Assembly: GCA_947487895.1 (NCBI GenBank)
Contig: CANKYF010000011.1
Location: forward strand, 1 to 64,000
Direction of reading: 5' to 3'
Source of the DNA: an uncultured Flavobacteriaceae bacterium
Lineage (GTDB): Bacteria > Bacteroidota > Bacteroidia > Flavobacteriales > Flavobacteriaceae
Length of the DNA stretch: 64,000 nucleotides
In this document: in pieces, positions 1 to 64,000 of the stretch
How positions within the stretch are numbered: the first letter of the stretch is position 1
Layout: each line of letters starts with the position of its first letter
Position numbers and translations under genes: made by a program
Notes under the pieces: generated by a model
What the model was told of the DNA's origin: nothing
Database searches by the model: none
Seen by the model: the letters and a program-made list of their open reading frames with translations, nothing else

Positions 1-573
1 ATGAATCCAATAGATAATCTTTTTAAGCAAAGATCTTATTCTTTTCTCAATTCACACACAACTTTTGAGATTGATCCATTAAAAATAACAGATCAGAAAT
101 CAGAGGTTCTCAATGGTGATTTGAGCGAAATCTAAAATCATCTCTTTAAATGTTACCGTCATTGTAATGTCGTAACATAAAGTGATTACTTCATACGTTA
201 TTAAAGCAAGCTACTTTGGTTAAAACTGAATAATATACCATTATGTGAATTCAGAAGCAATTGATGGTACATCTCTTTGTTAGATTTTAGTTTTGCTTGC
301 AAAAACGTTTTTTTTATTTTCAATAAAAACATAAATATTGGTCAGTCTTGGTAATTTGCTTACCTTTATCCAAGGATTACTAATCTTTATAGTATCAATC
401 ATTCACTATTATTTTTGTTGATGAGCTCTTACAGCAAAATCCGTCACATTAACAGGTTTCATACTTATAGTTGAATTATCAGGAAACTAGTCCAACATCA
501 GAGTGTTAATAATTAGCACGCTAGGTACTTCAATACATATTTAGTTTTTTTGGTGTCATGAATACAATTTTGT

Positions 574-1371
574 ATGAATAATGATTCAAATAATGATTGT
601 GGTCAAAAACGAATAACCACAGCATTACTTCTTGCGGCTGGCACTGGTAGTCGCCTTTTTCCATTAACAGAAAATTCTCCAAAGTGTCTTACTATAGTAA
701 GTGATAAATCGATTCTTAGTAGACTTTTAAAAAATTTAAAACACCAAGGATTTAAACGTCTTGTAATTGTAACAGGCCACTTAAAAGAATGTATTATGGA
801 TAATCTTGGTGAAAAATCAGGAGATATTTCTATTGAATATATTCATAGTCCTCTATACAAAACAACCAATAATATATATTCGCTTTGGATGGCACGTCAT
901 ATTATAAATGAGCCATTTGTTCTTTTTGAAAGTGATTTAGTGTTAAATACTAAGTTGCTAGATAATATGGTTTACCCAGATAGAATAGCTGTTGCTCTTA
1001 TGCAGCCTTGGCTTAACGGTACAACAGTTTCTATAGATAAAGCAAATAAGGTTACTGAATTTCAACAAGGAACTACTGAGACCTATTCAGGTATCCGATA
1101 TAAAACAGTCAATATTTATAGTTTTTCACTTTTATCTTGGAAGTCTATCATTAAACAATTGAATCAATATGTTTCAGAAGGTAATGTAAATTGTTATTAT
1201 GAAAACGTTTTTGCAGAAATGACTCAGCGTAAGAGTTTGGTTTTCGAATCTGTTTCTTTTGATCATCATCCATGGTTTGAAATAGATACACTTAAAGATT
1301 TAGCCCAAGCCGAATTGTTATTTCCTAAAGAATTGATTGAAGCACAAGAGTTAGAAAGCAATTTGGTATAG
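574..1371 (+). CDS. Sugar/phosphocholine-type nucleotidyltransferase (LicC/PntC-like NTP transferase)
   Basis: ORF with N-terminal LLLAAGTGSRLFPLTENSPKCL nucleotidyltransferase signature; first gene of a tight operon. Confidence 0.85.
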   Translation: MNNDSNNDCGQKRITTALLLAAGTGSRLFPLTENSPKCLTIVSDKSILSRLLKNLKHQGFKRLVIVTGHLKECIMDNLGEKSGDISIEYIHSPLYKTTNNIYSLWMARHIINEPFVLFESDLVLNTKLLDNMVYPDRIAVALMQPWLNGTTVSIDKANKVTEFQQGTTETYSGIRYKTVNIYSFSLLSWKSIIKQLNQYVSEGNVNCYYENVFAEMTQRKSLVFESVSFDHHPWFEIDTLKDLAQAELLFPKELIEAQELESNLV

Positions 1372-1420
1372 TTGCTTTTAAACAATGAAGTAGAAATAAT
1401 TTAAAAGCGCAAAAGTTATA

Positions 1421-2527
1421 ATGATAAAAACATATACAACACAAGAAGAAAAATATGAATACATATCTAAACAACATGGGGGGTACTACAGACACAATTT
1501 TACAGATCATGCCTATTTGTACAACCTATACTTTCCGCCAAAGGCTGTATTTAATCATCTAAAAGCTAACATAAACAATTTGGTTTTAAATTACCCAATG
1601 GCACAAAATGCATTAGCAGAGCTTGTTGGAGATATCATTAGTCAACCATCAGAAAGAATTGTAGTAGGTAACGGGGGTGCTGAAATTATAAAGATATTAT
1701 CAGGAAGTTTAGCTAAAAAACTTATTGTTCCCGTTCCATCTTTTAATGAATATGTTAATGCGGCACCTGAAGGGAGAGTTGTGGAGTTTCCCCTTGATTT
1801 CCCTTCGTTTGAATTAGATGTAGATAAATTTGCAGAAGAAGCCATAAAAGTTGACGCAGATATGGCTGTTGTGGTAACACCTAATAATCCAACCTCATTA
1901 TTAGTTCCTAAAGCAGATTTAATTCGGTTATCAGAAAAACTTAAGCCAAGTAAATGTATCCTTATTGTTGATGAATCTTTTCTTGATTTTGCCGATAATA
2001 ATGAGCAAATAAGTTTAGAGAAAGATATTACTAAATACTCAAATATAGCGATACTTAAAAGTATGAGTAAGGCCTATGGAATTTGCGGACTTAGAATTGG
2101 TTATTTACTAACAGCTAATAAAGATCTATTGCAATCTGTTCGTAATGGTGTTCATATTTGGAATATTAATGGTTTTGCTGAAGAATTTCTTAGAATACTA
2201 CCGCAATATAAAGCAGAATTTGAGGATAGCTGTAAAATAGTTAAGGCAGACAGAGATACTTTTTATGAAAACTTATGTGAGATAGAGGGGATGACAGTAT
2301 TCAAACCAGATGCAAACTATATTTATTGTCGTTTACCTGAAGCAGCTTTAAACGGACCAGAAGTAACAAAGCGTCTTTTTATTAAATACAATATTTATAT
2401 AAAACATAATGTTGGAAAAACCCAGCCAGATGCAGATAGGTATATTAGAATAGCAAGTCGTACTACAGAAGAGAATGCAATACTTATTGATGCGTTGAAG
2501 GATGTAATGTACTTAAAGAGAGAATAA
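1421..2527 (+). CDS. Class I/II PLP-dependent aminotransferase, HisC/CobD-like
   Basis: ORF with VVVTPNNPTS and SMSKAYGICGLRIGYL (PLP-Lys region) motifs. Confidence 0.85.
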   Translation: MIKTYTTQEEKYEYISKQHGGYYRHNFTDHAYLYNLYFPPKAVFNHLKANINNLVLNYPMAQNALAELVGDIISQPSERIVVGNGGAEIIKILSGSLAKKLIVPVPSFNEYVNAAPEGRVVEFPLDFPSFELDVDKFAEEAIKVDADMAVVVTPNNPTSLLVPKADLIRLSEKLKPSKCILIVDESFLDFADNNEQISLEKDITKYSNIAILKSMSKAYGICGLRIGYLLTANKDLLQSVRNGVHIWNINGFAEEFLRILPQYKAEFEDSCKIVKADRDTFYENLCEIEGMTVFKPDANYIYCRLPEAALNGPEVTKRLFIKYNIYIKHNVGKTQPDADRYIRIASRTTEENAILIDALKDVMYLKRE

Positions 2528-2528
2528 G

Positions 2529-3167
2529 ATGAAGAAGATTAAGCAAGCAAGCATGCTAAGCTTTGTTAAAGATTTACCTAATATTTGTTCTTTATTTGGG
2601 TTATTATGTGCAGTAATAGGAATATATCTAGCAATAGAAGGAAGTTTTCCTGCGGCTATTATTAGTATTTTATGGGCAGTATTGTTTGATTGGTATGATG
2701 GTATAATAGCTAGAAAGTTAAAGGGAAGAACAAAAGAACAAGGTGTTTTTGGCGGTCAGTTAGACTCTATGATTGATATTGTGAGCTTTGGTGTTTTTCC
2801 TGCTGTTTTTTTATTAAGTTATGGAAATTTTAATATTTGGTACATACCAGGAGCTTTTATAATCATTGCAGCCTGTGCTATACGGTTAAGCTATTATAAT
2901 ATTTATGGACTTATTGATAGCAATACATATAAAGGCCTTTCAGTAGATAACAATGGGATAGTCTTGGCTTTTGTTTTTTTATTTGAAAGATTCATAGAAC
3001 AGACTATTTTTTCAATACTAATGTATGCAGTATTACTAATTTTAGCCACTTTAAATTTATCATCTATTCCAACACCTAAATTTTCAGGAAAATGGGTTTA
3101 TGCCTTAATTATATATGTATTGGTATTAACATTAATTTTTGGATGGGGTATTTTTAACAAAATATAG
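2529..3167 (+). CDS. CDP-alcohol phosphatidyltransferase family membrane protein
   Basis: LFDWYDGIIARKLKGRTKEQGVFGGQLDSMID resembles the CDP-OH-P motif DG(x)2AR(x)8G(x)3D(x)3D; multiple TM segments; starts 1 nt after the upstream stop codon. Confidence 0.85.
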   Translation: MKKIKQASMLSFVKDLPNICSLFGLLCAVIGIYLAIEGSFPAAIISILWAVLFDWYDGIIARKLKGRTKEQGVFGGQLDSMIDIVSFGVFPAVFLLSYGNFNIWYIPGAFIIIAACAIRLSYYNIYGLIDSNTYKGLSVDNNGIVLAFVFLFERFIEQTIFSILMYAVLLILATLNLSSIPTPKFSGKWVYALIIYVLVLTLIFGWGIFNKI

Positions 3168-3329
3168 TAAACTAAAAGAAGCGTAGAATTAATATTAAGT
3201 TTTTAACATGAAACGTAATATTAATTATGGAATGCAGATTATTAAAAGAAATCTATAGAGTTAAAAAAAGTAATAAATGTGAATTGAAAAGAATAGATTT
3301 TAAAGACATAATTGTATTATTTTTATAAG

Positions 3330-3491
3330 TTACAATTTAAATGACGATACTTGATATTTTTTAATATTGTGATTATGCATATCTAAATAATGATATTTTT
3401 CAGTTTCATTTTTAATAATATAGGTAACAACATTTCTAATTTTGTTATTAATTTTAGGTACCTCTTTTAGAAAAATAGTTAATGTTTTCAT
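3330..3491 (-). CDS. Small hypothetical protein (53 aa, MKTLTIFLKEVPKINNKIRNVVTYIIKNETEKYHYLDMHNHNIKKYQVSSFKL)
   Basis: Manually translated open frame below the ORF-track cutoff; A-rich upstream leader; otherwise empty intergenic region. Confidence 0.35.
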   Translation of the reverse strand: MKTLTIFLKEVPKINNKIRNVVTYIIKNETEKYHYLDMHNHNIKKYQVSSFKL

Positions 3492-4098
3492 TTTTATTGT
3501 TTTTTAAGTTTAGCAAAAGTTGCTAGTTCTAGCTACAATTATCTAAAGGTGGTCTTTTTAATTGGAATAAGCATCATTATTAACAATCAATTTAAACCAG
3601 CAAAAGTTCTATTATTTTTTAGAATGACATCTCATGTTTAAAAGTGTCGTTTTATTATTACAGCATTAATGTTCATTCTCAATAAGACAATAACAAATTA
3701 ATGGCTATATGATAAGTTTAATATAAGCTTATGTTAACATGGTTTCGAAAACTAGATTATTGTTATACAGGTATTTAACGTGGTATGACTAATATAAGTT
3801 GGCTATTAACATTTTAAACTATTATACAATTGATTGAGTGTACCCCAATCTGTCATGAATCAATTTAGAATTTTCTTATTCTTTTTTTTAATAAAAAAGG
3901 ATAACTACATATTATCCCAATTATAAGACGTTACTTTACAAAAGTTTTCCAAAATTATTATTTAATAAGGATTTTTATATTTCACCTTATTTCCTCTATT
4001 TTTTTGTTTGGCTAGCGGATACTTTTTGTAACCAAGAACTCCTTAGAAAGAATGAAACTTCATTACTATTTGGATGATTCAATAAAACTTTAGTTTGA

Positions 4099-4962
4099 AT
4101 GAGACCACTCCAAATAATTAAGCAAGTTACAAATAGAGATGATTCATCATTAGATAAATATTTGAGTGATATTAACAAAATAAATTTAATATCATTAGAA
4201 CGGGAGGTTGAATTAGCTATACTCATAAAAGAGGGCAATCAACTTGCTTTGAATGAACTAACAAATGCTAATCTTAGATTTGTTGTATCTGTAGCTAAGC
4301 AACATCAAAACAAAGGCTTGTCACTCCCAGATTTAATTAATGAAGGAAATTTAGGATTATTAAAAGCGGCAAAACGTTTTGATGAAACTCGTGGATTCAA
4401 ATTTATTTCTTATGCCGTATGGTGGATTAGACAAAGCATAGTACAATCTTTATCTGAAAATTCAAGAACAGTAAGGCTGCCTCTTAATAAGATAGGTGTT
4501 ATAAATAAAATAAAGAAGGCAATAGCTTTTTTTGAACAAAAGAATAACCGAGAGCCTAGTGTTTATGAGATTTCCGAGATAATAGAGGTGCCTGTTTTAG
4601 AAGTTGAACTTTGTATTAAGAGTTCAGGATGTAGTGTTTCTATGGATGCACCATTATCGCAAGAAACAGAACTTAATATGTATAACGTTATTGTTACTGA
4701 TATGTATCCACAGCCAGATGGTGTTTTATTGTTAGATTCACTCCGTACAGATTTAGATATTGTATTAAATTCTCTTTCAGAAAGGGAGGCAGAAATAGTT
4801 AAACTCCATTATGGTATAGGCTTAGAATCTTCAATGCCTTTGTTGGAAATAGCGCAATTATTTGGAATAACACGAGAACGTGTAAGACAAATAAAAGAAT
4901 CTGCGATTTTAAGAATTAAAAATTCAAACAAGTCTCACCTTTTAATAAAGTATTTGAGGTGA
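4099..4962 (+). CDS. RNA polymerase sigma-70 factor, RpoD/SigA-like (group 1/2 type)
   Basis: Region 2 (LPDLINEGNLGLLKAAKRFDETRGFKFISYAVWWIRQSI) and region 4.2 (LLEIAQLFGITRERVRQIKESAILRIK) clearly present. Confidence 0.92.
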   Translation: MRPLQIIKQVTNRDDSSLDKYLSDINKINLISLEREVELAILIKEGNQLALNELTNANLRFVVSVAKQHQNKGLSLPDLINEGNLGLLKAAKRFDETRGFKFISYAVWWIRQSIVQSLSENSRTVRLPLNKIGVINKIKKAIAFFEQKNNREPSVYEISEIIEVPVLEVELCIKSSGCSVSMDAPLSQETELNMYNVIVTDMYPQPDGVLLLDSLRTDLDIVLNSLSEREAEIVKLHYGIGLESSMPLLEIAQLFGITRERVRQIKESAILRIKNSNKSHLLIKYLR

Positions 4963-5112
4963 AAAACGATTATTAGTTATAAAAAAAATAATTATAAACT
5001 AATATTAACGGTGTTACCTAACGTTTTTTCTTTCAGCCAACTTTCTATATATAATGACTTATATAGTTTATCTTTAGCTAAATAAGAAACGCATTTTAAT
5101 TCCTAAAAATTA

Positions 5113-5673
5113 ATGAAGCTTTATATTAAATATATGGTAAGCTTAAGATGCAAGCTTTTTGTTAAAAATGAGCTAGAAAAACTGAGTTTACACTATATAA
5201 GTGTTGAGCTTGGAATGATTGAAATAAAAGAAGATATTTCCGAATCTCAAAAACAAGAATTCAAATCAAATTTAGCTATATCAGGGTTAGAATTAATAGA
5301 TGATAATAGAAGTATTCTTATAGATAAAATTAAAAACGTGATTATAGAAATGATTCATTATTCTGATGAAGTCCCAAAAGTTAATTATTCAGATTACATA
5401 TCACAAAAATTGAATTATGATTACACGTATTTATCAAATTTGTTTTCAGAAGTAAAAGGAATTACTATTCAGCATTTTATTATTAAACACAAAATAGAAA
5501 GGGCAAAAGAATTGATTCTTTACAATGAACTTAATCTCACTGAAATTGCCTATAAATTAAATTACAGTAGTGTTGCTCATTTGTCTAACCAATTCAAAAA
5601 AGTTACCGGACATACACCTACTTTTTATAAAAAAATCGGACAAAAAAGAAAGCTGAATCTAGAGAACCTGTAA
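5113..5673 (+). CDS. AraC-family HTH protein
   Basis: C-terminal LNLTEIAYKLNYSSVAHLSNQFKKVTGHTPTFYKK motif. Confidence 0.85.
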   Translation: MKLYIKYMVSLRCKLFVKNELEKLSLHYISVELGMIEIKEDISESQKQEFKSNLAISGLELIDDNRSILIDKIKNVIIEMIHYSDEVPKVNYSDYISQKLNYDYTYLSNLFSEVKGITIQHFIIKHKIERAKELILYNELNLTEIAYKLNYSSVAHLSNQFKKVTGHTPTFYKKIGQKRKLNLENL

Positions 5674-5773
5674 CATGTGTAATCATATACGTCAGTTGTG
5701 TAACACAATTTAAGGTATTAGTCGTCATCTTTGTGATAGTAGTACAATTAAGCACTACTTTAAATACACAATT

Positions 5774-6019
5774 ATGGAAACCCAGAACAAAGAAGGCGAG
5801 AAAAAGACAAGTGAGCTATTTAAATTTAGTGGAGATTGGGGCAAACAATCAAAAGCATTGAAAGTGAAATATCCAAAATTGACTTCTGAAGATGTGAAAT
5901 TTGAAAGTGGTAAAGAATTAGATTTAATTAAAAGATTAGAGAACAAGTTAGATAAAGACAGAAATGAAGTTGTAGGTATCTTGAAATCAAATTATAAAAG
6001 TATTGCAAATGCAATCTAG
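5774..6019 (+). CDS. CsbD-like small stress protein
   Basis: 81 aa; FSGDWGKQSKALKVKYPKLTSEDVKFESGKELDLIKRLENKLDKDRNEVVGIL resembles the CsbD-like pattern; followed by a terminator. Confidence 0.65.
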   Translation: METQNKEGEKKTSELFKFSGDWGKQSKALKVKYPKLTSEDVKFESGKELDLIKRLENKLDKDRNEVVGILKSNYKSIANAI

Positions 6020-6043
6020 AATATTAAGTTAAGTCTATGTATT

Positions 6044-6075
6044 AAGAACAGTTTTTCACTAAACTGTTCTTTTTT
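6044..6075 (+). terminator. Rho-independent terminator after the CsbD-like gene
   Basis: AAGAACAGTTT...AAACTGTTCTT stem followed by T-run. Confidence 0.85.
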
Positions 6076-6150
6076 ATTAGCTTTATTTTAAATCAGTGAT
6101 TTATGTAACTATAGCCATAAAGTGTATATCTTAATATACTATCTCATCGT

Positions 6151-6239
6151 TATCTTTGTAAGCCTATTAATCAATTAGGGAAGTTAGGATGAGTTATTTA
6201 TTCGGACTTAAAAAAGCAGACTCAAGTCTGCTTTTTTTT
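6151..6239 (+). ncRNA. Candidate small RNA: -7 promoter element TATCTTTG followed within about 60 nt by an intrinsic terminator
   Basis: TATCTTTG (6151-6158) matches the Bacteroidota TAnnTTTG -7 motif; AAAAAGCAGACTCAAGTCTGCTTTTTTTT terminator at 6211-6239; only a micro-ORF between. Confidence 0.45.
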
Positions 6240-6290
6240 GTAAAAATAGTATTCAACAGCGATATATATAATTCGCTCGATTAACTTTTT

Positions 6291-6497
6291 TTAGTTCCAT
6301 TTCATAGGTTGCAAACGTCTAATAAACTTTATTTGTTTTCTTTCATTCTGAGCAATATTTAAATGGATTGGTTTATCCTTTAAATTATTAATTATGTTCT
6401 TAACAAAAGGTTCAATGACAACAGTAGTTTTTAGCTGCTTTTTTTTAGACACCTCAAATTTTATATCTATAATGTCGTTAATGTGTAAATGTATCAT
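6291..6497 (-). CDS. Small hypothetical protein (68 aa)
   Basis: ORF track; no overlapping better ORF; no recognised domain. Confidence 0.3.
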   Translation of the reverse strand: MIHLHINDIIDIKFEVSKKKQLKTTVVIEPFVKNIINNLKDKPIHLNIAQNERKQIKFIRRLQPMKWN

Positions 6498-6713
6498 AAT
6501 CTATATGTTTTTTATACAACAAAGTTGAGGCTATTTTCTTTCCTTATATTACATGACAATATTGAGTTTTTATACATTTAACTGATTTAATATTTTTTAA
6601 TTATTTAGTTCTAAACCGTAATATCTGTAATTCTTTTCAGAAGTTATATAACTTAATCAAAATCATAAAGTTTAACTTGTTATACAATACTTAACATTTA
6701 AAAATTTATAATT

Positions 6714-6827
6714 ATGTCTAGAGAAAAAAGTGGTAAAGCTAAAAACAGTAAAACAGCACCAACTAGGACAGCGAAAGAAAAGAAACAAGCTAAAGCGGAA
6801 AAGAGACGAATCAAAAAGAGCGAGTAA
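6714..6827 (+). CDS. Small highly basic protein (37 aa, MSREKSGKAKNSKTAPTRTAKEKKQAKAEKRRIKKSE)
   Basis: Manually translated; A-rich leader; 15 bp upstream of the cupin gene; below ORF-track cutoff. Confidence 0.55.
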   Translation: MSREKSGKAKNSKTAPTRTAKEKKQAKAEKRRIKKSE

Positions 6828-6841
6828 ATACAATTTGTGTT

Positions 6842-7192
6842 ATGAAGAATTATGAATTTGAAAACCTTAAGGCATTCAACATTAGCGATAAGTTGAAATA
6901 TGTTTCGAATGCTGTAATCGTTAAACACATTTTAAATGAAAAAACAGGGAATATAATGGCTTTAGCTTTGGACTATGGTAAAGTGTATAAGCCCAAACTA
7001 ACACCTTTTTCGACTTTTGTGAATGTCATTGAAGGAAAAGCAGAAATTGTAATAGACAACATATCTACATATTTACAAAAGAATGAATCAATGATTATTC
7101 CTGGTCATGTTTTATATACAATAGAAGCAAATGAAAGATTTAAGATGCTTTCAATTATTTTAAAAAGTGGCTATGATGATTTAGAGCCATAG
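6842..7192 (+). CDS. Cupin-domain protein
   Basis: LTPFSTFVNVIEGKAEIVIDN...MIIPGHVLYTIEA cupin-fold pattern. Confidence 0.75.
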   Translation: MKNYEFENLKAFNISDKLKYVSNAVIVKHILNEKTGNIMALALDYGKVYKPKLTPFSTFVNVIEGKAEIVIDNISTYLQKNESMIIPGHVLYTIEANERFKMLSIILKSGYDDLEP

Positions 7193-7208
7193 AACAAAAT
7201 CAATAATA

Positions 7209-7385
7209 ATGAGTAATTTATTTAAATCAGGTGATATAGTGTGTGCAAAAGTTAATTCTACAAAACCTCTAAAAGTTAGAATTTTTGCTAGAAAAGTATA
7301 TTATTGTGATGTATATAATCAACCAGAAGAAAAAGAAGAAGTTTATTTTGAAAGAGAAATTGAATTTTATAAAAATGAAAACTAG
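7209..7385 (+). CDS. Small hypothetical protein (58 aa, MSNLFKSGDIVCAKVNSTKPLKVRIFARKVYYCDVYNQPEEKEEVYFEREIEFYKNEN)
   Basis: Manually translated open frame immediately after the cupin gene; below ORF-track cutoff. Confidence 0.55.
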   Translation: MSNLFKSGDIVCAKVNSTKPLKVRIFARKVYYCDVYNQPEEKEEVYFEREIEFYKNEN

Positions 7386-8060
7386 ATATAGTTGAATTAG
7401 GAAAGTTCTTTTTTTAGGGAAGGCTACAAAACGGGATAGTCTACAAAATTAGGCTATAGGTTTGAGTTGTTTACGCATATTTTTCCATTTAAAAGTGGAA
7501 CTTATTTTTTTTTGCTACGGGTTTGGATATCTTCCCATAAATGAAAATGGTATTGAAAAAATGTTAATAGCTCATAAACAAAAATATATGGATAATTTGG
7601 GCTTTCATCTATGGAGTATTAAAGTCATAAAGGATAGCTCAAAATAGTCAATCGTTAAATCCATGGAATGATACATATTTAATATTATTTATATCTTTAT
7701 ACTAACAAAAACAAACAAATTATGTTTTTAAATAGTTCTTTTCGACTTTAGTGTGCAAATAGGTGTGCATAATTAAAGAAAACAGTTTAATCGACTGTTT
7801 AACAGTGTAATATGAAAAGGTGGTTAAGTCTGCCACCCCGACAGGCCACTTTTTGAGTGCTTTTTGTTTTTACTCTATTTATATGATATTAGCTAAAACG
7901 GGATCAAGACTAAAAATTAGGCAATTAGGTGTGCATTTTTTACAGAATTCTTAATTTTTTAAAAACTCTTAAGAAATCGTATAGGTTTAGAACTCTATCA
8001 ATCGTTTGGTTGAAAAGATTAGATAGTTTGTAAATTTCAAATTATATAATAATAAAGTGC

Positions 8061-8588
8061 TTACAGTATTCTGAGAGATTTAATAATGTCTTTTAAGGCT
8101 TTGTAGGCTTGTGTTTTAATTTTTTTAACCGTACCTACTGTAATGCCCATATTATTAGCAATCTCAGAATTCTTAAAGCCTTTTAAAGTAAACCGAATCA
8201 CCTCAGCACGCCTTGGAGAAAGTTTTTCTATAGCTTTGTATAGTGTATTTGCAGTGTCTATTGTTAGCGTTTCTAGGTGTATTATGGCTTCATCTTTCAA
8301 AAGAGGCAGTGTGTTTTCTATATGCTTATCTACAACTTTTTCATGTTTTAAAATATTGTAGCATTTGTTTTTTGTGACTTTATAGAGGTAAGAACGTAAT
8401 GCTTTTTCATTATTAAATGTCATATTACTTTTCCATAATAAGACAAATACATCTTGAACTGTGTCTTCACAAGCAGAACGATTTTCTATATAATTAAGAG
8501 CAAAAACTACTAATGGTTTATAATATGCCTCAAAAATAACTTTAAAGCTATTTTTGTTCTTAATATCTATTTTACCATTAATTTCCAT
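8061..8588 (-). CDS. ECF-type (FecI-like) RNA polymerase sigma factor
   Basis: Sigma-70 region 2 (ACEDTVQDVFVLLWKS) and region 4 (LSPRRAEVIRFTLKGFKNSEIANNMGITVGTVKKIKTQAYKAL). Confidence 0.9.
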   Translation of the reverse strand: MEINGKIDIKNKNSFKVIFEAYYKPLVVFALNYIENRSACEDTVQDVFVLLWKSNMTFNNEKALRSYLYKVTKNKCYNILKHEKVVDKHIENTLPLLKDEAIIHLETLTIDTANTLYKAIEKLSPRRAEVIRFTLKGFKNSEIANNMGITVGTVKKIKTQAYKALKDIIKSLRIL

Positions 8589-8597
8589 AGCATACTA

Positions 8598-8645
8598 ATA
8601 CGCATACACACACTATTTTGGTAAAAATCAAAATAGCATGCGTAT
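8598..8645. promoter_or_regulatory. Nested inverted repeat immediately upstream of the ECF sigma gene
   Basis: ATACGCAT(8598-8605)/ATGCGTAT(8638-8645) enclosing CTATTTTG(8613-8620)/CAAAATAG(8629-8636). Confidence 0.55.
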
Positions 8646-8764
8646 AGGTATTGTTTTACACGATAATCGAGATTTAAATGTTCCAGAGCTTGTCTCGAAA
8701 CTTAAAGAAGGTTATTTTTAATGTCTCATGAGTTTGCCCCGAGGTAATTAATTTGTTCTAAAAT

Positions 8765-9541
8765 TTACAGTACTTCGAAAATAATGGTTTCTTCTTCAGT
8801 GAAAGCACCATTATCAAAAGTGTAAGTTATGGTTGCAACTATAGTACCCTCAAACATATCATAAGTACCTACACCAGAAATTTCAAAATTAAAGAAAGGA
8901 GGGAAGCATTCATGTAATCGTTGTTCTATACGTATTTCACCTATTTCTTCAGGAGCTCCTGGAAATGGTGTAAGAATAAAATCTACATCTTGTTGAAACA
9001 TACATCCTCTTAAAAACATATCTTCAGAACGTAGTGTTACTGTTGCACAGCTGCTATCTGTTGATAAGGTTGTTGCCATGTTTACTGGTCCTTGACCAGG
9101 AGGTAAATCCTGTGACGTAATAAGGAATGTTTTGTTATCAAAGAAAGAAACATCTAAGTTGTTACATACAGGTCCACTAGCAACATTTATTGTAACATTA
9201 GAAGTTTTTATAACTTCATCTTTACCCACAGACACTTCTATATCTATTACAGGTGTGTTAATAGCATCAATAAGTGTTTCGTCATTCACTGTTATTTGAC
9301 CATAATCTGGATCTATAGCAAAAGCATCTACTGGATTCTGATTGATTATGTTATAAGAAAGACTGCCTTTGTTAGACCTTGCCAGGACTGTAACAATAGT
9401 GTCTCCTGTTTTTACATTATCTCGTATGTCTACTGTGTAATCTTGGGTGTTTACTATTGTTGGCTTATCAACTTCATCATTAGTACAAGATATCATGATA
9501 GTAATTAAACTCAACAAAGTTATATATATGATATTTTTCAT
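8765..9541 (-). CDS. Cell-surface lipoprotein with cadherin-like repeat
   Basis: Lipobox LITIMISC; FAIDPDYGQITVNDE cadherin-like motif; directly downstream of susD. Confidence 0.7.
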   Translation of the reverse strand: MKNIIYITLLSLITIMISCTNDEVDKPTIVNTQDYTVDIRDNVKTGDTIVTVLARSNKGSLSYNIINQNPVDAFAIDPDYGQITVNDETLIDAINTPVIDIEVSVGKDEVIKTSNVTINVASGPVCNNLDVSFFDNKTFLITSQDLPPGQGPVNMATTLSTDSSCATVTLRSEDMFLRGCMFQQDVDFILTPFPGAPEEIGEIRIEQRLHECFPPFFNFEISGVGTYDMFEGTIVATITYTFDNGAFTEEETIIFEVL

Positions 9542-9558
9542 TTTAATTTAGTATTTAA

Positions 9559-10965
9559 TTAATCTCTCGGGTTTTGTTCTATTTCAGGATTTAGCAAAAT
9601 ATATTTACTAGCAATTGGCAACGCCCAATTTTTGCTATTAGGATTAAGCATAGCGGTATTACCTCTAAGTGTATGCGTTACTGATATGTTATCATTATCA
9701 TGTAGATTATAACGTTTAATATCGAAAGTACGTTCTCCATTTCCAGGTAACTCTCTTCTTCTCTCATCTTTAACATATTGTATCAGTTCATTTTGATCGG
9801 TAATGTTTATAGGCGTATAAAGCGGAGCTAAAAAACGACTTTCACGAAGTGTATTAATATCGTTATTAGCCTCAGTAATATTATTTAACCTAGCATGGCA
9901 CTCTGCACGCATTAAATATAAATCTGGTGTATTGATACCTTTGGAAAAGTTAGAATTAATGAATTTAGCAATCATTAATGGGGTGTCTACAGTGAGACCT
10001 AGAGGAGTACTACTTGCAGGTACATACCAATCACTTCTCAAATCGCCAAACTCGTAGAGGTTTAAGAGTTCTTGGGAAGGAAATAGAAAATGGAAGTCTT
10101 GCTTGTGCCAAACAATTTCTGGATCTAAAACTGGACGCGGAAGTAATCTGGCACCAGATTGGAAATCAAAATCATCATCAAAAATATTTCTAAGATCATT
10201 TTTAAGATTAATGGCATTTGTTAGAGCGGTAAGTGCCAAATCATATTTTCCTTGGTAGATATAAATTTTTGCCAAAAAGCCATAAGCACCTGCTTTAGAT
10301 GGCCTGTGTGTTAAATTCAAATCTTGTACATCATCAAGCTGATCTATACTACTGGTAACATCATTTAATATAAGGTCGTACACTTGTTGTACATTGGCTC
10401 TTGTTAAATCTATATCTTCTAGACCAGAACCTTCTCGTATAGGCACTCCTAGATCTGTGGTTGCGGTACTTTCATTGTAATGAAGCCCATAGAGATTTAC
10501 TAAATTAAAATAGGCATATGCTCTATGTAATTTTGCTTCTGCAATGAGTTTTGCAGCTTCATTAGCGTCTGCTTTATCTGTGATTTCTAAAAGACCATCT
10601 AAAATAATGTTTGTAGTTAAAATAAGGTTGTAATAGCCTTCCCATGAAGCATCATCATTTGGTGAGGGGAAAATTTGCTCTTGGAAAAGATAGGTGTTAA
10701 TCTCAGATTGAGCAAAGCCAAAATCATCTGCTAGTTCATCTGTAATTTCTATGTCACCTGCTTGAAAGATGTTTAGGCTATGTTTTAGAGTAACTCCAAA
10801 TGATTCTCCTCCAGAAGAAGCATTATCTAATAACAGCCTAAAATCTTCAATAGTCTGAGGTATTAAAATACCCTTTGGTTTAATGTCTAGGTATTCTTCT
10901 CTTGAACATGATGTTACAATAAATATCAAAAAGATTAATCCTATTTTATAATATTTTGTTTTCAT
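9559..10965 (-). CDS. SusD/RagB-family nutrient-binding lipoprotein
   Basis: IFLIFIVTSC lipobox; SusD pattern (AKLHRAYAYFNLVNLYG; DERRRELPGNGERTFDIKRYNLHDN); next to susC. Confidence 0.92.
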   Translation of the reverse strand: MKTKYYKIGLIFLIFIVTSCSREEYLDIKPKGILIPQTIEDFRLLLDNASSGGESFGVTLKHSLNIFQAGDIEITDELADDFGFAQSEINTYLFQEQIFPSPNDDASWEGYYNLILTTNIILDGLLEITDKADANEAAKLIAEAKLHRAYAYFNLVNLYGLHYNESTATTDLGVPIREGSGLEDIDLTRANVQQVYDLILNDVTSSIDQLDDVQDLNLTHRPSKAGAYGFLAKIYIYQGKYDLALTALTNAINLKNDLRNIFDDDFDFQSGARLLPRPVLDPEIVWHKQDFHFLFPSQELLNLYEFGDLRSDWYVPASSTPLGLTVDTPLMIAKFINSNFSKGINTPDLYLMRAECHARLNNITEANNDINTLRESRFLAPLYTPINITDQNELIQYVKDERRRELPGNGERTFDIKRYNLHDNDNISVTHTLRGNTAMLNPNSKNWALPIASKYILLNPEIEQNPRD

Positions 10966-10975
10966 AATTCTTTAT

Positions 10976-13900
10976 TTAAAATGATGCTGAAATATTTAGT
11001 GTATATGTTGGAAGTAAAGGAAATACTGGGTTTCTAGGGTCAATATTCCATTTGTTAAATGTCCATACTGCAGCATTATCAACTTGTAAACCAACACGAA
11101 AGCTTCTTATTTTTAATGCGTTATTTACAGCTCGTGGGAAATCGTAACCAAAATTTATTTGTCTTAACCTAATTGAAGTTGCAGTGTCTACAAAACGATC
11201 AGATTGTGAGTATTGCTGATAACCAGGTTGAAAAGTATCAAAAGAATCAACAATAAACGCAGGTACATCGGTATGGTTTTCATCTCCTTGTTGTTGCCAA
11301 CGATTATTAAAGTCTGCAGGTACATTTACATAAGGTAAAGAGCCTTGAATATAGTGGTTTTCTGGTGAATTGAACCGGAACACATGACCAGCTTCAAACG
11401 ATGTTAAAAGTCTAAGATAGAAAGATTTGTATTTTATATTATTTATCCAAGAACCAAAAAATCGAGGTTCTAAAACACCTTCTTGAACAAGTGCAGAAAC
11501 ATCTTGAATAGGTGTAGTGTAGTCTGCAATATTATTATCATCATCAATAAATTGAGGTCTACCGTCTCTATCTAAACCTGCATAGTTGTAACTATATAAA
11601 GTTCTAATTGGAGAGCCTACTTCTAGTGCTCCACCTCCAGTAAAAATTGATGGGAATGAAGGTGTTATACCTGATTTTTTAATTCTATTAACGTTATGAC
11701 TAAATACTGCATTAGTAGTATAGGCAAATGTACCATTATCAACTACGTTTACCCCTAATTGTATGTCTACCCCTTTGTTAGAAATAGAACCGAAATTAAG
11801 TAAAAATGATGTTGTACCTAGGGTAGCATTTATATCTGCTGAGGTTAGGGCATCTACTGTTAATCTATTATAATATTCTACACTACCATTTACCTTACCA
11901 TTAAACAATCCAAAATCTAAACCTAGGTTAAACGATTTGACACGTTCCAATCGTAAATCTGGATTTGGTAAACTAGTAATTCGAGCAAAATTATTACCGG
12001 TAAAAAAATCTCTTTCTACCTGAGCTAAAGTGAAAGGAATTGCATCTCTGTTAACATTAGCATTAATACCATATGTTGCTCGTAACGCTAATAAGTTTAC
12101 AAAAGTATTGTGTAAAAAACCTTCTCGGTGTATGTTCCATTTAGCACCAAATGAATATAATGGTATGTTTCTAGTTTTATCAGAAGCACCAAATAAATTG
12201 GTGTCATCAAAACGAATACTTCCAGAAAGCACATATTTATTTAAATATGTATATGAAAGGTTTCCAAAATAAGAAAAAAATCTGTTTTCCTGTTGAAGGC
12301 CTTCGGGAGATTGAGAGGTGTTAATATTAGGGATAAATTGTGATCGCGGAAATGTAACACCAGGTTGGAGTCTTAAATTAAAAAAAGTATTTCCATTAAC
12401 ATTAGCATTGGTTAAGGTTTGATCGTTATATCCAAATTTTCTATCATTAATCAACCCGTCTATAAATGTTCTTCTAACCTCATATCCCACAAGCCCAACA
12501 AGTTCATGGTCTCCAATAAGTTTGTTATAATCAATTTGTGATCTTACAGTAAATGATCTAGAATTTGTTGATTGAATATCAAAAATACTACCTTCTGGCA
12601 ATGGGAAATCTGTGGGCGTAGTAGTTAGAAAATCTGTTTGTGTAAAGGCGTTCACCCTGTTTCTTACGGTAAAAGTGTTCTCATTATATAGTCCTCTAAA
12701 TTCATTTTGAGACCACTCGTATTGATATTTTAGTTGTGCTTTAAACGACTTAGCAAATTCATATTCTAAACCTGCTTGTAAACGCAATGCTAAATCTTTT
12801 ACTACTCTATTAGAATTATCTAATTCTTGTTTTAAATTAAATGTCCAAGGGTATAAAAAACCTAATTCTTGAGCTAATTGAGAACTTTGCGCATTGGCGC
12901 CACGAACCATAGGGATGTAATTGTTGTTATCATCTAAAATTCTACTATTGAATGGAATAGATGATAAAAAAGAACGAGGGGTTATAGGTGGATTTAATCC
13001 TCCTGTAAAACCATCAAAGGGAGCACCAGGAAGTAATTTGGCTTTAGTTTGAGAATAGTTTATACTAGCAGTAACTTTTAGCCTGTTAGTAAAATCAAAT
13101 GTTGTAGATAAATTAGCAATAATCTGGCCACTGTCATTTCCTATAATTTCTTCTTCATTTTTGTTATGAGTTAACGATGCTCTTACAGTACTTGTTTCTC
13201 CACCTGCATTCAATGCAAAGTTATATTGCTGCCATGTTGTTGGTCTTAAAAATAATTCTTTATATTCATTTCGTACATCAGTGGCTGATAATTGTTGTAA
13301 TCTAACATTAGCCTCATCTGCCGTAATATCACCACGCTGTTGCAATAATAACGTTTCCAAAACAGGGCTAAGCTGCGTAATTGATTGTTGCTCTAAATTC
13401 CCAGAAAACAAATTATCTGTGTTAAAACTTCTAAAACCAGTTCTATTAAGCAAAGAACTTTGAAAATCTAATTGGGTTTGCGAATCTCCATAATTATTGT
13501 TAAAAAGGTCTCTTTCTTGCGTATATGCTAAATTTGAAGATACATCTATAGATATCTCTTTTTTACGCGCCTTTTTACTTTCTATAATAATAACACCATT
13601 ACCTGATGCAATACCCCAAATGGCAGCTGCTGCTGCATCTTTAAGAACTGTTATGCTTTTTATGTCATTAGGATTGATGGTGCTAAAGTCACCTTCTAAT
13701 GGTACACCATCTAAAACAATTAATGCTCCGTTATTAGTACCAAAAGTGCTCAACCCTCTTACTACTAGGTTGCCATTTCGCGTTTCTCTATTTATACCAG
13801 GGATTTCAGCTTCTATTTTGTTTAATACATTTTGATTAATTTTTAAATCCAATGTTTCTTCCTTGATTTTCTCGAAAGCCCCTGTAACTCGCTCTTTGTA

Positions 13901-14578
13901 AAGGTCTTGGTAACCTGAAGAAACAATCTCTACTTCATTAAGCTCAATTGAAGATTCGTAGAGCATGACCTTAACATTATCTATGTTTTCACTCTCTATA
14001 GTTATGACAGAATCTGAAAACCCTAGATAACTAAAAATGAGTTGATCGCCAATATTAGCAGAAATTTTAAAAGAACCATTAAAATCACTGTATGTTCCTT
14101 TTTGAGTGTTAATAATAAGAATACTTACCCCAACCAATGGCGTATTATATTTGTCTATAACAATGCCACTTACCTCTACCTGTTGTGTTTTATCAAATGT
14201 TTTATTGGTTTTACTAGTGCTTTCTGTTTTAGTTTTTAATATAATTTGGCGTTTGTAAAATACATAGGTAACATTAGTTTTCTTAAAAATTTTTTCAAGC
14301 ACAGTATCTATAGGTTCGTCTACTGCTGATATAGAAACCTTTCTATTAGTATTAATCTGTTCAACACTATACAAAAACCTTAGGCCTGTTTTAACTTCTA
14401 TAATGTTTAAAACCTCTTCAATAGGGGTATTATCTACTTCTAATGTTATACGTTTTTTTTGTTCATTGCTATGTGCCTGAGAGTAAAAAAATATAAAAAG
14501 CAAACTAATCATTAGTGGCTTAGTTTTTAATTTTAAAAACGCTTTAAGCGCTTTCTTTAATTGAATCTTTTTTTTCAT
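10976..14578 (-). CDS. SusC/RagA-family TonB-linked outer-membrane protein with N-terminal STN domain
   Basis: STN-like N-terminus (ITLEVDNTPIEEVLNIIEVKTGLRFLYS), carboxypeptidase-regulatory-like domain, plug (NGNLVVRGLSTFGTNNGALIVLDGVP), C-terminal beta-barrel. Confidence 0.93.
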   Translation of the reverse strand: MKKKIQLKKALKAFLKLKTKPLMISLLFIFFYSQAHSNEQKKRITLEVDNTPIEEVLNIIEVKTGLRFLYSVEQINTNRKVSISAVDEPIDTVLEKIFKKTNVTYVFYKRQIILKTKTESTSKTNKTFDKTQQVEVSGIVIDKYNTPLVGVSILIINTQKGTYSDFNGSFKISANIGDQLIFSYLGFSDSVITIESENIDNVKVMLYESSIELNEVEIVSSGYQDLYKERVTGAFEKIKEETLDLKINQNVLNKIEAEIPGINRETRNGNLVVRGLSTFGTNNGALIVLDGVPLEGDFSTINPNDIKSITVLKDAAAAAIWGIASGNGVIIIESKKARKKEISIDVSSNLAYTQERDLFNNNYGDSQTQLDFQSSLLNRTGFRSFNTDNLFSGNLEQQSITQLSPVLETLLLQQRGDITADEANVRLQQLSATDVRNEYKELFLRPTTWQQYNFALNAGGETSTVRASLTHNKNEEEIIGNDSGQIIANLSTTFDFTNRLKVTASINYSQTKAKLLPGAPFDGFTGGLNPPITPRSFLSSIPFNSRILDDNNNYIPMVRGANAQSSQLAQELGFLYPWTFNLKQELDNSNRVVKDLALRLQAGLEYEFAKSFKAQLKYQYEWSQNEFRGLYNENTFTVRNRVNAFTQTDFLTTTPTDFPLPEGSIFDIQSTNSRSFTVRSQIDYNKLIGDHELVGLVGYEVRRTFIDGLINDRKFGYNDQTLTNANVNGNTFFNLRLQPGVTFPRSQFIPNINTSQSPEGLQQENRFFSYFGNLSYTYLNKYVLSGSIRFDDTNLFGASDKTRNIPLYSFGAKWNIHREGFLHNTFVNLLALRATYGINANVNRDAIPFTLAQVERDFFTGNNFARITSLPNPDLRLERVKSFNLGLDFGLFNGKVNGSVEYYNRLTVDALTSADINATLGTTSFLLNFGSISNKGVDIQLGVNVVDNGTFAYTTNAVFSHNVNRIKKSGITPSFPSIFTGGGALEVGSPIRTLYSYNYAGLDRDGRPQFIDDDNNIADYTTPIQDVSALVQEGVLEPRFFGSWINNIKYKSFYLRLLTSFEAGHVFRFNSPENHYIQGSLPYVNVPADFNNRWQQQGDENHTDVPAFIVDSFDTFQPGYQQYSQSDRFVDTATSIRLRQINFGYDFPRAVNNALKIRSFRVGLQVDNAAVWTFNKWNIDPRNPVFPLLPTYTLNISASF

Positions 14579-14652
14579 TTTGGTTAATTAAATTTTTAGT
14601 TCTTAAAATTTCAAGATTGCTAAAACGAATCTTAACTTGGGTGACACTTTAT

Positions 14653-15804
14653 TTAGTCTTCAATTACTATTGTTTTTCCATCTATTATATATTTAAATTC
14701 GTAGTTATCACTAAAAGATTTTATAATTTCTTCTATAGTTTCTTCTTTAAAATGTGCTGTAAATTTTTTAGTGTTTAGTTTTTTGTTTTTGTTGATTATA
14801 ATAACATTATATTGACGTTCAAGTCTTTTAGAAATGGTTGAAAAGTCAGTTTTCTTAAAAATTAATCGACCGTTTAACCATGCAATATGAGGTGTTACAT
14901 CTACTTCTTTTTTGTCTATAGTATGGTCTAACTTATGCCATGAGGCTTGTTCATTTGGTACTAATAAAAGTTGTTTTTCAGGATGCTCATTTTCAAATAC
15001 TTTTACTGATCCCTCGACCAATGTGGTCTTAATTACTTGGTCTTCTTGATAAGACGACACATTAAATTGAGTACCTAAAACTTCAACATTCATAGTGCCT
15101 GTATTTACAAAAAACCGTTGTCCATTATTTTTTACAACATCAAAAAACGCTTCTCCATTTAAAAAGACTTCCCTGTGTTCATTCTCTATGAAAGATACTG
15201 GGTATTTTAACTCACTTCCAGCATTTAAGTGTACTAGCGTACCATCTGAAAGCTCAATTTTAAAGCGTTGCCCATAAGGCACTTTTAAAGTGTTGTAAAC
15301 AAGCGTATTGGTCTTTGTTGTGGCGTTGTAATGTAATTTATCTTGGTTTACTATACCTTGTATACCATTAGCAACAACAATAGCACTTTCTTTTTGCGAA
15401 GTTTTAAGTAATTGCTTGCTACCGTCATTTAGAATTAACTCTATAGCTTCTAAAGGCTCTTTATCAGCGACCATAACTGAGTTTATATTTGATTGCCAAT
15501 TGAAGTACGAAAACGCTACTCCTATTACTATAGCTGCTGCTGCTGCATATTTAGCAATTGGTTTTAAAGAAAATACTTTCCTATCTTGTTTGAACTTAAT
15601 TTGTGTTAAGCTTTTTTCTAGGTGTTTTTCTGCATCAAAATACTTGCCTTTAGTTTTATTTAAATAATTGGTTTTTGCCAATTCTTTAAAAACTTGAGCA
15701 TGCTCTGATTTTTTCAAAAGCTTATCCAAAGCATCGAATTCTTGCTCAGAAATAGTATTGTTAAAATACTTTTCAATTAATGATATTAATGTTTTATTTT
15801 CCAT
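14653..15804 (-). CDS. FecR-family anti-sigma factor
   Basis: LSDGTLVHLNAGSELKYPVSF...REVFLNGEAFFDV FecR motif; one TM; C-terminal secretin/STN-like domain. Confidence 0.92.
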   Translation of the reverse strand: MENKTLISLIEKYFNNTISEQEFDALDKLLKKSEHAQVFKELAKTNYLNKTKGKYFDAEKHLEKSLTQIKFKQDRKVFSLKPIAKYAAAAAIVIGVAFSYFNWQSNINSVMVADKEPLEAIELILNDGSKQLLKTSQKESAIVVANGIQGIVNQDKLHYNATTKTNTLVYNTLKVPYGQRFKIELSDGTLVHLNAGSELKYPVSFIENEHREVFLNGEAFFDVVKNNGQRFFVNTGTMNVEVLGTQFNVSSYQEDQVIKTTLVEGSVKVFENEHPEKQLLLVPNEQASWHKLDHTIDKKEVDVTPHIAWLNGRLIFKKTDFSTISKRLERQYNVIIINKNKKLNTKKFTAHFKEETIEEIIKSFSDNYEFKYIIDGKTIVIED

Positions 15805-15912
15805 ATTATTTGAGTACTCTTTTTATTAAGACTATAGGGAAGTATAAAACACTCACTCATTTTTTATTTTTTTTAAATTAACTTAATAACATATTGTGTT
15901 TTAAAGTTTTAG

Positions 15913-16548
15913 ATGATTGATTATTTTCGTATTTTAGTGCCTGTATTGCTATATATGAACAAAATACAATCTCATAAAACTTTACTGGCATTAAAAAAAG
16001 GGGATAAGGATGCCTTTGCACTCATATACTTAGATTTTTTTGATAAGCTTAGTAAATATGTATACACATTATCTGATGATGAGCATTTAGCACAAGACAT
16101 TGCACAAGATGTTTTAATGACTTTATGGCATAGACGAAAAGTCTTATTCATAAAAACTTCCTTAAATGCTTATTTGTATAAAAATGCGTATCACAATTTT
16201 ACGGATTACTACAAGAAAAAGAAGCGTGAAAAATCGTTAGTTACTACTTTACAAATAGAAGCTATACAAGAACTTGAAATGGAAAACGAAAGCGTTTATA
16301 GTAGTGAGAAATTAAAGTTATTACTAGAAATCATAGATAGACTTCCTGAAAAAAGAAAAGAGATTTTTATACTTCATAAATTACGTAATTACCATCATAA
16401 AGAAATTGCAGAAATGCTAAACATTTCGGTACGTACCGTAGAAAACCAAATAAGTAGAGCCCTTGCTTCAATAAGAAAAGAGATAGCCAACAACTCTTCA
16501 AAATCAGAATTGTTAAGTTTGTTTGTTACTATTTTTTTAGATCCTTAA
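15913..16548 (+). CDS. ECF-type RNA polymerase sigma factor
   Basis: AQDIAQDVLMTLWHRR and LPEKRKEIFILHKLRNYHHKEIAEMLNISVRTVENQISRAL; divergent from FecR. Likely start may be the internal ATG at 15955. Confidence 0.9.
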   Translation: MIDYFRILVPVLLYMNKIQSHKTLLALKKGDKDAFALIYLDFFDKLSKYVYTLSDDEHLAQDIAQDVLMTLWHRRKVLFIKTSLNAYLYKNAYHNFTDYYKKKKREKSLVTTLQIEAIQELEMENESVYSSEKLKLLLEIIDRLPEKRKEIFILHKLRNYHHKEIAEMLNISVRTVENQISRALASIRKEIANNSSKSELLSLFVTIFLDP

Positions 16549-16578
16549 ATTATTGAGTTTTTTTAAGACTTTAAAAAA

Positions 16579-16615
16579 AGAAAAGACGCAATCTTAAAAA
16601 AAGATTACGCCTTTT
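16579..16615. terminator. Bidirectional terminator between convergent genes
   Basis: AAAAGACGCAATC ... GATTACGCCTTTT stem (with G-U pairs) between A- and T-rich tracts. Confidence 0.6.
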
Positions 16616-16649
16616 GTAACTAGTGACTAACTAATTCAAATAAATATTG

Positions 16650-18920
16650 TTAATTACTTTTCCTTCTAATAAGTATGAAAGCACTAAAAGCAAGTACTAT
16701 TAGAGGTAATATTACTGTAAGTATGAATTCAACTAGAGACCTATCTTTAATATCTTTCATTTTATAGTCCATATCTTTTGGTTCATCTCTAATTATTTCT
16801 ATTGGATATTCGCCACCTGTTATAATTCCTAAAAATTCTAATGGAATAGCTGCATTAACCGATTTGGCATATCCACGTGAAATTTCTCTTAGACTAAATA
16901 CATCAGCATCACCCATCACAATAATACGTTGATTTTCTTTTTTAGTGTTTTTTAGTAGCATTGCTGTTGTGGCATCAACAGGTATTGCAGGAATAGAATC
17001 TGTTATAGCATTTTTGGTATTGGCTTTTGATGTTGTAAGTAATGGAACGCTTTCAAAGTCTTTAGTGTCTTCAAAACGAATTCCCATTACTGTTGGAGCG
17101 GTTACCAGTAACTCTTGTTCATGAAAAAATGAAAGTTTATTTGAAAACTCATTGTCTGAAGAAGCCTTAGCGAGATTAGATACTATAAATTCGGGTTCAA
17201 CATCTTTATTATTTTGTTGTAAGATACCATTCATAAATGTAACGCCAAGTGGCTCGGTAATGGGCATTATATGTGCTCTATTGTTAGGTTCTGTTAATAT
17301 CAAAGCATTGCCGCCATTAGCTATATAATTATTTATTTTATGGATAACATTCTCTGAATAAGATTTTTTAGGATCGGCAATTACTAATACATCAGTATCC
17401 TTTGGCATATCGTCATATTTTAAGTTTACAACATCTAGTTCGAAACCTTGGTTTATGAGCGAATTACGAGTGGTACTTTTATTAAAAACCTGTCTGTAAT
17501 CTTTTTCCATACCCTTATGAATGTCTCTTTCGCCATGTCCTGTAGCAAAAACTACCTTAGGAGCATCAACAAATAAACGTTTTAAAGCAGCAGTGGTTTC
17601 ATATTCGCTAGGATATTGTAAAATATCAAAGAACATTCGTACTGAACTTTCTTTACCTTTGTATGAAAACTTCCGAACAATAGAACCTTGGTCAGACTTA
17701 AGGTCTATTTTCTTCTTAATTTCTTCAGGACTTAAAATTAAATTCTTGTCAAGTTCATTAAGCTCTACAGTTCTATTTAACTGTTCTTCAATATTTAAAT
17801 TGTCTGCTCCTCCAGAGATATAGGTATTACTAACTTTATCATAATAATAGACATAGTCCATTTTTAGTTGTGGTATATATCTAAGATAATTTTGAAAATA
17901 ATTCATATCCTCTTTTACTCTATCTGGAAGAGAATTTGTGGATAGGGGGTGTAATACATTGGCATAACTTGTTAAGGTGATTTCACCATCTATTTTCTTT
18001 AACACAGCTTCACTTGCCTTTGAAAGTGTATTAAATTTAGTCCGTGATGCATCATAATAACCAGTTAATTTTGGTAATGATGTGGTATAAGCTAACAATA
18101 CCGCCGCTCCAAATAATAATGTATAATTGCCAATTTTTTTTGAAAGTGCTATTGTTTTTCTGGCAGAAGAAATTCTAAATACGGTGAATGCCAAAAACAT
18201 TATAGTAATAATGATAAAATAGGATATATCCTTAGTGCTTATAAGACCAGATACCATTTGTTGGCTTCTAGTGGGTAATGATAACCAGTAATTTAAATCT
18301 TCTATAAAAGGAATACCTCTTCCTAATTGGCCTATAAAATTTAACAACCCTAAAAAAGTTAAGGTAATAACAGCTGCTACAACCTGATATGATGTAAGAC
18401 TCGAAATGAAAAGCCCAACTGCACTATAAGTGGCTGTTAATAAGAAGAAGCCAAATATGCCCGCAAGTATCAATTTGTAATCTACAGCCACAATCTGCAT
18501 ACCTGAAACTATCATAATTAAGAACAATGGAATTGAAAGTATAGCTATATACGTTAGTATTGCTAAAAATTTACCCAATACCAATTGCAAGGACGTAATA
18601 GGCGAGGATAACACTAATTTTATAGTCCCACTTGAAATCTCTTTACTAATAAGTCCCATAGTTAATAGCGGCACTAATAAAAAGGCATTTGAAAATAGCT
18701 GAGCAAAAAAACCATAATTAGGTGCTGAAAAAATAGAAAATGTAGCCCCTTGACTAAGCCCTCTTGTATCTCCTGATGTAAAATAAAATTTTAATATATC
18801 TATTGAGGCATTGTAATAATACCCACACCCTACCATAAAAATAACCAAAACCAACCATGCTATAGGGGAATAAAACATGGTACTTAGTTCAAATCTTGCA
18901 ATTCTGCGTATTGTTTTCAT
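16650..18920 (-). CDS. ABC-2 permease fused to GldG-like auxiliary domain (GldF-GldG-like fusion)
   Basis: N-terminal six-TM ABC-2 permease (MGLISKEISSGTIKLVLSSPI), C-terminal GldG/ABC_transp_aux region (VVFATGHGERDI; VLVIADPKKSYSE) and last TM helix. Confidence 0.85.
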   Translation of the reverse strand: MKTIRRIARFELSTMFYSPIAWLVLVIFMVGCGYYYNASIDILKFYFTSGDTRGLSQGATFSIFSAPNYGFFAQLFSNAFLLVPLLTMGLISKEISSGTIKLVLSSPITSLQLVLGKFLAILTYIAILSIPLFLIMIVSGMQIVAVDYKLILAGIFGFFLLTATYSAVGLFISSLTSYQVVAAVITLTFLGLLNFIGQLGRGIPFIEDLNYWLSLPTRSQQMVSGLISTKDISYFIIITIMFLAFTVFRISSARKTIALSKKIGNYTLLFGAAVLLAYTTSLPKLTGYYDASRTKFNTLSKASEAVLKKIDGEITLTSYANVLHPLSTNSLPDRVKEDMNYFQNYLRYIPQLKMDYVYYYDKVSNTYISGGADNLNIEEQLNRTVELNELDKNLILSPEEIKKKIDLKSDQGSIVRKFSYKGKESSVRMFFDILQYPSEYETTAALKRLFVDAPKVVFATGHGERDIHKGMEKDYRQVFNKSTTRNSLINQGFELDVVNLKYDDMPKDTDVLVIADPKKSYSENVIHKINNYIANGGNALILTEPNNRAHIMPITEPLGVTFMNGILQQNNKDVEPEFIVSNLAKASSDNEFSNKLSFFHEQELLVTAPTVMGIRFEDTKDFESVPLLTTSKANTKNAITDSIPAIPVDATTAMLLKNTKKENQRIIVMGDADVFSLREISRGYAKSVNAAIPLEFLGIITGGEYPIEIIRDEPKDMDYKMKDIKDRSLVEFILTVILPLIVLAFSAFILIRRKSN

Positions 18921-18934
18921 CTATTTTAATTTGA

Positions 18935-19879
18935 TTAGTTATTTGCAGTTTTGTTAGCTAAATCTTGAGTGATTTTAGCAAAAACATGTTCCATGGTGCT
19001 CTTATCAACTACAATTTCTTTAAGTGCCCATTTTTGTTTTACACTTTTTTCTATAAGACGTGCAGATACGTCAGGCGACTTATCAAACTCAACACGAATA
19101 ATGTCTTCTGCTATAACTTCTGCTTTTATGACACCTTCAACAGCTTCAATCACTGAAACTTCTGGAGGATTACTAATAGTAAGCAATATTGTAGATGGTT
19201 CTATATACCCATTAAATTCATCTACACTACCTGAAAAAACCATGAGACCGTTGTTCATCATTTTAATTTCACTGCTTAAGGCTTGAATTTCAGACATAAT
19301 ATGTGTAGAAAAAATAACTGCTTTTTGTTTTCCTATATCATTAATTATTTTTCGAACGCCTACAACCTGTACAGGGTCTAAACCTACAGTGGGTTCATCT
19401 AATACCACCAATTTTGGATCATGTATTATGGCTCCTGCGATTCCAGCTCGCTGTCTGTATCCTCCAGATAAGTTTTTAATAAGGCGTTTTCTAAAATGAG
19501 TAATACCACATTTTTCCATAACAGAAAATACAGCGTCTTTAATAGTAGATGGTTTCATTTTTCGCAAATAGGCGCAATGCGTCAAATATTCTTCAATAGT
19601 ATTATCTAGATATAAAGGTGCTTTTTGAGGCAAAAAGCCTATGTGTTTTCTGGCTTCTATAGGATTCTTACGAATATCTATACCGTTTATAATAACGTCG
19701 CCTTCACTTTGTTTTAGTACACCACACATAATATTCATTATGGTAGATTTTCCAGCACCGTTTGCTCCTAAAAGTCCAATAATTCCCGTCTTATTGATGT
19801 CAAAATCAATGCCTTTTACAGCCCAATCTTTGGTGTACCTATGCGATAATTGCTTAATACTCACAATACTGTTGCTCAT
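18935..19879 (-). CDS. ABC transporter ATP-binding protein (GldA-like)
   Basis: Walker A GLLGANGAGKST, signature NLSGGYRQRAG, Walker B LVVLDEPTVGLD. Confidence 0.93.
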   Translation of the reverse strand: MSNSIVSIKQLSHRYTKDWAVKGIDFDINKTGIIGLLGANGAGKSTIMNIMCGVLKQSEGDVIINGIDIRKNPIEARKHIGFLPQKAPLYLDNTIEEYLTHCAYLRKMKPSTIKDAVFSVMEKCGITHFRKRLIKNLSGGYRQRAGIAGAIIHDPKLVVLDEPTVGLDPVQVVGVRKIINDIGKQKAVIFSTHIMSEIQALSSEIKMMNNGLMVFSGSVDEFNGYIEPSTILLTISNPPEVSVIEAVEGVIKAEVIAEDIIRVEFDKSPDVSARLIEKSVKQKWALKEIVVDKSTMEHVFAKITQDLANKTANN

Positions 19880-19941
19880 AATCTTTGATGGGTCTTTCGT
19901 TTAAAATACTTACTTGTATATAGTTAAACAATTCAACTATT

Positions 19942-20058
19942 AAAAGGTGGTATTAAGAAAATATTTTTTTTATGTTTTTTTTTAAAGCGCTATAAATTAA
20001 ATGGTTATTAGTTTTTTTCTTCGAAGAAAAAAAATACCGCTTTTTAATACCACCTTTT
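19942..20058. repeat. Long inverted repeat/hairpin element upstream of the orphan FecR gene
   Basis: AAAAGGTGGTATTAA (19942-19956) pairs exactly with TTAATACCACCTTTT (20044-20058); inner palindrome TTTTTTTCTTCGAAGAAAAAAA (20012-20033). Confidence 0.65.
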
Positions 20059-20090
20059 GGAAGGTAAGTTGTTCTATTAAATGAAAGGTT

Positions 20091-21257
20091 ATGAAACACA
20101 TTAAGAACATATCTAAATTACTTCTAAAAAGATGGCTAAAGGTATTATCGACTTCAGAAGAAGAAGTCTTAAATAAAGCTATTAAGGAGGATGCATGTAT
20201 AAATAAGGTGCAGCGTAAGCAGGTGCTTAAAAAACTTGAATGTTTTGACGCTATTGATTCTGAAAGTGCATTTAAAAATGTACTTAATAAATTAGAGGAA
20301 ACACCAAAAACATCAACACCAAAGGTCATAGTGCTTATAAGACCATATTTAAAGTATGTTGCGATGTTAATATTGGGTGTCATTTCATTTATGCTGTACC
20401 AGCATATTAACAAAACACCTGATAGTTTATCGAAAAAATTAGCATCACTTAACGTAACCATTCCATATGCAACCTTAAAATGGAATGATAAAATTTACAG
20501 TTTAAATGCGGACAAAGAACAACCTATCATCAATAGTAATGGTGATACGATTGCCATACAATCTTATCAAAAAATCACCTATTTAAAAAATAATGATATA
20601 GAAGTACATTCTAAGGAAATCCATCAATTAACTGTACCTAAAGGGCGAAGTTTTAGAGTGATTTTTGATGATAGTACAAAAGTATATTGCGATGCTGGTA
20701 GCACTTTGACATATCCTGCAACTTTATCTGTAGGTTTAACTCGAAAAATAGCGTTAGTTGGGCAAGCATTTTTTGATGTTACTAAAAACAAAACACGGCC
20801 ATTCATTGTAGCTACAAGAGATATGGATATTGAGGTAATAGGCACTCAATTTAATGTGTTGTCATTTCCTGAAAATGCAACAACACAAACAACCCTAGTA
20901 GAAGGTGCTATTAAAGCAACAACAAAACATAACAACAAAACTATTGCTATTGTGCCTGGGCAAAAAGTAGATGCTAGCAAAACAAAACAGAATGTAGTAG
21001 TAAAACAAGTTAATACCTACGACTATACATCTTGGTTGTCTAAGAAATTAGTCTTTAAAAATGAGTCGTTTGCCACTATCTTAAAACAACTAGAACGAAA
21101 ATTTGGTGTGACCATAATAAACGAAAATAATAGGTTGTCAAAAAAATCATTTACAGCAAAATTTAGTACGGAGACATTAGAAGAAATCTTAGTGTCATTT
21201 CAACAAAACAGCAATTTCGATTATTACGTAAAAGACAATGCCATTATTATACAATAA
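20091..21257 (+). CDS. FecR-family protein (no adjacent sigma gene)
   Basis: FDDSTKVYCDAGSTLTYPATL...RKIALVGQAFFDVTKNKTRPFIV motif; single TM segment. Confidence 0.9.
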   Translation: MKHIKNISKLLLKRWLKVLSTSEEEVLNKAIKEDACINKVQRKQVLKKLECFDAIDSESAFKNVLNKLEETPKTSTPKVIVLIRPYLKYVAMLILGVISFMLYQHINKTPDSLSKKLASLNVTIPYATLKWNDKIYSLNADKEQPIINSNGDTIAIQSYQKITYLKNNDIEVHSKEIHQLTVPKGRSFRVIFDDSTKVYCDAGSTLTYPATLSVGLTRKIALVGQAFFDVTKNKTRPFIVATRDMDIEVIGTQFNVLSFPENATTQTTLVEGAIKATTKHNNKTIAIVPGQKVDASKTKQNVVVKQVNTYDYTSWLSKKLVFKNESFATILKQLERKFGVTIINENNRLSKKSFTAKFSTETLEEILVSFQQNSNFDYYVKDNAIIIQ

Positions 21258-22467
21258 AAAAATGAATGTACCATCACAACATACAAAGTGCAACTTTGTA
21301 CACTTGCTAGTAGTAGTATGTTTATTAGTGCTTTATGGTTGTAAAGATGATTCAACCTTAAAAACCTGCTACATAAATGGTCATATTACTGGCTTAGATG
21401 GTTCCTCAGTGCGATTAGTTGAAATTTCAAATCATGGAGATATTATTACATTAGATACTCAGCATGTTGAAAATGGTAGTTTTAATTTAAAAGCCTTAGT
21501 TCATAAACCACACCCTGTTAAAATTATTTTAGATGAAAAATACCTATATCCAATTTTTTTAGAGCCTGGAGATCAAAATTTCCATGCTGATTTTAGTTCA
21601 TTAAGCGCAATACCTACTCAGTTGCATTTTGAATCCTCTGCATTAAATATAGCTTATACAAAATGGTTACAAGCTATAGATTCTTTAGAACATGCTTTTG
21701 ATACTACTAAGCAAGAATATTATCTGGACAAAATGGTAAATCTGTTTATTAAAGATTCGGTACTTATTAAAGTGTTAAGTGATTCTTTGAATCAGATTCA
21801 AAAAGGGTATAATACACAATATAGAGTTTTTCAAAAAAACTATATAGAAGCGCATAGTTCTTCTGCAATTGCCCCATATATTTTGTCTAATCATATTTTG
21901 AGTATTCCATTAAACGATATCAACATTACAGAGATGGAAACATTGCTTGACACAATTGATCCAATGTTGCATGACGACCATTATTATAAAATAAGTGAAC
22001 AGTTTATGGCTATGAAAAAACGTCTAACAAAAAATGCCATAGCACCCGATTTTTCTTTAAAAACATTAGATGATAGACGATTATCCTTAGCTGATTACCG
22101 GTCTAAATATATCTATCTTAATTTTTGGGCACCTTGGAATGGGCCTTCAACCAAAGCATTTACTGTTTTAAAGGATATCTACAATAAATATAATTCAAAA
22201 GGATTTGAAATTATTAGTATTTGCGATACACCAGACGAGTTTTTATGGAAAGAATCTCTTCAAGAACACAATATACATTGGCCGCAAACAATTATTGAGG
22301 GGAAAAATAATGAAGATGCTGTGGTTACAGAAATATATCATATTGAACAATTACCCACAGGATTTTTAATAGACCCAGAAGGAAAAATTTTAGAACCTAA
22401 TATTAGCCCTAATAACTTAGAAGCGGTTTTAAAAACTTATATAAACATAAATAATCCATATAAATAA
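21238..22467 (+). CDS. DUF4369-like/TlpA-type thioredoxin-fold lipoprotein lacking the CxxC motif
   Basis: Lipobox LLVLYGC; AhpC/TSA-redoxin fold FSLKTLDDRRLSLADYRSKYIYLNFWAPWNGPSTKAF; start may be 21262. Confidence 0.8.
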   Translation: MPLLYNKKMNVPSQHTKCNFVHLLVVVCLLVLYGCKDDSTLKTCYINGHITGLDGSSVRLVEISNHGDIITLDTQHVENGSFNLKALVHKPHPVKIILDEKYLYPIFLEPGDQNFHADFSSLSAIPTQLHFESSALNIAYTKWLQAIDSLEHAFDTTKQEYYLDKMVNLFIKDSVLIKVLSDSLNQIQKGYNTQYRVFQKNYIEAHSSSAIAPYILSNHILSIPLNDINITEMETLLDTIDPMLHDDHYYKISEQFMAMKKRLTKNAIAPDFSLKTLDDRRLSLADYRSKYIYLNFWAPWNGPSTKAFTVLKDIYNKYNSKGFEIISICDTPDEFLWKESLQEHNIHWPQTIIEGKNNEDAVVTEIYHIEQLPTGFLIDPEGKILEPNISPNNLEAVLKTYININNPYK

Positions 22468-22482
22468 ACAGTTCTTTTACAA

Positions 22483-25311
22483 ATGAGTACACACATGAAA
22501 TATATAGAATTACAGATGAAAAATAGAATATTGACACTCTTGTTGTTGTTTATTGCAATAATTGCAAAAGCTCAAATGAGTACAACAGTTCCACTACCAG
22601 AAGATGTTAGATTTGGTAAACTCAAAAATGGTATGTCCTATTACATTATGCACAATGAAGAGCCTAAAGACCGTGTAAGTTTTTATTTTACCCAAAATGT
22701 TGGAGCCATTCTTGAAGAAGACAATGAAGATGGCTTAGCTCACTTCTTAGAGCATATTGCGTTTAATGGTTCTACCAATTTTGAAGGTCGCGCAATGACG
22801 ACCTATTTAGAATCAAAAGGTTTGGTCTTTGGTAGAGATTTTAATGCGTCTACAGGAACAGATGAAACTGTATACAATATTAATAACGTAATTGCTTCAG
22901 ATGAAGAAATGATAGACAAATGTCTACTTATATTACATGATTGGAGTGGTTCGTTACTTTTGAAAAAAGAAGAAATTGACAATGAACGAGGGGTTATTGG
23001 CGAAGAATGGCGTTCTGGCCGAAATCCAGATTCGCGTGTGAGAGAAAAAATTATGCCTGTACTATTTGCAGGAAGCAAATATGCCGAACGAGATGTTATA
23101 GGTGATCCAGATTTTATTAAAACCTTTTCTTATCAATCGCTTAGAAATTTTTATAAAAAATGGTATAGACCAGATTTACAAGCCGTTATTGTTGTTGGAG
23201 ATATAGATGTAGACAAGATAGAAGAGAAAGTAAAAAAGTTATTCTCTAAAATTCCACTAAAGCCTAACTTAAAAGAGCGTCCGTACTTTGAAATACCAGA
23301 CAATAGAGAAACCTCTTATGTATTGGTTAAAGAAAAAGGTGTGCCTTTTACTAGCATTCAATGGTTTTTTAAACATGATATTTCGAAGAAAAAAGACTCC
23401 ATTTTTTACAGAAATAACATTGCTAAAGCATTCTTTAACAATATCATGAAAAAAAGAATTCAAGAAATTTTACAAAAACCAGATGTTCCAGCATCTCACC
23501 TAGACATTTCAAATTTTGATTTAAATGCTACTAAAGCTGCTCATATCATGGCTGTTTATCCTAAAAAAGGAAAAGAGCTTGAATCTGTAAAAACAATACT
23601 CACAGAGTTGGAGCGAGTAAAACGTTTTGGAATTTCTGAAGCAGAACTAGAACGTGAAAAAAGTGCTTTGTTTTCGTTTTTTGCTAATGATATTATTAAC
23701 GAATCTCAAAAATCTAATGCCTATTGGGCCAGACAGCTAAGTGATCATTATGTTAAAGCTAAACCTGTTTTCAGAGCTAAAGATCATATGGCTTTTCTTA
23801 GAAGTTTTGTGCCAACTATAACCACAAAAGAAGTAAGCGCAACTGCAAATTTATATAAAAATACAGAGAACAGTATCATTACTGTTTCAGGTCCAGATGA
23901 TAAAGAAATAAATTATCCAACTAAAGCCGCTATACTCGATTTAGCCAAAACTGTAAAAAATGCACCATTAGAAAATTATAGTGATGACGCAAAAGAAGAA
24001 CCTTTGGTATCAGATGTGCTAAAAGAAGGTACAATTTCGTCTACTTTTTTAATCAACAATATTCCTGATGCTAAAGGATATGTATTATCAAATGGAGTGA
24101 GAGTAGTTCTTAATCCTTCTAAAAAAGAAGGAGAGAATATCATGATGAATGCTATTGGTTTTGGTGGATTTTCAAAGGTTGACACCAAAGATTTACCATC
24201 AGCATATATGATTCAAAATTTACTAGGTATTTCTGGTGTAGGTAATTTTACTAAAACCCAGCTTTCTAAAAAACTATCTGCTAATACAGCGCAGGTTATG
24301 CCTTCAATCAGTGATTATACTCAACAGATAGAAGGCTACTCTAATGTTAAAGATTTTGAGCAATTGTTACAATTAACATATTTATACTTTACAAAACCAA
24401 GGTTTAACGAAAGTAGATTTAAAAGCTTATTGCCCGAAATAAAATTGCGATTAGAGCAATCTGAAAAACAAGAAGAAACTGTTTTTAGAAATGCTATAGC
24501 TGTGGCCAAAAGTAACAATCACCCAAGAACAAAACCTTTTACAGCTAAAGACGTTGAACATATTGATTTTGAAAAAACAAAAAGTATTTATCTAAATCGC
24601 TTTAAGGACGCCAATGATTTTACGTTTGTATTTACAGGCAATTTTGAACATAACAAAGCATTAACACTAATTAAAACTTACTTAGGAAATCTAAAAACCA
24701 GTCCTGAAAAAGAAACATGGACAAACCATAATATATTACCAAAAAAAGGAACTTATAGTAATACTTTTGAAGAAGAAATGGCAGATGCTCAAACCTATAT
24801 TTTTTACAAACTTTCTGGTTCAATGAAACCTACTTTAAAAAACAAATTGTTGTTTGAAGTAGTAAAATCGGTATTAAGTACGCGTTATGTAGATACTATT
24901 CGTGAAGAAGAAGGAGGTAGTTATGGTGTAGGAGTTAGAAATGATATTCAACGCTTACCTGAAGATCGTTTCAACCTAATAATTAATTTTAAATGCAACC
25001 CTGATAAGCAACAAGAATTACTAGCTATTGTAAAAAAAGAAATTGAGGTATTAAAAAGCAATGGACCGTTTGCTAATTACGTTGAAAAAACGAAAAAAGC
25101 ATTTTTAAAAGAACGAGAAGAAATTGTATTACAAGATGGTTTTTGGCATTCAATAATTATAGAAAAGTTATTGCATAATACATCTTTTGTAAATACTTCT
25201 CTATACAATAAAACAGTAGCGGATATCACACCCAAAAAAGTGAGAAAATTTATGAAAAAATACCTCAAAATAGCAGACATCACAGAGGTAGTAATGAATC
25301 CTAAAAAATAA
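22483..25311 (+). CDS. M16-family zinc metallopeptidase (pitrilysin-like)
   Basis: HFLEHIAFNGS (HxxEH inverted zinc motif) plus tandem M16 halves; likely signal peptide at internal start. Confidence 0.92.
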   Translation: MSTHMKYIELQMKNRILTLLLLFIAIIAKAQMSTTVPLPEDVRFGKLKNGMSYYIMHNEEPKDRVSFYFTQNVGAILEEDNEDGLAHFLEHIAFNGSTNFEGRAMTTYLESKGLVFGRDFNASTGTDETVYNINNVIASDEEMIDKCLLILHDWSGSLLLKKEEIDNERGVIGEEWRSGRNPDSRVREKIMPVLFAGSKYAERDVIGDPDFIKTFSYQSLRNFYKKWYRPDLQAVIVVGDIDVDKIEEKVKKLFSKIPLKPNLKERPYFEIPDNRETSYVLVKEKGVPFTSIQWFFKHDISKKKDSIFYRNNIAKAFFNNIMKKRIQEILQKPDVPASHLDISNFDLNATKAAHIMAVYPKKGKELESVKTILTELERVKRFGISEAELEREKSALFSFFANDIINESQKSNAYWARQLSDHYVKAKPVFRAKDHMAFLRSFVPTITTKEVSATANLYKNTENSIITVSGPDDKEINYPTKAAILDLAKTVKNAPLENYSDDAKEEPLVSDVLKEGTISSTFLINNIPDAKGYVLSNGVRVVLNPSKKEGENIMMNAIGFGGFSKVDTKDLPSAYMIQNLLGISGVGNFTKTQLSKKLSANTAQVMPSISDYTQQIEGYSNVKDFEQLLQLTYLYFTKPRFNESRFKSLLPEIKLRLEQSEKQEETVFRNAIAVAKSNNHPRTKPFTAKDVEHIDFEKTKSIYLNRFKDANDFTFVFTGNFEHNKALTLIKTYLGNLKTSPEKETWTNHNILPKKGTYSNTFEEEMADAQTYIFYKLSGSMKPTLKNKLLFEVVKSVLSTRYVDTIREEEGGSYGVGVRNDIQRLPEDRFNLIINFKCNPDKQQELLAIVKKEIEVLKSNGPFANYVEKTKKAFLKEREEIVLQDGFWHSIIIEKLLHNTSFVNTSLYNKTVADITPKKVRKFMKKYLKIADITEVVMNPKK

Positions 25312-25333
25312 TAACTTTAAAAATAATAACACA

Positions 25334-26119
25334 ATGAATATTCATTTTTTTAAAAACCGTACAATAACAAAGCCTTTATTTCTTATAGTGTTTATGCTAG
25401 GTGTATTTGTACAAAGCTATGCGCAATTAGGTGGATCGCATCAAGAAGATACGTCTGAAGACACTATTGCTATAGATGAAAACACCATAATCCGTGACTT
25501 ATCTGGAAACATTGTTGAAATAGAACAATTTATGAAACTTATGGAAACTGGTGAATATGGTCTTGATGAAATAAAAGATGATAAAGGAAAGCTTAAGTAT
25601 ATACAGATGCGAAAAATTAATGAAGAAGAGAAAAAGATGTTTAAAGAAATGCAGTCTCAAATGGCAAATATGCCAAAACCTGGAGATGAAGCTAAGCTCA
25701 TAGGTAAAGAGGTTCCTAATTTTTCAATAGTTGACAACCAAGGTAAATCAATTTCATTATCAGATCTTAAAGATAAAGTTGTTGTTGTAAATTGTTGGTT
25801 TACAAAGTGTCAGCCCTGTATAGACGAATTACCTTTTATAAACAAACTATATGATCGTTTTAAAGATAATCCAGATGTTGTTTTTGCAGCTATTACGTTT
25901 AATAACAAACAACAATCTGATGAATTTTTAAAACGACATACTATAAAATATCCTATATTTAACAATGCTAAATCTACGTTACAAGAGCTTGGTATTTTAG
26001 CTTTTCCATCTAATATGGTAATAGATAAAACTGGTAAGTATGCTGATTATTTGGTTGGAAGCGTGCCTAATTTAACTGAACGTCTTACAGAAGTTATTGA
26101 AAATACTTTGGAAGAGTAA
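25334..26119 (+). CDS. TlpA-like thioredoxin/redoxin, secreted
   Basis: Signal peptide; SLSDLKDKVVVVNCWFTKCQPCIDELPFINKL with intact CxxC. Confidence 0.88.
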   Translation: MNIHFFKNRTITKPLFLIVFMLGVFVQSYAQLGGSHQEDTSEDTIAIDENTIIRDLSGNIVEIEQFMKLMETGEYGLDEIKDDKGKLKYIQMRKINEEEKKMFKEMQSQMANMPKPGDEAKLIGKEVPNFSIVDNQGKSISLSDLKDKVVVVNCWFTKCQPCIDELPFINKLYDRFKDNPDVVFAAITFNNKQQSDEFLKRHTIKYPIFNNAKSTLQELGILAFPSNMVIDKTGKYADYLVGSVPNLTERLTEVIENTLEE

Positions 26120-26145
26120 TTTTCAGATAAACATTGATTTTATTA

Positions 26146-27169
26146 AAAAAGCCTAAGTCAGAACTCGATTTATAAAATTATTAAAGACTCCAAAGGAGAT
26201 ATGTGGATAGGCACTTGGGCTGGCAGCGTTAATTATTTTGACAGGAGTTATGCTATTTTTGATAATATAATATCCGGTGATGGTGAGAATACGCTTAATT
26301 ACAATATTGTTAGTGGAATAGTTGAAGACCGATATGAAAATCTGTGGATAGAAACTGAAGGAGGAGGTATAAATTACTACGACAAGGAAAAAAAGAAGTT
26401 TACCTACTATTTGTATGATCCAAATGATGAAAAAAGTGTATCCTCCAACAACATAAAGTCAATACTAAAGGATAAAAAAGGAAATTTATGGATTGGGACT
26501 CATGATAATGGATTAAACTTTTTAGATACAGGTAAAACTACCATACAGTTTGAGAGAATTAATTCCCGTAATCAAAACTCAAAATTGCTCTCGAATTATA
26601 AAATTTTATCCTTGTTTAAAGATGCAAATGAAAATATTTGGATAGGAACGTTGGCCAGAGGGTTACTGTTATATGATACCAAATTAAAAATACTGCGAAA
26701 GATAGGTGATACCAATGAATCCATTCAATGCATTATTGCAGCAAGTGATCAAAACCAGATTATTATTGGAGAATCTGACGAATTGAAAATGTTGACTCAA
26801 AACATGGCGACAGAATGGGCCAAACACAATATACAGATCAATGGTATTGGACCAGGTTATTTTGCGACCTCCCAAACAGAACCTATACGGGTAGATGGCC
26901 ATCCGTTCAATGAGTTTATATTGAACCGTACCCCTGCGGCCAAATGGGTAAACCCTGATGATCTTGCGGGAGCTACCATATTTTTGGCATCACGGGCAAG
27001 CGATTTTGTCAATGGGCATATTTTATATGTTGATGGTGGTATTTTGGCCACTATTGGTAAATCTTCCAGCGAAAATTAACCAGTATGCCCACAATCTGTT
27101 TTTTAACTATTGCCCTTTTGGTTCTGTATATACAATAAAAAGAAGACAATTAGTTGAGGAACTACGCAG
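26146..27169 (+). pseudogene. Chimeric relic: fragment of HTCS regulator copy fused in frame to C-terminal part of KduD-like SDR copy (ORF 26201-27079)
   Basis: 26146-~26785 closely matches 44142-44785 and ~26786-27169 closely matches 49730-50114; junction at shared GGATTGAAAA. Confidence 0.9.
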
Positions 27170-27356
27170 TCAGGTTTTGGATTTAAAATATTTGATTTCT
27201 GTGTTGGATGCACCAACTAATACTGTTTTTCTTTTACATATTTTAACAGCTCTATTTGATTTAGGGTATCTATGGTGTCTTTTATCGTGCTTTATATTTA
27301 CTTGGATTAAGCAATCTCCTTGACATCAAGTTGATCAAAACCTTACACAATAAACA

Positions 27357-27389
27357 TATCACCCTTTCATAGTGGCAATATACCCCTTT
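27357..27389 (+). promoter_or_regulatory. Candidate operator for PUL susC: 22-bp-spaced direct repeat
   Basis: TATCACCCTTT (27357-27367) and TATACCCCTTT (27379-27389); TAATTTTG -7 element at 27410-27417. Confidence 0.5.
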
Positions 27390-27447
27390 AAAAAGTTATA
27401 GGCTGTATCTAATTTTGGAGCATGATAACTAAACTCAATATTATTTT

Positions 27448-30336
27448 ATGAAAAAAAAGAACTCAATAATGAAACAAGTTGTATTTACTTGCTTCCTAAT
27501 GGTCATGTCTATGGCTGTGTTTGGTCAAAGTACCATAACAGGTTTAGTGACTTCCAGCAGTGACCAACAACCTTTACTCGGCGTTAACGTAGTCGTAAAA
27601 GGTACGACGACTGGAGCGGTTACTGATTTTGATGGAAATTATTCCATTACCGCTTCACCAGAAGATGTTTTGGTATTCAGTTTCATAGGTTACAAAACAA
27701 TTGAAAAGACTGTAGGAGACCAGAATGTGATTAATGTTGCATTGGATAGTGACTTAGAGCAACTGGCAGATGTTGTTGTAATCGGTTACGGGACCTCGAA
27801 AAAAACAGATCTTACCGGATCTATTGCTAGTATTTCAACCAAAGACTTTGAAAAACAACCTATAACAAGAACGGAAGACGCCTTACAGGCACGTGTTGCA
27901 GGGGTAAGTGTTCTAAGGAACTCCGGTGCTCCTGGGGGCAATATTAAAATACGAGTACGAGGTGCAAACTCTATTACTGGTAATAATGAACCTCTAGTGG
28001 TTATAGACGGTATTATAGGTGGGGATTTAAGCAGTTTAAATGCTAACGACATACAAAATATAGATGTATTGAAAGATGCTTCCGCAACTGCAATTTATGG
28101 TTCTAGGGGTGCAAATGGTGTGGTGCTTGTAACTACAAAGAAAGGTAGGTCAGGTGAACCCCAAGTAAATGTGGAATACTTTATATCTGTTTCTAGTGTT
28201 CCCAATAAAATCGATCTTTTATCACCAGAACAGTTTGTTCAATTAGCAGGTGATCCAGCAACTATTATTAACGGGGGAGCAGATTATCAAGACGAATATT
28301 TTGAAACCGCTATCACTAATAATGTTCAAGTTTCTGCAAGTGGCAAAGAAGGAAATCTAAATTACTATATTTCAGGAAATCTTGTGGACCAAGATGGTAT
28401 TATCTTAAATACGGGGTATGAAAGATATTCTTTGCGTAGTAACTTAAATGCACAATTAAGTGATAAATTGAAAGTAGGTCTTAATTTATTTGGATCAAAA
28501 GAAAACGCACTCAATTTAGTGCGTGGTGGTGCTGGAGCATCATCAGACCGCAGGGGAGGAATTGTCAACGTATTATCGTTTAACCCAGCTGTGAATGTTA
28601 GAGATACTGATGGAAATTATAATTTGCAGTCTTCATTTGGGTCTATTTTGGTGAATCCTATTGCTGTGCAGGAACAAAGGAACGGAGAATCGGTAGAAGA
28701 TCAATTTAACGCCAACTTAAATCTATCCTATGATATAAGCAATAATTTGAATTTCACGTTATTAGGGGGTGCTTCCTTGGCCCATTTTAACGAAGAAAGA
28801 TTTGAAGGTATACCCGCAGGGTCGCAAGTGCGAAACGGAAGGGCCTTTTTTAACTCCGTGAGGGATGCCGATTATCAGTTAAGTAATATATTGTCTTGGA
28901 ACAAAGATTTTGGTAATACAAAATTAAAGCTAACAGGTATATATGAGTTACAGTCTTCAGTTAGGAAATTAGAATCAATAAATTCTCAGGATTTTGCTCT
29001 TGCAGATCTAGAAAATGCCTTTTTTCTACTAGAATTAGGAGAATCCCAAAGTATTGGAGCTAATCAAATTAGCAGTTCAATTGAGTCATATGTGGCAAGA
29101 GCAGAGGTGAATTTTAACAATGATCTGTTAGTAACAGGAACGATCAGGGTAGATGAGTCATCAAGATTTAGAAAAGGTAATAGAACAGGGGTTTTCCCAT
29201 CTATTTCAGCTGCTTACAATCTTGGTCGCTATTTTTCAGACGAATCATTTATTAATAATGTAAAGTTAAGGGCTGGATATGGTGAAACAGGAAATCAGAA
29301 TATCGCTCCATTCTCTACGTTCCAGTCGTTGCGTACAACTTTTGGTTTTGGCTTTGACGGAGCATCAACATCTATAGGTTTGGGTAATAGTGGACTAGTA
29401 GATGAAGATTTGACTTGGGAAACTACAAGGCAGTTTAATGCAGGTGTTGATTTTAGGCTGGCAAATGGTCGTGTTAATTTAGCTGTAGATTGGTTCAAGA
29501 AAAATACAGTTGATTTGTTGTTGAATTTGCCCGTACCTCAGTTTAATGGTGGTGGTGTTATCCGAACCAACGTAGGAGAGGTTGAAAATACCGGGGTTGA
29601 TGTTAGTATTTCTGCTGTTATCGTAAATAACGAAAACTTTAGTTGGAATTCAAATTTGACCATGTCTACTGTTAGCAACGAGGTTATAGACTTAGGAGGG
29701 TTAGACCAAATATTGACTGCTCCTTCAGGAATTAACCCTGGAGGTAATACAGGTAATTTCTACATCATTGAAGAAGGAGAGCCTTTAGGTAACTTTTTTG
29801 GATTTGAATATTTAGGTGCAGATGCTAATGGTGTGGCACAATATTCTGAGGAGCAGAGTGTAATAGGTAATGGTATCCCAAATTTTACATGGGGTTTAAA
29901 TAATACATTGACCTATAAAAATTTCGATTTGAACGTTCTTTTGAGAGGGGTTCATGGTTATGATGTCTTAAACGCTACCAGAGGAATCATATCTTTGGGA
30001 GGGGGAGATGTTACTGTTCCAACAAGTGTGGATATACTAGATCCCAATAACCCTACATCTGGTGACAATAGAATTAGCTCTACCAGATACATTGAAGATG
30101 GTAGCTTTATTAGGTTAAGTAACCTATCTCTAGGGTATAACTTTCCAGACATCAAAGGATTCGATTCTTTGAAAGTTTATATAAGTGGGCAAAATTTGTT
30201 CACTATAACAGACTATACCGGGTTCGATCCAGAGGTGTCATCTTCAAGTAGCTCCTCAGATTCAACTCCTTCTTTAGATTTTGGCGCGTTACCAAATCCA
30301 AGAACATTTACCTTGGGACTTAATATTGGTTTTTAA
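27448..30336 (+). CDS. SusC/RagA-family TonB-linked outer-membrane protein (no STN)
   Basis: Signal peptide, carboxypeptidase-regulatory-like domain, DVVVIGYGTSKKTDLTGSIASIS TonB-box/plug, C-terminal barrel. Confidence 0.95.
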   Translation: MKKKNSIMKQVVFTCFLMVMSMAVFGQSTITGLVTSSSDQQPLLGVNVVVKGTTTGAVTDFDGNYSITASPEDVLVFSFIGYKTIEKTVGDQNVINVALDSDLEQLADVVVIGYGTSKKTDLTGSIASISTKDFEKQPITRTEDALQARVAGVSVLRNSGAPGGNIKIRVRGANSITGNNEPLVVIDGIIGGDLSSLNANDIQNIDVLKDASATAIYGSRGANGVVLVTTKKGRSGEPQVNVEYFISVSSVPNKIDLLSPEQFVQLAGDPATIINGGADYQDEYFETAITNNVQVSASGKEGNLNYYISGNLVDQDGIILNTGYERYSLRSNLNAQLSDKLKVGLNLFGSKENALNLVRGGAGASSDRRGGIVNVLSFNPAVNVRDTDGNYNLQSSFGSILVNPIAVQEQRNGESVEDQFNANLNLSYDISNNLNFTLLGGASLAHFNEERFEGIPAGSQVRNGRAFFNSVRDADYQLSNILSWNKDFGNTKLKLTGIYELQSSVRKLESINSQDFALADLENAFFLLELGESQSIGANQISSSIESYVARAEVNFNNDLLVTGTIRVDESSRFRKGNRTGVFPSISAAYNLGRYFSDESFINNVKLRAGYGETGNQNIAPFSTFQSLRTTFGFGFDGASTSIGLGNSGLVDEDLTWETTRQFNAGVDFRLANGRVNLAVDWFKKNTVDLLLNLPVPQFNGGGVIRTNVGEVENTGVDVSISAVIVNNENFSWNSNLTMSTVSNEVIDLGGLDQILTAPSGINPGGNTGNFYIIEEGEPLGNFFGFEYLGADANGVAQYSEEQSVIGNGIPNFTWGLNNTLTYKNFDLNVLLRGVHGYDVLNATRGIISLGGGDVTVPTSVDILDPNNPTSGDNRISSTRYIEDGSFIRLSNLSLGYNFPDIKGFDSLKVYISGQNLFTITDYTGFDPEVSSSSSSSDSTPSLDFGALPNPRTFTLGLNIGF

Positions 30337-30345
30337 AAAAATAAA

Positions 30346-31896
30346 ATGAAAAATAAAATGAAAAGTAAAATGAGAAATTATCGGTTTAAGATTAAATTCT
30401 GTCTAGTTTTTGTTTCATTAGCTACGGTGTTTTCGTGTGCTGATTTAGAAGAAGATCCGTCTGAGGTCTTGCTTGCTCCAACTGCTTTGAATAGTGAAGC
30501 AGCGTTGTCGGCTTTGAACACGGGTATGTACAACCGCTTAGTCAATGGGTCAACGGGTGTAGCCCGTACATCATTTCATATTGCAGCCTTTGGCGGTGAT
30601 GATATTACCACCCATAGTGGAAGTAATAAAATAGGTTTTAGAGAGTCAGATTGGAGGCGACAAACTCCAAACTCATCATTCAACACAACCTATAGAGCCT
30701 GTTACGGTGTAATAACCATTGCAAATACTGCTATAGATGCAAGGGATAATATTGAAGGAAATCAACAGGCAATAGATAGGCTTATAGGAGAAGCTTTTTT
30801 TATGCGGGCATTTTGCTATTTAACGTTGACAAGGACCTATGGAAGAGTACCTATTCAAATAGAATCCAATTCCAATGCACAATTGTCCAGAGGGTCTTTT
30901 GAAGAAATCTATGCCCAGATTGAATCAGATTTCCAACAAGCTGAACTTTTACTTCCAGATGTGTACCCAAATGTACCGGCAGTAGGTGCTAGACCTAGTA
31001 AAGGAGCTGCATCCGCTATGCTTTCTAGGTTATATATGCATTGGGCGGGATTCCCACTCAATGATACAAGTAGATATGCGATGGCCGCTAGTAAGGCAAA
31101 AGAGGTAATTGATAATGCAGCGCTGTATGGTTATGCTTTATCACCAGATTTTAGATCCATGTTTACCGTTGGGGGTAGATTCGCACATGATGAGGGAGTC
31201 TTTACAATGGTTTTCTGTAATACATGTGATCGTCGTGCACCAAATAGATTAACCGGTCGTCTTGGGCTAACTGCTGAAGCTGGCGGTTGGGAAGAAACTT
31301 TTGGGGAAATCGCTTTCTTTGAAGATTTTGAAAGTGCCGCAACAGAAGATGGGACGCTTCAACGTTTTAACGACACCTATATTCTAGAACAGATACCAAG
31401 GGGTAGTAATCCTATAGGTGCAGAGTGGAGAAACTTTGCAGATCCCCATCCTATTTTTAGAAAGATTGTAGGAGATTTTGATGAGGGTGTTCTAAATACT
31501 ACTACCAGTGATATGAACTACTACTTTATGAGATACGCTGAGGTCTTATTGAATTATGCAGAAGCTTCCGGTAGATCAGGAAACGTAACTGCGGACGCGT
31601 GGGCTGCTTTGAATGCGGTTCGTTCAAGAGCTGGAGCCACCGTTGATTTAACTGCTGCTGATGGTGCTATTGAAGAATTGGCATTTACAGAAAGAAAATG
31701 GGAATTCGCAGGAGAATTCCAGAGATGGTATGATTTAGTTAGAATGGATAGGGTTGTCGAGGCATTTGCCAACAGATCTCCAGATGAAATTGTAGATACG
31801 GCCAATAGTACCACTCCGGCTACGGATGGCGAATTTTTATACTTTAACCCAATTCCACAATCAGAATTGGACGTTGCCCCACAACTTAACAATTAA
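30346..31896 (+). CDS. SusD/RagB-family lipoprotein
   Basis: LATVFSCADLEEDPSEV lipobox; IGEAFFMRAFCYLTLTRTYGRVPI; TERKWEFAGEFQRWYDLVRMDRV; start likely at one of the clustered ATGs. Confidence 0.94.
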   Translation: MKNKMKSKMRNYRFKIKFCLVFVSLATVFSCADLEEDPSEVLLAPTALNSEAALSALNTGMYNRLVNGSTGVARTSFHIAAFGGDDITTHSGSNKIGFRESDWRRQTPNSSFNTTYRACYGVITIANTAIDARDNIEGNQQAIDRLIGEAFFMRAFCYLTLTRTYGRVPIQIESNSNAQLSRGSFEEIYAQIESDFQQAELLLPDVYPNVPAVGARPSKGAASAMLSRLYMHWAGFPLNDTSRYAMAASKAKEVIDNAALYGYALSPDFRSMFTVGGRFAHDEGVFTMVFCNTCDRRAPNRLTGRLGLTAEAGGWEETFGEIAFFEDFESAATEDGTLQRFNDTYILEQIPRGSNPIGAEWRNFADPHPIFRKIVGDFDEGVLNTTTSDMNYYFMRYAEVLLNYAEASGRSGNVTADAWAALNAVRSRAGATVDLTAADGAIEELAFTERKWEFAGEFQRWYDLVRMDRVVEAFANRSPDEIVDTANSTTPATDGEFLYFNPIPQSELDVAPQLNN

Positions 31897-31930
31897 GTTT
31901 AAAACTGTTTTTTTGTTAGATTTAGTTAAT

Positions 31931-31964
31931 TTTGCCCTCTATTCATATGAATAGAGGGCTTTTT
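31931..31964 (+). terminator. Rho-independent terminator after susD
   Basis: Perfect palindrome GCCCTCTATTCATATGAATAGAGGGC (31934-31959) followed by TTTTT. Confidence 0.9.
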
Positions 31965-32263
31965 AGGCAGTAGGCTTATAGTTCTTTTGTCTATAAGGGA
32001 TGCTACGATAGTTGGACAATTTCTAGTTTCACCAATTCTGTGTTTAGTGCCTATTAGTTAATATCAAAAAAGAAAGTTAGTATCGTGGTTTGTGATTGGA
32101 GTTCCCTTTTTTTGAGTATATCCATTGATTTTGTATCAACAGCATATTCTTGAGTATCGGATAACAACAAGTATAGGATAGGTAGCTTTGCGATTACGCG
32201 TGAGGTGCAGGTCTAATAAAGGACAAGAATGACACCCTTTTTTAAAGTGCAGATATAGATATA

Positions 32264-35200
32264 GTGGATAAACAAATAAATTACATAAGGACAATGACAA
32301 CTAGAGTAAATATGATACCGCTTATCTACGCGTTGGTTTTGTTTGGTATAGCTTCTTGTAAAAAGGAGGCTAATACAACCAAAACCACAGAAAAGCTTTT
32401 TGTAGAAATTGAGGCAAGTGTTTCTGGTGTGAATTTTGTAAATCAAATTATAGAAACAGAAGAGTTTAACTACTATAACTATATATATGCATACAATGGT
32501 GGGGGTGTTGCAACTGCTGATTTTAATAATGATGGATTGTTGGACCTATTTTTTACAGCTAATATATCTGGGAGTAAACTGTATGTGAACAAAGGGAATT
32601 TTAAGTTTCAGGATATCACAGCAACATCCAATATAGAAAATAAAGAAGGGTTTCATACAGGGACAGCCATAGTTGACATCAATAATGATGGGTATGCAGA
32701 CATATACGTCTGTAGGGCCGGTTGGTTTAATGACCCTAAAAAACTAAAGAATCTTTTATATATCAACAATAAAGATTTAACATTTACAGAGGCAGCTGCG
32801 GATTATGGACTTGCTGATGAAAACCGTACCATCGCCGCTACTTTTTTTGACTATGATAATGATGGTGATCTAGATGTGTATTTGGCCAATGCACCCATTA
32901 CTACAAAAGATTATAAGACTATTCAAGATCTTAAGGTAGTTGCTGCAGATCCAAAAACACCTACCCTTTTAGGTAGTGACAAACTATATAAAAACAATGG
33001 CGCAAATAATTTCGAAGATGTATCAATAAAGGCAGGCATATTTCCCGATAGGGCGTTTGGACTCAACCCTCAAGTTGGAGATTTAAATAACGATGGCTGG
33101 TTGGATATTTATGTGAGCAATGACTTTAACATGCCAGATTTTGCTTATATGAATAATGGTGATGGCACGTTCAGCGATAAAAGAGAAGAGCTGCTAAAGC
33201 ATATGTCATTTTATAGCATGGGAAGTGATATTGCAGATATAAATAATGATGGCAGTAATGATATGGTGGTATTGGATATGAACCCTGAAGACTACATACG
33301 TTCCAAAACAACCATGTCCATGACGCCGATCAGCAAGTTTTGGGAAATGTTGGATAAAGGATACCATTATCAATATATGCATAATGTATTGCAGTTGAAC
33401 AACAACAATGGCACATTCAGCGAAATGGCAAATATGTCTGGAATTGCCAACACAGACTGGAGTTGGGCGCCCCTGTTGGCAGACTTTGATTTAGACGGGT
33501 ATGTAGATTTGTACGTTACCAATGGTGTGTACAGGGATGTTATAGATAAAGACAGCAATAGGAACATACTGTATCAAATACGTAAAAAAGGCAAAAAACC
33601 CACTTCTATCGAGTATTTAGAGTACACCCAAAAACTGCCCCAGCAAAAATTGAGTAACTATTTTTTCAAGAACAATGGAGACCTTACTTTTTCTAATAAC
33701 TCCACAGAATGGGCAGATATAAAGCCAACGTTTTCCAATGGGGCTGTATATGCAGATTTGGATAATGATGGTGATTTGGATATCATCACCAATAACATAA
33801 ACGATGAGGCCACCTTATTCAAAAACAATGCGATTGAATTAGACAAAGGCAATTATGTACATTTTCAATTTACGGGTACCAAAAAAAACAGAAATGGAAT
33901 TGGGACAAAAGTCACATTGTATTTTGAAGATGGCAGCTTGCAGACCAGGCAGCTCATTACCTCAAGGGGGTACTTGTCATCAGGATCCAATAAGGTGCAT
34001 TTTGGCTTTTCTAAAAAAGCACGTATCCGCAAAGCCATGATACAATGGACAGATGGTAAGGTGCAACAGTTGGATATAGTACCAAACCAATTGCACCATA
34101 TAAAATATGAAGATGCCACAGCAGTAAACAATAAAACACAAGCAATTGCAAAACTATTTAAGGAAGCTGAATTCAATTTTAAGCATATTGATAGTGTTTT
34201 TAATGACTTTCAAATACAGTTGCTTTTACCGCAAAAATTATCGCAACTGGGACCAGCGGTTGCCACTACGGATGTCAATAATGATGGGATTGATGACCTA
34301 TACTTGGGGGGTGGGTATAGTCAGTCAGGACAATTGCTGTTAGGAACCCCTAACGGTACATTTATCAATAAAGAGGTAGTCGATTTTGTTTCAGATAGCA
34401 AACATGAAGATATTGGAGCCGCTTTTTTTGATGCAGATAGTGATGGTGATCAAGACCTATACGTAGTAAGCGGTAGTTATGAATTTGGGGAGAAGAATCA
34501 GCTTTTGGAAGATAGATTGTACATAAATGACGGGAATGGTCATTTTGTTCGAGATTATGGAGCATTGCCCTTTTTCAATGAATCAGGTTCAGTAGTTGTG
34601 CCGGCAGATTATGATGCAGATGGTGACATGGATCTTTTTGTGGGAGGTAGGCAAGTTCCTGGTAAATATCCAAGCCCTCCCGTGAGTTATATTTTAGAAA
34701 ACAGAAAAGGAAAGTTTTCCATTGTAACAAAGCAAATAGCTCCAGATTTAGAACGTATTGGTATGGTTACGGATGCCAAATGGGAAGATATTGATATCGA
34801 TGGTGATTTGGACTTGATAGTTACAGGAGAATGGATGGGTATTGAGGTTTTTACAAATAAGGAAGGAGTTTTGCTTAAAGAAGAAAAGTATGGAAACTTG
34901 TCAAATACCGTTGGCTGGTGGAATAAAATACACGTAGAAGATGTTGATGGCGATGGGGACAAGGATATCATTGCTGGCAATTTTGGCTTGAACAGCAAAC
35001 ATCGTGCAACAAAGAAAAAACCATTTCATGTGTACGCAAAAGACTTTGATGACAATGGTACAGTTGATATATTCTTGGCCAAATACTATAAAGACAAGCA
35101 GGTGCCCGTTAGAGGCAAAAGTTGCACAACACAACAAATGCCTTACATAAAGGAAAAGATAAAAACCTATCAAGAATTTGCAGGTAGCGATATACAAGGC

Positions 35201-35614
35201 ATACTAGGTGTGAATATTGATAAAGCTTTGCATTTAGAGGCCACGGAGTTCAGATCCGGAGTATTTCTAAATGATGGGGGCAACAATTTTGAATTTGACC
35301 CTTTTCCCAATACGTGCCAAACAGCCCCTATAAATAGTATCCTTTTTGATGACTATGATGATGATGGTTTTAAAGACATGCTATTGGCGGGTAACAATCA
35401 TCAACTAGAAATAGAAACAACCAGAAACGACGCCGGAATCGGCGCGTTTTTAAAGGGTAACGTTAATGGAGAGTTTACTTATATAGTAAATAACAATACG
35501 GGCTTTTTCGCGGATAAAGATGTTAGAAACATGATAGCAATTACCACCTTAAAAGGGGAAGGCGTACTAGTAATCAATAACAATGGTAAACACCAACTAT
35601 TTTTAACCAAGTAA
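32264..35614 (+). CDS. FG-GAP/VCBS-repeat lipoprotein with ASPIC/UnbV (CRTAC1-like) domain
   Basis: Many DxNxDGxxD repeats; NRNGIGTKVTLYFEDGSLQTRQLITSRGYLSSGSNKVHFGFSK UnbV domain; lipobox GIASC; start may be 32294 or 32312. Confidence 0.9.
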   Translation: MDKQINYIRTMTTRVNMIPLIYALVLFGIASCKKEANTTKTTEKLFVEIEASVSGVNFVNQIIETEEFNYYNYIYAYNGGGVATADFNNDGLLDLFFTANISGSKLYVNKGNFKFQDITATSNIENKEGFHTGTAIVDINNDGYADIYVCRAGWFNDPKKLKNLLYINNKDLTFTEAAADYGLADENRTIAATFFDYDNDGDLDVYLANAPITTKDYKTIQDLKVVAADPKTPTLLGSDKLYKNNGANNFEDVSIKAGIFPDRAFGLNPQVGDLNNDGWLDIYVSNDFNMPDFAYMNNGDGTFSDKREELLKHMSFYSMGSDIADINNDGSNDMVVLDMNPEDYIRSKTTMSMTPISKFWEMLDKGYHYQYMHNVLQLNNNNGTFSEMANMSGIANTDWSWAPLLADFDLDGYVDLYVTNGVYRDVIDKDSNRNILYQIRKKGKKPTSIEYLEYTQKLPQQKLSNYFFKNNGDLTFSNNSTEWADIKPTFSNGAVYADLDNDGDLDIITNNINDEATLFKNNAIELDKGNYVHFQFTGTKKNRNGIGTKVTLYFEDGSLQTRQLITSRGYLSSGSNKVHFGFSKKARIRKAMIQWTDGKVQQLDIVPNQLHHIKYEDATAVNNKTQAIAKLFKEAEFNFKHIDSVFNDFQIQLLLPQKLSQLGPAVATTDVNNDGIDDLYLGGGYSQSGQLLLGTPNGTFINKEVVDFVSDSKHEDIGAAFFDADSDGDQDLYVVSGSYEFGEKNQLLEDRLYINDGNGHFVRDYGALPFFNESGSVVVPADYDADGDMDLFVGGRQVPGKYPSPPVSYILENRKGKFSIVTKQIAPDLERIGMVTDAKWEDIDIDGDLDLIVTGEWMGIEVFTNKEGVLLKEEKYGNLSNTVGWWNKIHVEDVDGDGDKDIIAGNFGLNSKHRATKKKPFHVYAKDFDDNGTVDIFLAKYYKDKQVPVRGKSCTTQQMPYIKEKIKTYQEFAGSDIQGILGVNIDKALHLEATEFRSGVFLNDGGNNFEFDPFPNTCQTAPINSILFDDYDDDGFKDMLLAGNNHQLEIETTRNDAGIGAFLKGNVNGEFTYIVNNNTGFFADKDVRNMIAITTLKGEGVLVINNNGKHQLFLTK

Positions 35615-35627
35615 AAAATTAAAAAGA

Positions 35628-37562
35628 ATGAATAATAAAAAGATTTTTTTGATTGCGATAATGTTGCTAAGCTCAATTTGTGAGAGTAATGTATTTGCGC
35701 AGAATAATAGGAATATTTTACAAAAAAAAGCCTTGGAGATTAAGCTGTTGGATAAAGTTGGTTCTGCACAACATTTTAAGCCTTTTCCAAAATATGCAGA
35801 CAGTGTAAAGTGGCAGGGGCTAGATCAAGAATTAAAAGACAGGATAATTAAAAAAGGGGAAATAGCATTATTAGCCACATGGAAAACATTATTAGCCAGT
35901 GAATATAGGTTGTTTCTTGAAACTGGGAATAGAAAGACATTTGAAGATAAATACTTTAGTAGAAGATCAAAACTTAGTGATTTGGTCCTTGCCGAAATGA
36001 TTGAACACAAAGGGCGCTTTTTAAACAAGATAATAGACGGTATTTACTTGATCTGTGAAGAAAGTAATTGGGTGGTTCCTGCGCACGGCAGTCATAAATT
36101 AAGAAATGGGAAAGAGGATCATTATGTAGATTTATTTGCTGCAGAAACATCTTCCTTATTGGCGTGGACCTATTATTTGTTAGGTGATGAACTAAATAAG
36201 ATTACACCGCAAATAACTGAACGTCTTAAGACGGAATGTAAAAAGAGAATCATTTTACCAAACTTAGAGAATGATGATTTTTGGTGGAAAGGATATAATT
36301 TACGTCACTATGTTCTGAATAACTGGAATCCGTGGATAGTATCCAATTGGCTTTCTACTGTTTTGATTTTAGAAGATGATACGCAAATTAGGAAAAGATC
36401 GCTAGAAAAAATTCTGGCATGCCTTGATAACTATCTAAACATCCAATCCAATGATGGAAGTTGTGAAGAAGGGCCAATATACTGGACCGTAGCTGGTGGA
36501 AGGGTATTGCAAACCCTAAGTCTGTTACAACAAGCTACTAATGGTACTTTTGATGTTTACAAAGAGCCATTAATCAAAAAGATATCAGACTTTTTTGCAA
36601 AAACTCATATCGCTAAAAACCACTTTGTAAATGTTGGGGACGGACCATACGTAATGAATGATAGAGCGGTACGGGTGTTCAATTATGGTTACGCTCAGAG
36701 TAATGAAGGGTTAATGAATACTGCAAAAGCGGTGGCTCAATATTATGATCCTTTAAAAGAGGTTACAAGAAATCAGTTTGGAGACCTGTACATAAATTTG
36801 TCAAGCATATTCAATTATGACTTTTTTAAAAAGTACCCCATGAAACCAATTGCAAAAGAAGAAGTTTGGTTTCCAGATTTAGAATTGCTCTGTACTACAA
36901 TAAAAAACAAGGATAAGGATTTATTCTTATCTGTATTGGGAGCAAATAATGCCCAAAGTCATAATCACAATGATGTGGGTAACTATTTGATTTTTGTAGA
37001 TGGGGAACCAGCAATTATAGATGTTGGGGTTGAGACCTATACAGAAAAAACCTTTAGTTCAAGGAGATATGAGATTTGGACAATGCAGAGTGATTTTCAT
37101 AACCTACCGCTTATTAACGGCGTATCACAAAAATTTGGCTTGGAATATAGAGCTGCCAATGTGGTTAAGACTAAAAATAAACTCAGTATGGATATAAGCG
37201 CAGCCTATCCAGAAGATGCAAAAGTAAATTCTTGGGTACGTACGTTTGAGTACGATAGGGGGGGAATTGTAATTTCTGATGATTACAGTTTAAAGAAAAA
37301 TTTCAATGGTGTTGTATTAAATCAGATGACACCATTGGAAGTAGTTGAAAACGAAAAAGGAAATCTTGTATTATTGAATAAGATGGGGAAAGTAGTGCTA
37401 CATGTCTACTATAACCCTGAACAACTTTCCTTCTCCAAGGAAGAAATTATACTTACGGATCCTAAATTGAGAAAAGAATGGAAACAAGATAAGTTATATA
37501 GGTTTCAGTTAAGGGTTAGCAATAAAAAACTGCAAGAACGTATTCATGTCAAATATCAATAA
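35628..37562 (+). CDS. Heparinase II/III-like polysaccharide lyase family protein
   Basis: Signal peptide; alpha/alpha toroid followed by LGANNAQSHNHNDVGNYLIFVDGEPAIIDVGVETYT heparinase-II/III-like motif. Confidence 0.82.
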   Translation: MNNKKIFLIAIMLLSSICESNVFAQNNRNILQKKALEIKLLDKVGSAQHFKPFPKYADSVKWQGLDQELKDRIIKKGEIALLATWKTLLASEYRLFLETGNRKTFEDKYFSRRSKLSDLVLAEMIEHKGRFLNKIIDGIYLICEESNWVVPAHGSHKLRNGKEDHYVDLFAAETSSLLAWTYYLLGDELNKITPQITERLKTECKKRIILPNLENDDFWWKGYNLRHYVLNNWNPWIVSNWLSTVLILEDDTQIRKRSLEKILACLDNYLNIQSNDGSCEEGPIYWTVAGGRVLQTLSLLQQATNGTFDVYKEPLIKKISDFFAKTHIAKNHFVNVGDGPYVMNDRAVRVFNYGYAQSNEGLMNTAKAVAQYYDPLKEVTRNQFGDLYINLSSIFNYDFFKKYPMKPIAKEEVWFPDLELLCTTIKNKDKDLFLSVLGANNAQSHNHNDVGNYLIFVDGEPAIIDVGVETYTEKTFSSRRYEIWTMQSDFHNLPLINGVSQKFGLEYRAANVVKTKNKLSMDISAAYPEDAKVNSWVRTFEYDRGGIVISDDYSLKKNFNGVVLNQMTPLEVVENEKGNLVLLNKMGKVVLHVYYNPEQLSFSKEEIILTDPKLRKEWKQDKLYRFQLRVSNKKLQERIHVKYQ

Positions 37563-37932
37563 TTTTCCAGTTCGGAAAGTATATATGGGCATTTTATTTT
37601 TTGCGCTCTTATACCAAAATTGATAAGAATGTTAAGAAAAAAAATGACCTATTTTTTTATGTGATGATGGTCAATTTTTTGGATTGTAAAAAACTGGGCG
37701 AGTCATAGACCGCCCTATTTTTTTGCTATTAGCCATCATGAGCCAGAGATTATGACTGTGATTCGTCCCAAATTTAACTGTCTTCCTACCCAAAACCTCA
37801 GGAAGAAAAGCACGCGGGCAGAACCGTTCATATCTGATATGTAAGACGAATCGTGTATTGAACGCTAAAATAAATTTGAGACGCAACTCGCAATCCCCGT
37901 CCTATTATAATCTATATTTTTACTTAGGAAAC

Positions 37933-37980
37933 AGGTCCGAAAAAATGTTGATTTCACCCATTTTCCGGACCTTATTTTTT
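37933..37980 (+). terminator. Intrinsic terminator downstream of the lyase region
   Basis: AGGTCCGAAAAAATG...CATTTTCCGGACCT stem followed by TTATTTTTT. Confidence 0.7.
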
Positions 37981-38119
37981 ACCATCGGGATATTATCATA
38001 TTTGTTGCACTTGTTGTTTATGTAATATATTATTTAATATTTATACAGGATAGTTCTTATAAAAATTTAACAAGATAGTAGGATATCATTGGTTTTTAGG
38101 GGGGCATTTGTTTAAAAAA

Positions 38120-38155
38120 CGATTACCCCTGTCTAAAAAAAACATTACCCCCTCA
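38120..38155 (+). promoter_or_regulatory. Candidate operator: 22-bp-spaced ATTACCCC direct repeat
   Basis: ATTACCCC at 38122-38129 and 38144-38151, each preceded by an A-run; TAATATTG -7-like element at 38176-38183. Confidence 0.5.
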
Positions 38156-38345
38156 AACAGGAGTCGTTATTAATTTAATATTGTTAATAGGAATAAATGC
38201 ATATTTCGAAATTAAACCAGCCAAAAAAAAATTATTGTGTGTTTAATGTTAAATGAAATAAGAATTTGGAAAAACCAAACCCTAGCCTACATTAAATAGC
38301 ATTAAAATCTTTTAAGTTGAATGTTTACTAAAATTAAATTATGTT

Positions 38346-41300
38346 ATGAGAAGAAAACTATTTTTTATGGTGATCCTGTCCTTTCTAGGGGCTTATAGTG
38401 TTATAAGTCAAACCTTCCTTCAGGATGCAGGCGCGGGAATCACCCAACCGCTGGTAGATGATTTGGATTATATTGCTCCATTATCTATGGATTTTGATGA
38501 TCGCAATAGGCCATACATGATAAACAATGTGCTGTATCCAGGAATGTCCGCCAATGAATTGTATCGGGTACGAACGCTTAGGAACGGGGTATGGGAATTC
38601 TTTTCATACAGGACCGCAATAGAAGCGGAATTGAACCCCGGAGAGAGCTTGGATTTTAATATTACCGATTCAGATCGTCTAAGATTTGTAAGGGATGGAG
38701 AAATGACGATGGATGGGTATAACAATTTATATGCAATCATTACGGTCAAAGTTGCCAATGGTTCCTCTTCAAGCCGGGAGTTTATGATATTATATGCCAG
38801 TGGCATAGGTGAGGATAATTTTAATGGCAGCTTCAAAGTACACCGTTTGCCTCCAGGAACTACGCAGGCAGAATTAGAGGTTAGGACAAGTTTCAATGAT
38901 TTTACTAACCATCCCCCAGTAATAATGTATATTAGTGACAGGGTCAACAACATATATCCTAGTGGTCCTAGTTGGTTATTTGATATTTGGGGTAATATGA
39001 ATATTATAGCCGTAGACTGGACTGCAAACAGGGAAGATTTGGACTTAAGTTCGGTAATTCAAGTAAGTGATAGGTCGGGCTTCCTAAACAACCATTCGGG
39101 TGGTGGAAGTTATGCTGTAACAAAGGGAGATACCACTTTCTTCACCTGGTTGAGGCATCCTGTAGATCCAGAAGTAGATGATGACGGTGAAAGTGTGATT
39201 TTTGTAAATTCACTGAATAGGAATGCAAAAACAATAGGATCCAACTTTGCATTGCATGTACACCCAGAAGGTAGAGCCAATTCCCATCATCAACCTGCAA
39301 TCGCTATTGATGAATCAAATTTTATTCATGTCTTAACTGGGTCTCATACACGTAACGGGTTTTTATACAGTAAAACCTTGAATCCTTTAGATATTAGCTC
39401 TTGGACCCCAGAGGTAGAGGTGGGAACAGATAGAACATACGCAGCATTACTAATTGATAATTTGGGCGTTATGTACGCACCTTATAGAGGTGATAGACCA
39501 TACCGACAGTATATGCAGACTGGAGATGTGGTCAATGGGTTAAGCGGTGAAGGAGAATTGTTCATAGATAATCCGCCTTGTGATGATATTTATCGTGCGT
39601 TTTACAATAAACTGTATAAGGATAAACCATCAGGAGGCAACGATCGGGTTTATATGAGTTGGAGTACAAATTGTAATGCTTCTGAGACCCGTACGGATTT
39701 TTATAGGGCTATGGCATTTACAGATGATCAAGGCGGTTCATGGAGAATTCCAACCCGATATGATTTATCGAGCAGGAATAATGAAGGAAAATCGGTACAG
39801 CGAATCACTTTTGACCCTGTATTACCGTCTTCTAATGCTTTTGATATTAATGCTGTTAGCGACGTATCCTTACCAGTAACCTATGAAATAATCAGTGGAA
39901 ATAATATTGCTACTATTTCTGGGAATACTATTACACCTATAGGTGCAGGACAAATTGTGGTAAGTGCAAGTAATAATGGAAACAACACCTACTATGGTGA
40001 CTTTGTAACTACGGTCATTAACATAGGCGGAGGCAGTGGTTCAGAAAACACCCTTACTCCTGTGGCAGATGCCTTTGTAAGGAATGGTTCTTCTGCCAAT
40101 AGTAATTTTGGGAGTGACAGTAGATTGATAGTTAAGAATAACGGTTCCAATTTCACCCGTGAGAGCTACCTTCGTTTCGATTTATCGGGTATCCAAGGTT
40201 CTATCAACAGTGCCCGTTTGGAGTTGGTTCCAGAGAGTTCCACTTCGCCCGGTTCTACGGACATCCAGTTGAGGTACGTTTCCAATGACAGTTGGAGCGA
40301 AAGCGGTATTACATGGAACAACAAGCCTGGAGCGTCTACGGTTCTTGATACAGAGACGGGCAGTAGTTCCGTCATGGTCTTTGACATAACGGATCAGGTA
40401 CGAACCGAACTATCGGGCGATGGCCAGATATCGTTACGTTTGCAATCCACGAATTCAGGAGATTTTTCCATTGTATATAGTAGTAGAGAAGCAGCGTCTA
40501 ACCTGCGTCCAAGATTGGTGATCAGTGTGCAGCCTGTATTAGAAAATACCCTTACTCCTGTGGCAGATGCCTTTGTAAGGAATGGTTCTTCTGCCAATAG
40601 TAATTTTGGTAGTGACAGTAGATTGATAGTTAAGAACAACGGTTCCAATTTCACCCGTGAGAGCTACCTTCGTTTCGATTTATCGGGTATCCAAGGTTCT
40701 ATCAACAGTGCCCGTTTGGAGTTGGTTCCAGAGAGTTCCACTTCGCCTGGTTCTACGGACATCCAGTTGAGGTACGTTTCCAATGACAGTTGGAGCGAAA
40801 GCGGCATTACATGGAACAACAAGCCTGGAGCGTCTACGGTTCTCGATACAGAGACAGGCAGTAGCTCCGTAATGGTCTTTGACATAACGGATCAGGTGCG
40901 AACCGAACTATCGGGCGATGGGCAGATATCGTTACGTTTGCAATCCACGAATTCAGGGAATTTTTCCATCGTATATAGTAGTAGGGAAGCAGCGTCTAAC
41001 CTGCGTCCAAGATTGGTGATCAGTGTGCAGCCTGTGTCAGAAAACACCCTTACCCCTGAGGCCGATGCTTTTGTACGGGACGGTAGTTTTTCCAGCGATA
41101 ATTTTGGTAGTGACAGCCGATTGATAGTCAAGAACGATGCGCTTGGGTTTAAGCGTGAGAGTTATCTACGATTTGATTTGTCCTCCGTTCAAGGTACGAT
41201 AACCAGTGCCAGGTTGGAGATGACGGTAGAAAATTCTGGCTCTCCCGGTTCCACGGATATGAGATTAAGGTTTGTTTCCGATGATAGTTGGAGCGAATCC

Positions 41301-42335
41301 GGTATAACGTGGCTCAATAAGCCTGGAGCTACCACTGACCTGGACACACAACAGGGCAATGGTTCTGCAATGAGTTTTGATGTAACGCAACAGGCAGAGA
41401 CCGAGCGTTTGGGCGACGGCAAACTTTCTCTAAGGTTTCAATCTACCAATGAGGGCAACTTTTCAGTAAGCTACAATAGCAAAGAGGCTTCAATGGCAGG
41501 TTTAAGACCAAGGCTGGTTATAACAGTTGTGTCGCCATCAGGAAGTGCCTTGGTACCTGAGGCCGATGCTTTTGTACGGGACGGTAGTTTTTCCAGCGAT
41601 AATTTTGGTAGTGACAGCCGATTGATAGTCAAGAACGATGCGCTTGGGTTTAAACGTGAGAGCTATCTACGATTTGATTTGTCCTCCGTTCAAGGTACGA
41701 TAACCAGTGCGAGTTTGGAGATGACGGTAGAAAATTCTGGTTCTCCGAGTTCCACGGATATGAGATTAAGGTTTGTTTCTGATGATAGTTGGAGCGAATC
41801 CGGTATAACGTGGCTCAACAAGCCTGGAGCTACCACTGACCTGGACACACAACAGGGGAATGGTTCTACAATGAGTTTTGATGTAACGCAACAGGCAGAG
41901 GCAGAGCGTTTGGGCGACGGCAAACTTTCTCTAAGATTTCAATCTACCAATGAGGGTAATTTTTCAGTAAGCTACAATAGTAGAGAGGTTTCAACGGCAA
42001 GTTTAAGACCAAGGCTAATTATTCAAACGTCTTCTGCAACAACTTTAGCTTTTAGACAGGAAAGCTTAGGGGAGAAAGAGGTTTTAAAAGAGCAACCACT
42101 CTCTCAAGAGTTTTCACTTTACCCAAATCCAGTTGTAGATATAATGAACGTTACATCTGATCAAGTAATACAAAGAGTTATGGTAATAGGTTTGTCAGGT
42201 CAAAAGGTAATGGAATTGAACAACCTAAATGCCAAATCCATGCAGGTTGATACTAGAACATTGCCAAGTGGTATCTATGTTTTAAAATTGATAGATGAAA
42301 CAGGTGCTGAACGTAACCGAAAATTTATAAAATAG
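38346..42335 (+). CDS. Secreted BNR_4-type beta-propeller protein (candidate polysaccharide lyase) with four tandem DNRLRE/CBM96-like domains and T9SS C-terminal sorting domain
   Basis: Signal peptide; propeller motifs (ANSHHQPAIAIDESNFIHVLTGSHTRN); four repeats of DAFVRxGS...FGSDSRLIVKN...RESYLRFDLS; C-terminal LYPNPVVDIMNV...LPSGIYVLKLI. Confidence 0.8.
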   Translation: MRRKLFFMVILSFLGAYSVISQTFLQDAGAGITQPLVDDLDYIAPLSMDFDDRNRPYMINNVLYPGMSANELYRVRTLRNGVWEFFSYRTAIEAELNPGESLDFNITDSDRLRFVRDGEMTMDGYNNLYAIITVKVANGSSSSREFMILYASGIGEDNFNGSFKVHRLPPGTTQAELEVRTSFNDFTNHPPVIMYISDRVNNIYPSGPSWLFDIWGNMNIIAVDWTANREDLDLSSVIQVSDRSGFLNNHSGGGSYAVTKGDTTFFTWLRHPVDPEVDDDGESVIFVNSLNRNAKTIGSNFALHVHPEGRANSHHQPAIAIDESNFIHVLTGSHTRNGFLYSKTLNPLDISSWTPEVEVGTDRTYAALLIDNLGVMYAPYRGDRPYRQYMQTGDVVNGLSGEGELFIDNPPCDDIYRAFYNKLYKDKPSGGNDRVYMSWSTNCNASETRTDFYRAMAFTDDQGGSWRIPTRYDLSSRNNEGKSVQRITFDPVLPSSNAFDINAVSDVSLPVTYEIISGNNIATISGNTITPIGAGQIVVSASNNGNNTYYGDFVTTVINIGGGSGSENTLTPVADAFVRNGSSANSNFGSDSRLIVKNNGSNFTRESYLRFDLSGIQGSINSARLELVPESSTSPGSTDIQLRYVSNDSWSESGITWNNKPGASTVLDTETGSSSVMVFDITDQVRTELSGDGQISLRLQSTNSGDFSIVYSSREAASNLRPRLVISVQPVLENTLTPVADAFVRNGSSANSNFGSDSRLIVKNNGSNFTRESYLRFDLSGIQGSINSARLELVPESSTSPGSTDIQLRYVSNDSWSESGITWNNKPGASTVLDTETGSSSVMVFDITDQVRTELSGDGQISLRLQSTNSGNFSIVYSSREAASNLRPRLVISVQPVSENTLTPEADAFVRDGSFSSDNFGSDSRLIVKNDALGFKRESYLRFDLSSVQGTITSARLEMTVENSGSPGSTDMRLRFVSDDSWSESGITWLNKPGATTDLDTQQGNGSAMSFDVTQQAETERLGDGKLSLRFQSTNEGNFSVSYNSKEASMAGLRPRLVITVVSPSGSALVPEADAFVRDGSFSSDNFGSDSRLIVKNDALGFKRESYLRFDLSSVQGTITSASLEMTVENSGSPSSTDMRLRFVSDDSWSESGITWLNKPGATTDLDTQQGNGSTMSFDVTQQAEAERLGDGKLSLRFQSTNEGNFSVSYNSREVSTASLRPRLIIQTSSATTLAFRQESLGEKEVLKEQPLSQEFSLYPNPVVDIMNVTSDQVIQRVMVIGLSGQKVMELNNLNAKSMQVDTRTLPSGIYVLKLIDETGAERNRKFIK
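40044..42030 (+). repeat. Four tandem about 500-bp repeats encoding DNRLRE domains, organised A-A'-B-B'
   Basis: Repeat starts at 40044, 40542 and 41040 (498-bp period), then a 501-bp period to the fourth; A/A' and B/B' near identical at DNA level. Confidence 0.92.
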
Positions 42336-42450
42336 TGTTCAGAATATCTATTGCCATGTAAAGTATGATTTGTGTGATAGTTGAATGTTTCATTAAATGG
42401 ATAGGAGTCTTAGTTTTTGGACTAATATCTTGTAAACATTAAGTAGAATT

Positions 42451-42480
42451 TAGGCGGGTCTCAAGACCCGCCTATTTTTT
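42451..42480 (+). terminator. Rho-independent terminator
   Basis: TAGGCGGGTCTCAAGACCCGCCTATTTTTT. Confidence 0.92.
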
Positions 42481-43197
42481 TATAATAATTTGATGAACGC
42501 TATGAAAACAGCAGATCGCAAAGAGCAATTTTTAGTGAATTGTTCTTAATAGCATCAAGATTTGTAAGAAGCTGAGGCCTTTGCAAAATTCAAAGTATGT
42601 GGGAAGTTTGACGCCCGAAAAAAACAACTCGCAGTAACCTATTGGTTATGAATGCTTAAAGTTTTTGAGAAGGAAGAGGTTTTCCATAATTTGGATAAAG
42701 AAACACTTTTTATACCTTTATGTAAAGGTCTTAAGCGATCAAAACTGCTCCGGAATATAGAATTTAGCAAAGTCAACAAAGACAATGACCCTAAATACTT
42801 TTCTCGGATATTTATCTATCAATGTAAAATCTAAAACATAACGATCAGTATAATTCGCTGCCCATCTTTAGCACAGGATTTTTAAATTTAACTTTACCAT
42901 CAAATACGTAGAGAATGTATGGTCTTTGTAAAGTATTGTTGGGTACCATGCTGCAAAAAGAATTGTTCTGTTGAACGATAGACTATTGTATTATGTCTAA
43001 ATAACCCCTTTGAGAAGTAATTTTTCTTATTAAGTTTAGACTTAATGAGAAATTCATTTAATGTTGAATGTCTTTCTTTAGAAGGAGCATATTGAAACGG
43101 CTTATGTCTTGAAAACAGGTCATTGATAAAAGTTAAGTAACATTTTAAGAATAGGTCCATTTAAATGTTTTACAAACAGCTAAATTAATAGGAATAC

Positions 43198-46100
43198 ATG
43201 AAATTTGATTACAAAATAATTTTGATCATTGCTTTCAACTGTTTTAATGCGTTGGGACAAGAGATTGTCCCCAATCTTAATGATCTAAGTTTTAAGCATA
43301 TATTTTCTAGTGATGGGTTGTCCCAAAGATCTATCAAAGATATATTACAGGATAGTAAAGGGTATTTATGGTTTGGGACTAGAGATGGTCTAAATAAATA
43401 TGATGGAGACAAAATCACGATTTATCGGCACAATTCAGAAGATACAGGAAGCCTTACCCATAGTAGAATTCAATGTTTGTTTGAAGATACAAAAAGCAAT
43501 ATTTGGATTGGAACAAACGAAGGGTTGAATAAATACAATCCCAAAGAAGATAATTTTATCAAATACCAAAGCAACGATAACTTAAAAGAATTGTCAAATA
43601 AAAAAATATGGAGTATTACCCAGTTAAATGATAGTGTTCTTGGCATAGCAACAAACAAAGGTTTGAACTTTGTTGAATTAACCAGCGCCAATAATGACAT
43701 ATCAAGATTTGGTATGGAACATTTGAAAAAGGCGTTCGCAAATAGGAAGGTAAGGAATTTGCTAACTGCAAAAAATGGGGATTTATGGATTTGCACCGTT
43801 GAAGGTATTAGTATCTACAATCCGCAAACAAATAAAATGATAAACATTGAGTACCTTGAGAATTCCATAAAGGAAACATTTCTAAATAACCCACCTGTCT
43901 TATTTGAAGATAAGGAAAGTAATATTTGGTTGGGATACGATAAGGGGTTGGCGATTTTTGACAAAGATCTACGGGTATTCAGTAATTACACGTTCAATAA
44001 AAATACACTTATAAACACAGCAGTACGCTCTATCTGCGAAGATTCGTATGGCAATCTTTGGGTAGGAACTTATGATGGTTTATTTATTTTAAATATGATA
44101 ACCCAAAAGAAGTTTCATGTAAAACACAATAAAAATAATCCAAAAAGCCTAAGTCAGAACTCAATTTATAAAATTATTAAAGACTCCAAAGGAGATATGT
44201 GGATAGGCACTTGGGCGGGCGGCGTTAATTATTTTGACAGGAGTTACGCTATTTTTGACAATATAATATCCGGTGATGGTGAGAATATGCTTAATTACAA
44301 TATTGTTAGTGGAATAGTTGAAGACCGATATGAAAATCTGTGGATAGGAACTGAAGGAGGAGGTATAAATTACTACGACAAGGAAAAAAAGAAGTTTACC
44401 TACTATTTGTATGATCCAAATGATGAAAAAAGTGTATCCTCCAACAACATAAAGTCAATACTAAAGGATAAAAAAGGAAATTTATGGATTGGGACTCATG
44501 ATAATGGATTAAACTTTTTAGATACGAGCAAAACTACCATACAGTTTGAGAGAATCAATTCCCGTAATCAAAACTCAAAATTGCTTTCGGATTATAAAAT
44601 TCTATCCTTGTTTGAAGATGTAAATGAAAATATTTGGATAGGAACGTTGGCCAGAGGTTTACTGTTATATGATACCAAATTAAAAATACTGCGAAAGATA
44701 GGTGATACCAATGAATCTATTCAATGCATTATTGCAGCAAGCAATCAAAACCAGATTATTGTTGGGGGATCTAACGGATTGAAAAAAGTAGATATCAATT
44801 CGCTAGAGGAAGAGAAACTAGAATGGTTAAGCACAAGTAATACCGATTACTTAACGGTTAACTGTATTTTTAGGGATACTGAAAACAATTATTGGATCGG
44901 TACCGAGGGCAGTGGACTTATTCACTATAGATCAAACACAAAAAAACTAACCAAATATGGCGCTATTCAAGGATTGCCCAACGAGATTGTCTATGGAGTT
45001 TTGCAAGATGATAATGGGTATCTCTGGATCAGTACAAACCAAGGGATTAGTAGATTTAATATAGCAACAAAAAAATTTAAGAATTTCACTAAATCAGATG
45101 GGCTACAAAGTAACGAGTTTAACTACCAAGCTTATATCAAGACGTCTAATAGAGAATTGATTTTTGGTGGTGTTGATGGGATTACAATTTTTAATCCGGA
45201 TAAAATAGGTAAAAATAAATTTATTCCTAATGTTGATATTTATGATATCAAAGTGAACAATGAAATTTTTTATGGAACTCATGATAGTATTTCTCCGGTT
45301 ACTTTACAACATGATGAAAATAATTTCACGATTGGTTTTACAGCCCTAAGCTTTTCCCAACCTAGTAAAAATAAATATGCTTACAAATTGGAAGGTTTTG
45401 ATAAGCATTGGACTCATGTTGGAAACAAGAAAACCGCAACCTATACAAATATAAAAGATGGGGATTATGTATTTAAAGTAAAGGCCTCTAATAGTGATGG
45501 GCTATGGAACGAAATGGGTGATTCACTAAGGATAAAAATACATGCTCCCTTATGGGGTACGTGGTGGGCGTATTTAACGTATGGTTTAATCTGCACAGGG
45601 TTGGCATTTTATATGAGATCATTGATTCTGGCAAGGGTTTATGTGAAAAAACAGCTGGAAGAGGAAAGAATTGAAAAAGAAAAGATTGAAGGAATCAATA
45701 AGCTAAAACTTAAATTTTTTACTAATATTTCCCATGAGTTCAGGACACCCCTGACCCTCATTTTAGGTCCACTTCAAAAACTTGCCAGCAATACACGTCA
45801 TGATGAAGAAACGAAAACACAACTACAATTAATTCAAAGAAACGCCAATACACTTTTAGAATTAATCAACCAACTCCTTAATTTTAGAAAAAGTGAAGCA
45901 GGAGAATTAAAATTACAAGTTTCCCAAAACAACATCATAAGCTTTATTGAAGAAATCAAACTCTCTTTTGATGAATTGGCAAAAAGTAGGGACATAAAAT
46001 TTGGTTTTAAGCATAATATGGAAAGAATTGATGTTTGGTTTGATGCTATGGAACTCAAGAAGGTTATAATCAATATCTTATCAAACGCATTTAAATTTAC

Positions 46101-47286
46101 CCCTGATGATGGAGAAATCACTATAAAGGTAGACATGCCAAAACACAGTCCCGATGCTATTGAAATAGCTATTAATGATAGTGGAATAGGTATACCAAAG
46201 GAAAAAATTAAATATATCTTTGACCGTTATTTTCAATTAGGTGTCTCAAAGGGAAAAAGAGCTGGGACCGGTCTAGGTCTTTCTTTATCAAGAGACATTA
46301 TAGAATTGCACAATGGTAACGTAAAGGTAGAAAGTGAAAAAGGTTCAGGGGTAAAATTTATAATCGTATTGCCCTTAGGAAAAGGACATTTAGACCCTGA
46401 AAAGGTAAATATACAACAAGAAGTAGTTCGTAAAGATTCCAAAACCCCAGAAGTAATCTCTTTTCCAGAGATTCCTGATGCAGTGCAAGAGGACGTTCCC
46501 GAAGAGGTTGATAAGTCAAAGTCTACCATATTAATAGTAGAGGACAATAGTCAATTGAGTGGATTTATTAAATCTATTTTTGAAGATCGTTTTAATATAT
46601 ATCAGGCGTACAACGGAAGAGAAGGAATGAATTTTGCGAAAACCAAAAATATTGACCTTATAATTAGCGACATTATGATGCCGTTAATGAACGGTGTCGA
46701 TATGTGTCATAATATAAAATCCAATATAAGAACAAGTCATATTCCAGTTATATTACTTACCGCAAAAACTTCATTGGGCACGCAAAGGGAAAGTTATAAG
46801 ATTGGAGCAGATGCCTATATTACAAAACCATTTGATACGACCATATTAATAAACCAGATAAACAATATCCTTAATCTCAGAAACAATATGATCGAGAAGT
46901 TTAAAAAGGATACCATTTTAACTCCAAAAGAATTGACCTATGTGTCAATGGATGAAAAATTTCTGGAAAAAGCTTTCGAGATTGTTGAGGAATACATGGG
47001 GGATGACAGTTTTAATGCACAGAAATTCACAAATAAAATGGGAGTAAGTAGAACCCTGTTGTACAATAAACTAAAGTTATTGACAGGGCAGTCTTTGACA
47101 GAGTTCATTCGTTTGATTCGATTAAAAAAGGCAGCACAACTTATAGCCAATACAGAGATGAATATTTCTGAAATAGCTTATGAAGTCGGCTTTAATGATT
47201 TAAAATATTTTAGAAAAAACTTTAAAATCGTCTTTAATTCTACCCCTACAGCATATCGAAAGGAAAATAAAGTATTAAATGACTAG
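43198..47286 (+). CDS. Hybrid two-component system regulator (periplasmic beta-propeller, Y_Y_Y, histidine kinase, receiver, AraC HTH)
   Basis: Reg_prop repeats (GYLWFGTRDGLNKYDG), HisKA FFTNISHEFRTPLTLILGPL, HATPase GTGLGLSLSRDI, receiver IIMMPLMNGVDMCHNIK-type DIMMP, AraC C-terminus. Confidence 0.97.
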   Translation: MKFDYKIILIIAFNCFNALGQEIVPNLNDLSFKHIFSSDGLSQRSIKDILQDSKGYLWFGTRDGLNKYDGDKITIYRHNSEDTGSLTHSRIQCLFEDTKSNIWIGTNEGLNKYNPKEDNFIKYQSNDNLKELSNKKIWSITQLNDSVLGIATNKGLNFVELTSANNDISRFGMEHLKKAFANRKVRNLLTAKNGDLWICTVEGISIYNPQTNKMINIEYLENSIKETFLNNPPVLFEDKESNIWLGYDKGLAIFDKDLRVFSNYTFNKNTLINTAVRSICEDSYGNLWVGTYDGLFILNMITQKKFHVKHNKNNPKSLSQNSIYKIIKDSKGDMWIGTWAGGVNYFDRSYAIFDNIISGDGENMLNYNIVSGIVEDRYENLWIGTEGGGINYYDKEKKKFTYYLYDPNDEKSVSSNNIKSILKDKKGNLWIGTHDNGLNFLDTSKTTIQFERINSRNQNSKLLSDYKILSLFEDVNENIWIGTLARGLLLYDTKLKILRKIGDTNESIQCIIAASNQNQIIVGGSNGLKKVDINSLEEEKLEWLSTSNTDYLTVNCIFRDTENNYWIGTEGSGLIHYRSNTKKLTKYGAIQGLPNEIVYGVLQDDNGYLWISTNQGISRFNIATKKFKNFTKSDGLQSNEFNYQAYIKTSNRELIFGGVDGITIFNPDKIGKNKFIPNVDIYDIKVNNEIFYGTHDSISPVTLQHDENNFTIGFTALSFSQPSKNKYAYKLEGFDKHWTHVGNKKTATYTNIKDGDYVFKVKASNSDGLWNEMGDSLRIKIHAPLWGTWWAYLTYGLICTGLAFYMRSLILARVYVKKQLEEERIEKEKIEGINKLKLKFFTNISHEFRTPLTLILGPLQKLASNTRHDEETKTQLQLIQRNANTLLELINQLLNFRKSEAGELKLQVSQNNIISFIEEIKLSFDELAKSRDIKFGFKHNMERIDVWFDAMELKKVIINILSNAFKFTPDDGEITIKVDMPKHSPDAIEIAINDSGIGIPKEKIKYIFDRYFQLGVSKGKRAGTGLGLSLSRDIIELHNGNVKVESEKGSGVKFIIVLPLGKGHLDPEKVNIQQEVVRKDSKTPEVISFPEIPDAVQEDVPEEVDKSKSTILIVEDNSQLSGFIKSIFEDRFNIYQAYNGREGMNFAKTKNIDLIISDIMMPLMNGVDMCHNIKSNIRTSHIPVILLTAKTSLGTQRESYKIGADAYITKPFDTTILINQINNILNLRNNMIEKFKKDTILTPKELTYVSMDEKFLEKAFEIVEEYMGDDSFNAQKFTNKMGVSRTLLYNKLKLLTGQSLTEFIRLIRLKKAAQLIANTEMNISEIAYEVGFNDLKYFRKNFKIVFNSTPTAYRKENKVLND

Positions 47287-47616
47287 TTTGCTGGATCTAT
47301 CGTAGCCTTTCCGTGCTTATGTCGTCGGTAGTGTAAACTATGTCCTGTAGATAGTCCAAGAAACAGGACAGTAATTTAATCATTAAATTTTACTGAATAT
47401 GACATGAAGAAAGCCCGCCAGAACGAACGGGCAGGTTCACGGCAAAGTTTAAGACCAAGGTGGTATTGTAAACCTTGAAGGAGCGCTATAGTTTGGCGGA
47501 ACTTACCCATATTCGTACAATCCTAATTAAAAAAAACATTTAACCACTAAAAAATAACTATTTGAACCCATTTAAGGCTTGGGAAAACCAATATTTTTGA
47601 ACGTAAGAAATCACTT

Positions 47617-48867
47617 GTGTTCAATAACTATTGTATGTTTAAAAAATATTTATTCTTTCCATTTATTTATTGTGTATTATGTTTCTCTTGTCAAGAGGGG
47701 CAAAAAGAAAAGGCAATCCCTGAAAAAGAAGTTGATAACAATAATTTTATAGATCAACAACTGGGACATGCTGAAAGACAATTAACCTTATTGTACACTG
47801 AAGCTGAAACGGAAAAAAGAATACCAAGAACCGTAAGCAATAGTAAAATCTATTGGACTAACCCCACTTTTGATTGGACCGAAGGTTTTTTTCCAGGGAC
47901 CTGCTGGTATCTTTATGAATACAGTAAGGATTTAAAATGGAAAAAAGCTGCAGAAACAATGCAGGCGCAATTTGAAATGCATAAATATAAAACGGATAAT
48001 CATGATCTTGGATTCATTTTTAACTGCTCCTATGGAAATGGCTACAGACTTACAAAGAATGAATACTTTAAGCAAGTACTGATTGATGCTGGAAATTCTT
48101 TGTTAACACGCTTTAATCCAACCGTTGGATGTATTCAAAGTTGGGAAGTAACAACAGATTGGCAGGCAGAAAGAGGGTGGGAATATCCTGTTATTATTGA
48201 TAACATGATGAATTTGGAATTGCTTTTTGAATTAAGTGAAATAACGGGAGATCCTAAATATAAGGAAGTGGCCATAGCCCATGCAGATACAACATTGAAA
48301 AATCACTTTCGTCAAGATGGTAGTTCTTATCACGTAATAGATTACGATCCAGAAACAGGGGAGGTTAGAAAAAAAGAAACGGCACAGGGATATGATCATG
48401 AGAGCGCATGGGCCAGAGGACAAGCTTGGGGTTTATATGGTTATACATTGTGTTTTAGATATACCAAAGACAGAAAATATTTAAAGAAAGCAGAAGATAT
48501 TGCAAAATATATATTAGAACATAAAGGGGTTCCCAAAGATGGAGTCCCGTATTGGGATTACAATGCGCCTAACATACCTAATGAGCCAAGAGATGTTTCA
48601 GCGGCTGCTATAACTGTTTCAGCTTTAATAGAATTGGATTGGCATTCATCTGAAAACTATACATCCTCAATTGATAAACTTATGAAATCCATAGCAGGAC
48701 CAATGTACACTGCTAAGTTGGGGCAGAACCATAATTTTTTATTAAAACATAGTGTTGGTAGTATACCACATGGGCATGAAATAGATGTGCCCCTTGTTTA
48801 TGCAGACTACTATTACGTAGAGGCTTTGCTAAGATTACATGCTAGGGAAGGAGAAAGAGAATTATAA
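47617..48867 (+). CDS. GH88 family unsaturated glucuronyl hydrolase
   Basis: Lipobox LCFSC; NHDLGFIFNCSYGNGYRLT, YPVIIDNMMNLELLFE, HESAWARGQAWGLYGYT motifs; start may be 47635. Confidence 0.92.
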   Translation: MFNNYCMFKKYLFFPFIYCVLCFSCQEGQKEKAIPEKEVDNNNFIDQQLGHAERQLTLLYTEAETEKRIPRTVSNSKIYWTNPTFDWTEGFFPGTCWYLYEYSKDLKWKKAAETMQAQFEMHKYKTDNHDLGFIFNCSYGNGYRLTKNEYFKQVLIDAGNSLLTRFNPTVGCIQSWEVTTDWQAERGWEYPVIIDNMMNLELLFELSEITGDPKYKEVAIAHADTTLKNHFRQDGSSYHVIDYDPETGEVRKKETAQGYDHESAWARGQAWGLYGYTLCFRYTKDRKYLKKAEDIAKYILEHKGVPKDGVPYWDYNAPNIPNEPRDVSAAAITVSALIELDWHSSENYTSSIDKLMKSIAGPMYTAKLGQNHNFLLKHSVGSIPHGHEIDVPLVYADYYYVEALLRLHAREGEREL

Positions 48868-48980
48868 AATAAAATTCGAGACGGTATTATATTGTTGTTC
48901 CGTACGGCGTAAATAATACAAAGCTTTTGGGAATTTAGTGCAAAGGTTCTATAATTAAAAAATCTATATAAATAAAAACT

Positions 48981-49226
48981 ATGGTGACAACCTACGAAAC
49001 AAGATATGCGGCAACCCCAAAAGCTGTAAAGGCATACGATACAAATGCCTTACTTGAGGAGTTTTTGATTAATAATTTGATGCAAAACCACCTAGCCGTT
49101 ATCTCTCCCCTTTGGTCCACACACTGCGGTTCTGGAATCTCTAACAACACCTTTATTTGCGCAATGGCAGGTGAAAACTTGCATTATGATGATATGGATA
49201 TAGCAAAAATTAACGATTTACGATAA
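48981..49226 (+). pseudogene. kduI: 5-keto-4-deoxyuronate isomerase (KduI) remnant with internal deletion
   Basis: N-terminus ETRYAATPKAVKAYDTNALLEEFLI joined directly to C-terminus LAVISPLWSTHCGSGISNNTFICAMAGENLHYDDMDIAKINDLR; central cupin core missing. Confidence 0.85.
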
Positions 49227-49228
49227 AC

Positions 49229-50023
49229 ATGGAAAACGAATTATTTGATCTTGTTGGAAAAATTGCCCTTATTACGGGCGGTACACATGGTTTGGGAATG
49301 GCTATGGCCAAAGGCTTGGGAAAGGCTGGCGCCACTATTGTGATTAATGGACATTCTTCCCAACAAAAAATTGATGACGCTCTAGCCATTTACAAAAACG
49401 AGGGTATTAATGCTGTTGGCTATAAGTTTGATGTAACCAATGAAACCGAAGTTGTCTCTAATATAGCCGCTATACAACGTGAAGTGGGGCTAATTGATAT
49501 TTTGGTCAATAATGCGGGTATCATCAAGCGTACGCCATTGGAACATATGGAGGTGGCCGACTTTAAACAAGTCATTGAAGTTGATTTAGTGGCTCCATTC
49601 ATTATGTCTAAACATGTGGTACAGGGAATGATCGAGCGAAAAAGTGGAAAAATCATCAATATCTGTTCAATGATGAGTGAACTTGGGCGCAATACCGTAG
49701 GAGCATATGCTGCAGCCAAAGGAGGATTGAAAATGTTGACTCAAAACATGGCGACAGAATGGGCCAAACACAATATACAGATCAATGGTATTGGGCCAGG
49801 TTATTTTGCCACCTCCCAAACAAAACCTATACGAGTAGATGGCCACCCGTTCAACGAGTTTATATTGAACCGTACTCCTGCAGCCAAATGGGGTAATCCT
49901 GATGATCTTGCGGGAGCTGCTATATTTTTGGCATCACGAGCAAGCGATTTTGTCAATGGACATATTTTATATGTTGATGGTGGTATTTTGGCCACTATTG
50001 GTAAACCTTCTAACGAAAATTAA
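49229..50023 (+). CDS. kduD: SDR oxidoreductase, KduD/gluconate-5-dehydrogenase-like
   Basis: ALITGGTHGLGMAMAKGLGKAGA, NNAGI, YAAAKGG motifs; adjacent to the kduI remnant. Confidence 0.85.
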   Translation: MENELFDLVGKIALITGGTHGLGMAMAKGLGKAGATIVINGHSSQQKIDDALAIYKNEGINAVGYKFDVTNETEVVSNIAAIQREVGLIDILVNNAGIIKRTPLEHMEVADFKQVIEVDLVAPFIMSKHVVQGMIERKSGKIINICSMMSELGRNTVGAYAAAKGGLKMLTQNMATEWAKHNIQINGIGPGYFATSQTKPIRVDGHPFNEFILNRTPAAKWGNPDDLAGAAIFLASRASDFVNGHILYVDGGILATIGKPSNEN

Positions 50024-50240
50024 CCAGTATGACTACAATCCGTTTTTTAACTATTACCCTTTTGGTACTGGATATACAATAAAAAAGTAGACAATTAGTT
50101 GAGGAACTACGCAGCTAATTTTTCGTTTGAAAATTTGAGGTTTTATTATAGTTTCTATAATCAACATACTTTATTAAAGGTATTTAGAAAACACAGTCTG
50201 CCCCTACAATTATACATCAACAAATTCAATATAATTGATC

Positions 50241-51137
50241 CTAGGTAGATTTTGTTAGTGCTATAACTTTGGTCTCCTTGATATATTTTCTATACTCGTT
50301 TGGTCTCATGTTTTTTAGGGATTTAAAAGTCTTAATAAAATGAGACATGCTGTTATAGCCATTAGCATAAGCTATTTCAGAAATACTTAAATCGGTATTC
50401 CTCAAAAGTCTACAAACATTGGCAGTTCTAAGTTCGTTTAAATATAGTTTGAAGGTTTTACGGGTGTGCTTTTTAAAATATCTGCAGAACGCATTTGGTG
50501 TTAAATGTGTTATTTCAGAGAGGTGTTGTACTGTAAGTTCTCTTGTATAGTTTTTAGATATGTAATCTATCGTAGTATTGATTCTCGACAAATTTTTGTC
50601 GGTTATAGAGTAGTTTGTCGAGGTTGAGCTTAAGGTTTTATAGTCTGAATCCCTACTAAGCAGTTCTAGAATTTCAATAAAATGAATTAACCTTAAAGAA
50701 TTGGATAGCGAATTTAAACAAAGTAATTTTTTAAGGGCTCGTTTGGTCGCTTCACTACTAAACAAGATACCCCTTTCCGAATTTGAAATAAGCTTTGAAA
50801 TATTTACCATTTCTGGGGTTTTTAAAAACGACTCACCAAGAAAATTTACATCAAAATGAATTACTATGGCTTCAGCCCTAAGTTGGGATGATGTATCGAA
50901 GTATTTTACATCGTTTTTCCAGCAATGTGGTAAGTTAGGGCCAACCAGTACTAGTTCGCCAGGTGCAAAATTATCAATATTATCCCCTATAAACCTTGTT
51001 CCAGAGCTTTCAATGATATATGTTAATTCCAGTTTGCTATGATAATGAAATGGATTATAAAAATATGGTACCCTTTCATTTACAACATCAAAAGAAACGT
51101 CACTTTTGTTAGGCACTTTTATTAGTTGCGGTTTCAT
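50241..51137 (-). CDS. AraC-family transcriptional regulator with cupin N-terminus
   Basis: N-terminal FHYHSKLELTYI...GELVLVGPNLPHCW, C-terminal double HTH (LSISEIAYANGYNSMSHFIKTFKSLKNMRPNEYRK). Confidence 0.93.
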   Translation of the reverse strand: MKPQLIKVPNKSDVSFDVVNERVPYFYNPFHYHSKLELTYIIESSGTRFIGDNIDNFAPGELVLVGPNLPHCWKNDVKYFDTSSQLRAEAIVIHFDVNFLGESFLKTPEMVNISKLISNSERGILFSSEATKRALKKLLCLNSLSNSLRLIHFIEILELLSRDSDYKTLSSTSTNYSITDKNLSRINTTIDYISKNYTRELTVQHLSEITHLTPNAFCRYFKKHTRKTFKLYLNELRTANVCRLLRNTDLSISEIAYANGYNSMSHFIKTFKSLKNMRPNEYRKYIKETKVIALTKST

Positions 51138-51496
51138 TTTATTGTTTTTTTGAAAGATAAATAATTTTAAATTAATCTAACAAGGCTGTTTATTTTGTTT
51201 CAAATGTTCAGACTTGTTCATGGGTAATTGTATTAAAATGACGCTAAATATTCAATAATTCTATTAAAAAATTACGTTTTAAGATAGTTTAGAGAAATTT
51301 GTAGGTATTCTAGAGGAATATAACCATCACTAGAATTAATACATTTGAATAACCAATTGAACCAAATAAATTCGAGAATTTAACTCTCAATTTTTTTATT
51401 AAAATTTTAATTGCCAATACATTTTTATGGTTTGGATTGATAACATGTCCAGAGTTTAAAAAAAGCGTTGCAATGCATTTAAATGAAGATTAACAT

Positions 51497-52909
51497 ATGA
51501 GCGAAATAATTGAGAATAACAGCAAAAAAGGTGTAAGTACTTATTTGTACTTTATTTGTATTGTAGCCGCCTGTGGAGGGCTTCTTTTTGGTTACGATGC
51601 CGTTGTTGTTTCAGGAACGAATTCACAGGTAGTAAAACAATTTTCTTTTACTAATGCTCAGTTAGGCTTTTACGTAAGCTGTGTGCTTTGGGGGTGTGCG
51701 ATTGGTTCGGGTATTGCAGGCCCATTTTCTGATTCCTTTGGGAGAAAACGTACGTTATTAATTTCATCTGTACTTATTTTTGTGTCGGCAACATGGAGCG
51801 GTTTTGCTCCTAATCCAATACATTTAATTTTAGCACGTCTTTTAGGTGGCTTTGGTATCGGAGCGGCAACTATGGTTTGCCCGTTATATATTTCTGAGGT
51901 CGCCCCAGAGAAGTATCGAGGTCGTATGGTGACACTCTTTCAACTCACTATAACTATGGGTATAGTTATGTGCGTGTTTGCAAACTATGGTATTTTTAAT
52001 TTTGCAATACATAATGCCACGTCAACAACAGTATCTCCATTTTTAAAATGGTTTGCAGTGGATGAAAATTGGCGAGCTATGTTTATGGCAGAAGCACTCC
52101 CAAGCATACTGTTTTTAGTATGTGCTTTTTTTATACCGGAAAGTCCGAGATGGTTAGTAAAAGAAAACAAGGGCTATCAAGCTGAAAGCATCTTAGCTAG
52201 AATAAACGGTACTTTAAGGGCCAAGGAAATAAGAGCTGAAATAGAAGATACTCTAGCTATTGAGTCTTATGTGAAATTTTCCAATCTTTTTAGAGGGCGT
52301 CTTCGTAAACCTTTAATTTTAGGGGTTTTAATTTGTATTTTGTCAGAAGCTTGTGGGGTATCCGTGGTGTTTTATTATGGACCACAAATCTTCGAAAAAG
52401 CAGGGTTTGATTTAGGAGGAGCTTTAGGTGGTTTTGCAAGTATTGCACTAGTAAATTTAGTTGCTACTCTATTTGCATTGGCTTTTGTAGATTCTGTTGG
52501 GCGACGAAAACTTTTGGGTTTTGGTGCTATTGGAGCGTTTTTTAGTCATATTGTCATTGGGCTTTTATTTATGAATGGTGCTATAGGTTGGCCAATTGTA
52601 ATTGCTATTAATGCGTTTGTTGCATTTTTTGCCTGTGCTATAGGCCCTGTGAAATTTGTAATTGTATCAGAAATTTTTCCCAACCAAGTTCGAGGAAAAG
52701 CTATCGCTTTAGCTACCGTTTTTATTTGGGTTACTAGTGCTTTAGTAGCCCAAGTGTTTCCAATAGTGGAAGCAGTAACATCACCAGGAGTTATTTACTT
52801 CTTTTTTGCTGTGGAATTAGTATTGCTATTACTGGTAGTTAAATTCCTAATGCCAGAAACTAAAGGGCGTACCATCGAGGATATAGAACGTTCATGGTTT
52901 AAACATTAA
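51497..52909 (+). CDS. MFS sugar transporter (sugar porter family)
   Basis: [45 protein letters not shown] motifs. Confidence 0.94.
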
Positions 52910-52942
52910 ATTGTAACTTTAATAATATTAATATAAAGTAGA

Positions 52943-53635
52943 ATGAATCTTTGGAAAGATGATAATGAGTTGTTTCAACTTGCAAAAAAAGAGCTTTTTG
53001 TAGCTTTAGTGGGAGATGTTATGGATAAAATGGGGCTTTTGCACCAATTTTTACCGCAACATATAAAACCTTTAAATAGCGATATGGTAGTTATTGGTAG
53101 AGCACTGCCAGTTTTGGAAGCTGATGTTTTTGCTGAAAAATTAGAAGGAACTGAGAACCCAATAATGGCTAAGCCCTTTGGAATTATGTTTGAGGCTTTG
53201 GATAGTCTTAAGAAAAATGAAGTATATATATGTTCGGGGTCATCTTATAACTATGCACTTTGGGGTGGTTTAATGAGTACAAGGGCTATAAAACTAGAAG
53301 CCGCAGGCGTTGTGGTAAATGGCTATTCTAGAGATACCAACGAAATATTGCGATTGGATTTTCCAACATTTGCGGCTGGTACATTTGCACAAGATCAAGG
53401 TCCAAGAGGGAAGGTTATAGATTATGGAATACCTATTGAATTTGGTGGTATACTTGTAAAACCAGGAGATGTGGTTTATGGCGATAGAGATGGTGTTTTA
53501 ATTGTGCCTTCAGAAGCTGTAGAACAAGCCTTTACGTTAGCTTTCGAAAAGGCTAGAGGAGAAAAAAAGGTACAAGAAGCATTAGAGAATGGTATGAGTA
53601 CTGTTGAAGCTTTCGAAACCTTCGGAATTATGTAA
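52943..53635 (+). CDS. RraA-family protein (RraA/HMG-aldolase-like fold)
   Basis: ALVGDVMDKMGL, AAGVVVNGYSRDTNEI, PGDVVYGDRDGVLIVP motifs. Confidence 0.88.
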   Translation: MNLWKDDNELFQLAKKELFVALVGDVMDKMGLLHQFLPQHIKPLNSDMVVIGRALPVLEADVFAEKLEGTENPIMAKPFGIMFEALDSLKKNEVYICSGSSYNYALWGGLMSTRAIKLEAAGVVVNGYSRDTNEILRLDFPTFAAGTFAQDQGPRGKVIDYGIPIEFGGILVKPGDVVYGDRDGVLIVPSEAVEQAFTLAFEKARGEKKVQEALENGMSTVEAFETFGIM

Positions 53636-53645
53636 TACAATACAT

Positions 53646-53927
53646 ATGCCTAATAAAAAAGTGATACTACTAAACCCTAATGACAATGTAGGCATTGTTA
53701 TTTCTAATTTAATTGAAGGGGAAATAATTACAATAAATGATATATCCATTTGGGCAAGTTCTAATATTCCATTTGGCCATAAAATAGCACTTGAAGATTT
53801 GCCTATCGGAAACATTGTCAAAAAGTATGGCGTCGCAATTGGAAAAACTACAACAGATATAAAATCTGGAGATCATGTACATGTGCATAACATAGAAAGT
53901 GTTTACATGAAACAATTCACTAAATAA
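53646..53927 (+). CDS. UxaA-family altronate dehydratase, N-terminal SAF-domain subunit
   Basis: GEIITINDISIWASSNIPFGHKIALEDLPIGNIVKKYGVAIGKTTTDIKSGDHVHVHNI; ORF track extends to 53604 but ATG at 53646 avoids overlap. Confidence 0.88.
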   Translation: MPNKKVILLNPNDNVGIVISNLIEGEIITINDISIWASSNIPFGHKIALEDLPIGNIVKKYGVAIGKTTTDIKSGDHVHVHNIESVYMKQFTK

Positions 53928-53929
53928 TC

Positions 53930-55120
53930 ATGTTAAAAGGCTATTTAAGAAAAGACGGTAAAAAAGGAATTCGCAATTATACGCTAGTTGCCTATACTGT
54001 AGAATGCGCCCATCATGTTGCAAGAGAAATACAGTACGGTTTTAGGGATAAAGGTGTTCATGTGATAGGTTTTCACGGATGTGCTCCAAACGATTATGCT
54101 AACGAAATGATGCAGGCTCTTTGCACACATCCCAATACCGGAGCAGTACTTATTGTGTCTTTGGGGTGTGAAAATCTAAATAAAGAGGCACTTGAAAAAC
54201 ACATAATTGCATCAGGGAGACCAGCAAAAACAATTACTATTCAAGAATCTAAAGGTAGTAGGACATCCATTGATTTAGGAAAGCAATGGATAGAACAACA
54301 ACTTAAAATACTTAATAAACAGCCTTTGGTAGATATGGCTATGGAAGAGTTGGTAGTTGGAACAATTTGCGGGGGATCAGACGCTACAAGCGGCATAACA
54401 GCAAATCCAGTAATAGGAAGAGTTTTTGATAGCGTATTAAGTCAAGGAGCAACTGCAATTTTTGAAGAAACAGGAGAGCTAATAGGTTGTGAGCATATTA
54501 TGGCAGAAAGAGCCACATCGCCACAATTGGCTAAACAATTAGTTAAAACGGTAGATAAGGCAAAAAAATATTATCTAAAAATGGGCTTTGGGAGTTTTTC
54601 TGACGGTAATGCCAAAGGTGGTTTATCAACTATAGAAGAAAAATCTATGGGTGCTTACAGTAAAAGTGGTAATTCCAAAATTTCAGGTATCATAAAACCT
54701 ACAATTCAACCCACAACTAACGGCCTGTATCTGTTAGATGTGGTACCAGATGGCGAACCTATGTTTGGATGGCCTAACGCTAATGATAATGCAGAAATAG
54801 CAGAGTTAATAGCCTGTGGATCTCATGTTGTTCTTTTTTCAACAGGAAGAGGTTCTGTTGTAGGTTCTGCGGTGGCACCAGTTATAAAGGTTTGTGCAAA
54901 TCCTGAAACATATAATAATCTTGCAGAAGATATGGATGTTAACGCAGGGAAAATTTTAAATGGAGAAGCAACATTAGATGAAGTTGCAAAAGAGCTTGAA
55001 GATTGTGTGATAAATGTTGCAAATGGTGGATTGTCCAAATCTGAAGTGCTACTTCATCAAGAATTTCAATTGGCTTATAAAAAATTTAATCAACTAGAAC
55101 CTGGTTGTTTACCAGGATAA
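53930..55120 (+). CDS. UxaA-family altronate/galactarate dehydratase, large C-terminal subunit
   Basis: GCAPNDYANEMMQALCTHPNTGAVLIVSLGCEN, TICGGSDATSGITANPVIGR motifs. Confidence 0.92.
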   Translation: MLKGYLRKDGKKGIRNYTLVAYTVECAHHVAREIQYGFRDKGVHVIGFHGCAPNDYANEMMQALCTHPNTGAVLIVSLGCENLNKEALEKHIIASGRPAKTITIQESKGSRTSIDLGKQWIEQQLKILNKQPLVDMAMEELVVGTICGGSDATSGITANPVIGRVFDSVLSQGATAIFEETGELIGCEHIMAERATSPQLAKQLVKTVDKAKKYYLKMGFGSFSDGNAKGGLSTIEEKSMGAYSKSGNSKISGIIKPTIQPTTNGLYLLDVVPDGEPMFGWPNANDNAEIAELIACGSHVVLFSTGRGSVVGSAVAPVIKVCANPETYNNLAEDMDVNAGKILNGEATLDEVAKELEDCVINVANGGLSKSEVLLHQEFQLAYKKFNQLEPGCLPG

Positions 55121-55132
55121 TATTATAACATA

Positions 55133-55897
55133 ATGAATTTATCACAATTCAGTTTAAAAGGGAAAACAGCTTTAATTACAGGAGGTGGTACAGGTATAGG
55201 TTTAGGAATTGCAAAATCTTATATAGAAGCAGGAGCTATGGTTGCTATTATAGGAAGAACAGAATCTACACTTATTGATGCTTGCGAAACTTTAGGAAAA
55301 TATTCGAAGTATTACGTTTATGATATTACAAATCAATCGGGTATGAAACAATTGATACACCAAATCGAAACAGATTTCGGCTCTATTCATATTCTGGTTA
55401 ATAATGCGGGAATTCATCTAAAAGCTCCAGTTTCTAAAACTACAGATGAAGGTTTTTTGAGTGTCATTCAAACACATTTACTAAGTTCATTTACATTGAG
55501 CAGAGAAGTGATGGAATCTATGAAAAGTAACGGAATTAAAGGTTCTGTGATCATGATTAGTTCAATGACGGGTATTATGGCAATGACACAAGTTGTGGCC
55601 TACACAAGTGCAAAAACAGGTGTGTTAGGGTTAATGAGAGGCTTGTTAGCAGATTATGCCGAGGACGGTATTCGTGTAAATTCCATAGCTCCAGGTTGGA
55701 TAGAATCTAAAATGTTGCACCAAGCTTTGGATAGTGATACGGAACGAAAAAATAAAATTTTAAACAGAATTCCATTTAAATATTTTGGACAGCCAGAAGA
55801 TATTGGTAACGCCGCAGTTTTTCTCGGTTCGGATGCTTCCAAATACGTAAATGGTGTATTGCTACCAGTAGATGGTGGAGCTGCAGTTGGGTTTTAA
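55133..55897 (+). CDS. SDR-family oxidoreductase
   Basis: ALITGGGTGIGLGIAKSYIEAGA, NNAGIHLKAP, YTSAKTG motifs. Confidence 0.92.
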   Translation: MNLSQFSLKGKTALITGGGTGIGLGIAKSYIEAGAMVAIIGRTESTLIDACETLGKYSKYYVYDITNQSGMKQLIHQIETDFGSIHILVNNAGIHLKAPVSKTTDEGFLSVIQTHLLSSFTLSREVMESMKSNGIKGSVIMISSMTGIMAMTQVVAYTSAKTGVLGLMRGLLADYAEDGIRVNSIAPGWIESKMLHQALDSDTERKNKILNRIPFKYFGQPEDIGNAAVFLGSDASKYVNGVLLPVDGGAAVGF

Positions 55898-56101
55898 TGT
55901 TATACCTAGTGATTTTAATAAAAAAATGAAGAATAATAAAATTTTGTCACGCTCAATTAATTTTATTGGTTTTGTTTTCCAGCTTGAGGCAATGTGAAAA
56001 ATCAGAAAGTATTGCTCACAAAGAAGTGCTGCAAGATATCTAAAACTGGAAATGTCCAACTGCTCCCTGTGCCTTTCCATGATTGCCGTCTAGCAATTTG
56101 A

Positions 56102-56368
56102 TTGAAGCGTGTTCAGATGCCTTATTATGAATACGAGAGAAGGGAAGTGAATGTAATCAAACGTACTGTGCAACTCGATATTCAGTTGATGTAGAGTGAC
56201 AAATTAGGCTATAATGCTTTAATTGTTGCTTATGATAAAAAGTATTACAAAGACGAAGAGTAAGACTATTCGATTATGGATATTCCCATAAGGGAAAATG
56301 ATATGAATGTGCTTTTCGAAACTTTAGAAATGCTAAAATTGAGTATAACAAGGTTTTATGGTTTTTAG
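56102..56368 (+). pseudogene. Degraded coding sequence of unknown family with two in-frame stops
   Basis: LKRVQMPYYEYERREVNVIKRTVQLDIQLM*SDKLGYNALIVAYDKKYYKDEE*DYSIMDIPIRENDMNVLFETLEMLKLSIT; stops at 56192 and 56261. Confidence 0.45.
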
Positions 56369-56553
56369 ATTATATTAAGTCTCAAAAATAAAGCAAACCA
56401 TTTTTGATTAAATTTGTAGTATTTTAATTTTAAAGAAGGATTATGAGCAACATGAAATAGCCTTTGTAAGCTATGAGGTATTACATTATTAAAATTTTTG
56501 ATGCATACTAAAAACTCATCTCAAATCTTTCTTTACCTTTAGAATAACTAAAT

Positions 56554-57402
56554 TTGACTTATTTTATGATTTTCTATAAACATCAAAAAGTCTTAAATCC
56601 TTTTATTTCGCATATATTTTCAAATAGTTTTGATAGAGATGCCAAAAATAAAATAATAAATGAATTTATTTTACCTAGTGGTCATTGCTTAATGGCCTTT
56701 CAGTGTATTGGAAAATACAAAATAGTATCAGATAATAAAGAAACTACACCTCCGAAAGCTTATATCACTGGACAACAAATAAAGAGTTTTAATTTTGTGT
56801 CTTCTGATCCCGTTATAGAAGTGATAATAGTAGTTTTTAAACCAACTGCCCTTTATCACTTATTTGGGTTAGATACAACTAAACTAATAAACAATGTGAT
56901 CTCTGTTGAAGAAGCTTTTAAGAGTAGGCTTAGAGTATTTAATAAGCATTTTGAGAATGCTAAATCTTATGAAACCAAAATGGGCTATGTTGAAGAATTA
57001 TTGTTGAAAAGGTTGGAACAAGTTGCTCCAAAACTAAATGTAATCGATATTTCAATAGACTTAATTCATAAAAACAAAGGCCGCACATCAATTAAAAAGT
57101 TGGTAACTCAACTTAAAATTAGTGAACGTTATTTTCAGAAAAAATTTAAAAAAATTGTTGGAATTACACCGTTTGCTTACACTAAAATAACACGATTTAG
57201 TTATTTATTTGCGGAAATGAGTAAAATACCCGATCAAAACTATAAAGACCTAAGTGATAATTTTGATTATTATGATATAGCACATTTTTCTAAGGATTTT
57301 AAAAAATACTGCGGAGACGCTCCTACAAAATTTAATATTGACAAATACAAATTCATTAAAAAAATAATGGTTGATGACCCTCTTATTCTAAAGATAAAAT
57401 AA
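56554..57402 (+). CDS. AraC-family transcriptional regulator
   Basis: C-terminal IKKLVTQLKISERYFQKKFKKIVGITPFAYTK and DYYDIAHFSKDFKKYCGDAPTKF; N-terminal sensor-like domain. Confidence 0.88.
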   Translation: MTYFMIFYKHQKVLNPFISHIFSNSFDRDAKNKIINEFILPSGHCLMAFQCIGKYKIVSDNKETTPPKAYITGQQIKSFNFVSSDPVIEVIIVVFKPTALYHLFGLDTTKLINNVISVEEAFKSRLRVFNKHFENAKSYETKMGYVEELLLKRLEQVAPKLNVIDISIDLIHKNKGRTSIKKLVTQLKISERYFQKKFKKIVGITPFAYTKITRFSYLFAEMSKIPDQNYKDLSDNFDYYDIAHFSKDFKKYCGDAPTKFNIDKYKFIKKIMVDDPLILKIK

Positions 57403-57624
57403 TCAGAATATTTATTTCTAAAATAAAAGACGCTTATTTACAACCACTTAGGTTTATTTACAATTACCTTTCCTCGAGTTTTTCACAACCACCATTTTTA
57501 TTAATATAATCAGATAAATGTTAATGCTCCTTTCTGCATTTACCTTTATAAAACCTGTTTTTTTCGTTGTTAAAATAATAACAAATAGTATTTAACAATT
57601 ATATCATGGTTTGGATTATATGTA

Positions 57625-59355
57625 TTGATTATTACGATAATCGCTAAACATAATTTTACTCGAATGACAGGAAAACAATTTTGTATCCTTTTACTAACAT
57701 TCTTCTTAGGAGAGTTTTGTATAGTAGCACAAAATATTGAAAATATTAGCCAACAAGACCCTTTTAAAATTTCGGGAACCATTGGAACTACAGGAACTTA
57801 TTTCAATGCCGATGGACGACTAGCTAATCGAGAGCCTTTTAGTTGGGTTATTTACGGAAGCCCAACAATTTCTGTTTATGGTGTAGATATTCCGTTTTCA
57901 TTTACTTTTAGTGAGCAGAATCGTGATTTTAGGCAACCATTTAACCAATTTGGATTGAGCCCAACTTATAAATGGGCTACGGTGCATTTAGGACATCGTA
58001 ATATAAAATGGTCTGAATTTGCACTTGCAGGGCACAATTTTTTTGGTGGCGGATTTGAAATAACACCAAAAAAAATTAGAATTGGAGCTGTATACGGTCG
58101 GTTTTTAAAACCTATTGCGCCAAATTCAGCAACTTCAGGAACAGCCTATGATACTCCTGCGTTCAAGCGTGTTGGCAGTGCTTTTAAAGTAGGTTATGGT
58201 AGCGAAAAGAATAATGCAGACATTGTTGTTTTTCAAGCAAAAGATGATGTGAATTCTATAGATGTTACTAATGCACCACCAACTTTAGCACCTCAGGAAA
58301 ATGTAGTTGCTTCTATAAAAACTCATCATTTGTTTTTCGAGAAACTATCTTTTGATGCCGAATATGCACGAAGTATTTATACGCCCAATACCGAAACAGT
58401 ACCAGTTAATAATTTGAATGACCCAATAGTTAATACGTTTCCCTTTTTAATTGACGAGCGCCAAGGCACACGAGTTGGAGATGCTATTCTGGCTACCTTA
58501 GGATTCAAAGAAAAAACTTATGAGATTAACTTAAAATACAATCGTATCGACCCAGATTTTAAATCGTTGGGAGCCTATTTTTTTCTAACAGATTTAGAAA
58601 AAACAACTATTGAACCTCGTGTAAAGTTTTGGAAAAACAAACTTGTTGTTGCCGGTAGTTTCGGGGTTCAAAAAGATAATTTAAATGCCGCCAAGAATGC
58701 ACAAACTAAGCGAAATATTTATTCAGCTAATATCAACTTTACACCAATTCAGCAATACAACTTAAATGCAAATTATACTAATTATGGTATTACTCAAAAA
58801 CCTGGAACGCAACCTATAAATAATCAAATGGAAATAGCGCAAGTAAATCAACAACTAACTGTTACTCAAAACATAAATTTATTGAGTAAAGATTTTTCTA
58901 AGTCACACATTTTGTTATTACTGTGGAATTTTCAAAATCTAACAGACGACAATAGTAACACTGCACAGTTTTCTGAGTTTCAATCGCATATTCTTTCGCC
59001 CCGATATACCTTTTCATATAACCCATGGAGATTAACCACTGGAATTGGTTATAATTATAGCATTTTTAAATTTACGATGCGAGAAACTAAGAATTTCGGA
59101 CCTTCAGTAACGTTATCAAAAGCCTTTCAAAAGCCAAATATTAATCTGTCTACCACTTTCAATCATTATGAAATTGTAAATGATGGGATAAAGGATAGTA
59201 ATGCTTTTACTATTAGATTTCAGGGGAAATATAGATTGACAAAAAAGCATCAATTCTCGTTACGTGGTTTTCTCAATAACGGAAACACGACAGGAATAAA
59301 TCCATTAAATTATTCAGAAACTAAAATAGACTTTGGTTATGCATATACTTTTTAA
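57625..59355 (+). CDS. Outer-membrane beta-barrel-like secreted protein
   Basis: Signal peptide if started at 57664 (MTGKQFCILLLTFFLGEFCIVAQ); alternating aromatic beta-strand pattern ending in IDFGYAYTF. Confidence 0.75.
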   Translation: MIITIIAKHNFTRMTGKQFCILLLTFFLGEFCIVAQNIENISQQDPFKISGTIGTTGTYFNADGRLANREPFSWVIYGSPTISVYGVDIPFSFTFSEQNRDFRQPFNQFGLSPTYKWATVHLGHRNIKWSEFALAGHNFFGGGFEITPKKIRIGAVYGRFLKPIAPNSATSGTAYDTPAFKRVGSAFKVGYGSEKNNADIVVFQAKDDVNSIDVTNAPPTLAPQENVVASIKTHHLFFEKLSFDAEYARSIYTPNTETVPVNNLNDPIVNTFPFLIDERQGTRVGDAILATLGFKEKTYEINLKYNRIDPDFKSLGAYFFLTDLEKTTIEPRVKFWKNKLVVAGSFGVQKDNLNAAKNAQTKRNIYSANINFTPIQQYNLNANYTNYGITQKPGTQPINNQMEIAQVNQQLTVTQNINLLSKDFSKSHILLLLWNFQNLTDDNSNTAQFSEFQSHILSPRYTFSYNPWRLTTGIGYNYSIFKFTMRETKNFGPSVTLSKAFQKPNINLSTTFNHYEIVNDGIKDSNAFTIRFQGKYRLTKKHQFSLRGFLNNGNTTGINPLNYSETKIDFGYAYTF

Positions 59356-62300
59356 AATATCGAAACAGAATGTATTGACCGTACTATTTGTAATGTTCAG
59401 TGTTACTGTTACAATTGCTCAGGATTTTCCTGTAACCGTTAGTACAAATATAGTAGCTCCTTACGGAAGAGATGCCTTTTTTTATTATGATAATACAAAC
59501 GTTACCATTATTAATCCATCCATTAATAGTGATGTATCTTTATATATTGAATTTAAAGGAGATAATGGTGTTGATTTAAGAACCAGAGAGAGTCATAACC
59601 CTTTAGATTTAGTACTCCAAGCAGGAAGCCCTACAATACTCACATCTTTTGAATTACAGGATTATTTTGCGCCTGAAAACTTAGTGCCAACAGGAATTTC
59701 AATTGCTGAATTACAACAAAATGGATTGCCAGCAGGACAATATCAAATTTGTGTTCGTGTTAGAAACGAAATTGGTCAGTTTCTTTCTGCTGAAGAGCCA
59801 TTAGGTTGTGGCTATTTTAATATTATTGCAGCAGAACCACCACAACTTATCAATCCAATTTGTGGTGATGAGATTACTACTGGAAGTAATAATGTTGTTT
59901 TCAGTTGGACGATTCCTACTGGAGTGTTGCCTGTTGGAGTAGAATATACATTCAAAATGATTGAATTGTTACCCAACCAAGACCCTAACCAAGCGTTTTT
60001 GGCATCAACAGTTCCCGCTTTTTTTGAACAAACTTTTTTTACCCAAAACGCTTTTGTGTATGGGCCAACAAACCCGCCTTTAGAAACTGGTAAAAGTTAT
60101 GCATGGCAAGTTATAGCAAGAGACGGAGAAACAAATACTCCATTTGTAAACGATGGCAGAAGTCAAGTTTGCTGGTTTAAATGGAATCCTGCAACCATAA
60201 GAGCTATTCCTATTTTACCAGTAGAAGAAAAGCCTAGATTACCAACTTTGACAATCGATCCGCAACCTATGCCAATAAGTAGTTTAAAAGGTAAATTACT
60301 TTATAAATTTAAAGAGACATCAGGAAGTACAAATATAACCTCTACTACAAGTAATGGAGGTTTTAATTTAGCTAACGTTACAGTAGATCCAAATCCATTA
60401 ATTAATAATAACACTACGGTTAGTAACAAACCATTACCTCCTAAAATGGGGTATGTGGTTTCTACAACTGGCGCTAAACCTTTGGCAGGAGTTAGTGTAA
60501 GTTTAGTGGTAACGCATCTGTTTAATGGGAAAGATAACAATGGAGACCATAAGTTTCAGCCTGTAGACGATTCCCAATCTGGTTATTTGAATTCTGAAAA
60601 TAAACAAGCACAAGATCAAGTATTAGCAACCACTATTACAGATGGTGATGGAAATTTCAATTTTCAAGGTTTTATAAATCCTTATGAAGATTATGGTTTG
60701 GTGCAGTCAGATATTGATGCTAAACAGAACTCAGATGTCCAAAACCTTTGGATGAAAGGTGATATGTACAAAGTACTTCGTCTAAAAGTGAACAATCAAT
60801 ATTATTTGAGTCCAGACGTGAACATTACCATCAACCCTTTTGAATCAAAAAATATTGGTGAAGTAGTGTCTTTGGTAAAGAGTTATAACCTAAATGTTAT
60901 TCCAAAATGGCAAGCTGATAAAAAACAAACAACCAATTCTGGAATTCTAAGTGGTGTCAATATAAATTTAACACGAGGGTATACCCCAAATCACGTTCCA
61001 AAGAATGAAGGTAATAAAGCGCATTCTGGTTCAGGGGTATTAGGAGATGTAGTTGATAATGGTATCACAGGAGCCAATGGTATTACGTTTAAAAATTTGG
61101 TAAGACATAGTGCCACTAATGCTAAAGATAGGTACACGATAGTAGCAACAGAATCTGATAAAAGCCTAGTTACATACAAAACCAAAGTTAAACAGTACCA
61201 TGTATTGGTATTTGCTAAAGATTTTCCGTTCACAGCACAATCTGCATTAGCATCAAGTAATTTTGGTCAATATTTAGGGGAAAACATGACATGGAATAGC
61301 GAACTCAACGTTAAAACCTATACAGACACCTTGTGGCTAGCACCAAATAACCCTCGAATTTTTGGACAAGTGCTACTTGCAGAAAACAAAGAAGGTAATG
61401 AAACACGTCAACTAAGTAATGAAAAAGTACACATCATTGAAACTAACAAGAACCACTCGCAAGCCATAAAATATTACGGATTTGCAAAAACTGACACAAA
61501 TGGAAGTTATGAATTTGATAACCTGCCTGTGTATGAAGGTGATTTTAATAATGGGAAAAGAGAAGTTGTTGGACCAGCGAGATTAGTATATACAAATGTT
61601 GAAGGTTTTAAAGGGCAACTTAAAAAATATGATAAATTAAAATGGGGGCAGCAACAAAAAACTGATTTTAAATTGTTTGCAGATGGCAAGATTTCAGGTT
61701 ACGTGGTTGATGAGGAAGGAAATAGCATTTCTGCTAATGTTAATGTAGATAGTTTAGCAGTAAAAAAGACCGTTTTTGGTTTTATCAATTTAGGGAATAA
61801 TGTAGCAAACAATTCAAATAGATTTACAGTTGCCAATAGTAACTATGGGCAAATTTTTAATTTTAAAGCGCCTTCAGGTAAACGTAAATTAACGGTAAAA
61901 GCACTTAGCGGTAATAAAATATATCAACCAAAAGATACTTTAATAACCATTTCAAAAAAAGGTAATGATAAACCCATTAAAATTGTACTTCTTAAAAAAA
62001 GAAAGCGTATTCGTTTTAAGGTGGTTGAATATAATACGAAAAACACTATTACAAATGCAAAGGTTACACTTGAAAAAGGAACAATTCTTGAAACCACAAA
62101 ACTAACTAATAGCGATGGTTATGTTACATTTATTTTTGATAGCAATGTAGATGATTTTACATTCTCCATTGCACCACCAAAAGGAAAGGAAGATAGTTAT
62201 ACCACAGAATCTTTTGTAGTTAGAGGCGTACCAAATACTGTAAAAATAAAAACGGTTCTAGAACGTGCTTATTTAGAGCCTACTGCAAAAATTACTGGTG

Positions 62301-64000
62301 TGGTATCTATTAAAACAAGCGATGGTATAAAACCACTTAAAGATGTCATTGTGTATTTTCAAGAAGGGAATACTCAAAAACAAGATACTACAGATGCTCA
62401 AGGTCGCTACAATTTAAAAGGTATAGGGAAAAGTATAGGCAACATTGAATTGATCGCTGAAAAACCTGGAACACTACCAATGATAAAAACAGTAAAAAAG
62501 GCTATTACAATCAAATCTAAAAATGTTGTGGACTTTACTTTAGAGTATGACAAAGAAGTCTCTATGACGACACTTTTTGGTTTTGACTTTACTATTATTT
62601 CTAAAGAAAGAATTGATGATAATACGTTTATGATTACTGAAGGAAATATTATTAATATTCCTGAAAACCCCAATTTTAAAATAGCTACAGAAAACGATAC
62701 AGAACAAAAAATCTTATCTTTTAGTAATCTTAAAATTAAGAAAACAGGACAATTAGATAGTCATAATACACCAATTTTCGCACCTGAAACATCGGTTGTT
62801 AATTTAAATGATAAAACGGTGGATGTCTTTATAAATAATGCGTTTAAAGGTGCCTTAGGAGACGGTTCCAAGCAATTACAACTCAAGAACAACAATGGAA
62901 AAGGTGAAATAAAAGGGCGTGTTGCTATTAATAATGTGTCTTTTGAATTTAGCGAAGCCTATGTGAACCTGGAAAACGATAACGATATTACTTTAACCAG
63001 ATCAAAAGGAAGTACAAACACACAGGTTAAAGTTTTTGCTATTGATTATACAAAAAATGATGTCTTTGGAATTGTCAATAAAAAAGACAAAGAACTGACT
63101 TTTAAATTAGGAGAATTTGAAGCTAAAGCAAAACAAGACAAATCTTATATAACTGATAATAATGTTGTATTCTACACGTATTTACAAACTCAAAAAATAG
63201 AGGGGATCGTTCCAAAAACATTGAAGATAGAAGCAGGCGAACTCACTTTACAACCAAAAAAACTATTACCTCTAAATAATAGTAAGACCTTGAAATTTAA
63301 ACTGGAAGCATGGGGTTTTGAATCGGAAAACTGGAGTTTCAATACTAACGATTTAAATATTGTAATTCCTAAAGCAACCATAAAAACAGGAACTATTGAT
63401 GTGCCTGTGGAGACTGTTCGTATCTATTCTAACGATTTTGATATAGATGGCAGTTTTAAACTCGATGGATTGAATATTGGAGGTATTGCAGACTTAAACG
63501 TAGTTGGTAGTTCTACCTCTTTTTCAATGAATCCAAGTGCTGGTAGTGATAAAAAGCCACATTGGGAACTTATGATAACCAACGATGGAGGACCAGCAGC
63601 TAGTATAAGTCTACCAGGATTTGAAACTGGAAAAACCTTGGATTTTTCGAGCATTAGTCTGTTAAGCAATGGAGAACAGGAAACAAGCATAGACAATAAC
63701 AAGCCTATAAAATTCTATAATATTATAGACATTACGCCAAATGGGATTATTTCTGGTGATGGTTTTATAGATGTATCGACAAGTACGAATTTAGGGATTC
63801 CGAGAGTGCCTCAAGAATCTGGTTATATTCGTTTTAAAAAGGAGAATGGAAAAGTTAAAGCTACAGTGTCTCCTATTCCTTTTGTTATTGATGCTCCAGG
63901 AAAAGTTACTTTAGCAATAGATGATAAGCCTGAGAATACTGAAATCCGTGATGGTTTTTTTAAAGCTATTGGTAAACTAACCGATGAGGAAGGCATTAAT
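59339..64000 (+). CDS. Very large secreted multi-domain protein, C-terminally truncated by window end (at least 1554 codons)
   Basis: ATG at 59339 overlaps the upstream stop codon region; signal peptide VLTVLFVMFSVTVTIAQ; no stop found to 64000; several carboxypeptidase-regulatory-like segments (TTITDGDGNFNFQGF; DTNGSYEFDNLPVYEG; DAQGRYNLKGIGKS). Absent from ORF track because it is open at the window edge. Confidence 0.85.
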   Translation, partial: MHILFKISKQNVLTVLFVMFSVTVTIAQDFPVTVSTNIVAPYGRDAFFYYDNTNVTIINPSINSDVSLYIEFKGDNGVDLRTRESHNPLDLVLQAGSPTILTSFELQDYFAPENLVPTGISIAELQQNGLPAGQYQICVRVRNEIGQFLSAEEPLGCGYFNIIAAEPPQLINPICGDEITTGSNNVVFSWTIPTGVLPVGVEYTFKMIELLPNQDPNQAFLASTVPAFFEQTFFTQNAFVYGPTNPPLETGKSYAWQVIARDGETNTPFVNDGRSQVCWFKWNPATIRAIPILPVEEKPRLPTLTIDPQPMPISSLKGKLLYKFKETSGSTNITSTTSNGGFNLANVTVDPNPLINNNTTVSNKPLPPKMGYVVSTTGAKPLAGVSVSLVVTHLFNGKDNNGDHKFQPVDDSQSGYLNSENKQAQDQVLATTITDGDGNFNFQGFINPYEDYGLVQSDIDAKQNSDVQNLWMKGDMYKVLRLKVNNQYYLSPDVNITINPFESKNIGEVVSLVKSYNLNVIPKWQADKKQTTNSGILSGVNINLTRGYTPNHVPKNEGNKAHSGSGVLGDVVDNGITGANGITFKNLVRHSATNAKDRYTIVATESDKSLVTYKTKVKQYHVLVFAKDFPFTAQSALASSNFGQYLGENMTWNSELNVKTYTDTLWLAPNNPRIFGQVLLAENKEGNETRQLSNEKVHIIETNKNHSQAIKYYGFAKTDTNGSYEFDNLPVYEGDFNNGKREVVGPARLVYTNVEGFKGQLKKYDKLKWGQQQKTDFKLFADGKISGYVVDEEGNSISANVNVDSLAVKKTVFGFINLGNNVANNSNRFTVANSNYGQIFNFKAPSGKRKLTVKALSGNKIYQPKDTLITISKKGNDKPIKIVLLKKRKRIRFKVVEYNTKNTITNAKVTLEKGTILETTKLTNSDGYVTFIFDSNVDDFTFSIAPPKGKEDSYTTESFVVRGVPNTVKIKTVLERAYLEPTAKITGVVSIKTSDGIKPLKDVIVYFQEGNTQKQDTTDAQGRYNLKGIGKSIGNIELIAEKPGTLPMIKTVKKAITIKSKNVVDFTLEYDKEVSMTTLFGFDFTIISKERIDDNTFMITEGNIINIPENPNFKIATENDTEQKILSFSNLKIKKTGQLDSHNTPIFAPETSVVNLNDKTVDVFINNAFKGALGDGSKQLQLKNNNGKGEIKGRVAINNVSFEFSEAYVNLENDNDITLTRSKGSTNTQVKVFAIDYTKNDVFGIVNKKDKELTFKLGEFEAKAKQDKSYITDNNVVFYTYLQTQKIEGIVPKTLKIEAGELTLQPKKLLPLNNSKTLKFKLEAWGFESENWSFNTNDLNIVIPKATIKTGTIDVPVETVRIYSNDFDIDGSFKLDGLNIGGIADLNVVGSSTSFSMNPSAGSDKKPHWELMITNDGGPAASISLPGFETGKTLDFSSISLLSNGEQETSIDNNKPIKFYNIIDITPNGIISGDGFIDVSTSTNLGIPRVPQESGYIRFKKENGKVKATVSPIPFVIDAPGKVTLAIDDKPENTEIRDGFFKAIGKLTDEEGIN

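Follow-up and report, generated by a model that had tools for sequence, protein, structure and literature searches.

Paired direct repeats that track one HTCS clade in Flavobacteriaceae are predicted operators of a polysaccharide gene cluster

HTCS operators have so far been predicted mainly for gut Bacteroides. In B. thetaiotaomicron, operators in the form of direct repeats, with a mean period of 21 bp, were predicted for 16 HTCSs (Ravcheev et al., 2013; PMC3878776). The Bacteroides operators consist of two conserved sites around a non-conserved spacer and lie 5′ of susC and of other operons of the HTCS-encoding cluster, and some of the regulons also take in unlinked genes (PMC3878776). Response-regulator fragments of two HTCSs, BT4124 and BT4663, bind the bt4114 and bt4662 promoters in EMSA (PMC11253607), and flavobacterial sigma-A promoters carry TAnnTTTG at −12 to −5 (PMC9723704). 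A literature search found no description of HTCS operators in Flavobacteriaceae. The locus analyzed here lies in a stretch of 64,000 nucleotides (the window) from an uncultured Flavobacteriaceae bacterium. Its predicted sites share with the Bacteroides operators the direct-repeat form, a similar period and the placement in an HTCS-encoding cluster, whereas they belong to a Flavobacteriaceae clade, are built of GAAC...CCCC(C)Y half-sites with a period of 21–24 bp, and follow one motif clade-wide. Likeness to the 16 Bacteroides motifs was judged by form and not by sequence logos, and overlap in sequence with one of them is possible. This kind of switch is known from Bacteroides, and the Flavobacteriaceae example is new. 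The window HTCS also resembles BT4124 and BT4663 in its domain order, its S/CHIP motif and its predicted sites 5′ of susC homologs; binding was observed by EMSA for those two, whereas we infer it from sequence for the window HTCS.

The window HTCS combines a periplasmic propeller sensor, HisKA, HATPase, REC and an AraC-type HTH in one chain, and is intact in that SHEFRTP and SDIMMP, with the phospho-accepting His and Asp, and the S/CHIP motif SHIP are all present. Besides the genes in Table 1, the cluster contains an SDR, a sugar transporter and a galactarate/altronate dehydratase-like protein. This gene content points to a polysaccharide with uronic acid as the probable substrate. The GH88 ORF has a GTG start at 47617, just 18 bp past the end of the −7-like box, and the in-frame ATG at 47635 is the likelier start. 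The ORF at 26201–27079, directly 5′ of susC, joins a fragment of two-component-regulator propeller repeats to a short-chain-dehydrogenase-like C-terminal part, and may be what remains of an earlier HTCS sensor gene.

Table 1. Genes of the cluster and predicted regulatory elements in the window (feature, positions, strand, remarks)
susC operator, distal half-site TAAACATATCACCCTTTC	27351..27368	+	paired score 20.7, second in window
susC operator, proximal half-site GTGGCAATATACCCCTTT	27372..27389	+	matrix; R1 match 27353-27417, 20.0 bits
susC promoter −7 box TAATTTTG	27410..27417	+	27 bp past first C of proximal tract
SusC-like TonB-dependent transporter	27448..30336	+	predicted target
SusD-like lipoprotein	30346..31896	+	
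FG-GAP/UnbV_ASPIC protein	32264..35614	+	3′ of susCD
Heparinase II/III-like lyase	35628..37562	+	
BNR/CBM96 operator, distal half-site AAAACGATTACCCCTGTC	38116..38133	+	paired score 24.9, first in window
BNR/CBM96 operator, proximal half-site AAAACATTACCCCCTCAA	38138..38155	+	
BNR/CBM96 −7-like box TAATATTG	38176..38183	+	28 bp past first C of proximal tract
BNR_4 propeller, four CBM96 modules, type IX secretion tail	38346..42335	+	predicted target
Candidate autoregulatory site before HTCS gene	42992..43038	+	CCCC 43005-43008; −7 box TAAGTTTA 43031-43038
HTCS: Reg_prop sensor, Y_Y_Y, HisKA (SHEFRTP), HATPase, REC (SDIMMP, SHIP motif), AraC-type HTH_18	43198..47286	+	
Candidate GH88 operator AACATTTAACCACT / AACTATTTGAACCCATTT	47535..47599	+	period 23; −7 box TATTTTTG 47592-47599
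GH88 unsaturated uronyl hydrolase	47635..48867	+	predicted target; ATG start re-assigned
Separate AraC-family protein	50241-51137	-	only other AraC protein seen near cluster

The repeat before susC is formed by TATCACCCTTT (27357–27367) and TATACCCCTTT (27379–27389), separated by 11 nucleotides, and that before the BNR/CBM96 gene by two exact 8-mers, ATTACCCC, at 38122–38129 and 38144–38151, 22 bp apart. In both predicted operators the two half-sites are similar and point the same way, with a period of 21–22 bp. The preliminary description, in which the positions of these repeats and of both −7 boxes were all correct, had ascribed an identical 22-bp period to the two sites; this holds at the BNR/CBM96 gene and for the susC copies taken as 11-mers, whereas by the ACCC core the susC copies are 21 bp apart, because the second reads ATACCCC and not ATNACCC. 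For the same reason the pattern proposed there for a genome scan, ATNACCCY-N14-ATNACCCY, missed its own susC site, and in the 4.39-Mb genome it matched only at 38122. The paired repeats are real; their core is better written as GAAC-N5–7-CCCC(C)Y with a period of 21–24 bp than as ATNACCCY with an exact N14. Another pattern, CCCC-N16–20-CCCC, proved too loose for the own genome (44 matches, mostly unrelated) and was dropped.

In a trait shared with flavobacterial sigma-A promoters, a TAnnTTTR box follows the operator at a constant distance in the susC, HTCS and GH88 candidates, while the BNR/CBM96 gene has TAATATTG. This octamer is one base off the TAnnTTTG consensus, which TAATTTTG fits, and it is also found 26 bp past the proximal C tract 5′ of a related susC (L048:17420). 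The window sites deviate from the consensus (CACCCT, CCCCT). Related SusC genes retain the operator at three other loci (L048, L049 and L070), and no operator was visible upstream of the related SusC in L054. Conservation of the susC site in an Aquimarina genome was rejected as proof; it is uninformative, since identity reaches 89% even at third codon positions.

A family-wide search yielded related HTCSs with 44–50% identity from about 20 Flavobacteriaceae genomes, whose flanks were fetched; the closest relative, from the Aquimarina, is 94% identical. Among about 300 genomes sampled from the phylum, no relative beyond the family exceeded 40% identity. GH88, SDR and SusC genes usually lie in these flanks. 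In 271 upstream regions, taken from the clade loci and the window but not from the near-duplicate Aquimarina, the spacing of paired C tracts peaks sharply and strand-specifically at 20–25 bp, mostly at 21–24 bp (CCCC pairs spaced by 22 bp number 27 on the forward strand vs 3 on the reverse), and 39 regions contain such a pair, mostly before GH88, SusC and other proteins. A smaller second peak stands at 31–33 bp, about one helical turn beyond the main period. Expectation-maximisation returned an 18-bp half-site with a CCCC core. GAAC precedes the C tract by 9–11 bp in 23 of 98 half-sites, vs about 0.3 expected per offset, and TAnnTTT follows the first C of the proximal tract by 26–28 bp in 22 of 49 sites, its positions being scattered in regions that lack the motif. 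The predicted operator would accordingly read as two half-sites of GAAC-N5–7-CCCC(C)Y, 21–24 bp apart, with TAnnTTTR 26–28 bp past the first C of the proximal tract; if the −7 box is placed at −12 to −5, the proximal C tract comes to lie at about −39 to −35.

The motif was discovered and trained on the clade loci, whose scores therefore depend on it; the independent tests are the window, its own genome, the distal sites and the negative sets. A matrix trained without the window placed 38116 (24.9) and 27351 (20.7) first and second over both strands of the window, where shuffles from a dinucleotide chain gave 0.33 matches per strand at scores above 20 and no match above 22. An antisense match at 31207 (score 18.4) lies within susD and was taken as chance. 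The R1 model, a sequence-only model that includes the −7 element, was built from 32 sites, none of them from this genome or the Aquimarina. By this model, whose E-values are rough, the susC site is the best match in the 4.39-Mb genome (20.0 bits, E 0.003), and the BNR/CBM96 site only the 16th (12.6 bits, E 0.64); the fifth and sixth matches (C13:137152 and C2:292239) fall inside genes and were taken as false positives. All of the top four R1 matches in the window are on the + strand and 5′ of susC, the BNR/CBM96 gene, the HTCS gene and GH88; same-strand upstream sequence makes up only 4.2% of the window's search space. No strong R1 match was present in the 367-bp gap before the FG-GAP/UnbV_ASPIC gene in the window scan.

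Scores above 15 were reached by 52 of the 271 upstream regions at clade loci, and by 0 of 113 and 0 of 99 regions beside HTCSs of two other Flavobacteriaceae clades, taken partly from the same genomes. At other HTCS clades, an exact-repeat test for a period of 21–22 bp showed no more than a weak 21-bp peak, in a single group. In 20 genomes without the clade, five of which have other HTCSs, R1 found no match of at least 18 bits (best 17.6), whereas 17 genomes with the clade gave 50 such matches, at least one per genome. Many of these had served for training, but 11 distal ones had not, and all 11 are intergenic. The distal matches mostly precede secreted lyase-like, sulfatase-like or glycosidase-like proteins or SusC genes, as judged by N-terminal sequence and tblastn and not by family search. 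It is a well-supported prediction that across the marine family Flavobacteriaceae this paired element is a control site, present only where this HTCS clade is.

The two further candidates in the window are each weak when taken alone. The one before the HTCS gene has a good proximal half, and its distal half (GAACG at 42973–42977) lacks a C tract; it is the third-best R1 match in the window (10.5 bits, with a paired matrix score of 9.0) and is conserved in the Aquimarina. Its −7 box, TAAGTTTA, is one base off TAnnTTTG yet fits TAnnTTTR. The GH88 candidate is the fourth-best R1 match in the window (10.1 bits), and its −7 box TATTTTTG fits TAnnTTTG. This site is identical in the Aquimarina, where the alignment breaks off further upstream, and only here is conservation with that genome informative. 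GH88 promoters at many other clade loci bear strong operator sites. The preliminary description had named two target units; susC and the BNR/CBM96 gene stand as such, but the HTCS and GH88 promoters are probably targets as well, which would make four.

Since the element occurs only where this HTCS clade is present, the sites are almost certainly landing sites of this type of regulator. The two contact blocks of a half-site, GAAC and, roughly one turn of the helix further on, CCCC(C)Y, would match the two recognition helices of one AraC-type domain, and with half-sites in the same orientation 21–24 bp apart both output domains of an HTCS dimer could lie on one face of the DNA. Placed at about −39 to −35 relative to the start site implied by the −7 box, the proximal C tract would bring the bound protein over or against the −33 region, where it would recruit RNA polymerase. 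An oligosaccharide of a uronic-acid polysaccharide would bind the sensor and thereby cause autophosphorylation of the HTCS and release of its HTH, and the active HTCS would turn on susCD along with its downstream genes, the BNR/CBM96 gene and GH88, and probably the HTCS gene itself. The clade has a second recognition region of its own, GFNDLKYFRKCFK, other clades in the compared set having, for example, GFKNPKYFSKCFQ or GFNTASYFSKCFK; the first recognition helix reads YNKLK in the window HTCS vs YRKLK in most of the clade. The preliminary description had taken the sites as operators bound by the AraC-type domain of this HTCS, a proposal supported by their clade specificity, the fixed −7 spacing and the Bacteroides-like direct repeat. 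Overall, the repeats very likely serve as operators for the HTCS of the same cluster, or in part for its paralog elsewhere in the genome, bound by a head-to-tail dimer that activates the cluster.

Single 8-mers are short, and weak matches, some of them inside genes, are many in the genome; that the repeats nevertheless reflect chance similarity in a genome rich in A+T, or some C-rich feature common to promoters in Flavobacteriaceae, is hardly credible, given a strand-specific period peak and the lack of the element both at other HTCS clades of the family and, at 18 bits or more, in clade-free genomes. Another regulator might own the sites, and the AraC-family protein of Table 1 is encoded within the window, about 12 kb from the BNR/CBM96 site. 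The element, however, tracks the HTCS clade, also at loci without this AraC gene; no homolog was found at other clade loci, where the tblastn matches were confined to short HTH stretches at the HTCS positions, all under 53 bits. Without a counterpart there, the gene was rejected as the regulator, and ownership by another regulator is highly improbable. The HTCS could also act as a repressor here. A site adjoining the −33 region could block polymerase, and in Bacteroides the HTCS BT2391, which deviates from the S/CHIP-DK consensus, represses its cluster (PMC11253607). The window HTCS, by contrast, has the SHIP motif, which accompanies phosphorylation-dependent binding. A direct repeat just 5′ of −33 is, moreover, the usual position for AraC-type activators, and repression is accordingly regarded as quite unlikely.

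The assignment of the sites to the local HTCS is not unique, because the genome holds a second HTCS of the clade, at 97476–101651 of contig C13 (L126) and 47% identical overall. This paralog might bind the sites mainly or jointly, the two clusters then forming one cross-regulated regulon. Its second recognition region is almost identical (NDLKYFRRCFK vs NDLKYFRKNFK), the GH88 and SusC promoters of its cluster are the second- and third-best matches of the same R1 model genome-wide, and the fetched flanks of two unlinked candidates, on C17 and C10, contained no HTCS. On the other hand, each of the two HTCSs sits in its own cluster, and divergent specificity would fit the YNKLK helix, as opposed to YRKLK, together with the off-consensus window sites. 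Main or joint control by the C13 HTCS is judged somewhat unlikely, and the local HTCS remains the preferred regulator.

Predicted operators are seen before GH88, SusC and a divergent GH2 beta-galactosidase-like gene of the C13 HTCS. The unlinked candidates are at C17:15821, before a secreted DUF4955/pectate-lyase-like protein (L127:4754–7792), and at C10:154754, before a secreted PL14 lyase with ricin-type lectin repeats (L128:4071–5720). Counterparts with sites occur in other genomes, where the N-terminus of the L130 protein resembles the PL14 protein and those in L132 and L135 resemble the C17 protein. We tentatively suggest, as a possible though doubtful extension, that one Flavobacteriaceae-wide HTCS clade uses a single operator code, and that several HTCSs per cell, which differ in their sensors but hardly in their recognition helices, share a regulon that includes unlinked uronate-polysaccharide lyases.

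A motif tied to a protein clade would make regulons of Flavobacteriaceae polysaccharide degraders predictable from sequence, unlinked lyases included, and it offers a testable pairing of recognition-helix residues with DNA half-sites. If the regulon is indeed shared, sensing of one glycan would prime the cell to attack related glycans.

Follow-up and report, generated by a model that had tools for sequence, protein, structure and literature searches.

The 81-codon open reading frame (ORF) that stands before kduD in the window, a 64,000-nucleotide stretch of the genome of an uncultured Flavobacteriaceae bacterium, is best explained as a kduI pseudogene. We put the probability at about 0.93 that it arose by a deletion at a short repeat and has been tolerated through a second intact kduI in the same genome. 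The remnant is an ordinary broken spare gene. Its position and those of its neighbors are collected in Table 1.

Table 1. Positions in the window of the kduI remnant and of the locus that contains it.
Feature	Position	Strand	Remarks
PUL block collinear with G223:C29	27260..50070	+	90–95% DNA identity, about 22.8 kb
HTCS, hybrid two-component regulator, intact	43198..47286	+	1362 aa, equal length in G223
GH88/GH105-type unsaturated glucuronyl hydrolase, intact, upstream of remnant	47617..48867	+	Pfam PF07470; intact G223 counterpart
kduI remnant (pseudogene)	48981..49226	+	81 aa, ATG to TAA
ATGCAAAA, single copy left of 8-bp direct repeat	49080..49087	+	comparison with G223
kduD-type SDR dehydrogenase, intact	49229..50023	+	264 aa; dN/dS 0.07 vs G223

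As compared with the intact gene of G223, a member of another genus of the family, the remnant consists of codons 1–35 and 234–279 of a 279-codon kduI joined in frame, and the ATG of kduD at 49229 lies 2 bp past its stop. The KduI profile of NCBIfam, NF002091, matched residues 33–81 of the remnant at profile positions 229–277 (E = 2e-21); the score of 76 bits for these residues only is far under the cut-off of 250 bits for a full-length member. A Pfam search of the 81-aa ORF gave no match. Using the intact KduI of the same genome as a blastp query, a two-piece match to the ORF was obtained with query residues 1–34 and 232–279. These results bear out an earlier note on this DNA, which had described an 81-aa ORF fusing the KduI N- and C-termini with the frame and the 2-bp gap to an intact kduD kept. 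The loss, given there as about 200 central residues including the HxH...E motif, was measured as 198 residues by alignment to the 279-aa G223 homolog.

Relative to KduI proper (5-dehydro-4-deoxy-D-glucuronate isomerase; NF002091; PDB 1XRU, 1X8M), the remnant shares residues 1–35 and 234–279 and the place before kduD. It differs in missing the central residues and in the alteration of conserved residues at its ends. The metal-binding HxH(x4)E motif (PAHVHDRRMEVYFY) sits in the deleted part and is absent from the remnant. The remnant still has the histidine of the WS-[IT]-H motif, the residue that in E. coli KduI would act as fourth metal ligand. Among the matches listed, no other of 399 family genomes carries the joined ends (residues 1–81) in one piece. 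A conserved short KduI common to relatives was also considered and was rejected, as the listed matches elsewhere come either from genes of greater length, whose two ends match separately, or from C-terminal fragments.

The G223 counterpart was found by searching the 399 family genomes. It is a full-length kduI of 279 aa at the same place of a collinear locus, and the matches to remnant residues 1–36 (92% identity) and 33–81 (78%) both lie inside one 282-codon open frame. The locus is a polysaccharide-utilization locus (PUL) made up of SusC/SusD, a heparinase II/III-like gene, HTCS, GH88/105, kduI and kduD. Its remaining genes are equal or near-equal in length in the window and in G223, and kduI alone is broken in the window. 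The best NCBIfam match of the window kduD above cut-off was NF005488, gluconate 5-dehydrogenase, with the kduD model TIGR01832 under its own cut-off. Within the genus of the window, the remaining six genomes gave best matches to kduI/kduD or to the glycoside hydrolase of only 70–74% DNA identity. Set against the 90–95% identity to a different genus, these values suggest that the PUL probably moved between genera and was acquired from outside the genus of the window.

The shared PUL ends directly after kduD in the window, while G223 has two further genes. Within the block, a 1329-aa protein encoded at 38346–42335 contains long internal direct repeats at 40041–42022, in units of about 0.5 kb that are 72–86% alike. 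Downstream, a separate cluster at 50241–55897 comprises an AraC regulator, a sugar porter, an RraA-like protein, an SDR and a split altronate/galactarate dehydratase (SAF domain of 107 aa plus 396 aa), and is a probable second uronate-type pathway.

Exactly 594 bp are deleted from the remnant relative to the G223 gene and, because this amounts to 198 codons, the frame is kept. In the intact G223 kduI, the 8-bp repeat ATGCAAAA occurs twice, at positions 100 and 694 of the gene, a distance of 594 bp. The single copy in the window has its left flank from the first repeat and its right flank from the second. Junction homology of at least 8 bp occurs in about 0.02% of the possible 300–660 bp deletions in the region and, given this rarity, the repeat very probably mediated the deletion. 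Replication slippage or short-homology recombination between the two copies would have removed the intervening sequence. Bacterial pseudogenes formed by short-direct-repeat deletion likewise show such a repeat at the joint, of which a single copy survives, and a relaxed pattern of substitution afterwards. The remnant shows no essential difference from them, its deletion happening to be in frame. What marks such pseudogenes was found here in full: an intact counterpart in place (G223:C29), a repeat at the breakpoints and relaxed selection.

The relaxation was seen in substitutions polarized with G222 as the outgroup. Although the counts are small, the window branch of the remnant carries 10 non-synonymous changes and 2 synonymous ones, compared with 4:13 for kduD on the same branch (Fisher p = 0.002). 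Site counts give a neutral expectation of about 3.8 non-synonymous changes to 1 synonymous, and the remnant appears to gather amino acid changes at the neutral ratio, without visible constraint. Between the window and G223, dN/dS was 0.26 for the remnant, 0.07 for kduD, 0.15 for GH105 and 0.11 for HTCS. Unpolarized counts gave a weaker result for the remnant against its three neighbors pooled (p = 0.06) and p = 0.01 against kduD alone. Conservation of 90% or more marks 37 of the columns compared with 97 intact KduI proteins. The remnant deviates at 7 of these, whereas the intact set deviates at a mean of 0.8 and never at more than 5. Its W258C, Y254N, T251I and R25L changes (G223 numbering) introduce residues that occur in none of the 97. 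Counting against a pseudogene, the frame is still open, with neither a stop nor an indel. Nevertheless, an open frame is expected: the deletion itself did not shift it and, by our estimate, about 12 random substitutions would leave roughly half of neutral remnants stop-free.

The open frame might also mean that the destroyed enzyme gene has been reused as a translated leader, kept in frame to couple translation to kduD, with ribosomes on its 81 codons handed to the gene downstream. The retained frame (594 = 3 × 198) and the 2 bp between the remnant stop and the kduD start are both consistent with such a role. Nevertheless, a deletion is in frame by chance in 1 of 3 cases, here set by the repeat spacing, and an open frame is by itself weak evidence. 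The gap is inherited, because 1–10 bp is the norm, in most cases, for intact kduI–kduD pairs. Moreover, kduD comes after other genes, with no kduI, in G001, G004 and G005, and the remnant sequence evolves without visible constraint. Reuse as a leader gains no positive support from these data and is considered unlikely, though a weak coupling of translation to kduD would be conceivable, and the decayed pseudogene remains the preferred reading.

It had been claimed in the earlier note that the canonical isomerase step is apparently missing, and a genome search for another KduI was proposed there as a check. When run, this search contradicted the claim, finding an intact 279-aa KduI on another contig of the same genome (G000:C13:122919-123755). 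The protein scored 437 bits to NF002091 (cut-off 250) and aligns over its full length with solved KduI structures, the HxH...E motif included. Its gene neighbors, named from reading the translations, are altronate dehydratase (550 aa) and tagaturonate reductase (481 aa), and the cluster reads as a galacturonate cluster. Counterparts of this KduI that are 86–90% identical were found in G001, G004, G005 and G006, all of the same genus. In the first three of these genomes, the kduD locus is without an adjoining kduI and kduI is sited elsewhere in the genome, which suggests that supply from a distant site is normal within the genus. The genome also encodes two KDPG/KHG-family aldolases, likely KDPG-type, a later pathway step.

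Judged from gene content, the second enzyme could supply soluble isomerase in trans to KduD, and loss of kduI from the PUL would be tolerated because the genome holds another intact copy in the galacturonate cluster. A genome that had lost the KduI step, with the locus making or using a different product, would fit the destruction of kduI here. It is refuted for gene content by the intact KduI with its HxH...E motif, and a missing isomerase step was rejected as very improbable. The pathway reading is thereby corrected, in that the loss of kduI leaves the isomerase step in the genome. With a spare gene lost in this way, the remnant offers a clean example of a locus, probably from outside the genus, losing a gene that the host has twice.

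An 81-aa protein that folds with a function of its own would draw on the open frame and nothing else. Single-sequence AlphaFold2 gave a mean pLDDT of 49.6, a pTM of 0.23 and no beta structure (a weak result, being obtained without an alignment) and, with substitutions at the neutral ratio, an independent function is highly doubtful. An assembly artefact, in which the assembler had collapsed a full-length kduI at the repeat, would place the breakpoints on a direct repeat as observed, but was rejected as having almost no likelihood, because 8 bp is much too short for assembly collapse and the decay of both ends is not expected of a working gene.

Broken copies of kduI were also found elsewhere in the family. 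In G012:C23 (269500-273000), a kduI fragment adjoins an intact kduD, and a transposase-like ORF lies between this fragment and the N-terminal start of the gene. G425:C11 has a lone C-terminal kduI fragment, and the 3.5 kb examined there contains no kduD. A full-length kduI is encoded elsewhere in each of the two genomes, as it is in that of the window. The three differ in the lesion: the G012 copy is split by the transposase-like ORF, the G425 copy is without its N-terminal part, and the window remnant has an internal deletion. With fragments beside full-length copies in G012 and G425, loss of a redundant kduI is thus a recurrent and ordinary event in Flavobacteriaceae.

Another decayed piece of the PUL lies at 26146–27195 of the window. 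Its chimeric ORF (26201–27079, 292 aa) runs from an HTCS fragment in frame into the C-terminal third of kduD. The fusion point is a 10-bp word shared by the two genes, GGATTGAAAA, of which one base has since been altered in the fused copy. The piece is 96% identical to 44142–44785 and 92% identical to 49726–50138. G223 has one copy of the locus only; in the window, the locus was probably once duplicated in tandem, and the piece would be what is left of the end of that copy.
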